From positions 1 through 36,315 of the forward strand of contig CAISPT010000369.1 in the NCBI GenBank assembly GCA_903887455.1: a stretch of DNA of 36,315 bases, written 5' to 3'. A model generated the notes under the pieces. It saw only the letters and a list, made by a program, of their open reading frames with translations, did no database searches and was not told the DNA's origin. The position numbers and the translations under genes were made by a program. Shown here piece after piece: positions 1-36,315 of this stretch (the stretch's first letter is position 1; every line of letters begins with the position of its first letter). Origin of the DNA: an uncultured Opitutaceae bacterium (lineage in GTDB: Bacteria > Verrucomicrobiota > Verrucomicrobiia > Opitutales > Opitutaceae).

Positions 1-377
1 ACATCGCGGCTCGCGGTATCGACGTGGCGGGAGTGACGCACGTGATCAACTACGACGTGCCCGAGAATCCCGAGGACTACGTCCATCGCATCGGCCGCAC
101 GGGCAGGGCCCAGGCCGTGGGCGACGCCTTCACGCTGGCGACCCCGGAGAACAACTCAGACGTCAGGGCCATAGAGCGTTTCATCGGCCAGGAGATTCCC
201 AGGCTCAAGCTCGAGGGCTTCGGCTACAAGTCCGCCTCCGACTTTCCTCCGAGGCCTGCCCAGCAGCAGCGCAGGGGCGGCGGTGGAGGCGGCGGGGGAG
301 GGGGCGGCGGCCGCCAGGGACGACCGAGCGCGCCGCATCCTAGGGGTAAGCCGGGTGCCCATTGGGCGCGCCGGTAG
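1..377 (+). CDS. rhlE: DEAD-box RNA helicase, RhlE-like (C-terminal part)
   Basis: The reading frame is already open at position 3 and continues from upstream, so only the end of the gene is in the window. The visible part starts in motif V (ARGIDV) and contains motif VI (HRIGRTGR), the RNA/ATP-contacting arginine-finger motif of helicase domain 2. These ATP-dependent helicases unwind short RNA duplexes in ribosome assembly or mRNA turnover. After the core, the tail becomes basic and ends in twelve consecutive glycines followed by Arg/Pro-rich sequence, an RNA-binding type of tail common in RhlE proteins. The stop lies in a hairpin shared with the convergent araD stop. RhlE is the best subfamily guess; another DEAD-box paralogue is possible because domain 1 is not visible. 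Confidence 0.85.
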
Positions 378-390
378 CCCCGAAGGCTAC
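374..390. terminator. Candidate bidirectional hairpin at helicase/araD convergence
   Basis: GTAGCC (374-379), loop CCGAA, GGCTAC (385-390) form a 6-bp stem followed on the plus strand by TTCTTCT. The stem holds the TAG stops of both convergent genes (375-377 plus, 389-387 minus). The stem is short and the U-tract imperfect, so a terminator role is plausible rather than certain. Confidence 0.4.
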
Positions 391-1079
391 TTCTTCTGCC
401 CGTAGTAGGCGGAGCTCCCGTGCTTCCTGTTGAAGTGCCGGTCGAGGAGCGCCGACGGGAACTTCCCGCCCCGCGCCCCGAGGGCTAGGGTCTCCGAGGC
501 CAGGTGCGCGCAGAGCTCTAGCGCCACCGCGTTCTCGACGGCCTTGGCCGCGGTCTCTCCCCAGGTGAAGGGTCCGTGCCGGGCGACAAGGACGGCCGGG
601 ATCTGGCCGGGGTCCAGGCGCGCAAAGCGCTCCACGATGACTCTGCCGGTCTCCACCTCGTAGGGACCCCGGATCTCGAGGCCCCTCATGTCGCGCGTCA
701 CCGGTACCGGGCCGTTGAAATAATCGGCGTGGGTCGTGCCGAGCACGGGGATCGGCGCGCAGGCCTGGGCGAAGGAGGTCGCGTGGACCGAGTGGGTGTG
801 GACGACCCCCCCGATTCGGGTGAACGCCGTGTAGAGCACGACGTGGGTCGGCGTGTCCGACGACGGCCTGAGGCGGCCCTCCACGATTTCACCCTCAAGG
901 TCCACGAGCACCATGTCGGAGGCCTTCAGGACGTCGTAGCCGACCCCGCTCGGCTTGATCGCCAGGATGCCCCGGCCCCTGTCGATCGCGCTCGCGTTGC
1001 CGAAGTTGAGGTGAACCAAGCCGTGGGACGGCAGGAGGAGGTTCGCCTCGAAGGCCTCGCGTTTGAGTTCGGTCAGCAT
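387..1079 (-). CDS. araD: L-ribulose-5-phosphate 4-epimerase
   Basis: Predicted to convert L-ribulose 5-phosphate to D-xylulose 5-phosphate, the last step of bacterial arabinose catabolism, in the cytoplasm. The 230-residue length matches the class II aldolase/epimerase family. Visible features are the substrate loop GNAS (27-30), PSGV (43-46), SSDTPTH (73-79), the zinc-ligand motif HTH (His94, His96) and the third histidine in RHGPF (His168). The start ATG at 1079 places these motifs as in E. coli AraD. The frame stays open further upstream, but that stretch overlaps araA in a different frame and has no family similarity. The gap from the araA stop is 26 bases, so this is the third gene of an araB-araA-araD operon. 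No Shine-Dalgarno is seen. Specificity for ribulose phosphate rather than fuculose phosphate rests on the operon context. Confidence 0.93.
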   Translation of the reverse strand: MLTELKREAFEANLLLPSHGLVHLNFGNASAIDRGRGILAIKPSGVGYDVLKASDMVLVDLEGEIVEGRLRPSSDTPTHVVLYTAFTRIGGVVHTHSVHATSFAQACAPIPVLGTTHADYFNGPVPVTRDMRGLEIRGPYEVETGRVIVERFARLDPGQIPAVLVARHGPFTWGETAAKAVENAVALELCAHLASETLALGARGGKFPSALLDRHFNRKHGSSAYYGQKK

Positions 1080-1105
1080 GACGGGTGTGCTGCTGCTATT
1101 GGGAG

Positions 1106-2617
1106 TCAGGCCCTGCCGATGGGCGCAAGGTGATAATAGGCCTCGTTCCAGCGTATCTCCTTCTCGAACTCGGCAAGCCTCGTCTCGCGGTCGATGAGCA
1201 GCATCTCGATGCCGGCGATCTCGGCAAAGTCGCGAAGATGCTCGGCGGTGACGGAGTAGCTGAAGGCGGTGTGGTGGGCTCCGCCTGCGCGGATCCAGGC
1301 GCCGCATGCGGTCTTGAAGTCCGGTCGGCACTTCCAGACCGCCCGAGCCACCGGCAGCTTCGGCAGAGGGGCAGGGGGCTCGACCACGTCGACCTCGTTC
1401 ACGATCAGCCGGAACCTGTTGCCGAGGTCCACGAGCGAGGCGTTGAGGGCGGCTCCAGCCGGTGCGTTGAACACGAGGCGCGCCGGGTCCTCCTTGCCCC
1501 CGATCCCTAGGGGGTGGACCTCGAGCGAGGGCTTCCCTGCCGCGATCGACTCGCAGATCTCAAGCATGTGGGCCCCGAGCACGAGGCTTCCCGACGGGTG
1601 AAGGTGGTAGGTGTAGTCCTCCATGAACGACGTCCCCCCCGGAAGGCCCTGGCCGACCACCTTCATCATGCGCAGGAGCGCGCATGTCTTCCAGTCGCCC
1701 TCGGCCCCGAAGCCGTAGCCCTCGGCCATCAGCCGCTGGACGGCCAGCCCCGGCAGCTGGCGGAGCCCGTGGAGGTCCTCGAAGGTCGTCGTGAAGCCCT
1801 TGAACCCGCCCGCCTCGAGGAACGCGCGAAGGCCGAGCTCGATCCGGGCGGCGTCCTTGAGGGACCGGTGCCGCCTGGCCCCGCGTCGGAGGGACGGGGC
1901 GACGTCGTAGAGCTCGGCGTACTCGGCGCAGAGCCGGTCGACCTCTGAATCGGAGACCGAGTCGACGGCCTTCACCAGGTCGCCAACCCCGTAGCCGTCG
2001 ACCTGGTAGCCGAACAGCACCTCGGCCGAGACCTTGTTGCCCTCCGTCACGGCCACCCTGCGCATGTTGTCGCCAAACCGTGCGAACCTGGCGCCCTGCG
2101 CGTCGTGCCAACCGCGGACGACCCTCATCCACGAGCAGAGCCGGTCCCTCACCTCCGGGTCCTGCCAGTGACCGACGATGATCTTCCGGGGAAGGCGCAT
2201 CCTGGCATGGATGAAGCCCGCCTCGCGGTCGCCGTGGGCGGCCTGGTTGAGGTTCATGAAGTCCATGTCGATCTCCGACCACGGCAGGTCCCTGTTAAAC
2301 TGCGTGTGGAGGTGGGCGAAGGGCTTGCGCAGCAGCGAGAGGCCCCCGATCCACATCCGGGAGGGCGAGAAGGTGTGCATCCACAGCACAAGACCCGCGC
2401 ACTCCGGGTCCTGGTTCGCCTCGAGGCAGAGGGCCCTCACGCCCTCCGAGGTCGTCAGGAGCGACTTGAATTCTATCGGCATCGGGATCCCCTTGGTGCC
2501 GTTCAGGGACCTCGCGATCACCCGCGAGTTCGCGGCGACCTGTTTGAGGGGGCCGGGTCCGTAGAGCTCCTGCGAGCCGGTGACCAGCCATACCACTTGC
2601 CTCTGGGGTTTCTTCAT
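1106..2617 (-). CDS. araA: L-arabinose isomerase
   Basis: Predicted to isomerise L-arabinose to L-ribulose using Mn2+. The 503 residues align essentially along their whole length with E. coli AraA: GSQELYG at the N-terminus, [44 protein letters not shown], the catalytic/metal regions [24 protein letters not shown] and LGAHMLE, and GGAHHTAFS near the end. These carry the two glutamates and two histidines of the active site. With ATG at 2617, GSQ falls at residues 14-16 exactly as in E. coli. An in-frame ATG at 2632 overlaps the araB stop (TGATG) and would add five residues; translational coupling from that codon is a real alternative. Second gene of the operon. Confidence 0.96.
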
Positions 2618-2631
2618 AAAATCGGGGGGCA

Positions 2632-4299
2632 TCACCGCCGGCTCGCGACGGCCCTCAGCTCGAGGAGGCGCTTCATCACGGCGGACATGTCCGAGGACTT
2701 GCTGACGCCTCCGAAGGCGTCGTGGAGCGTGCAGTAGAGGGCGTAGAGTTGGCTGTAGGTGCGCCGGCGGCGCGCATCAGGCCTGTACGTTGCCGTCCCA
2801 AGCCGCGTCATCGCACGCTGGGCCGCCGCAAAACTGCGGTGCTCCCCGGCGAGCACTGCCGCGCTGATGGCCGAACCGAGCGCGCAGGCCTGGCTTGAGC
2901 CCGCAACGTGGAGCGTGCATCCGGTCACGTCCGCGTAGATCTGCATGAGAAGCGGGTTCTTCTCGGCGATTCCCCCGGCGCAGACGATCCTGCGAATGGG
3001 CACGCCGTACTCCCGAATCCGCTCGACGATCCTTCGCGCCCCGAAGGCGGTGGCCTCGATGAGCGCGCGGTAGACCTCGGCCTGCGTGGTGTGGAGGGTG
3101 CAGCCCACCAGCAGTCCCGTGAGGCGCGGGTCGACGAGGATCGTCCGGTTGCCGTTGTGCCAGTCGAGGGCGAGCAGGCCGGACTCCGCCGGCTCGAGGC
3201 GCGACGCTTCTAGCGTGAGCTTTGCGTGGAGGCCCTTGTCGCCCCCACAGAGCGTCTCCGTCCACCAGCTGAAGATGTCCCCCACGGCCGACTGCCCGGC
3301 CTCGATCCCGTAGTAGCCGGGCAGGATGGCTCCGGGCACGATTCCGCAAATCCCCGGGATGTCGGGCACCCGCTTCTTCGCCGACACGACCGCGCAGTCG
3401 CACGTGGACGTCCCGATGACCTTCACCAGCGTCCCCTCCCTTACCCCGCAGGCGATGGCGCCGTAGTGCACGTCGAACTCGCCGATGGCCACCGGAATGC
3501 CCGCGGGCAGGCCGAGAAGCCCCGCCCACTCAGAGCAGAGGGATCCCGCCGCCGTCGTCGCGTCGTGCGCCCGGTCGTAGAGCCTGTCCCTGAGGCCGGC
3601 CAGCTTCGGATCGAGGGAGGAGAGGAACTTCTTGTCGGGAAGCCCGCCCCACTCGTCGCTGTACAGGGCCTTGTGGCCCGCCGCGCAGATGCCCCGCACC
3701 ACTTGGGTCGGGTCGGTGACGCCGGCCAGCGTGGCCGGGATCCAGTCGGAGAGCTCGACCCAGGAGTAGGCGGCGTCAAAGACCTCGGGGGAAACCGAGA
3801 GGCAGCGCCAGATCTTAGACCAGAACCATTCCGAGGAGTAGCGGTTGCCGCACTTCGCGATGTAGTTGGGTCTAGTTTTGGCCGCCTTGTCCGTGATGAG
3901 CGCGGCCTCCCGCCAGCTCGTGTGGTCCTTCCAGAGCCAGCACTGCGCGGCGAGGTTCCGGCGCCACTTGGGGCTCATCGCCAGGGGGCGGTTCCGCCTG
4001 TCGACGGGTATCGGGCTCGAGCCGGTCGTGTCGACCCCGATCCCGACCACCGCCCCCGGTGTGAAGCCTCGGGTGCGCCGCGCCTTTGCAAGCGCCGCAG
4101 AGACGCACTCCCTCATCGCCTCAAGGTAGTCGCCTGGGTACTGGCGGGCGAGATGCGCATCCTTGGGGTCGAGGAGCACTCCCTGGCGGCCGCTCCGGTA
4201 GTTGGCCACGGCGCTCCCGAGCTCCGCGCCGTCGCGGGTGCGCACCACCAGGGCGCGCGCTGAGTTCGTTCCGAAGTCGATGCCTAGGGTGAAAGACAT
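2632..4299 (-). CDS. araB: L-ribulokinase (FGGY family)
   Basis: Predicted to phosphorylate L-ribulose with ATP to L-ribulose 5-phosphate. The 555 residues match the long AraB type. The N-terminus has the actin-fold phosphate loop [10 protein letters not shown], followed by [35 protein letters not shown], the ATP-site GTSTCDCAV and [14 protein letters not shown]. The C-terminal lobe has [20 protein letters not shown]. First gene of the araBAD operon. AAAGGA lies 5-10 bases before the ATG, one of the few purine-rich ribosome-binding candidates in the window. The start is 165 bases from a divergent symporter gene, with a 20-bp palindrome between them, so both arms are probably controlled together by an arabinose-responsive regulator that is not in the window. 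Confidence 0.95.
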
Positions 4300-4399
4300 G
4301 GTATCCTTTGGGGTAGTGGCGACGGTAGGCCGCCGACCGTGCTACACGATCCTGTGTTGACTGGACGGTAAAGTGAACCGAAGGTCGCCACGCTCGCCC

Positions 4400-4419
4400 G
4401 GCGAACCGTACGGTTCGCC
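4400..4419. promoter_or_regulatory. Perfect 20-bp palindrome, candidate operator between araB and symporter
   Basis: GGCGAACCGTACGGTTCGCC is an exact inverted repeat with no spacer. It lies 45 bases before the symporter start and 100 bases before the araB start. A further half-site GAACCG occurs at 4375-4380. Its place between divergent sugar genes suggests a repressor site of a LacI- or GntR-type dimer. It can also fold as an 8-bp hairpin with loop GTAC and is followed by CGGTTTTT, so a leader terminator/attenuator for the symporter is an alternative. Confidence 0.6.
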
Positions 4420-4464
4420 CGGTTTTTCGCAGGCAACCCCAACCCCGCTCGCAGCCCACAAGCT

Positions 4465-6267
4465 ATGGCCCCGTCCTCCGCAACGCTCACACCCCTCGAC
4501 TGGCTGGCGATCGCCCTGTACTTCGGCCTCCTCCTTGGAGTGGCCACCTGGGTCGTCCGAAAGAACAAGGACACCGCCGCCGACTACTTCCTGGCGGGCC
4601 GGAACCTGGGCTGGTGGGTGATCGGCGCGTCGATCTTTGCGTCCAACATCGGCAGCGAGCACATCGTGGGCCTTGCTGGATCGGGCGCCTCCGACGGGGT
4701 GGCGCTCGCCCACTACGAGCTCCACGCGTGGTGCCTGCTTGTTCTCGCCTGGGTGTTCGTCCCGTTCTACTCGCGCGCGCTCGTCTTCACCATGCCCGAG
4801 TTCCTGGAGCGGCGCTTCAGCCCGGGCTCGCGCTACGTCCTTTCGGTCGTGTCGATCATCACATTCATCGTCTCGAAGATCGCCGTGGGCATCTTCGCCG
4901 GCGGCGTTGTCTTCGCCACGCTGCTCCCCGAGGTCCACCTCACCATCGGGGGCTCCACGATCAACAGCTTCTGGATAGGCAGCGTCTCCGTGATCCTCCT
5001 GACGGGCCTCTACACGATGATCGGCGGCATGCGGGCGGTGGTCTACAACGACGCCGTCCAGGTCGTCGTCCTGATAGGGGGCTCGGCCTGCCTGACCTTC
5101 TACGGGCTCCACCGCCTCGGCGGCTGGGGAGAGCTGCGCCACTTCTGCGGGTCGGAGATGTTCAACCTGTGGAAGCCGATCACCCCGGCAGGCGTCCAGT
5201 CCACATGGGCCCCGATCTTGGAGACCAACGCCTCGGGCGCCATCGTGAAGCAGGCTTGGTACTTCAACGACCGGTTCCCTTGGCCCGGGATGCTGATATG
5301 CGCCCCGATCATCGGCCTGTGGTACTGGTGCACGGACCAGTACATCGTGCAGCGCGCCCTTGGCGCACCGAACGAGACGATCGCCCGCCGCGGCAGCATT
5401 TTCGCTGCGTTCCTCAAGCTCTTTCCCGTCTACCTGTTCATCATCCCTGGGCTCATCTGCTTCGCGCTCGCCAAAAGCGGCAAGATCCCGGAGCTCTCGG
5501 CCCTCGTGGGTGCGGACGGCAAGCCCGTTCCGAGCGAGGCGCAAGCCGCCTTCCCGCTGATGGTGAAGTACCTCCTGCCCCCAGGGCTCAGGGGCGTTGT
5601 CGTGGCGGGCCTCCTCTCGGCGCTCATGGGGTCGCTCGCGGGCGTCTTCAACGCCTGCTCGACCCTCTTCACGGTGGACATCTACCAGAAGCTCCGGCCT
5701 CTGGCCTCCCAGCACGAGCTCGTGCGCATGGGCCGCATCGCCACCGGGGCCATGATCGTGGTCGCGCTCGCATGGATCCCGGTGATCCAGGGGGCGCACG
5801 GCCTCTACGACTACCTCCAGTCGGTCCAGGGCTACCTGGCCCCGCCGATATTCGTCGTGTTCTTCTTCGGCGTCTTCTGGAAGCGGCTCAACGCCCAGGG
5901 ATGCCTGTGGGCCATGGTCGTCGGCTTTGTGATCGGGGGCTTCCGGATGACCGTCGATACGCTGAAGACCATGAAGGTTCCCGGCCTGGAGAACGGGTAC
6001 CAGCACGGGTCGTTCTTCTGGATCGTGAACAGCATCAACTTCCAGTACTTCAGCGTCCTGATCACGGTGGTCTCGGCCATCGTCATGGTGGTCGTCAGCT
6101 ACATGACGGCGACCCCCGACTACGTGCGCATGAAGAGCCTCACCTTCGCGACGGCCTCCGACGAGGACCGCGCGAGGACCCGCTCGAGCTGGGAGGCCAA
6201 GGACGTCGTGTTCTCGTGCTTCATCATGGGCTGCATCATCGCGGCCTACGTCTACTTCTCGGGCTAA
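4465..6267 (+). CDS. Sodium:solute symporter (SSS/SGLT family), probable sugar importer
   Basis: A 600-residue inner-membrane protein with about 13-14 hydrophobic helices, predicted to import a sugar with Na+. Family features are the first helix after TPLDWLAIALYFG, the stretch DYFLAGRNLGWWVIGASIFASNIGSEH (helix 1-2 region, sugar/sodium site), VFTMPEFLERRF, GLYTMIGGMRAVVYNDAVQ, and WYWCTDQYIVQRALGA, typical of the SGLT-like sugar branch. It is divergent from araBAD and followed after 45 bases by a mutarotase and then a GH2 glycosidase, so arabinose, galactose or a related monosaccharide is the likely cargo. Substrate identity cannot be read from sequence. The start ATG has no Shine-Dalgarno. 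Confidence 0.9.
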   Translation: MAPSSATLTPLDWLAIALYFGLLLGVATWVVRKNKDTAADYFLAGRNLGWWVIGASIFASNIGSEHIVGLAGSGASDGVALAHYELHAWCLLVLAWVFVPFYSRALVFTMPEFLERRFSPGSRYVLSVVSIITFIVSKIAVGIFAGGVVFATLLPEVHLTIGGSTINSFWIGSVSVILLTGLYTMIGGMRAVVYNDAVQVVVLIGGSACLTFYGLHRLGGWGELRHFCGSEMFNLWKPITPAGVQSTWAPILETNASGAIVKQAWYFNDRFPWPGMLICAPIIGLWYWCTDQYIVQRALGAPNETIARRGSIFAAFLKLFPVYLFIIPGLICFALAKSGKIPELSALVGADGKPVPSEAQAAFPLMVKYLLPPGLRGVVVAGLLSALMGSLAGVFNACSTLFTVDIYQKLRPLASQHELVRMGRIATGAMIVVALAWIPVIQGAHGLYDYLQSVQGYLAPPIFVVFFFGVFWKRLNAQGCLWAMVVGFVIGGFRMTVDTLKTMKVPGLENGYQHGSFFWIVNSINFQYFSVLITVVSAIVMVVVSYMTATPDYVRMKSLTFATASDEDRARTRSSWEAKDVVFSCFIMGCIIAAYVYFSG

Positions 6268-6279
6268 TCCCGAGACCTG

Positions 6280-6300
6280 TGCCGGCGGGCCCGACCGGCA
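6280..6300 (+). other. Intergenic hairpin between symporter and mutarotase
   Basis: TGCCGG (6280-6285) and CCGGCA (6295-6300) flank a 9-base loop containing GGGCCC. No U-tract follows. It could trim or protect the upstream message in a shared transcript; weak support only. Confidence 0.25.
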
Positions 6301-6312
6301 ACCCTTCCAACT

Positions 6313-7428
6313 ATGAAGACATCGTCGCCCCACCGCCTCTGCGTCGCACTCGCCGCCCTGATCCTCTCGGGAGGGATGGCATCGGCGACGGTGGAGAAGC
6401 TCCCCTTCGGCCAGGCCGGCGGGAAGCCCGTCGAGCTCTACGTCCTCTCCAACGCCGCGGGAATGACTGTGAAGGTCGCCACCTACGGGGCGACCATCAC
6501 AGAAATCGACACGAGGGACCGTCAGGGGGCCCTAGGGGACGTCGTCCTCGGATTCGACAGCCTTGAGGGCTACCTCGGCAAGGAACCCTTTTTCGGTGCG
6601 ACGGTGGGCCGGGTGGGAAACCGGATCGCCAAGGGCGCCTTCACGCTCAACGGGCAAACCTACAAGTTGGCGACCAACGACGGGGCAAACCACCTCCACG
6701 GGGGCGTGAAGGGTTTCGACAAACGGATCTGGAGCGCCGAGGTGGTCCCGGGCGCTGAGGACTCCGTCAGGTTCAGCTACGTGAGCGCCGACGGGGAGGA
6801 GGGGTACCCCGGCAACTGCTCGGTGTCGGTTGTCTTCACAGTCACCCCGGCAAACGAGCTGAGGATCGACTACACGGTCACAACCGACAAGGACACCCCG
6901 GCCAACGTGACCAACCACAGCTATTTCAACCTGGGCGGGGTGGCCAACGGGGGCATCCTCGGCCACGAGGTCATGCTGAACGCCGACCGCTACACGCCGG
7001 TCGACTCGACGCTCATACCGACGGGCGAGCTGAAGGAGGTCGCGGGAACCCCGATGGACTTCCGGAAGGCGACGCCGGTCGGCACCCACCTGCAGGAGGT
7101 GGGAGGCAGCCCCGTCGGCTACGACCACAACTATGTCGTGAACAGGACTGGGGACGGCCTTTCCCTGGTTGCGAGGGTCCACGACCCGAGATCCGGGCGC
7201 ACCCTGACCGTTTCGAGCACCGAGCCCGGGGTCCAGTTCTACACCGGCAACTTCCTGGACGGCAGTCTCACCGGCAAGAAGGGCGTGGTCTACAAGCAGT
7301 ACTCGGGCCTGTGCCTTGAGACCCAGCATTTCCCGGACTCGGTGAACCACCCCAACTTCCCGTCCTATGTCGTCAGGGCGGGTCAGACCTACCGCTCCTC
7401 GACAGTCCTCGCCTTCTCGGCGGACTAG
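6313..7428 (+). CDS. galM: Aldose 1-epimerase (mutarotase), secreted
   Basis: Interconverts alpha and beta anomers of aldoses such as galactose, glucose or arabinose. The 371-residue protein begins with a signal peptide (positive MKTSSPHR, hydrophobic core, ASA cleavage region near 23-25), so the enzyme should work in the periplasm. The active-site pattern is complete: NHLHGG (His127/His129), NHSYFNLGG (His202), GYDHNY (Asp271) and the catalytic base in CLETQHF (Glu336). It sits between the symporter and the GH2 enzyme. This suggests it converts the anomer freed by the glycosidase into the form the symporter takes up. No Shine-Dalgarno is seen before the ATG. Confidence 0.94.
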   Translation: MKTSSPHRLCVALAALILSGGMASATVEKLPFGQAGGKPVELYVLSNAAGMTVKVATYGATITEIDTRDRQGALGDVVLGFDSLEGYLGKEPFFGATVGRVGNRIAKGAFTLNGQTYKLATNDGANHLHGGVKGFDKRIWSAEVVPGAEDSVRFSYVSADGEEGYPGNCSVSVVFTVTPANELRIDYTVTTDKDTPANVTNHSYFNLGGVANGGILGHEVMLNADRYTPVDSTLIPTGELKEVAGTPMDFRKATPVGTHLQEVGGSPVGYDHNYVVNRTGDGLSLVARVHDPRSGRTLTVSSTEPGVQFYTGNFLDGSLTGKKGVVYKQYSGLCLETQHFPDSVNHPNFPSYVVRAGQTYRSSTVLAFSAD

Positions 7429-7534
7429 AGCCCGCCCTAAGGGGGCCATCAGGCGCGCTTGAACCCTGCAGGGGGCCTGCGTGGCTGCTTGCCGCCGGCC
7501 GGGGCGGGTGTCACCCTTTGGTTACCCCATCCCT

Positions 7535-10411
7535 ATGAACAAAGGCCCCCGCTTGTTTACCGGGCTCATCATGGTCTTGTCCATGCTGGCCCTCACTCCA
7601 ACCGCTCGCGCCGACACCCCGGGGCGCGAGAGGCTCTCGATGGATTTCGGGTGGCGATTCCACCTGGGCAACGACTGGGGGACGGGATACGGGCTCAACA
7701 AGGCCGGAACGGGCTACGGGCCCGGCAGCGCGTCGTACAGCGACGCAAGCTGGCGGGTCGTCAACCTTCCCCACGACTGGGCGATCGAGCTGCCCTTCGA
7801 CAAGACGGCGGACGGCTCCCACGGGTTCAGGGCGATCGGCGAGGGCTTCCCCCAGAACAGCACCGGTTGGTACCGGCGCACGTTCGACCTGCCGGCCTCG
7901 GACCAGGGCAAGCGCCTGTGGCTCGAGTTTGACGGCGTCTACCGCGACTGCACGGTGATCGTGAACGGCTGGTTCGTCGGCCACCACGAGGGCGGCTACA
8001 ACGGCTTCCGCTATGACATCACGGACGTGGCCAACTGCGGAGGCCGCAATGTGGTCTCGGTGCGCGTCGACGCCTCGCTTTTCGAGGGATGGTTCTACGA
8101 GGGCGCGGGGATCTACCGCCACGCGTGGCTAGTGAAGACCGCCCCGGTGTCGATCGCCCCGGACGGGGTGTTCGTCTACAGCAAGTTCAAGGGCGACGTT
8201 CCGAAGGGCCCCGCCGAGGTGCACCTGCAGGCGACCCTCTCGAACGCCCTCGCCTCGGCCGCGGACGCGACGGTGTCATGGGAGATCCTGTCGCCCTCCG
8301 GCCAGTCCGTGGCCCGGATCGAGCAGCGGCAGGCCCTGGCAGCCAAGGCCGAGTCCGAAGCGGCCATCACGGTCGTGGTGCCCCAGCCGGGCCTGTGGTC
8401 GCCGGAGACCCCGACCCTCTACAAGCTCGTGACGACCGTCGCCGTGGGCGGCAAGACCGTCGACAGGATCGAGACCGCGTTCGGCTTCCGGACCTTCGCC
8501 TTCGACACGAACCGCGGGTTCCTTCTCAACGGCGAGCCCTACACCCTGAAGGGGACGTCCAACCACCAGGACCACGCGGGCGTCGGTGCGGCGCTGCCGG
8601 ACGCGCTCCAGTACTTCAGGATCGCCAGGCTGAAGGAGATGGGCTGCAACGCCTACCGGAGCTCCCACAATCCGCCGACCCCCGAGCTCCTGGACGCATG
8701 CGACCGTCTCGGCATGATCGTGATGGACGAGAACCGCCTCCTTGGGAGCGACTCCACCCACCTGGCACTGCTCGCCGACCACGTCAGGCGCGACCGCAAC
8801 CACGCGAGCGTCGGCATCTGGTCGCTCGGCAACGAGGAATTCACCGTCCAGGACACCGACGCGGGGCGCCGGACCGTCACGACGATGCAGGAGCAGGTCA
8901 AGCACCTGGACCCGACGCGGCCGGTGACCTGCAACGCTGCGGTTGGCAATGACTACAAGGGGGTGAACGAGGCCGTGGAAGTGAGGGGCTGGAGCTACCA
9001 CGTCGGCGGGGACATGGATGCGTACCATCGTGAGCACCCGCTCCAGCCGAACGTCGGCAGCGAGCAGGGCAGCACGGTCTCGACCCGCGGAATCTACGCC
9101 AACGACCCGGTGAAGGGCTACGTGAGCGCCTACGATGACAATGCACCGGAGTGGGCGCAAACCGCGGAGACGTGGCTCACCTACTTCTCGACCAGGCCGT
9201 GGATGTCGGGTGGATTCGTGTGGACGGGCTTCGACTACAGGGGTGAACCCACGCCGTACGGCTGGCCCTGCATCAGCTCCCATTTCGGGATCCTGGACAC
9301 GTGCGGCTTTCCCAAGGACAACTTCTGGTTCTACCAGGCGGCGTGGACCGACGCCCCGATGGTGCACGTGCTGCCCCACTGGAACTGGCCGGGAAGGGAG
9401 GGCCAGGAGATCGACGTCCGTGCCCAGAGCAACTGCGACGAGGTCGAGCTCTTCCTGAACGGCCGCAGCCTCGGCCGCCAGCCCGTGAAGCGCAACTCCG
9501 AGGCCCGCTGGAAGGTGGCCTATGTGCCTGGGACGCTTTCCGCCCGCGCCTACAAAGGCGGCCGGCAGGCCGCGGAGACCAGGGTCGAGACTACGGGCGC
9601 GCCCGCGTCCGTGCAGCTCAAGCCGGACCGGTCGGCGATCTGGGCCGACCGCCGGGACGCCGCCGTCTACACGGTCTCCGTGACGGACGCCGAGGGGCGG
9701 GTCGTCCCGGTAGCCTCCAACCCGATCGCGTTCTCGGTCGAGGGACCGGGCCGGATCATCGGGGTGGGCAACGGGGATCCGAGCTGCCATGAGGCCGACA
9801 CCGTGGTCCCATCGGCCCCCTCCCGGACGGTGCCGATCGACGGCTGGCGCCTGAAGCGGGCGACGACAGTCGACCGCGACGCCGCCCCTGAATACACCGC
9901 GGCCTTTGACGACTCGACCTGGGACCCCGTGGACGTCCGCCCGGACACGGGCCCCGTCGGCCTCAGGGCGAAGGCATACTACCGCACCCGCTTCCAGGTC
10001 ACCGCCGAGCAGCTCAGGTCGGCGGCCGTCGAGATCGTCTTCTCGAGAATCTCCGGGGGCCAGGGCGTCTTCGTGAACGGCAAGAAGGTGGGCGGCGAGA
10101 CCTCCGACCGGTCCGCCGCCGTGTTCGACGTGAAGGCGATCCTCCAACCGGGCGAGAACGTGATCGCGGTCCCCGTCGAGAACTACGGCCAGGACGGAGC
10201 GGGGATCACCAAGGGCGTCACGCTCCGCCTGCAGGACGACCCGCTGCCCGTCGCTTGGTCGAGGAGCGCGTTTAACGGTCTGGCCGAGGTCATCGTGCAA
10301 TCGACGGGTGGTACAGGGACGATCGAGCTTAAGGCCGCCTCCGAGGGCCTGCGTCCGGCATCCTCCGCAGTCCGAGCCCTCGAGGCCGCGTCGGAGCCGA
10401 GCCTGCCCTGA
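7535..10411 (+). CDS. Secreted GH2 glycoside hydrolase, beta-galactosidase-like
   Basis: The 958-residue protein has a signal peptide ending near TARA-DTPG. Domains in order are: N-terminal sugar-binding domain (about 30-210), Ig-like domain (215-325), TIM barrel (330-600) and DUF4982-type domain (608-670). These are followed by an invasin/Big-like domain that starts near 687 and is interrupted by an extra jelly-roll-like segment (about 765-900). The acid/base is Glu434 in SLGNEE and the probable nucleophile Glu510 in GSEQG. NHQDHAGVG and YRSSHNPPTPELLD are typical of the periplasmic beta-galactosidases of plant-polysaccharide degraders. The ATG at 7535 is chosen because it directly precedes the signal peptide; the frame is open to 7481 without support. 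Its row with symporter and mutarotase, opposite araBAD, suggests action on arabinogalactan-like glycans. Other GH2 specificities cannot be excluded. Confidence 0.9.
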   Translation: MNKGPRLFTGLIMVLSMLALTPTARADTPGRERLSMDFGWRFHLGNDWGTGYGLNKAGTGYGPGSASYSDASWRVVNLPHDWAIELPFDKTADGSHGFRAIGEGFPQNSTGWYRRTFDLPASDQGKRLWLEFDGVYRDCTVIVNGWFVGHHEGGYNGFRYDITDVANCGGRNVVSVRVDASLFEGWFYEGAGIYRHAWLVKTAPVSIAPDGVFVYSKFKGDVPKGPAEVHLQATLSNALASAADATVSWEILSPSGQSVARIEQRQALAAKAESEAAITVVVPQPGLWSPETPTLYKLVTTVAVGGKTVDRIETAFGFRTFAFDTNRGFLLNGEPYTLKGTSNHQDHAGVGAALPDALQYFRIARLKEMGCNAYRSSHNPPTPELLDACDRLGMIVMDENRLLGSDSTHLALLADHVRRDRNHASVGIWSLGNEEFTVQDTDAGRRTVTTMQEQVKHLDPTRPVTCNAAVGNDYKGVNEAVEVRGWSYHVGGDMDAYHREHPLQPNVGSEQGSTVSTRGIYANDPVKGYVSAYDDNAPEWAQTAETWLTYFSTRPWMSGGFVWTGFDYRGEPTPYGWPCISSHFGILDTCGFPKDNFWFYQAAWTDAPMVHVLPHWNWPGREGQEIDVRAQSNCDEVELFLNGRSLGRQPVKRNSEARWKVAYVPGTLSARAYKGGRQAAETRVETTGAPASVQLKPDRSAIWADRRDAAVYTVSVTDAEGRVVPVASNPIAFSVEGPGRIIGVGNGDPSCHEADTVVPSAPSRTVPIDGWRLKRATTVDRDAAPEYTAAFDDSTWDPVDVRPDTGPVGLRAKAYYRTRFQVTAEQLRSAAVEIVFSRISGGQGVFVNGKKVGGETSDRSAAVFDVKAILQPGENVIAVPVENYGQDGAGITKGVTLRLQDDPLPVAWSRSAFNGLAEVIVQSTGGTGTIELKAASEGLRPASSAVRALEAASEPSLP

Positions 10412-10430
10412 GCAGACGCTCCCCCCACCG

Positions 10431-11090
10431 ATGCCGATACTCCTAAGCCTCGCGGAGGCGAGGGTCCTCGGGGCCCTTGCCGAGAAGGGCCTCACAACTC
10501 CCGACTACTACCCGCTCTCCCTCAACGCCCTGACGAACGCCTGCAACCAGACCTCGAGCAGGGACCCGGTGGTCTCGTACTCCGAGGGCCAGGTGACCGA
10601 GGCCCTCGACGGCCTCAGGGAGAAGAAGCTGGCCTTCCAGTTCCAAGGGGCGGACAGCCGTGTCGCGCGCTACGGGCACCGGCTTGTGGAGTCGCTCGCT
10701 CTCTCCATCCCGGAGACCGCAGTATTGTGCGTGCTCCTGCTGCGCGGGCCGCAGACCGTGGGCGAGGTGCGCACGAGAACCGGGCGCATGCACGAGTTCA
10801 CGAGCCTAGAGGAGACCGAGGCGTGCCTCGGGGCGCTCGCTTCAAGGCCGGGCGAGCCCCTGGTCGCCCGCCTTCCGCGCATGTCGGGCATGAAGGAACA
10901 GCGGTTCGCGCACCTCATGTGCGGGCCGGTGGAGATGGAGGCGCCCGGTGCGACGCGGACACCCTCCGCCGATCCGGCCCCCGATGCGAACGACAGGCTG
11001 GGCCGGCTCGAGCGCGAGGCCGCGGCCCTAAGGGCGGAGGTCTCGGACCTCGCCCGGCAGGTGTCCGAGCTGCGCAAGCTCCTTGAGTAG
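10431..11090 (+). CDS. yceH: YceH family protein (DUF480/UPF0502)
   Basis: A 219-residue cytoplasmic protein, close to the length of E. coli YceH. LSLAEARVLGALAEKGLTTPDYYPLSLNAL and NACNQTSSRDPVVSYSE are the family's N-terminal winged-helix signature. A second winged-helix half covers TAVLCVLLLRGPQTVGEVRTRT and the following residues. The last 40 residues (RLGRLEREAAALRAEVSDLA onward) form a leucine-rich coiled coil. The biochemical role of the family is not established; a DNA-binding or regulatory role is inferred from the fold. The gene starts 19 bases after the GH2 stop and may be co-transcribed, although functional linkage is doubtful. The ATG at 10431 matches the family N-terminus. Confidence 0.9.
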   Translation: MPILLSLAEARVLGALAEKGLTTPDYYPLSLNALTNACNQTSSRDPVVSYSEGQVTEALDGLREKKLAFQFQGADSRVARYGHRLVESLALSIPETAVLCVLLLRGPQTVGEVRTRTGRMHEFTSLEETEACLGALASRPGEPLVARLPRMSGMKEQRFAHLMCGPVEMEAPGATRTPSADPAPDANDRLGRLEREAAALRAEVSDLARQVSELRKLLE

Positions 11091-11106
11091 GCCGGCGGCT
11101 CGTGCC

Positions 11107-11131
11107 GGGGAAAATTGGGGTTTCCCCTTTT
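11107..11131 (+). terminator. Rho-independent terminator after yceH
   Basis: GGGGAAA (11107-11113), a 7-base loop, TTTCCCC (11121-11127) and TTTT form a 7-bp stem with a U-tract, 16 bases after the yceH stop. It ends the symporter-galM-GH2-yceH row. It also argues that the next gene starts at 11156 rather than at the in-frame ATG at 11102. Confidence 0.75.
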
Positions 11132-11155
11132 CCCTCCCGCGCGCACGATCGGCCG

Positions 11156-12136
11156 ATGCTATCCCTCCGGGCCATGGCCCCTTTGGCGGCCGCGCTTCTC
11201 TCTTTGGGACTGCCCGCCGCCAGCGGGGAGCCGGCAGCGGCAGGCCGTGTTCACGCTGCTAAGATCACCCTCCTCTCCACGATGCTCGCCGACAACGGCG
11301 AACTCGGTGAATGGGGATTCTCCGCCCTGGTCATCGCCGACGGCCACCGGATCCTCTTCGACACCGGGATGCACTCCGACGTCGTGCTCAAGAACGCCCG
11401 CGGGCTGGGCATCGACCTCGGGTCCGTCCCCGAGGTTGTCCTCAGCCACAACCACCACGACCACGTGGGCGGGCTCTTGACGCTTCGCCGGGCGGCGATG
11501 CAGGGGTCACCTGCAGCGCTGGGCCTTGCCCACGTGGGCCTTGGCATTTTCTATCCGCGCGTCGGTCCGATCCCGGGGGTGGACGCCAACACGATGACCC
11601 TCATCAGGACGCAGTACGAGGCCACCGGGGGTGTTTTTGTCGAGCACTCCGGCCCCGTCCAGATTCATCCCGGCGTGTGGCTCACGGGACCGGTGCCGCG
11701 CAGGTACCCGGAGAGGAACTGGAGCGGAAGCGGCCGCGTGACGGGGCCCGCCGGAACGGTGGAGGACAATGTCCCCGAGGACATGTCGCTTGTGCTCGAC
11801 ACGGACCGGGGGCTTATCGTGGTGACCGGATGCGGGCATGCGGGGATCGCCAACATCGTCGACTACTCCCGCACGGTGGTCCGCCCGGCCCGCATTCACG
11901 CGATCATCGGCGGGGTCCACTTGTTCGAGGCGCCGGACCGAACGGTCAAATGGACGGCCGACAAGCTCGGCGAGTCGGGTCTCGACTACTTCATCGGGGC
12001 CCACTGCACGGGAATCGAGACGGTCTACAGCTTTCGACGCCTCCTCTCGCTCGATCGGGCCCATGCCGTGGTCGGCGCCGTCGGGGCCAGCTTCGAGCTC
12101 GGCCGCGGCATAGACCCGGGCAACATCGCCCAGTAG
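11156..12136 (+). CDS. Secreted metallo-beta-lactamase-fold hydrolase (COG1237-like)
   Basis: A 326-residue protein with an N-terminal signal peptide (MLSLRAMAPLAAALLSLGL, cleavage near ASG), so probably periplasmic. The metal-binding motif SHNHHDHVGG is intact, FDTGMHSD precedes it, and VTGCGHAGI and GAHCTG supply further metal-side histidines. This set is typical of the subgroup of the superfamily related to dihydropteroate-synthase-like MBL proteins (COG1237), whose substrates are mostly unknown. It stands alone between a terminator and a convergent operon (15-base gap). A phosphodiester, thioester or lactone substrate cannot be told from sequence. Confidence 0.82.
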   Translation: MLSLRAMAPLAAALLSLGLPAASGEPAAAGRVHAAKITLLSTMLADNGELGEWGFSALVIADGHRILFDTGMHSDVVLKNARGLGIDLGSVPEVVLSHNHHDHVGGLLTLRRAAMQGSPAALGLAHVGLGIFYPRVGPIPGVDANTMTLIRTQYEATGGVFVEHSGPVQIHPGVWLTGPVPRRYPERNWSGSGRVTGPAGTVEDNVPEDMSLVLDTDRGLIVVTGCGHAGIANIVDYSRTVVRPARIHAIIGGVHLFEAPDRTVKWTADKLGESGLDYFIGAHCTGIETVYSFRRLLSLDRAHAVVGAVGASFELGRGIDPGNIAQ

Positions 12137-12151
12137 CGGGCCAAGGCGGAC

Positions 12152-13294
12152 TCAGGCGAGCGCCTGTTCGATGTCGGAGATCAGGTCCGCGGTGTCCTCG
12201 AGGCCCACCGACATCCGGAGCAGGTCGGGTGGCGTGGCCGATTCCGGCCCCTCGACGCTCGCCCGGTGCTCGACCAGGCTCTCAACGCCGCCGAGGGAGG
12301 TGGCGCGCTTCCAGATGCGTAGCCGGCTGATGAAGCGGAGCGCCCCGGGGGCGCCGCCCTTTGCCCGGAGGGAAATCATCCCGCCGAAGCCCCCCTGCAT
12401 CTGCCGGGCCGCGACGGCGTGGCCCCTGAAAGAGGCGAGCCCGGGGTAGAGGACCGCCTCGAGCCCGGGATGACCGCTGAAGTGCTCGGCGATCCGCTGG
12501 GCGCTCCGGCTCTGAGCGGCCACCCTGACAAAGAGGGTGCGCATCCCCCTCAGGAGCAGCCACGCCTCGAAAGGCCCCAGGACAGTTCCGGACTGGTTTC
12601 GCACCGTCCTGATCGACGCCCACAGGCCATCCTCAGCCTTAGTCGTCACCGAGCCGGCGATCACGTCCGAGTGCCCGTTCAGGTACTTCGTCGCGGAATG
12701 CATCACCAGGTCGGCGCCGAGCGAGAGGGGCTGCGTGTGCACCGGGGTCGCAAAGGTGGAGTCGACGGCAAGAACGGCGCCCGCGCGGTGGGCGACCTCC
12801 GCCAAAGCGGCGATGTCGCAGATGTCCAGGGTGGGGTTGGCCGGGGTTTCCGCCCAGATGAGCCTGGTCTTTCCGGGCCTCACGGAGGCCTCTACCAGGC
12901 CCGTGTCCGACATGTCGACAAACTCGACGTCGAGTCCCCAGGAGGTGGCCCACCCGCGCAGCCAGCCCCTGAGGGCCCAGTAGGTCACGTTCGGGACGAG
13001 CACGTGGTCGCCGGGCTTTAGCGCCGTGAAGACGGCGGTGGCGGCGCTCATCCCCGAGCTGAAGACGGCCGTGGCCGCTCCGCCCTCAAGGTGGGTGATC
13101 AGCGCCTCGGGCTGGTCATAGGTGGGGTTGTCGGCGCGGGAGTAAAGGCGCCCGGAGATCAACCGGTTTGAGTCGTCGCGCTCATAGGTGGTCGCCGGGT
13201 GGATCGGAGGGACGAACGCCCCGGTCTGGGGATCGGTGAAGCCGAGGGCCTGCGCGGCTGCGGTGGACGGGCTGACGCGGTGGGGCAGGCTCAT
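12152..13294 (-). CDS. Cys/Met metabolism PLP enzyme (cystathionine gamma-synthase/lyase family)
   Basis: A 380-residue PLP enzyme of the gamma-family of trans-sulfuration enzymes. Landmarks are VPPIHPATTYERD, LYSRADNPTYD (phosphate-binding Tyr/Arg of the neighbouring subunit), SSGMSAATAVF, AETPANPTLDICD, VDSTFATPV and the PLP lysine Lys203 in HSATKYLNGHSDV. Near the C-terminus are SLGGVESLVEHRAS and RMSVGLED. Such enzymes act as cystathionine gamma-synthase, cystathionine beta- or gamma-lyase, O-acylhomoserine sulfhydrylase or methionine gamma-lyase; sequence alone does not choose. It is the third gene of the RubisCO-like protein/cupin operon, 14 bases after the cupin, which points to handling of methanethiol or of methionine/cystathionine sulfur. 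No Shine-Dalgarno precedes the ATG. Confidence 0.88.
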   Translation of the reverse strand: MSLPHRVSPSTAAAQALGFTDPQTGAFVPPIHPATTYERDDSNRLISGRLYSRADNPTYDQPEALITHLEGGAATAVFSSGMSAATAVFTALKPGDHVLVPNVTYWALRGWLRGWATSWGLDVEFVDMSDTGLVEASVRPGKTRLIWAETPANPTLDICDIAALAEVAHRAGAVLAVDSTFATPVHTQPLSLGADLVMHSATKYLNGHSDVIAGSVTTKAEDGLWASIRTVRNQSGTVLGPFEAWLLLRGMRTLFVRVAAQSRSAQRIAEHFSGHPGLEAVLYPGLASFRGHAVAARQMQGGFGGMISLRAKGGAPGALRFISRLRIWKRATSLGGVESLVEHRASVEGPESATPPDLLRMSVGLEDTADLISDIEQALA

Positions 13295-13308
13295 AGTGGA
13301 TTTTGGTG

Positions 13309-13761
13309 TCAGGCGCGGATGAAGCCGCCGACCTTCGGATCAGCCTGGAGCTGGGCAAGCTCGGAAGGCGTGGGCACCCTGGGCTTGTCCCTCTCGCGCC
13401 TCACCAGGCACAGGAATCCGAGGGGTTCGCCGGCGGTGGCCCGGAACTGGTGCCAGGTGGCGGGCGGCACGCGGACCAGGTCCCTCATCCCCAGCTCGAA
13501 GACCTCGCCCCCGACCAGGGCGCTCCCGGCCCCGCGGATCACCATGACCGAATGGGCGTGGTCGTGGCGCTCGAGGGTCGAGTGGCCGCCGGGGGCGATC
13601 TCGAAGTACCTGAGCTGGGTGTCGAAGTGCTCCCCGTCGTCGAAGAGGACCTGCCGGGTGATCGCCTTGAAGTGGCTCCCGCTCTCCTCCTTGTAGGCGA
13701 GGAGCGGGACTCCCTCCCATCTGAAGGGGTCAGTCTGCGGGATGTGGGTCTTCTCGCTCAT
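13309..13761 (-). CDS. Cupin protein, candidate methylthio-xylulose-5-phosphate methylsulfurylase
   Basis: A 150-residue single-domain cupin. The metal site is visible as ERHDHAH (His66, His68, His70) and a late histidine in TWHQF (His104); the glutamate of the classical cupin motif is not present. The protein has one cysteine only, Cys118 in the last barrel strands (GFLCLV). The start codon overlaps the stop of the RubisCO-like gene (ATGA, 13761-13758), a sign of translational coupling. In Rhodospirillum rubrum a cupin next to a RubisCO-like protein converts 1-methylthio-D-xylulose 5-phosphate into 1-deoxy-D-xylulose 5-phosphate while releasing the methylthio group, a reaction for which a thiol nucleophile makes sense. 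Assignment here is by fold, context and this cysteine. The alternative is an unrelated sugar-binding or dioxygenase cupin. Confidence 0.72.
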   Translation of the reverse strand: MSEKTHIPQTDPFRWEGVPLLAYKEESGSHFKAITRQVLFDDGEHFDTQLRYFEIAPGGHSTLERHDHAHSVMVIRGAGSALVGGEVFELGMRDLVRVPPATWHQFRATAGEPLGFLCLVRRERDKPRVPTPSELAQLQADPKVGGFIRA

Positions 13762-14870
13762 CGCGTGTACGGGTGCCGCGCGACGGCGTCGACGAACTGC
13801 CTGGCGCGGGAAATCAGGCTGCCCGCATCCGGCGCGTCTAGCAAGCTGCCGCCGATCAGAAGGATGGTCTCCATGCCGTAGAACCCGAGAGCCTCCCCCA
13901 TGTTCGCCACCTTCATCCCGCCGGCGGGGACCGGGAAGCAGGGCGGCGAGCCGCCTGCCGGGGCCGTGAGCGCACCCGCTATCAACCCGCATTCCGCGCG
14001 GCTGTAGCTGAATCGCCCGCCATAGCTCGGGAAGATAACGGCGTCAGCGCCGAAGGCCGGGAACAGCCGTCCAAGAAGCGCGAGCGGGGAAACGCGCTGG
14101 GCGCCGCCGAATGCAGGATGGGCGAGGATCGGCATCCCAAGTTCGGAGGCCAGGTCCACCAGGAACGGGAGCCCGATCAGCATCGGGGACACCATGACAG
14201 CTCCGACACCGGCCTCGCGGGCCAGCCTGGCCTGCAGCAGGACCGTGGCAGGAGAGCCGGTCAGGTTGGGGACGTAGAGCGTCCGCCTTCCGGTGCTCTC
14301 TGCGGCCTCCTCGGTCGCCTTGAGGCAGAGTCGCACCCGCTCGCCGAAAGGACCGAAGGAGTGGTCCGCATGGCCATGGTCGTCCTTGACGATGTCGAGC
14401 CCCCCAAGGGAAAGGTTGAGGCACAACTGCGCGGACTCCTGGTTGGTGAGGCCGATGGGCTTAAGGACCGAGCACGTGAGGGCCCGTCCCGTGGCGCCCA
14501 CCAGCCGGCGGATCCCGGCGATCCCGAACCGGGGCCCCCCGAGCGCTTGCCTGATGCGCGGCGAGAGTCTCACGTCCTCCAGCTGGACGTCGGGCTGCAG
14601 GGAGCAGTTGCCAAAGAGCACGTTAAGGAGCTGGGCGGGGTCGTCACCCGTCGCCAGCTCCGGCTGGGCCAGCGTGACGCGAAAGTCCCCGGGTCCCACC
14701 GCCTCGGTGCCGAGCACCCTGCCGACCAGCCGGTCCCGGACGAAGCTCGAGCGGAGGGCCGACCTCGGCAACTCGACGGTTTGCTCCAGCAGAAGCGCCT
14801 CCACCCGGCCGGCGAGAGCCCCCTCGGGGCTTTGCAGCCGGTAATCCACCTCGATGTGTCCTTCCGTCAT
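13758..14870 (-). CDS. RubisCO-like protein (form IV), candidate methylthioribulose-1-phosphate isomerase
   Basis: A 370-residue protein of the RubisCO large-subunit superfamily. The catalytic-barrel start LKPIGL carries Lys137 (counterpart of RubisCO Lys166). IVKDDHGHAD carries Lys162 (counterpart of the carbamylated Lys191), followed by Asp163, Asp164 and His165 where RubisCO has Asn-Asp-Glu. HPAFGG (251-256), PVPAGGMK (313-320) and IGGSLL (339-344) match the later phosphate-binding strands. The RubisCO loop-6 lysine region is replaced by SYGGRFS, so CO2 fixation is not expected. KDDHG is typical of RubisCO-like proteins that isomerise 5-methylthioribulose 1-phosphate in the MTA-isoprenoid shunt; related proteins decarboxylate 3-oxo-isoapionate 4-phosphate. 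The overlapping cupin and the MetY-type enzymes favour the first role. The ATG at 14870 is chosen because MTEGHIEVDYRL opens the N-terminal domain; upstream sequence in frame (to 15041) overlaps the divergent gene. Confidence 0.83.
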   Translation of the reverse strand: MTEGHIEVDYRLQSPEGALAGRVEALLLEQTVELPRSALRSSFVRDRLVGRVLGTEAVGPGDFRVTLAQPELATGDDPAQLLNVLFGNCSLQPDVQLEDVRLSPRIRQALGGPRFGIAGIRRLVGATGRALTCSVLKPIGLTNQESAQLCLNLSLGGLDIVKDDHGHADHSFGPFGERVRLCLKATEEAAESTGRRTLYVPNLTGSPATVLLQARLAREAGVGAVMVSPMLIGLPFLVDLASELGMPILAHPAFGGAQRVSPLALLGRLFPAFGADAVIFPSYGGRFSYSRAECGLIAGALTAPAGGSPPCFPVPAGGMKVANMGEALGFYGMETILLIGGSLLDAPDAGSLISRARQFVDAVARHPYTR

Positions 14871-14961
14871 TTCGGTCCACGCTACACGCAGCCGCTTCTG
14901 CCGGAAGCAGAAAGGGAGGTTATGACCGATTGATACTTTGCAATGGTTGCCTCCCCCGCCT
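14871..14961. promoter_or_regulatory. Divergent promoter region between RubisCO-like operon and metY
   Basis: The 91-base spacer separates two divergent starts and must hold both promoters. An inverted repeat TTCTGC (14896-14901) / GCAGAA (14907-14912) with a 5-base spacer is present. TTCTGC and TTATGA (14920-14925), 18 bases apart, could serve as -35/-10 for metY, but the match is poor. No S-adenosylmethionine riboswitch fold was recognised. Confidence 0.3.
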
Positions 14962-16278
14962 ATGGCATTGCGCGTTGTGCGCAGCGCAAACGACCCCCGC
15001 AAATTCGGATTCGAGACCCGCATGGTGCACGCCGGGCACATCCCGGACGCCGAGACGGGGGCGAGGGCGGTGCCGATCTACCAAACCACCTCCTTTGTCT
15101 TCGACGACGCCGAGCAGGCGGCGCAGCTCTTCGAGCTGAAGCAGTACGGCAACATCTACTCGCGAATCAGCAACCCGACGACCGCGGTCCTTGAGGAGAG
15201 GCTCGCGTCTCTCGAGTGCGCCACGGGGGCCCTCGCGACGGCTAGCGGCATGGCCGCCCAGCTGGTGACCTTCCTCACGCTCCTCGTCCCGGGCGACGAG
15301 ATCGTCGCGAGCTCCCAGCTCTACGGGGGTTCGATAACGCAGCTTGTCCATACGCTGAAGAAGTTCTCGATTGGCGTCCGGTTCGTCGACCCCACCAAGC
15401 AGGACGAGTGGGAGGCCGCCATCACGCCCCAAACCAAGGCGCTCTACGGCGAGACGATCGGCAACCCCCGGGGCGCCGTGCTCGACATCGCCCGTGTGGC
15501 GGCCCTCGCGGCGTCGAAGGGCATCCCGCTCATTGTCGACAACACCATGGCGACGCCGGCGCTCTGCAGGCCGATCGAGCATGGCGCGACGCTCGTGGTC
15601 CACTCGGCGACCAAGTTCATTGGCGGGCATGGGACCGCGCTCGGCGGGGTGCTGCTCGACTCGGGCAAGTTTGACTTCAGCAGGTACCCGAGCATCGCGG
15701 CGCCATCGCCCGCCTACCACGACCTGAGGTTCTTCGACACCTTCGGGCACTACGGCTTCCTCATGAAGGCGCGGGCTGAGACGCTCCGCGACACCGGTGC
15801 CTGCCTCTCCCCGTTCAACGCCTTCCTCCTGATCCAGGGGCTCGAGACACTCTCCCTGAGGATGGAGCGGCAGTCCGCGTCCGCGCTCAGGGTTGCCAGG
15901 CACCTGGAGGCGCACAGGGAGGTCGCCTGGGTCGCCTACGCTGGCCTTCCGAGCCATCCCGACCACGCTCTCGCAAAGAAGTACCTGCCGGGCGGCGCGG
16001 GAGCCGTGTTCTCGTTCGGGATCAAGGCGGCGTCCGGCCCCGAGGGCCGCGCCCGGGGCCGCAAGTTCATCGAGGGGCTCCAGCTCTTCTCCCACTTGGC
16101 CAACATCGGGGACGTGCGGAGCCTGGTCATCCATCCGGCCTCGACCACCCACCAGCAGCTCTCCGACGAGGAGCTTTCCCGGGGCGGGGTGAGCCCCGAG
16201 CTCATACGCCTCTCGATTGGCCTCGAAAACGTGGAGGACCTCCTATGGGACCTGGACCAGGCGTTGCTTGCGCTGTAA
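14962..16278 (+). CDS. metY: O-acetylhomoserine sulfhydrylase (MetY type)
   Basis: A 438-residue PLP enzyme predicted to make homocysteine or methionine from O-acetylhomoserine and sulfide or methanethiol. Signatures: FETRMVHAGH, VPIYQTTSFVFDD, YGNIYSRISNPTTAVLEERLASLE, SSQLYGGSITQL, VDNTMATP, the PLP lysine Lys218 in HSATKFIGGHGTALGG, SPFNAFLLIQGLETLSLRM, SLVIHPASTTHQQL and IRLSIGLENVEDL. The long form with the insert before SPFNAF is typical of MetY rather than of cystathionine synthases. The ATG at 14962 precedes the conserved N-terminus; codons upstream in frame have no support. It is transcribed divergently from the RubisCO-like/cupin operon. A MetY that accepts methanethiol would close the sulfur loop of an MTA-isoprenoid shunt. 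The following gene overlaps its end by 34 bases. Confidence 0.92.
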   Translation: MALRVVRSANDPRKFGFETRMVHAGHIPDAETGARAVPIYQTTSFVFDDAEQAAQLFELKQYGNIYSRISNPTTAVLEERLASLECATGALATASGMAAQLVTFLTLLVPGDEIVASSQLYGGSITQLVHTLKKFSIGVRFVDPTKQDEWEAAITPQTKALYGETIGNPRGAVLDIARVAALAASKGIPLIVDNTMATPALCRPIEHGATLVVHSATKFIGGHGTALGGVLLDSGKFDFSRYPSIAAPSPAYHDLRFFDTFGHYGFLMKARAETLRDTGACLSPFNAFLLIQGLETLSLRMERQSASALRVARHLEAHREVAWVAYAGLPSHPDHALAKKYLPGGAGAVFSFGIKAASGPEGRARGRKFIEGLQLFSHLANIGDVRSLVIHPASTTHQQLSDEELSRGGVSPELIRLSIGLENVEDLLWDLDQALLAL

Positions 16279-16781
16279 CCCTTAACTCGGCGCTCACGCC
16301 CGAGCAGCAGCGGAGGTTCCAGGACCCGCTGGTGATCCAGAGGCTGCTTCGGGGCGCGCGCACCGTGGCCGTCGTGGGCCTGTCCACCGACCCGCAGCGG
16401 GCGAGCTGGTTTGTCGCCAGCTACCTCCAGAATGCCGGGTACCGGGTAATCCCCGTAAACCCGAAGGCGGCGGAGATCCTCGGCGAGAAATGCTATCCGG
16501 ACCTTGCGAGCATCCCCGAGCCCGTGGACCTGGTCGACGTCTTCAGACCCGCCTCGGAGTGCCTGGCCGTCGCCCGGCAGGCCGTGGCCGCCCGCGCAAA
16601 GGCCCTCTGGCTCCAGCTAAGGCTGGTGAAAATCGAGGCCGCGGAGCTGGCGGCGGAGGCGGGACTCGACGTCGTGGTCGACCGCTGCGTAAAGATGGAG
16701 CACGGGCGCTACCACGGCGGTCTGCATTTCGCAGGAATGAACACCGAGATCATCACAGCCCGCAGGTCGCGGCGGGGCTAG
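16245..16781 (+). CDS. CoA-binding domain protein (YccU-like)
   Basis: A 178-residue protein with a CoA_binding_2 (Rossmann) domain: LLRGARTVAVVGLSTDP (nucleotide loop), ASYLQNAGYRVIPVNPKAAEILGEKCYPDLASIPEPVDLVDVFRP, and VVVDRCVKMEHGRYHG at the end. This matches the short stand-alone CoA-binding proteins such as E. coli YccU. No other start codon fits: the only ATG in frame lies inside the end of metY, so the two genes overlap by 34 bases and are very probably co-translated. CoA-binding proteins of this kind are often found beside O-acetylhomoserine sulfhydrylases, whose substrate is made from acetyl-CoA or succinyl-CoA. A supporting or regulatory role is inferred; no reaction is established. 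Confidence 0.87.
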   Translation: MGPGPGVACAVTLNSALTPEQQRRFQDPLVIQRLLRGARTVAVVGLSTDPQRASWFVASYLQNAGYRVIPVNPKAAEILGEKCYPDLASIPEPVDLVDVFRPASECLAVARQAVAARAKALWLQLRLVKIEAAELAAEAGLDVVVDRCVKMEHGRYHGGLHFAGMNTEIITARRSRRG

Positions 16782-16810
16782 GCTCCGCCCGCACTCCAGC
16801 CCTCCCTCCC

Positions 16811-17266
16811 ATGAAGCTCCGCTCCCTCCTAATCGCGGCAGCCCTCGCCGCCCTTGTCCTCGCCGCCGGAGCCCGCGCCGGTTCCGACCCCGCGCCCTCG
16901 GCCACCCTGGCCGGGGACGCCGCCAGGCCGGCAGTCGCCCACTGGCTTCGCAGCGAGCTCTATTTCGCCGTGGGCCAGGTCGACGACCCCGACGAGGGGC
17001 TGCACGAGATGCGCTGGCAGGCGTTCCTGGACCGCGAGGTGACGCCCCGCTTCCCCGACGGGCTTACGGTCTTCGACGCCTACGGCCAGTGGCGCAGGAA
17101 GGGGGCCGAGACGCCCGTCCGGCTCCGCTCGAAGGTCCTGGTGATCCTCTATGAGGACAACGAGTCCAACCGGGCTGCGATCGACGCCGTCTGCGTCGCC
17201 TTCAAGGCCCAGACCCACGACCAGTCGGTGCTCCTCGTGACCGAGCACGTCGACGTCTCCTTCTAG
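16811..17266 (+). CDS. DUF3574 family exported protein
   Basis: A 151-residue protein with a signal peptide (MKLRSLLIAAALAALVLAAGARA). The mature part shows the DUF3574 pattern: RSELYFAVGQ, WQAFLDREVTPRFPDGLTVFDAYGQWRR, RLRSKVLVILYEDN and a C-terminal QSVLLVTEHVDVSF. The function of the family is unknown; it is a small alpha/beta protein probably in the periplasm. The ATG at 16811 is chosen because it opens the signal peptide. Its TAG stop shares the four bases CTAG with the TAG stop of the convergent lepB. Confidence 0.83.
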   Translation: MKLRSLLIAAALAALVLAAGARAGSDPAPSATLAGDAARPAVAHWLRSELYFAVGQVDDPDEGLHEMRWQAFLDREVTPRFPDGLTVFDAYGQWRRKGAETPVRLRSKVLVILYEDNESNRAAIDAVCVAFKAQTHDQSVLLVTEHVDVSF

Positions 17267-18009
17267 GACGCGGGGGCGGTAGGCGCGGCGGACCCGAGGC
17301 TCGTGAAAAACCGGGAGAGCCTGGGAAGAAGGAGGCGCGAAGGGTCGAACGAGGCGATGACAGCGGTCGCCCTCCCGACAATCCGGTCCCTCGCGACCGG
17401 GCCAAAGTACCTCGAGTCGAAGCTGTTGTCCCTGCTGTCGCCCATCATGAAGTAGTGCCGTTGCGGCACCAGGACCGGCCCGAAGCTCCGGCGAGCGGCC
17501 TTTGAAGGTAGGACGGCGATCAGGTGGCTGCGGCCGCCCAGGTCCTCTCGGATCACAAGCGGGTTCGGATCCTCGGGGAGCTCCCGGCGGTACGGTGACG
17601 GGTCCTCGAGCGCGTAGGACTGCGGGCGGCCATTGACGAAGAGGATATCATTTCGGAGTTCCACGGTGTCGCCGGGCAGGCCCACGACCCGCTTCACGAG
17701 CCGGGACCCATCAGCGGGAGAGAAGAATACGGCAATGTCGCCGCGGCCTGGGTCGGACCAGGCGGTGACGTGGATGGTCGTGAACGGAACCTTCAAGTCA
17801 TAGGCCAGCTTGTTCACCAGGAGCAGGTCTCCGACCATGATGGTGGGCTCCATCGAGCCCGTGGGAACCCAGTTCCAGTCGATGATCGATGACTTAAGCG
17901 GCGAGACGACGGCCAGCATGAGCGCGAGAGGCGCTACCCACTCGAGCCACAGCGAGCGAAGAAGGGGGCGGGCCCCTTCGCGGAGCGCGGGAGAATTCGT
18001 CCGATTCAT
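17263..18009 (-). CDS. lepB: Signal peptidase I
   Basis: A 248-residue membrane-bound serine protease that removes signal peptides from exported proteins at the outer face of the inner membrane. One N-terminal membrane segment (WVAPLALMLAVVSPL) is followed by the catalytic serine Ser52 in PTGSMEPTI and the general base Lys106 in RLVKRVVGLPGD. The closing motif GDSRDNSFDSRYFGPV is intact. Length and order fit the family. It lies 84 bases downstream of a sugar transporter on the same strand; whether the two share a transcript is unclear. This may be one of several paralogues in the genome. Confidence 0.95.
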   Translation of the reverse strand: MNRTNSPALREGARPLLRSLWLEWVAPLALMLAVVSPLKSSIIDWNWVPTGSMEPTIMVGDLLLVNKLAYDLKVPFTTIHVTAWSDPGRGDIAVFFSPADGSRLVKRVVGLPGDTVELRNDILFVNGRPQSYALEDPSPYRRELPEDPNPLVIREDLGGRSHLIAVLPSKAARRSFGPVLVPQRHYFMMGDSRDNSFDSRYFGPVARDRIVGRATAVIASFDPSRLLLPRLSRFFTSLGSAAPTAPAS

Positions 18010-18093
18010 GGCCCCATCATCCCCGGGCCGCCACCGGCGTCAGCAGGAACGTGATGGGCGGGCCTATTGCGGTACGGGCGGCGTGGAAGACTC

Positions 18094-19686
18094 CTAGACC
18101 CGCCCCCGTCGCGCCTCGAGCTGCTTCCGGATATCGTCCATGCGGGCCGGAGTCAGCGGGAACTTAAAGAGGAGAAGGAGCGCCACAACGGATCCGATCA
18201 CCGGTATCGTGGCGAAGAGGATCCTCATCGAGAAGATCGCGTGTGGCGACTGGTTGCCGCCGAGCGTGGCGTCGAAGCCCGTCCGCGCGAGGATCTCCCC
18301 CGAGGCCCAGCTGCCGATCGCGTTGCCCAGCTTCAGGATCCAGGATCCGCAGGCTGAGAAGGCTCCCTCGCGCCTCTGGTGCGTGGCCAGCTCGTCGTAG
18401 TCGACGACATCGGCGGTCATCGACCCGTAGAGGATCCAGAACCCCGCTCCGGTGAAGGCGGTGAGGCCGCAGCTGATGACCTGGAGCCACTCGATCGCGG
18501 GGTTGTAGAGCCACCACGAGGCCAGGCTTCCCGCGATCGCGCAGATCTGCACGGCCATCATGGCCCGCTTCTTCCCTAGCAGGTGCGAGAGCTTGGAGTA
18601 CACCGGGATGCCGCAGAACCCGAAGAGCATCCCGGAGAGCCCCATCCAGAAGTTCCAGCTAGTGCCGGCGGCCACGTTGCCCTTGCACACGTAGAAGATG
18701 GTGCAGTAGTAGCCGAGCGTGCTGATCATGCTGGTGCCGATCCCGTAGGCGATCGCGACCGAGAGGTTTGCGCGGAACGGCCCGCAGGAGAGCGCCTTCC
18801 ACAGCGTGTCCTTGATCGAGATCTTGCCCTGGTGTCCGGCCACCAGCTTGCCGTAGTAGCGCTCGCGGGTGAGCGCGAACATCAGAACCGCGGCAACCAC
18901 CAGGATCGTGCCCAGAACCGTGGTGAAGACCTGGGCGCCGATAAGGATGTTCGGCTTCGCGCCCTCGACGGCCGGGGCCCATCCGAAGATCGTCTTCATC
19001 AGGAAGCCAAACCGGGCGAAATCCAGGGAGACCAGGCTCGCGCCGATGTTCATGAACCAGCCGAGGGTCTGACTGAAAAGCGTGAGGAGCCTCCTTGGTG
19101 CCTCGCTCCAGGTTGCCGACACCCAGACGCCGGCTGTGCAGAAGGCACCCGCCGCGAACATCGCCAGCTCCGGGAATTTCTGGATGGCGTTCCTGGCGGC
19201 CTGGACGGCGGTGCGCTCGTGGTAGTCGGGGGTGAGCTCGGCCCCCAGGCTCTGGTAGGGCATGTAAAAGCAGCTCATGATCGGCACCAGGAGCGCGAGC
19301 GACGAGACCATGAACCCGAAGTACTGGAGGTCGGTCCATCCCGCCCGGGTCTGGAAGAGCATGGGCAAGATCAGGCCCGCCAAGAGTCCGCCGGCCAGGA
19401 TGAACGGCCGCCTGCGCCCGAACTTGGTCCGCGCGTTGTCGGACCACCAGCCGAAGACGGAGTCCCACACCGCCTCGAAGAGCAGCTTGAAGAGAAGGGC
19501 CCGGGCGATCCACTTCGGCGAGACGCCCAGGTAGATGTTGAAGACCAGGTACGCCATCCCCGAGTAAAGCCAGTGGCCCCACATGTCGTGGAAGGAGCCA
19601 AGGCCGAAGCCGATCTTCTCGGAGAGCGGAAGGCGGTCTCCCTTTTGGGTCGTTTGGTCGGGCGCGCTGGGTTCGGGCTCTTGCAT
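18094..19686 (-). CDS. GPH-family sugar transporter (MFS_2, MelB-like)
   Basis: A 530-residue inner-membrane protein with about 12 hydrophobic helices, predicted to move a glycoside, oligosaccharide or hexuronide with a cation. Family signs are LPLSEKIGFGLGSF at the start and DSVFGWWSDNARTKFGRRRPFIL in the loop between helices 2 and 3, which is the GPH signature. Others are PYQSLGAELTPDYHERTAV and the mid-loop RERYYGKL. DVVDYDELATHQRREGAFSA near helix 10 is very typical of this group. The ATG at 19686 opens the usual N-terminus; the frame stays open upstream without homology. It faces away from a secreted GH16 glucanase across 411 bases, so its cargo may be the oligosaccharides that enzyme releases. 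This pairing is inference. Confidence 0.9.
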   Translation of the reverse strand: MQEPEPSAPDQTTQKGDRLPLSEKIGFGLGSFHDMWGHWLYSGMAYLVFNIYLGVSPKWIARALLFKLLFEAVWDSVFGWWSDNARTKFGRRRPFILAGGLLAGLILPMLFQTRAGWTDLQYFGFMVSSLALLVPIMSCFYMPYQSLGAELTPDYHERTAVQAARNAIQKFPELAMFAAGAFCTAGVWVSATWSEAPRRLLTLFSQTLGWFMNIGASLVSLDFARFGFLMKTIFGWAPAVEGAKPNILIGAQVFTTVLGTILVVAAVLMFALTRERYYGKLVAGHQGKISIKDTLWKALSCGPFRANLSVAIAYGIGTSMISTLGYYCTIFYVCKGNVAAGTSWNFWMGLSGMLFGFCGIPVYSKLSHLLGKKRAMMAVQICAIAGSLASWWLYNPAIEWLQVISCGLTAFTGAGFWILYGSMTADVVDYDELATHQRREGAFSACGSWILKLGNAIGSWASGEILARTGFDATLGGNQSPHAIFSMRILFATIPVIGSVVALLLLFKFPLTPARMDDIRKQLEARRGRV

Positions 19687-20097
19687 GGGGTCGTGCGTGG
19701 GGTTGGGCTTTGGGTGAAAACAAGGCGGGTTCGACGGCGCCTGTGTCAATGCGCAATGGCCCGCCCCCCGTGGCGCCCGCGCCCTTTCCCTCGTGCGCAC
19801 ACCGCCGGGCCGAGGGGAAAATACCCCGTGGGCCCCTCGGGGGACGGGTGTGTCCGGTTGTCCCATAAGTCGCAATCGGCGCGGACATAAGCCGCGGGAG
19901 TAAAGGTGGGGCGACGCCCGGACCGGGTGCCGTTAAAGGTTGCTGGCCTGGGAATGCAACGCCCGTAGGTCGCCGGGATCTCATCGCCGCCGCGACTTGG
20001 AGGTCAATCGCAACTCCCGCGGGCGATGTGACGATGGGGGTGATCGGACGAGGGATTGGCCTTCCAGTCACTTGCGCGGACGGGTATCACCAATCCG
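19687..20097. promoter_or_regulatory. 411-bp intergenic region between transporter and GH16 gene
   Basis: No convincing gene lies here. It must hold the divergent promoters. Seen directly: a minus-strand TTGACA (19749-19744) facing the transporter but without a fitting -10 at normal spacing, and two near-identical 10-mers CATAAGTCGC (19864-19873) and CATAAGCCGC (19886-19895), 22 bases apart in direct orientation. CCCGCGGG occurs near 20020. The direct repeats two helical turns apart could be an activator site. Nothing else was recognised. Confidence 0.4.
19864..19895 (+). repeat. Direct repeat pair with 22-base period
   Basis: CATAAGTCGC and CATAAGCCGC differ at one base and start 22 bases apart, about two DNA turns. 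They may be tandem sites for a regulator controlling the GH16 gene, the transporter or both. Chance similarity cannot be excluded for such short repeats. Confidence 0.35.
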
Positions 20098-20946
20098 ATG
20101 AACCTCAACCGGCGTCCCGGATTGCAACTCGCCATGGGCCTCTTGGTCCTCCTTTGGACCGGTGTCCGGGCCGAGACTCCGATCCAGACGGCCCAAGCCG
20201 AGGCCGCGCAACGCTACGAACAGGGAGACTGGGTGATGGTGTGGAACGACGAGTTTGACTCGGGTGTGATGCCCTCGCCGGAGAAATGGGGCTACGAGGA
20301 GGGTCTCATCCGCAACAACGAGCTGCAGTACTACACGAAGGCACGGGCCGAGAACGCCAGGATCAGCGGTGGGTCGCTCGTCATCACCGGCCGGCGCGAG
20401 GACTACCACGGCTCCCGCTACACGTCCGCGAGCCTGAACACGGCGGGCAAGTTTGAGTTCACTTACGGGAAGGTGGAAATCCGGGCCAAGATCCCGACGG
20501 GCAGGGGCACGTGGCCGGCGGCCTGGCTCCTGGGTGAAACCTCCAAGGTCGGGTGGCCGCGGTGCGGGGAGATCGATATCATGGAGAACGTCGGCTTCGA
20601 CCCGTCAAAGCTTCACTTCACGGTCCACACCGGAGCGTTCAACGGGGCGGCAGGTACCCAGAAGTCGACGGCGGTTGTCCGCGACCGGCCATGGGAGGAC
20701 TTCCACCGCTATGGGATCATCTGGACGCACGAGCGCATCGAATTCTTCCTCGACGGCGAAAAAATCTCGGAATTCACGAACGACGGCCAGGGGGTCGATC
20801 ACTGGCCCTTTGATGCTCCGGAATACTTGATCATCAACCTCGCGCTCGGCGGGGACTGGGGCGGCACGAAAGGCGTCGACGACACGATCTTCCCGGCCGA
20901 GTACAAGGTCGACTACGTCCGGGTCTGGCAGAGCCCGAAGCGCTGA
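20098..20946 (+). CDS. Secreted GH16 endo-beta-glucanase (laminarinase-like)
   Basis: A 282-residue enzyme with a signal peptide ending near GVRA-ETP. The catalytic signature is complete in GEIDIMENVG: nucleophile Glu158, Asp160, acid/base Glu163. WNDEFDSG, KWGYEEGLIRNNELQYYT, YTSASLNTAGKFEFTYGKVEIRAKIP, GTWPAAWLLG, INLALGGDWGG and the closing VDYVRVWQ are typical of the laminarinase/beta-1,3-glucanase branch of GH16. No extra binding module is attached. It is predicted to cut beta-1,3 or mixed-linkage glucans outside the inner membrane. ATG 20098 is chosen because the signal peptide follows directly. The divergent GPH transporter is a plausible partner for uptake. Confidence 0.9.
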   Translation: MNLNRRPGLQLAMGLLVLLWTGVRAETPIQTAQAEAAQRYEQGDWVMVWNDEFDSGVMPSPEKWGYEEGLIRNNELQYYTKARAENARISGGSLVITGRREDYHGSRYTSASLNTAGKFEFTYGKVEIRAKIPTGRGTWPAAWLLGETSKVGWPRCGEIDIMENVGFDPSKLHFTVHTGAFNGAAGTQKSTAVVRDRPWEDFHRYGIIWTHERIEFFLDGEKISEFTNDGQGVDHWPFDAPEYLIINLALGGDWGGTKGVDDTIFPAEYKVDYVRVWQSPKR

Positions 20947-21044
20947 GGCTTCCGGGTGCCGCGCTGTGCCGCGCGATTCCGCTAAAGGCCGGCCCAAAGG
21001 AGCCGATAATTTCCACATGTACCCCGCATGCTGCATCCCCCGCC

Positions 21045-21317
21045 ATGCTATCTGAATCCGCCAAGGCACTCGCAAGGCAGGAGGCCGAGGCGGCCAAGTC
21101 GAGGGGACTGCTCTGCACCTCCGAGGAGGCCTGGGCCGCCGCGGGGAAGGGCAAGATCGAGACCCACTGGTCGATCGCCCTGAGGGTGGCGATGCGCTCG
21201 GAGGAGTCAGCCGAGGACCTTTGCGAGTACCTTGAGGAGCACTATCCCCTGAGCCACCTTCACAAGAAGAGGGTGGACCCCAACGCCACCTTCCACGGCG
21301 AGCAGACCCAGATCTAG
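21045..21317 (+). CDS. Small hypothetical protein (90 aa)
   Basis: Not recognised. The 90-residue protein is soluble, with no signal peptide or membrane segment. It has a helical, Ala/Glu-rich N-terminal half (MLSESAKALARQEAEAAKSR) and a charged C-terminus with several histidines (HYPLSHLHKKRVD). The frame has codon use like its neighbours and ends in a TAG that shares CTAG with the stop of the convergent cusA, a layout expected for a real gene. It stands alone between the GH16 gene and cusA. A lineage-restricted protein is most likely. Confidence 0.6.
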   Translation: MLSESAKALARQEAEAAKSRGLLCTSEEAWAAAGKGKIETHWSIALRVAMRSEESAEDLCEYLEEHYPLSHLHKKRVDPNATFHGEQTQI

Positions 21318-24300
21318 GCGGATAGAGGTGCCCCGCCTGCGGCCGTAACCGACCGGCTGCGCCAGAAATAGAAGATGGCCGGATAGACGAGGAGCTCCAT
21401 CAGGGTCGACGTGACGACTCCGCCGACCATGGGTGTCGCGATGCGCTTCATGACGTCGGCCCCGGCCCCGTGGCTCCAGAGTATGGGGAGCAGACCAGCG
21501 ACGATCACGGCGGCCGTCATCGCCTTCGGCCGCACCCGCTTGACCGCTCCGTGGTAGATCGCGTCCCTGAGGTCCATGACGGTCCTCATACGCCCGGAAT
21601 CCCTCCACTCGGCGTAGGCCAGGTCCAGGTACAGGAGCATGACGACACCAGTTTCGGCATCCAGGCCCGCTAGGGCGATGATGCCCACCCAGACCGCGAC
21701 GCTCATGTTGTAGCCAAAGAGGTGTACCATCCAGAAGGCCCCGACAAGGGAGAAGGGCACGGCTAGGAGCACGATCGAGGTCTTCACCCACGACTTCGTG
21801 TTGAGGTAGATGATGAAGACGATGATCAGGAGGGTGAGGGGGATCACCACCAGCAGGCGCTGCTGGGCGCGCTGGAGGTACTCGAACTGGCCGCTCCAGT
21901 ATATACTGTAGCCGGGAGGCACCTGGACCTCCCCGCGGGCGAGCGCGTCGCCGACCACCTTCTGCGCCCGGGCGACGTAGCCCCCGATGTCGGGGTCCTG
22001 AACGTCGACGTAGATCCATGCGTTCGGGACGGCGCCCTCGCTCTTGACCCCCATGGGGGCAGCCACCACCCGCAGCCTCGCCAGTTCGCCGAGCGGCACC
22101 TGGGCCATCCTCTGCGGGGCTCCCGCCATGGCCGCCGAGGCACCCAAGGTCTTCACCGGTATCACGATTTCGCGGAGCGCCTCTAGGTTCTCGCGGTAGT
22201 CCCTGTCATAGCGAAGGACAACGCCGTAGCGCTCCAGCCCCTCGACCGTGGTTGTCAGCGGCATTCCCCCCAGGGCGACCTGGAGCACCTCCTGCACGTC
22301 CCCGACCGTGAGTCCGTAGCGGGCGATCGCGTCCCGATCGATGTCGAACTCGATGTAGTTGCCCCCCCTCACGCGCTCGGCGAAGACGCTCGCGGTCCCC
22401 GGCACCCGGTGCATCACGGCCTCGATCTGGCCGGCGATTCGCTCGAGCTGCGCCAGATCGGGTCCCGCGACCTTTATGCCCACGGGCGTCTTGATGCCGG
22501 TGGCGAGCATGTCGATGCGGGTCCTTATCGGCATGGTCCAGGCATTCGTCAGGCCCGGAAACTGCACAGCGCCATTGAGAGCGGCGACCAGCTCGTCGAG
22601 CGTCCTTCGCCTGTGGGCCACCACGGTCCCGCCCGGCCCCCTCACGTCGACCTCGGGCCACTCGGCCTCGGGCCTGAGCATGATCGTGGTCTCGATCATG
22701 TCCATCGGGGCTGGGTCAGTCGCCGTCTCGGCGCGACCCATCTTCCCGAAAACAGTGCTCACCTCGGGAAACGCTCGGATCACGCGGTCGGTCTGCTGCA
22801 GGACCTCCCTGGCCTTCGTTGGCGAGATTCCAGGGAAGGTGGTAGGCATGTACAGGAGGTCCCCCTCGTAGAGGGGCGGCATGAATTCCGAGCCGAGGCT
22901 CTGGTACGGGAAGGCCCTGCCCATCTTCGCGGCCACGGTCCTCGCGGGCCCTTCGGGCAGGCGCGACACCACGAGGGCGTTCCAAGGGAAGAAAACCCAC
23001 GCCACGATAGCCGCTGCGCTGATCACGACGGCCCACCTGAAGCGGATCACCAGGTCGATCAGCGGGTGGTAGGCCCAGGTGAGCAGGCGGTTGATGGGGT
23101 TCCTCTCTTCGGCGGGGATCCTCCCGCGGATTACCAAGCCCATGAGCACGGGGGCCAGGGTGACTGACAGGATCGCCGAGGCCGCCATCGAGTAGGTCTT
23201 CGTGAAGGCGAGCGGCTTGAACATGCGGCCCTCCTGCGCCTGGAGCGTGAACACGGGCAGGAACGAGACCGTGATTACGAGCAGCGAGTAGAAGAGCGTC
23301 GGCCCAACCTCGATGGATGCGTCGCGGATGATGTCCCAGTGCGGCTTCTTCCCTCCGTCCCGCTCCAGGTGCTTGTGGGCGTTCTCGATCATGATGATCA
23401 CGGCGTCGACCATCGCGCCCACCGCGATGGCGATGCCGCCAAGCGACATGATGTTCGAGCTCAGGCCCTGCGCGTTCATCACGATGAACGACATCAGGAC
23501 CGCCATGGGCAGGATGACGACAGCGACCAGAGCGCTTCGGAAGTGGAGGAGAAAGACCAGGCAGATGGCCGCGACGACGAGGCTCTCCTCGATCAGCTTT
23601 CCCCTGAGCGTGTCGACGGCGCGGTCGATGAGGGCTGTCCTGTCATAGACCACCGTGTAGCTCACGTCGCTCGGCAGGCTCTTCATCGCCTGGTCGAGCC
23701 GGGCCTTGACGGCCCCGATCACCTGGCGGGTGTCGACGCCGTAGCGCACGACCACGATTCCCCCGACGGTCTCGCCGTCCCCGTTGAGTTCGGCGACGCC
23801 GCGCCTCATGTCGGGGCCCAGTTGAACGTTGGCCACCTCCCCGAGGAGGATCGGCGTGCCGGCGGGACCGCGGCCGACCGCGATCTTTCGAAAATCCTCG
23901 ACCCCTTTCGCGTAGCCGAGAACCCGGAGAATAAACTCCTTCTCGCCCATCTCGACCGACCGCCCGCCAACCTCGCCGTTGCTCTTCTGCACCGCCATGG
24001 CGATGTCGCTGATCGACAGGTTGTAGGCGTGGAGACGGTGGGGGTCTACCGTGATCTGGTACTGCTTGGCGTAGCCCCCGACCGACGCGACCTCGGCGAC
24101 GCCCTCGATCCCCGAAAGCTGGTAGCGCAGGAACCAGTCCTGCATCGACCGGAGCTCCGCGAGGTCCCGGCTCTTCGAGTTGAGGGAGTACATGAAGGCC
24201 CAGCCGACGCCTGTGGCGTCGGGGCCTAGCCGAGGGGTCGCCTCCCTTGGAAGAGCCGAGGAGAGACCGCTCAAGTACTCGAGCACCCGGCTCCTCGCCC

Positions 24301-24613
24301 AGTAGGGGTCGGTCCCGTCCGCGAAGATCACGTAGACGAACGAGAACCCGTAGAAGGAGTACCCGCGGACGACCTTTGCCGAGGGGACTGAAAGCATCTT
24401 CGTCGTGATCGGGTAGGTCACCTGGTCCTGCACGATCTGGGGGGCCTGCCCCGGCCACTCCGTGTAGATGATCACCTGGGTGTCCGACAGGTCGGGAATC
24501 GCGTCGAGGGGGGTCCGCTTCAGGGCGTAGACGCCGCCGGCGGCGAGCGCCACGGCACCGATAATGACCAGGAACCTGTTCCTGAGAGAAAAGTCGATGA
24601 GGCGGGCGAGCAT
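21314..24613 (-). CDS. cusA: Copper/silver efflux RND pump, CusA type
   Basis: The 1099-residue inner-membrane proton antiporter of a tripartite Cu+/Ag+ efflux system. The helix-4 motif GAMVDAVIIMIENAHK carries the proton-relay Asp403 and Glu410 and is of the CusA (monovalent-cation, HME4) type rather than CzcA. The methionines known to carry the ion in CusA have counterparts in LLYMPTTFPG, APMDMIETT and RIDMLATGIKTPVGIK. The N-terminus LARLIDFSLRNRFLVIIG and the halves with large periplasmic loops are as expected. Last gene of a cusC-cusB-cusA operon (14-base gap from cusB). Its expression is probably set by the divergent ECF sigma module. Confidence 0.96.
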   Translation of the reverse strand: MLARLIDFSLRNRFLVIIGAVALAAGGVYALKRTPLDAIPDLSDTQVIIYTEWPGQAPQIVQDQVTYPITTKMLSVPSAKVVRGYSFYGFSFVYVIFADGTDPYWARSRVLEYLSGLSSALPREATPRLGPDATGVGWAFMYSLNSKSRDLAELRSMQDWFLRYQLSGIEGVAEVASVGGYAKQYQITVDPHRLHAYNLSISDIAMAVQKSNGEVGGRSVEMGEKEFILRVLGYAKGVEDFRKIAVGRGPAGTPILLGEVANVQLGPDMRRGVAELNGDGETVGGIVVVRYGVDTRQVIGAVKARLDQAMKSLPSDVSYTVVYDRTALIDRAVDTLRGKLIEESLVVAAICLVFLLHFRSALVAVVILPMAVLMSFIVMNAQGLSSNIMSLGGIAIAVGAMVDAVIIMIENAHKHLERDGGKKPHWDIIRDASIEVGPTLFYSLLVITVSFLPVFTLQAQEGRMFKPLAFTKTYSMAASAILSVTLAPVLMGLVIRGRIPAEERNPINRLLTWAYHPLIDLVIRFRWAVVISAAAIVAWVFFPWNALVVSRLPEGPARTVAAKMGRAFPYQSLGSEFMPPLYEGDLLYMPTTFPGISPTKAREVLQQTDRVIRAFPEVSTVFGKMGRAETATDPAPMDMIETTIMLRPEAEWPEVDVRGPGGTVVAHRRRTLDELVAALNGAVQFPGLTNAWTMPIRTRIDMLATGIKTPVGIKVAGPDLAQLERIAGQIEAVMHRVPGTASVFAERVRGGNYIEFDIDRDAIARYGLTVGDVQEVLQVALGGMPLTTTVEGLERYGVVLRYDRDYRENLEALREIVIPVKTLGASAAMAGAPQRMAQVPLGELARLRVVAAPMGVKSEGAVPNAWIYVDVQDPDIGGYVARAQKVVGDALARGEVQVPPGYSIYWSGQFEYLQRAQQRLLVVIPLTLLIIVFIIYLNTKSWVKTSIVLLAVPFSLVGAFWMVHLFGYNMSVAVWVGIIALAGLDAETGVVMLLYLDLAYAEWRDSGRMRTVMDLRDAIYHGAVKRVRPKAMTAAVIVAGLLPILWSHGAGADVMKRIATPMVGGVVTSTLMELLVYPAIFYFWRSRSVTAAGGAPLSA

Positions 24614-24627
24614 CGGGGTGTGCGTCT

Positions 24628-25950
24628 CTACCTGTGCTCGATCTGCTCCGCGGGGGCCTGAGTGCGGGCGAGCATCTTCTGGATGGCGTCCCTGAGCTGG
24701 CTCTCGGAATCGAGCATGAACTGCCCCGATACGACGACATTCTCGCCCCCGGCGAGCCCGGTGAGGACCTGGTAGAGGTTACCCTGGGAGCGTACCCCCA
24801 GGGCGATCTCCCGCGGCAGGAAGGTGCCGTCGGGTCGGGCGATGAAGACTGTGTTGCGTTCGCCAGTCCTAAGGACGGCGAGGTCCGGAACAAGAACCGC
24901 GGAGTCGGCCAGCTTCGCCACGAAGCGCACGTCGACGAACATCCCCGGCCGCAGGCTCCCGTCGGGGTTCGGGATCACGATCCGCGCCGTAGCCGTCCGG
25001 GTGTCCTCCTCGACCCGGGGCAGGACCGCTTCCACCCGGCCCTCGATCAGACGCTCTGGGCCGTAGGTCACCCGGACCGTTGCCGCCTGGCCCGCCTTCA
25101 CGAAGGGAAGGTCCTGCTCGTAGACCTGGGCGACCACCCAGACCGTTGTTAGGTCCGCCATCTTGTAGAGGGTCTCTCCGGCCTTCGCCATTTGCCCGGC
25201 CACGGCCATCTTCTCGATCACGGTCCCGTCGGACGTCGCGCGAAGGACGAGCGAGCGGGGGGCCTCACCGGTGCGCGCCACCGCGTCGATGTCCGCGGCG
25301 GGAACGTCCAGGAGTTCCAGGCGCGAGCGGGTTGAGCGGGTCAGCGGCCCCCCTGCGGGGCCCTCGGATCTGAGGGCGACGAGATAGTTGAGTTCCGCAT
25401 TCCTCAAGTCCGGCGAATAGATCTCAAGCAGGGGGTCGCCGCGCCTGACCGTGGTCCAGGTCGCGTCGACTTCGAGGTGCTCAACCCATCCGTCGTACTT
25501 GGTGGTGACGTCGCGCAGGCCGCGTTCGTCAAAGGCGACCGAGCCGACTGCGCGGAGCTCGCGCAGGACCGGGCCGCGAGTGACCCGCTCCGTCTTTAGG
25601 TTCATCCGCTGGACGGTGGCCGAGTCGATCGAGATGGCCTCCGTCTGTTCCTCCTCCTCGCCGTAGACGGGGATCATGTCCATCCCCATCGAGTCCTTGC
25701 CCGGCTTCGGGCTCACCTCGCCTGGGTTCATCGAGGACTTGTAGTACTTCACCTCGTGGGCGTGCCTGCCGGTGGGGGCTCCATTGGCCCGCACGGGAAC
25801 AAGCGTCATTCCGCAGATCGGGCAGTTGCCAGGCTCCCGGCTGATCACCTGGGGGTGCATTCCGCAGGTGTAGAGCTGGTCGGCTGCGGTGAGGCCGGTG
25901 TACAGCAACAGGCCTAGGGCGGCTAGAATGGGGCGGAGGACGGCGTTCAT
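24628..25950 (-). CDS. cusB: Copper/silver efflux periplasmic adaptor, CusB type
   Basis: A 440-residue membrane fusion protein that links the RND pump to the outer-membrane channel and hands over metal. After a short signal/anchor sequence it has a heavy-metal-binding domain LYTCGMHPQVISREPGNCP followed by ICGM (two Cys-x-x-type sites). A second motif, KSSMNPGEVSPKPGKDSMGM, leads into MDMIPVYGEE. Next come the Cus adaptor stretches MNLKTERVTRG, VAFDERG and TTKYDGWVEHLEVD, the barrel-sandwich element GDPLLEIYSPDL, and the beta-barrel PFVKAGQAATVRV. The domain set points to Cu+ or Ag+. It lies 15 bases after cusC and 14 before cusA. Confidence 0.95.
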   Translation of the reverse strand: MNAVLRPILAALGLLLYTGLTAADQLYTCGMHPQVISREPGNCPICGMTLVPVRANGAPTGRHAHEVKYYKSSMNPGEVSPKPGKDSMGMDMIPVYGEEEEQTEAISIDSATVQRMNLKTERVTRGPVLRELRAVGSVAFDERGLRDVTTKYDGWVEHLEVDATWTTVRRGDPLLEIYSPDLRNAELNYLVALRSEGPAGGPLTRSTRSRLELLDVPAADIDAVARTGEAPRSLVLRATSDGTVIEKMAVAGQMAKAGETLYKMADLTTVWVVAQVYEQDLPFVKAGQAATVRVTYGPERLIEGRVEAVLPRVEEDTRTATARIVIPNPDGSLRPGMFVDVRFVAKLADSAVLVPDLAVLRTGERNTVFIARPDGTFLPREIALGVRSQGNLYQVLTGLAGGENVVVSGQFMLDSESQLRDAIQKMLARTQAPAEQIEHR

Positions 25951-25965
25951 TGAGAGGGGAAGGGA

Positions 25966-27324
25966 TCAGGAGTTCGCGGGATTCAGGGGAAGGGGCGCCC
26001 CGGCGGGGGCGGCCTCCGCGGTGAGCAGCAGCAGGTCCGTGACTGCGGCCTCGCGGTCGCGGAGGGCCGAGGCGCGTTCGGCCCTCATCGCGTTGGCCAT
26101 GGCCTGCGTCTCGGGAATCATCGCTGCGCCGGACGGGCCCGATTCTGCGGAGGCCTCGGCCGAGGCGAGCGCCTGGGCGAGGTTCGGCAGTCCGTCCCGG
26201 TCGATGAAGGCGATCATCCGGTCCGACTCGTGGACCATGTGGATCATGCGGGCCAGTTCCGCGGCCACCTCGAGCTCCCCTGCGCTGTACCGGGCGGCGC
26301 TTGCGTCGCGCCTGGCCTGGGCCGCGGCCACCAGCGACGCGATCTTGTCCCTCCAGACGGGGAGATCCACGGTCGCCACGGGCCTGAAGAGCGTGGGGTT
26401 TGAGCGCACGTCGACCATGGCCCCCAGCGCGAAATCGGGCTTGCCGGCGCGCCGTGCGGACGCAATGCCCGCCTCCGCCATTTCGACCATCTCGCGCATG
26501 CGCGCCAGGCCCGGGTTGGAGGCCGTGATCCGGCGCCAGAGGGCGTCCTCGGCGGGCACGGGAGTTAAGGCGAGGGCGGCGTCCGGCCACGCGGGGTCGG
26601 GCTCCGAGGGCCCGATCCCTAGCGCGTACTTGAGGCGGGACCTGGCCTCCAGCCGGCGGTGCTCGAGGTCGAACTTCTCGCTCTCCGCCTGGGCTAGGTC
26701 ATTCTTCAGGCGGATCTGGATCGAAAGGGAGCCCATGGCAGAGCCGGTCTCGTAGCCGGCTGCGGCGATCGAGAGCTCGCGCGCGATGATCCCCTCGGAC
26801 TCCGCCTTAAGGCGGATGGCCTCCCCGATGTAGGCGAGCTCGATCCACGCCTTTCGGGCCTCGGCGGCCGCGGAAGTGACCGCCTCCTCGTAGGCTCGGC
26901 GGGAGACCGAGGCCTCTGCGAGTGCCACCTCGCCCATCGCCTGCCTCTTTCCGGAGCCTGGGAAGGCGAACATGAGGCCTGGCATCAGGCTGGAGAGCGT
27001 GCGGGTGATGTCGGCCTGGAAGACGAACTGGGGGTCGGGAAGCGAGCGCGCCTGGACGACGTCCTCGACGCCGGCCCTCCAGTCGTAGTAGGCGGCGGCC
27101 ACGGAGGGGTGGTTGAGAACGGCATAGAGGACGAACGCCTCCTGCGGGCTATCCGCGCGGAGGACGGGCAGGGGCGGGCGGCCTTCCCTTGCCAGGAGCG
27201 AGGCGCCTGTCTGCTGCATCTGCCGGCGGGCCGAGGCTTCGGTCCGTTGGGCCGTGCCCGCGCAGCCGGCAAGCCCTGCGGCGAGCAGGAGGAGCAGGGA
27301 AGCGGAGAGGGGCTTGCGGCACAT
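25966..27324 (-). CDS. cusC: Outer-membrane efflux lipoprotein (TolC/CusC family)
   Basis: A 452-residue outer-membrane factor forming the exit duct of the pump. The N-terminus is a lipoprotein signal with lipobox LAGC, lipidated at Cys21. The mature protein has the OEP alpha-helical repeats: AVLNHPSVAAAYYDWRAGVEDVVQARSLPDPQ in the first half and ASNPGLARMREMVEMAEAGIASARRAGKPDFALGAMVD in the second. Ala/Glu-rich coiled-coil helices lie between them. First gene of cusCBA. The start is 186 bases from the divergent sigma-module gene, with paired promoter-like sites between. A CusC symbol is given by context; the family itself is not metal-specific. Confidence 0.88.
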   Translation of the reverse strand: MCRKPLSASLLLLLAAGLAGCAGTAQRTEASARRQMQQTGASLLAREGRPPLPVLRADSPQEAFVLYAVLNHPSVAAAYYDWRAGVEDVVQARSLPDPQFVFQADITRTLSSLMPGLMFAFPGSGKRQAMGEVALAEASVSRRAYEEAVTSAAAEARKAWIELAYIGEAIRLKAESEGIIARELSIAAAGYETGSAMGSLSIQIRLKNDLAQAESEKFDLEHRRLEARSRLKYALGIGPSEPDPAWPDAALALTPVPAEDALWRRITASNPGLARMREMVEMAEAGIASARRAGKPDFALGAMVDVRSNPTLFRPVATVDLPVWRDKIASLVAAAQARRDASAARYSAGELEVAAELARMIHMVHESDRMIAFIDRDGLPNLAQALASAEASAESGPSGAAMIPETQAMANAMRAERASALRDREAAVTDLLLLTAEAAPAGAPLPLNPANS

Positions 27325-27411
27325 GAGTGAGCCTGGGGAGGGAGGGGGACTGGGAGGACGGATTGCGGGTGTGGAAGGAGGTTCGACGACCGGCGTCGGG
27401 TTGTCTTATAG

Positions 27412-27441
27412 GTCATACACCCGGCCGGCGCCTTTCCCTCA
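27412..27441 (-). promoter_or_regulatory. Candidate ECF-type promoter for cusCBA
   Basis: On the minus strand TGAGGG (27441-27436), an 18-base spacer and TATGAC (27417-27412) point at cusC. The same arrangement occurs in mirror image toward the sigma-module genes. The leader to the cusC ATG would be about 80 bases. Recognition by the adjacent ECF sigma factor is inferred. Confidence 0.55.
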
Positions 27442-27465
27442 CCCCTTTCCTCTATTATCTTGGGA

Positions 27466-27495
27466 TGAGGGATTTTCGCGGCGCCGGTGTATAAC
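27466..27495 (+). promoter_or_regulatory. Candidate ECF-type promoter for the sensor/sigma operon
   Basis: TGAGGG (27466-27471), an 18-base spacer and TATAAC (27490-27495) point at the gene starting at 27511. Spacing and both boxes match the minus-strand copy facing cusC, and GGCGCCGG..TGTAT within the spacer is also shared. Transcription would start within about 10 bases of the ATG, so the message would be almost leaderless. Confidence 0.55.
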
Positions 27496-27510
27496 CTTCC
27501 AACAAGCACC

Positions 27511-27813
27511 ATGAATTCCTCCCGAGAAACCCTGAGCGACACCCTCGCGAGCTGGCGCGTCGCGCCGACGTCCGATCCCGCGTTCCGGAGCCACGTCTGG
27601 GAACGCATCCGGAAGCGCCCGGACACGCCCTGGACCGACTACCTGCGGGCGCATGCGGCCGCGCTCTCCCTCGTCTCGGTCCTTGCTCTAGGCGCCGCCG
27701 CCGTGGGCGGTGGCGTGATCGCACGCTCCAGGGTTCGCGCCGACCGGGAGGCCATAGTGATGACCTACCTGGTCGACATCGATCCGCGTGTCCAGGCAGC
27801 CCAGAAGCCATGA
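27511..27813 (+). CDS. Small single-span membrane protein, candidate anti-sigma factor (CnrY-like position)
   Basis: A 100-residue protein with a hydrophilic N-terminal 50 residues (SSRETLSDTLASWRVAPTSD then PAFRSHVWERIRKRP), one membrane span (about 52-74) and a short periplasmic tail. This topology fits a minimal anti-sigma factor whose cytoplasmic part binds the sigma factor. Similar SWRV/DPxFRxxVW stretches occur in small membrane proteins next to ECF sigma genes, as far as I recall. It is the first gene of a three-gene row in the cnrY-cnrX-cnrH order, and its stop overlaps the next start (ATGA). Sequence similarity to CnrY itself is not evident; the role is assigned by position and topology. 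ATG 27511 is preferred over an upstream alternative start that would lie in the promoter-like site. Confidence 0.65.
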   Translation: MNSSRETLSDTLASWRVAPTSDPAFRSHVWERIRKRPDTPWTDYLRAHAAALSLVSVLALGAAAVGGGVIARSRVRADREAIVMTYLVDIDPRVQAAQKP

Positions 27814-28286
27814 GGAATCTGCTGATCTCCGCAGGGCTTATCGCCGCGCTCGCCTGCGTCGCCGCGTACCTGGGATTCCGCGCCAACAGCGACCCGGCGC
27901 TCCACGAGGCGGTCGCCAAAGGCGACACGATGGAGTGGCTGAGGACCGACTTCCACTTGAGCGCAGAGCAGCTGGCAGCCGTCCGCAGGCTCCACGACTC
28001 ATATTCCGGGACCTGCGACGAGCACTGCAGGATGATCCAGGAGGCTACGCAGGCTCGCCAGGCGCTCGAGGCCGCCCACGGGGACCCTGCCTCCATCGCC
28101 GCGGCCAACGAGCGGATCCAGCGGATGCGCGCAATGTGCGAGGGCGCGATCCGGGTCCACGTGCAGAAAGTGGCCGCGCTCATGGCGCCCGAGGACGCGA
28201 AACGCTACCTCGCCCTTGTTCTCCCAAAGATCTCAAAATTCGACCACAAAGGGGCGCCCGACCTGCGCCTGAACTCCTCGTCCTAA
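27810..28286 (+). CDS. Periplasmic heavy-metal sensor (CnrX/metal-resistance family)
   Basis: A 158-residue protein with an N-terminal membrane anchor (MRNLLISAGLIAALACVAAY) and a helical periplasmic domain of the CnrX/Spy-like metal-resistance fold. The hairpin has DFHLSAEQLAAVRRLHDSYSGTCDEHC and later RMRAMCEGAIRVHVQKVAALMAPEDAKRYL. Candidate metal ligands are Cys69, His72, Cys73, Met109 and Cys110, a soft, thiol/thioether-rich set that suits Cu+ or Ag+ better than the Ni/Co site of CnrX. It overlaps the upstream gene by ATGA and ends 4 bases before the sigma gene. The expected role is to sense periplasmic metal and release the sigma factor through the small membrane protein. Confidence 0.78.
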   Translation: MRNLLISAGLIAALACVAAYLGFRANSDPALHEAVAKGDTMEWLRTDFHLSAEQLAAVRRLHDSYSGTCDEHCRMIQEATQARQALEAAHGDPASIAAANERIQRMRAMCEGAIRVHVQKVAALMAPEDAKRYLALVLPKISKFDHKGAPDLRLNSSS

Positions 28287-28290
28287 GCCC

Positions 28291-28872
28291 ATGGAACCTG
28301 AGGCCGGCTCCGGCCCGAGTGACGAGGAACTGATGGCCCGCCTAAAAGGGGGCGATGAGGCCGCGCTTGCCCCGCTCATGCAGCGATGGGAGGTCCCGGT
28401 GAAGCGCTTCATCTTCAGGATCGTCGGGAGCGTCGCCGAGTCCGAGGACCTCGCGCAGGACGTCTTCGCCAAGGTCTTCACGAAGCGGGCGACCTACCGC
28501 GAGGGAGCCAGGTTCTCGTCGTGGTGCTTCTCGATCGCCGCGAACCAAGCGAAGAACAGGCTCAGGTGGTGGCGCCACCGTCCGCAAGTCTCGCTGTCCT
28601 CGTGGACCAACCTCGGTGGCGACGGCGTGGACGAGACGCTCGTGGGCCAGCCGGCCTCGCTGTCGGCGATGCGGGCTGAAAGGATAGGGGAGGTGCAGGC
28701 GGCCGTAGCCTCGCTGCCCTTCGACCTTAGGACGGCGCTCGTGCTCTTCGAGTACGAGGGCCAGTCCATGGAAGAGATCGCTGCTGCGCTAGAGTGCACG
28801 CCGAAGGCGGTCGAAAACCGACTGTACCGGGCGCGTGGCAGGCTGCGGCTTGCGCTCGTGGCCGAGGCCTAG
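28291..28872 (+). CDS. ECF sigma factor (RNA polymerase sigma-70 family), CnrH-like position
   Basis: A 193-residue group 4 sigma factor. Region 2 covers about residues 20-90 (DEAALAPLMQRWEVPVKRFI, SEDLAQDVFAKVF, then FSSWCFSIAANQAKNRLR). Region 4 covers about 130-186 (ASLPFDLRTALVLFEYEGQS, then the helix-turn-helix MEEIAAALECTPKAVENRLYRARGRL). It directs RNA polymerase to a small set of promoters, here probably the two mirror-image sites at 27412-27495, controlling cusCBA and its own operon. It starts 4 bases after the sensor gene. The linker between regions 2 and 4 is somewhat long (RHRPQVSLSSWTNLGGDGVD). It converges with a hybrid histidine kinase. Confidence 0.92.
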   Translation: MEPEAGSGPSDEELMARLKGGDEAALAPLMQRWEVPVKRFIFRIVGSVAESEDLAQDVFAKVFTKRATYREGARFSSWCFSIAANQAKNRLRWWRHRPQVSLSSWTNLGGDGVDETLVGQPASLSAMRAERIGEVQAAVASLPFDLRTALVLFEYEGQSMEEIAAALECTPKAVENRLYRARGRLRLALVAEA

Positions 28873-28918
28873 AATTGCTTCTAGGAAGCGCCGGTGCCGA
28901 AGCCGGCCGCAGGGCCCC

Positions 28919-31900
28919 TTAGGTGTGCTCCCGTAGAAGACCAAGCAGCTTGTCCTCTGAGTAAGGCTTGGGAAGTAAGTGAAGTATACCCGCTTCTTTG
29001 AAAACCGACTCCGAACTTGTGGTGCCAATTTCCGTGACCAACCCCGTTGAAAGGACAATGGGCACGTTGGGTGCAAGCCCATGGATCACCAACGCCACGG
29101 CCTCGCCGTTCATATCCGGCATCATGCGGTCCAGTAGGACGAACCGGATATCGCCTGCGTTGGCCCTGAACGCGCTGATCGCCATTTCGCCGTTCTCCGC
29201 GGTGACGGCCTTGAATCCATGTTTCTCGACCACGCTCCTGGCAGTCTCTAGGACCAGAGGCTCGTCGTCCACGATCAGCACCATCTTGCCATTCCCCTCA
29301 ACTGGAACGCAGGTTTCAGTCGCAGTTGGCGCAGGTTCCCTGCCATGGACAAAGGGCAGGAACACGCGGAAGACTGATCCGATTCCAACCTGCGACTCCA
29401 CGCGGATAAACCCGCCGTGAGACTTTACGATTCCGTGTACTGTCGATAGCCCAAGTCCCGTGCCCTTTCCCCGGGGCTTGGTTGAGTTGATGGGTTCGAA
29501 GATGCGGGGCAGCACGTCCGGCGGTATACCTGCGCCCGTGTCGGAGATCGCTATGACCACGAAATCCGCCTGGCCTCCCCCTGGCTCGGGGCCGACCAAC
29601 CGGCTGGGGGCCTTTTCGTTGCTGAGCTCGAAGGTGAGCTTGCCGCCGTTGGGCATAGCGTCGCGTGCATTCACCGCGAGGTTAAGGAGGACCTGGTGGA
29701 TCTGGGTCGGGTCCGCCAGGACCGTGTCCATCGCCCGTTCCACGCTGCAGGATATGGCGATGTTTCGCGGGAAAGTCTCGGACATTAGGCGAACCATCTC
29801 CTTCACAAGCCGTCCAATGCTGATGGGCGTGTGCGGCCCTTCCAATCCACGGGAAAAGGCGAGCACTTGCTTGACGATTTCGCTGCCGCGCTGAGCGCAT
29901 TGGTGGACTATCGCGAGGACCCGCTCCTCTGCGGGGTACCTGGTGCGAAGGAGCTCCATCGAGAGCATTATGGCGGAGAGGATGTTGTTCAGATCGTGCG
30001 CTATGCCGCTTGCGAGCAAACCAATGCCTTCGAGTCGCTGAGTCTCATTGAGCTGCGCTTGCAGCATACGCTGTTCTGTTACGTCCAGCGTGACGGCCAC
30101 AAAATGGGTGAGGACGCCGGACGAGTCGAATACCGGCGTGATAGTTGACTCTTGGGTGTAGAACGTTCCGTCCTTGCGCACGTTGACGAATTCGCCGGAC
30201 CAGCTTTGGCCTGCTCGCAAGTAAGCCCACATTTCTGTGTACACTGCGGCCGGGGTGCGCCCTGACTTTAGCACCCTAGGGTTCTTGCCCTGGACCTCTT
30301 CCAGCCGATAACCCGTCGTTCGCGAGAAAGCAGGATTCACCCACTCGATGGCGCCTTTTGCATCGGTGATCATCACGTTGTTGACCGCCGCTTCAAGAGC
30401 AGCGCTCTGCAACCGGATTCTTTGTTCATTCTTGCGATTCTCCGCCTCGGTTTTGACGCGAAGGGTCACGTCTTCGAAGACGCCGAGGACGCCGTACACC
30501 TCACCCCGCCCGTCCCTCAGCGGTACTTCGGAGGTGTTCACCCACCTCGTCTCTGAGTTCGCTAAATGGACTTCCTCCACGTAATGAAGCATAGCCTCTT
30601 GCCGACGGATCACGGCCTTGTCGTCTTCGCGGTATCTCTCAGCCTCGGACCTTGGCATGGGAAGGTCGAGGTCGGTCAAACCGATCAATTCTTCCGGCAA
30701 GCGGAGGCCTACGAATCGGGCGTAGGTTTTATTGCAACCCAGATACCTCCCGTCCAAGTCCTTCCAAAACACGGCCTGCGGGGCCGTGTTAAGAACGTTC
30801 TTAAGCATCTCCTCGCTTTTGTACCTGAGAGACTGGCCTTCGATGACCTCGAGCGCAAACGACAAGTCGGCGGCGGTCTCGTTGAGTAGAGCGGACTCCG
30901 CAGGTTGGAAGAAGTCCTTTACCGATGAATATACCGTGAGGACCCCCGCGATTGACCCGCCGGAGCGCAAGGGTAGGGCGATACTTGAGCGAATTCCTGC
31001 GTTGATGGCGTGCGAGTGCCAGGCTAAAGTGGTCGGGTCCGATAAGAAGTCGTTGCAGATGCAGGTCACCCCTGATTGGAAACACCTTCCTGTGGGCCCT
31101 CCTCCAAAAGGCGATTTCGGATCTGTGGAAATCTCGACTTTAGAAATATAGTCTACGCAGTCCCCTTCAACTGCGTCGGGGCAAATACGATTGGTGACAG
31201 GATCTCGCAACCCCACCCATGCGAGCATGTAGCCACCTTCTCTGACGAGAATACGGCAAACTTCCGTCAACAGCTTGTGCCTGTCCCGTATGTGTATCAT
31301 CGCGTTATTCACGCGGGAAATTGTGGTGTAAACCTTGTTTAGTCGTGTGATCTCCTGTCTGTTAGCGCGCGTCGCGGTGAAATCCCGGAAGGTTGCTATT
31401 ACCCAAGCCGGCTTCGATTTTGGATTCCCCTCGATGGGTTGGGTATTGATCGAGAGCCATCTCCGGGATCCGTCAGGTCTAACGATGCCCATCACTACAT
31501 GACTGGCAGGTACTCCAGTACTGAGGGTTTGGACCATTGGATGTGTTTCACCGGGGAAGAGGCTGCCGTCATCGTGCACGGCTCCCCAAATGGGCTCCAA
31601 CGAGCTGCGGCCAACCAATTCTTTCGCGGTACGTCCCAGAAATTCTTGGGCCGCCTTGTTTGCAGAGACGATCTTTCCTTCCGCATCCTGCACCACGACG
31701 CCTTCAGCCATCGATTCGAGAACGCTCGCGAATTTGTGCTCACTTGCTCTGAGGGCCTCCTCAGCAGCCTTGCGCTCGGAAACATCGCGAATGATGGAAA
31801 GCACGTGGACCTTGCCCGCTAGAACGATCGACTTGGCACTGACCTCCACTTTGAAGGCCGAACCGTCTTTTTTGCAGTGAGCGGACTCGAATGAAACGCC

Positions 31901-33793
31901 ATCTTTGTCTGTGGCTTGTAAGAATTGCTTGTTGACCAAATCGTGGGATTGAACAGCCCGGAGATCGTTAGCAGAGAGTTGCCGAAATTCCTCAAGTGAG
32001 TAGCCGTACGTCTTTAGTGCGCTATTGTTGGCGTCGGTGACGCGCTTGTCCGAGTCGAAGACGATGATGGCATCCCGAGCGTAGCGCATAATCATCGCTA
32101 GGCGTTCGGTGGCTGCTCGGAGCAATCTCTCTGACTTGAGGCTGGCCTCTAGCTGTCGTTTCGTATTCGCGTCCTGCCAACTCCGGACGATCAGAATGGT
32201 GAGAAATGCTACGAGGATGAATGTAAGCAAAAGTGCGCCTGTAAATTGGCGAGCAGGTGCGAAGGCCTCAGCCTGATCGACCTTTGCAATTAGGACCCAA
32301 GGCGAATCGGGGACGTGCATCGCATAGCCAAAGGTGGGTACACCGCGGTAATCTAGCGCTTCGATGAGGCCGCGCGTGTCGGATCTCATCGCGATCGCGG
32401 CAAGGAGCTTGGGATCAGCGAGGGGTTTTCGCAGGGTGAAGGCGGGAATTGCGCCCAGGCGAAGCTCGTTCAAATAGAGCAGCGCGTCGCCTTCGCGTCG
32501 GACGAGAAGTTCCTCGGCTGTTGTTTGTTCAGATGGTCGCTTTCCCAACTTAACAAATAGCTGGGATTCGGCGTCGACCGTGAGCATGACGACGCCTACT
32601 CGCGCCCGTGCTTCCGCGTCGTCGATGGGTGCCACAAAATGCATTTCGACGCGGCCGTCTTCAGACCTGTGGAGATCCTCGGTGGCCACGGCATTCGTGG
32701 TGGCAATGGTAGTTTGAGTGGCTTGGCTGGGCGGGGTCTCCCAGCCTGCCCCTTTGGGCGTCCCCCAGACGGCCCTGTAGTTCTTGTCGAAGAGGACGAT
32801 CCTGCGGTAATGGTATGCCTTTAGAACCTTGGCCAAATAGCGGTCGATTTCAGCCGCGTCGGGGCCTCCTCCCGGTGTCGATGCGATGAATCCCGCTATG
32901 CTTGGGTTTGATGCGAGAGCCATAGCATCTCCGATCCTGCCCTGGCGCCAATTCGTTATCTCTTGAACCTTAATCTCAGGAATTGCCCTCAATTCACCGC
33001 TCAGGGTGTTGCGGATGCGGGTTTGCTCCGCTCTCAAGAAGAAGAAGACGATGAGTATCCCGACTACCCCGAATACCGTGAATCCTATAGCTTGAGTGCG
33101 CGGCGCGGCGTTGATACTTGGTGCGGAAATTGAATCCTCCTGTGGGTGGGATCCGGCAAACTCGGTGCACCAATTCGAAAGGACGGTGCCGAGGTTAAAA
33201 ATGAAAAACCCGACTCCGGACAAGCATGCCATCGGAATCGATAGGGTGCTAAATCCAACCGGGCTTTGGGCGAGATAGCCTAGAAGGACAAAGGAGGCTA
33301 TAAACAACGCAACCGCCCCAGCCAACACGGAGAGGAGCCTAATAGCATTGCCTCGAGTTGTTCGGTGCAGCTCCGGCAGCGCCACTGCCGCAGCGGTAAG
33401 GATGAAGGCGCACGCCGTGAGGGGCGCCATGCGCCCTCCTTCAAAGGTGCCGTGGGTGGTGTCTATCGATACTTCCCACAGGTCCCAGGGAGCTGAAAAC
33501 TCGGTGACAGTGCGTAGGAGTTCAACGGCACCCGCGGCTGTTGCGAGGAAACTGCAGGCCATGACGAGCAACCGTCGGGCTCCTGAGGGTGAAAGCAATT
33601 GCCTCGCGCCGCAACCGATGCCCAGGGTGACAAAGAGAGCCGCTGGGATCGGTGCCATTGGAATCCCTGCGCCGCCCCAAGCCGCCAGTTTCCAATGACC
33701 CGTCATCCAAGACGCCAGCGCGAATATCCCGAGCCCAGCAGACAAACACGATGTGACGGCCGCCGCTCTTCGAATGGGGTTAAATATCTTCAT
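28919..33793 (-). CDS. Large hybrid sensor histidine kinase (4 PAS, GAF, HisKA, HATPase, receiver)
   Basis: A 1624-residue membrane sensor. Order: a hydrophobic block of about seven helices (about 12-253), an extracytoplasmic region (about 255-505), another span (508-530), PAS 1 (from 560), PAS 2 (from 685), GAF (from 830), PAS 3 (from 990) and PAS 4 (from 1130). Then come HisKA with phospho-acceptor His1266 in SGIAHDLNNILS, HATPase with NLAVNARDAM, SDTGAGIP and GKGTGLGLSTVHG, and a receiver domain with phospho-acceptor Asp1555 in FVLLDRMMPDMNG. It lacks an HPt domain and no partner regulator is adjacent, so the phosphorelay partner is elsewhere. GC content and codon choice are clearly lower than in all neighbours, suggesting acquisition or recent expansion. 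The signal sensed is unknown. Confidence 0.92.
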   Translation of the reverse strand: MKIFNPIRRAAAVTSCLSAGLGIFALASWMTGHWKLAAWGGAGIPMAPIPAALFVTLGIGCGARQLLSPSGARRLLVMACSFLATAAGAVELLRTVTEFSAPWDLWEVSIDTTHGTFEGGRMAPLTACAFILTAAAVALPELHRTTRGNAIRLLSVLAGAVALFIASFVLLGYLAQSPVGFSTLSIPMACLSGVGFFIFNLGTVLSNWCTEFAGSHPQEDSISAPSINAAPRTQAIGFTVFGVVGILIVFFFLRAEQTRIRNTLSGELRAIPEIKVQEITNWRQGRIGDAMALASNPSIAGFIASTPGGGPDAAEIDRYLAKVLKAYHYRRIVLFDKNYRAVWGTPKGAGWETPPSQATQTTIATTNAVATEDLHRSEDGRVEMHFVAPIDDAEARARVGVVMLTVDAESQLFVKLGKRPSEQTTAEELLVRREGDALLYLNELRLGAIPAFTLRKPLADPKLLAAIAMRSDTRGLIEALDYRGVPTFGYAMHVPDSPWVLIAKVDQAEAFAPARQFTGALLLTFILVAFLTILIVRSWQDANTKRQLEASLKSERLLRAATERLAMIMRYARDAIIVFDSDKRVTDANNSALKTYGYSLEEFRQLSANDLRAVQSHDLVNKQFLQATDKDGVSFESAHCKKDGSAFKVEVSAKSIVLAGKVHVLSIIRDVSERKAAEEALRASEHKFASVLESMAEGVVVQDAEGKIVSANKAAQEFLGRTAKELVGRSSLEPIWGAVHDDGSLFPGETHPMVQTLSTGVPASHVVMGIVRPDGSRRWLSINTQPIEGNPKSKPAWVIATFRDFTATRANRQEITRLNKVYTTISRVNNAMIHIRDRHKLLTEVCRILVREGGYMLAWVGLRDPVTNRICPDAVEGDCVDYISKVEISTDPKSPFGGGPTGRCFQSGVTCICNDFLSDPTTLAWHSHAINAGIRSSIALPLRSGGSIAGVLTVYSSVKDFFQPAESALLNETAADLSFALEVIEGQSLRYKSEEMLKNVLNTAPQAVFWKDLDGRYLGCNKTYARFVGLRLPEELIGLTDLDLPMPRSEAERYREDDKAVIRRQEAMLHYVEEVHLANSETRWVNTSEVPLRDGRGEVYGVLGVFEDVTLRVKTEAENRKNEQRIRLQSAALEAAVNNVMITDAKGAIEWVNPAFSRTTGYRLEEVQGKNPRVLKSGRTPAAVYTEMWAYLRAGQSWSGEFVNVRKDGTFYTQESTITPVFDSSGVLTHFVAVTLDVTEQRMLQAQLNETQRLEGIGLLASGIAHDLNNILSAIMLSMELLRTRYPAEERVLAIVHQCAQRGSEIVKQVLAFSRGLEGPHTPISIGRLVKEMVRLMSETFPRNIAISCSVERAMDTVLADPTQIHQVLLNLAVNARDAMPNGGKLTFELSNEKAPSRLVGPEPGGGQADFVVIAISDTGAGIPPDVLPRIFEPINSTKPRGKGTGLGLSTVHGIVKSHGGFIRVESQVGIGSVFRVFLPFVHGREPAPTATETCVPVEGNGKMVLIVDDEPLVLETARSVVEKHGFKAVTAENGEMAISAFRANAGDIRFVLLDRMMPDMNGEAVALVIHGLAPNVPIVLSTGLVTEIGTTSSESVFKEAGILHLLPKPYSEDKLLGLLREHT

Positions 33794-34013
33794 GGCTAGG
33801 GCTAGCCCACCATTGCCATCCCCTTCCGAGGAGGGATGCAGCTAATCGCCCTCCGATACTAGACCTTAGAGGCAAGAGTCCGCTGCGCGTTTCTTGCCAT
33901 AATTGTGCGGTTTTTGGCCTTGTCTTGAGGGCAGCAGACGAAGGGGGGCCAGCATGCAGCCGTAGGCCTTCATCTCTACCGGCGCTCTAAGCTCCCTTGG
34001 GACAGTGAAATGC
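33794..34013. other. Non-coding spacer upstream of the hybrid kinase
   Basis: About 220 bases hold no convincing gene. The palindrome GGGCTAGCCC (33799-33808) lies directly before the kinase start. The region is of mixed GC and must contain the kinase promoter; no clear -35/-10 pair was recognised. Confidence 0.35.
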
Positions 34014-34041
34014 AAAAAGCCCGGCCCCTTAGGGGCCGGGC
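34014..34041 (-). terminator. Rho-independent terminator of rng
   Basis: Read on the minus strand: GCCCGGCCCC, loop TAA, GGGGCCGGGC, then TTTTT. It is a perfect 10-bp stem with a 3-base loop and U-tract, about 32 bases after the RNase G stop. This is the strongest terminator in the window. Confidence 0.9.
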
Positions 34042-34072
34042 CGTATCCCAAGCTCTCTAATGCGTGGCCAGC

Positions 34073-35818
<1,746 letters not shown>

Positions 35819-35917
35819 TGGGGGCTCTGTCGTGGTTGTGAACGGGGCCTCCTCGGGCGCGGGTTGCGGCGCAGGAAATTCCGGCAGAACGGTCGTTATC
35901 GCGGGTCGGGCGCATGG

Positions 35918-36315
35918 TCATGCGAACTCCTTCCGGAAGCGATAGACGCTCTGGACCAGTCCTTGCAACAAGCAGCAACTGAGCACGAAGGTGCCACCGT
36001 AGCTTATAAAGGGAAGCGGTATGCCCGTGATGGGCACGAGCCCGATGGTCATGGCGATGTTCACGAACACATGCACCATGAACAGCACCGTGACGCCTAG
36101 GGCGAGCAGGGTGCCGAACCGGTCCCGTGAGAGGCCGGCGATGCGGATGCCGTTGAACAGCAACAGACCAAACAGGCTGAGAACCGTAATGCTTCCCAGA
36201 AATCCTTTTTCCTCGGCGATGACCGAGAAGATAAAATCATTGTGCGCCACCGACCGGGGCAGGTAGCCGAGCCGGGCCTGCGTCCCTTCGGTCCAGCCCT
36301 TGCCGGAGAGGCCTC
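35918..36315 (-). CDS. rodA: Rod-shape peptidoglycan polymerase RodA (C-terminal part)
   Basis: The reading frame runs off the window edge, so only the last 132 residues or so are visible. They contain GWTEGTQARLGYLPRSVAHNDFIFSV, IAEEKGFLGS and the SEDS-family signature ITGIPLPFISYGGT, with about four membrane helices. RodA is the glycosyltransferase that polymerises lipid II for side-wall growth together with PBP2. GTQARLGYLP and HNDFIF fit RodA rather than FtsW. The downstream rng gene completes the usual rodA-rng order. Confidence 0.92.
   Translation of the reverse strand, partial: GLSGKGWTEGTQARLGYLPRSVAHNDFIFSVIAEEKGFLGSITVLSLFGLLLFNGIRIAGLSRDRFGTLLALGVTVLFMVHVFVNIAMTIGLVPITGIPLPFISYGGTFVLSCCLLQGLVQSVYRFRKEFA

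Follow-up and report, generated by a model that had tools for sequence, protein, structure and literature searches.

Divergent candidate promoters of an ECF sigma factor between a CusCBA-type efflux operon and a CnrYXH-like operon in an uncultured Opitutaceae bacterium

Two mirror-image elements with the same internal spacing lie between a CusCBA-type efflux operon and a CnrYXH-like operon in the DNA stretch analyzed here (36,315 nt; hereafter, the window), and this paired feature is in all likelihood real and functional. We consider it highly probable (roughly 0.9) that the two elements are promoters, pointing away from each other, for a single dedicated ECF sigma factor, H, whose gene comes third in the operon under one of them. 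The best explanation of the arrangement would be that, as in the Cnr system of Cupriavidus, an autoregulated ECF sigma factor controls a CusCBA-type pump; relative to Cnr, this variant has another promoter sequence and a divergent layout. The features concerned are as follows.

21314–24613, minus strand: CusA/CzcA-family RND pump (TIGR00914)
24628–25950, minus strand: cusB-like periplasmic adaptor with a heavy-metal-binding domain (HMBD)
25966–27324, minus strand: cusC-like outer-membrane efflux protein (OEP)
27441–27412, minus strand: candidate promoter facing the efflux operon, TGAGGGAAAGGCGCCGGCCGGGTGTATGAC; –35 box TGAGGG (27441–27436), 18-bp spacer, –10 box TATGAC (27417–27412)
27442–27465, no strand: segment between the –35 boxes, 24 bp, 54% A+T
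27466–27495, plus strand: candidate promoter facing the Y-X-sigma operon, TGAGGGATTTTCGCGGCGCCGGTGTATAAC; –35 box TGAGGG (27466–27471) followed by ATTT, 18-bp spacer, –10 box TATAAC (27490–27495)
27496–27510, plus strand: leader of Y from the –10 box to the ATG, 15 nt, no Shine-Dalgarno sequence
27511–27813, plus strand: Y, 100 aa, one predicted transmembrane (TM) segment; putative membrane anti-sigma factor in a CnrY-like position
27810–28286, plus strand: X, 158 aa, periplasmic metal-sensor-like protein (Metal_resist, PF13801) with a predicted CnrX fold
28291–28872, plus strand: H, ECF sigma factor, 193 aa, regions 2 and 4

Two mirror-image elements in the window

The first-pass annotation, made from the letters of the window, had described two mirror promoters at these positions, and a pattern scan bore out its coordinates, boxes and 18-bp spacing: TGAGGG-N18-TATRAC matched the window exactly twice, with zero matches expected and none in 100 dinucleotide shuffles. 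The genome scan proposed there, run over the whole 3.34-Mb assembly, returned the two window sites only, even with one mismatch tolerated (reversed control pattern at the same tolerance: four matches). On these counts the symmetry lies beyond chance, as had been claimed, and the relatives described below make the case stronger than it was at first. Two sequences that had been noted as shared by both spacers fared less well. GGCGCCGG does occur in both, 5 bp out of register (at an offset of 9 from the T in one site vs. 14 in the other); it has six occurrences in the window and is not conserved, and with a spacer center carrying 0.04–0.5 bits per column in relatives, we rejected it as part of the motif. 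GTGTAT survived in part: it overlaps the –10 box, and GTG alone belongs to the spacer, where it is conserved.

Orthologous Y-X-H operons were located within the same order and genus, and the DNA before them was inspected. The first sites of the matrix were picked by eye from these relatives; in full it comprised 34 columns and 22 sites, and it was retrained each time minus the genome under test. With the window's own genome left out of training, the sigma-operon site was the best match in the window (score 31.5) and the cusC site the second best (16.2). The latter value falls inside the chance range, as shuffling 16.3 kb 100 times gave maxima of up to 17.5. The case for the cusC site is therefore made by where it lies, a position kept in relatives, by the evidence of those relatives and by its boxes, both the –35 and the –10 matching perfectly. 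The conserved TTT directly behind the –35 box, which the first-pass annotation had not mentioned, is present in the sigma-operon promoter and replaced in the cusC promoter, which reads AAAG after the box vs. ATTT in the consensus. The missing TTT and the low matrix score would suit a cusC-side site that is a decayed copy, with H reading its own operon's promoter only and the pump driven otherwise. We regard this as quite improbable, given the perfect boxes, the conserved position and the efflux-side sites, often strong ones, that congeners and most relatives possess.

Conservation of the element in related genomes

Of the 20 loci in a first set of relatives, 18 had their best matrix match just before Y (or the efflux gene), including L059 and L066, whose sites were weak and scored no better than chance; the matrix scan found no such site in two distant orthologous loci (L070 and L071). 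As a guard against circularity, a second set of 30 loci was fetched afterwards by X-protein similarity. All were from Opitutaceae, Opitutae or Verrucomicrobia MAGs, bar one record labeled Akkermansia. Some may share a species with training genomes, and exactly matching training sites were dropped from the matrix; three of the 30, congeners of the training set, likewise had their own sites removed. Scored against a matrix free of the locus's own sites, all 30 loci had their best match in the Y/efflux intergenic region, and the top two matches formed the mirror pair in 29, with an 18-bp spacer every time and scores of about 11–37, usually separated by a wide gap from the next match.

The refined element is [T/C]GAGGG-ATTT-N10-GGTG-TATnAY. 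Information content is concentrated in the –35 block with its TTT (positions 1–10) and in GG(T/G)(G/T)TA, whereas mid-spacer positions are near random; the columns conserved among relatives are [TC]GAGGG-A-TTT and GG(T/G)(G/T)-TA. Judged from the sequences, conserved boxes around randomized spacers are the signature of a two-block promoter and not of inherited similarity. Short motifs do recur in a GC-rich genome and the two window sites have 21 of 30 bases in common, as might result from coincidence or from a recent, functionless inverted duplication. Against such an origin, which we deem vanishingly improbable, stand the expectation of zero matches and the persistence of the pair, with randomized spacers, in relatives whose X proteins are only 36–64% identical.

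Distances between the two units proved far less constant than those within them. The –35 boxes are 25 bp apart in the window (T to T) and mostly 18–25 bp in its clade, 8–12 bp in a second clade and 43–96 bp at some loci. Elsewhere, the units are arranged in tandem or stand alone before other genes: in L072, a second locus in one of the genomes, the cusCBA and YXH operons lie in tandem, each with its own site, the sites being 7.4 kb apart. These observations bear on whether the boxes could instead be the inverted-repeat operator of a separate dimeric regulator flanked by ordinary RpoD promoters. Mirror-image sites would fit such an operator, and TATAAC/TATAAT resembles a σ70 –10 box, but a TTGACA-like –35 is absent, the sigma factor is the only regulator conserved beside the sites, and the distance between units is anywhere between 8 and 96 bp (T to T), against a constant 18 bp inside each unit. 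On the last ground we rejected the dimer operator, and a separate regulator appears unlikely overall.

Promoters of the adjacent ECF sigma factor, as the first-pass annotation had proposed, are the reading supported by the fixed spacer, the variable distance between units, the co-occurrence with the sensor operon and the –10 variants described below, which track the –10-recognizing region of the sigma factor. The segment between the –35 boxes is AT-rich in relatives (mean 66% A+T vs. 36% for the loci) and AAATTTT-like in the compact second clade; a shared UP-like element in this middle segment is a reasonable guess.

Across 252 family genomes, the strict pattern YGAGKGATT-N11-GGTGTAT had 38 matches in 24 genomes, and its reverse had none. 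The X protein is carried by 146 of the 252, including all 24 motif-bearing genomes. By coordinates, 30 of the 38 matches adjoin X, four precede another Y-like gene and three precede secreted Cys-rich proteins, so that 37 stand before a secreted Cys-rich protein or one of the two operons (sensor or efflux). The single unexplained match, in G211 (C59:24257–24283; L164:2758), has no evident link to the system. Used to look for more regulon members in the genome of the window itself, the refined pattern returned the known site only.

The CnrYXH-like operon and its sigma factor

The operon next to the sites is CnrYXH-like in that it encodes a small single-TM protein, a periplasmic sensor of CnrX fold and an ECF sigma factor, an order kept in relatives. 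Y belongs to a conserved family (A2/A6). Pfam and NCBIfam searches assigned it to no family and detected no named anti-sigma family, and a profile search against PDB sequences found neither CnrY nor another relative; CnrY-type proteins are short and divergent. In X, CxxHC (C69, H72, C73), C110, H117 and M125 are conserved, which suggests a metal site. Its predicted structure (mean pLDDT 88) retrieved chains of CnrX, the nickel/cobalt sensor of Cupriavidus, as all of the top 12 Foldseek matches in the PDB (probability 0.94–1.00, TM-score to target 0.54–0.74, E 0.04–0.3). VIA-align gave 2.8 Å over 103 residues and a Z of 9.4, a level that unrelated helical proteins also reach. As middling Z-scores are common among helical folds, the argument for CnrX is carried by the Foldseek ranking and the gene order. 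At the sequence level, a profile search of X against the PDB did not find CnrX, which emerged from the fold comparison alone; its best matches were to bicaudal D, probably coiled-coil matches, and were rejected. For H, the domain matches over cut-off (PF04542, PF08281, TIGR02937) cover sigma regions 2 and 4 only.

Several features of H relate to the motif. In E. coli, the –35 element of σE (RpoE-type) promoters is GGAACTT. The promoters described here share with that type the two-block build and a T-run directly behind the –35, and the sigma factors are of the same superfamily; they differ in having GAGGG instead of GGAAC. The –35-reading recognition helix differs likewise, being (T/S)xKAVE(N/T)R in these sigma factors vs. 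CPVGTVRSR in σE (KAVEN/T vs. GTVRS). The difference falls at the R171/S172 positions, which fits a non-GGAAC –35. As to the –10 region, sigma factors with FS[TSP]W in the L3/2.4 region go with a G before TAT in 17 of 17 loci and those with FRPW with a T in eight of nine, and the two promoters of one locus mostly share the same –10 subtype. This covariation is a correlation along two clades and not proof of binding, since it follows those clades and does not represent many independent events. The element offers a testable recognition sequence, with natural –10 variants that track sigma factor sequence, for an ECF sigma lineage of Verrucomicrobiota (Opitutaceae and kin) whose promoter we did not find described in the literature searched, and it may serve as an orthogonal promoter/sigma pair.

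Among known systems, CnrYXH/CnrCBA of Cupriavidus metallidurans (and NccYXH) is the closest, with a membrane protein, a periplasmic sensor and an ECF sigma factor encoded in one operon in Y-X-H order. CnrH drives cnrYp, for the regulators, and cnrCp, for the RND pump, with leaders of 24 and 25 nt (PMC9045368). In the system described here, one conserved promoter element stands before the regulatory operon and also before the RND pump operon, both of which H would drive; the leader of Y is predicted to be short, and X has the predicted CnrX fold. Unlike in Cnr, the pump operon is divergent with the two promoters back to back, the –35 is TGAGGG-ATTT, the pump is of CusCBA/CzcA type and its adaptor carries an HMBD, CxxHC and C110 are conserved in X, and Y lacks a sequence match to CnrY in the PDB.

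CorE of Myxococcus xanthus is a copper-dependent ECF sigma factor with CorE-type proteins also in Opitutus; these have a C-terminal Cys-rich domain with four invariant Cys and no linked anti-sigma factor (PMC3107203). H resembles CorE, which controls metal homeostasis genes, in being an ECF sigma factor, and differs in its linkage to a membrane protein and a sensor. As H ends in RLRLALVAEA, with no Cys after region 4, we rejected it as a CorE-type copper sigma factor. Literature searches, whether for a published ECF motif containing TGAGGG or for a Verrucomicrobiota metal system with an ECF sigma factor, returned nothing relevant, a result that does not establish absence from the literature.

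On the Cnr-type reading, the membrane protein Y would keep H at the membrane until the periplasmic sensor X binds excess metal and Y lets H go. H with RNA polymerase would then read TGAGGG-ATTT-N10-GGTG-TATnAY both ways and raise the pump (cusCBA) as well as its own Y-X-H operon, and the extra Y and X would bring back the off state once the metal is gone. We infer not only binding of these sites by H but also the anti-sigma role of Y, the metal and the start sites. The sensed metal is probably soft, such as Cu or Ag, as suggested by the conserved Cys/His/Met in X together with the CusCBA-type pump.

Leader, layout and accompanying genes

The start site of the Y operon is expected at about 27501–27503. 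An ATG in the Y frame lies 11–19 nt past the –10 box, with no Shine-Dalgarno sequence, in 29 of 31 loci (median 14 nt); in the remaining two, one ATG is at 21 nt and one start was not resolved. This short spacing indirectly supports the earlier suggestion of a nearly leaderless sigma-operon transcript and makes a nearly leaderless Y message a conserved property. More speculatively, the back-to-back layout might itself exert control: with a single short AT-rich stretch between them, the two holoenzymes would compete with or assist each other, which would set how much pump is made relative to sensor and anti-sigma factor. We consider this rather doubtful; if true, it would amount to an unusual compact metal switch, in which a Y message with almost no leader and no Shine-Dalgarno sequence is combined with a novel ECF promoter specificity.

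In most relatives (L106, L094, L102, L109–L122), the first efflux-side gene encodes a small secreted Cys-rich protein (YPLxxCVVSGExLG...FCCxxCxxxFxxDPAKYLKKLD) with a weak YHS match. Distant solitary copies of this YHS-like gene (L169:12138 and L165:4938) carry the same promoter; a single-sequence search, a weak test, did not detect the protein in the window's own genome. A second family of tiny secreted proteins (about 70–80 aa, ...FAGPGxxYW..., with a C-rich C terminus) has the same promoter at L165:3834 and on the efflux side of L099, L104, L107 and L111, and gave no convincing family match. The predicted regulon is small, comprising the pump, the sensor operon and secreted Cys-rich YHS-like proteins, and is expected in many genomes of mostly uncultivated bacteria.

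At four loci (L062, L063, L066 and L067), Y-X-H operons are unlinked to cus genes and lie near htpG or aldehyde-dehydrogenase-like genes; the –10 is TATCAY in three of them, and L066 is without a clear site. Within the window, a hybrid histidine kinase of 1624 aa (28919–33793), whose domains include GAF, a receiver and several PAS, converges on the sigma operon. Further away, at 12152–16278, a RuBisCO-like protein (13758–15041, minus strand) and a cupin (13309–13992, minus strand) are encoded between two Cys/Met PLP enzymes, a cluster reminiscent of MTA-isoprenoid-type methionine salvage.
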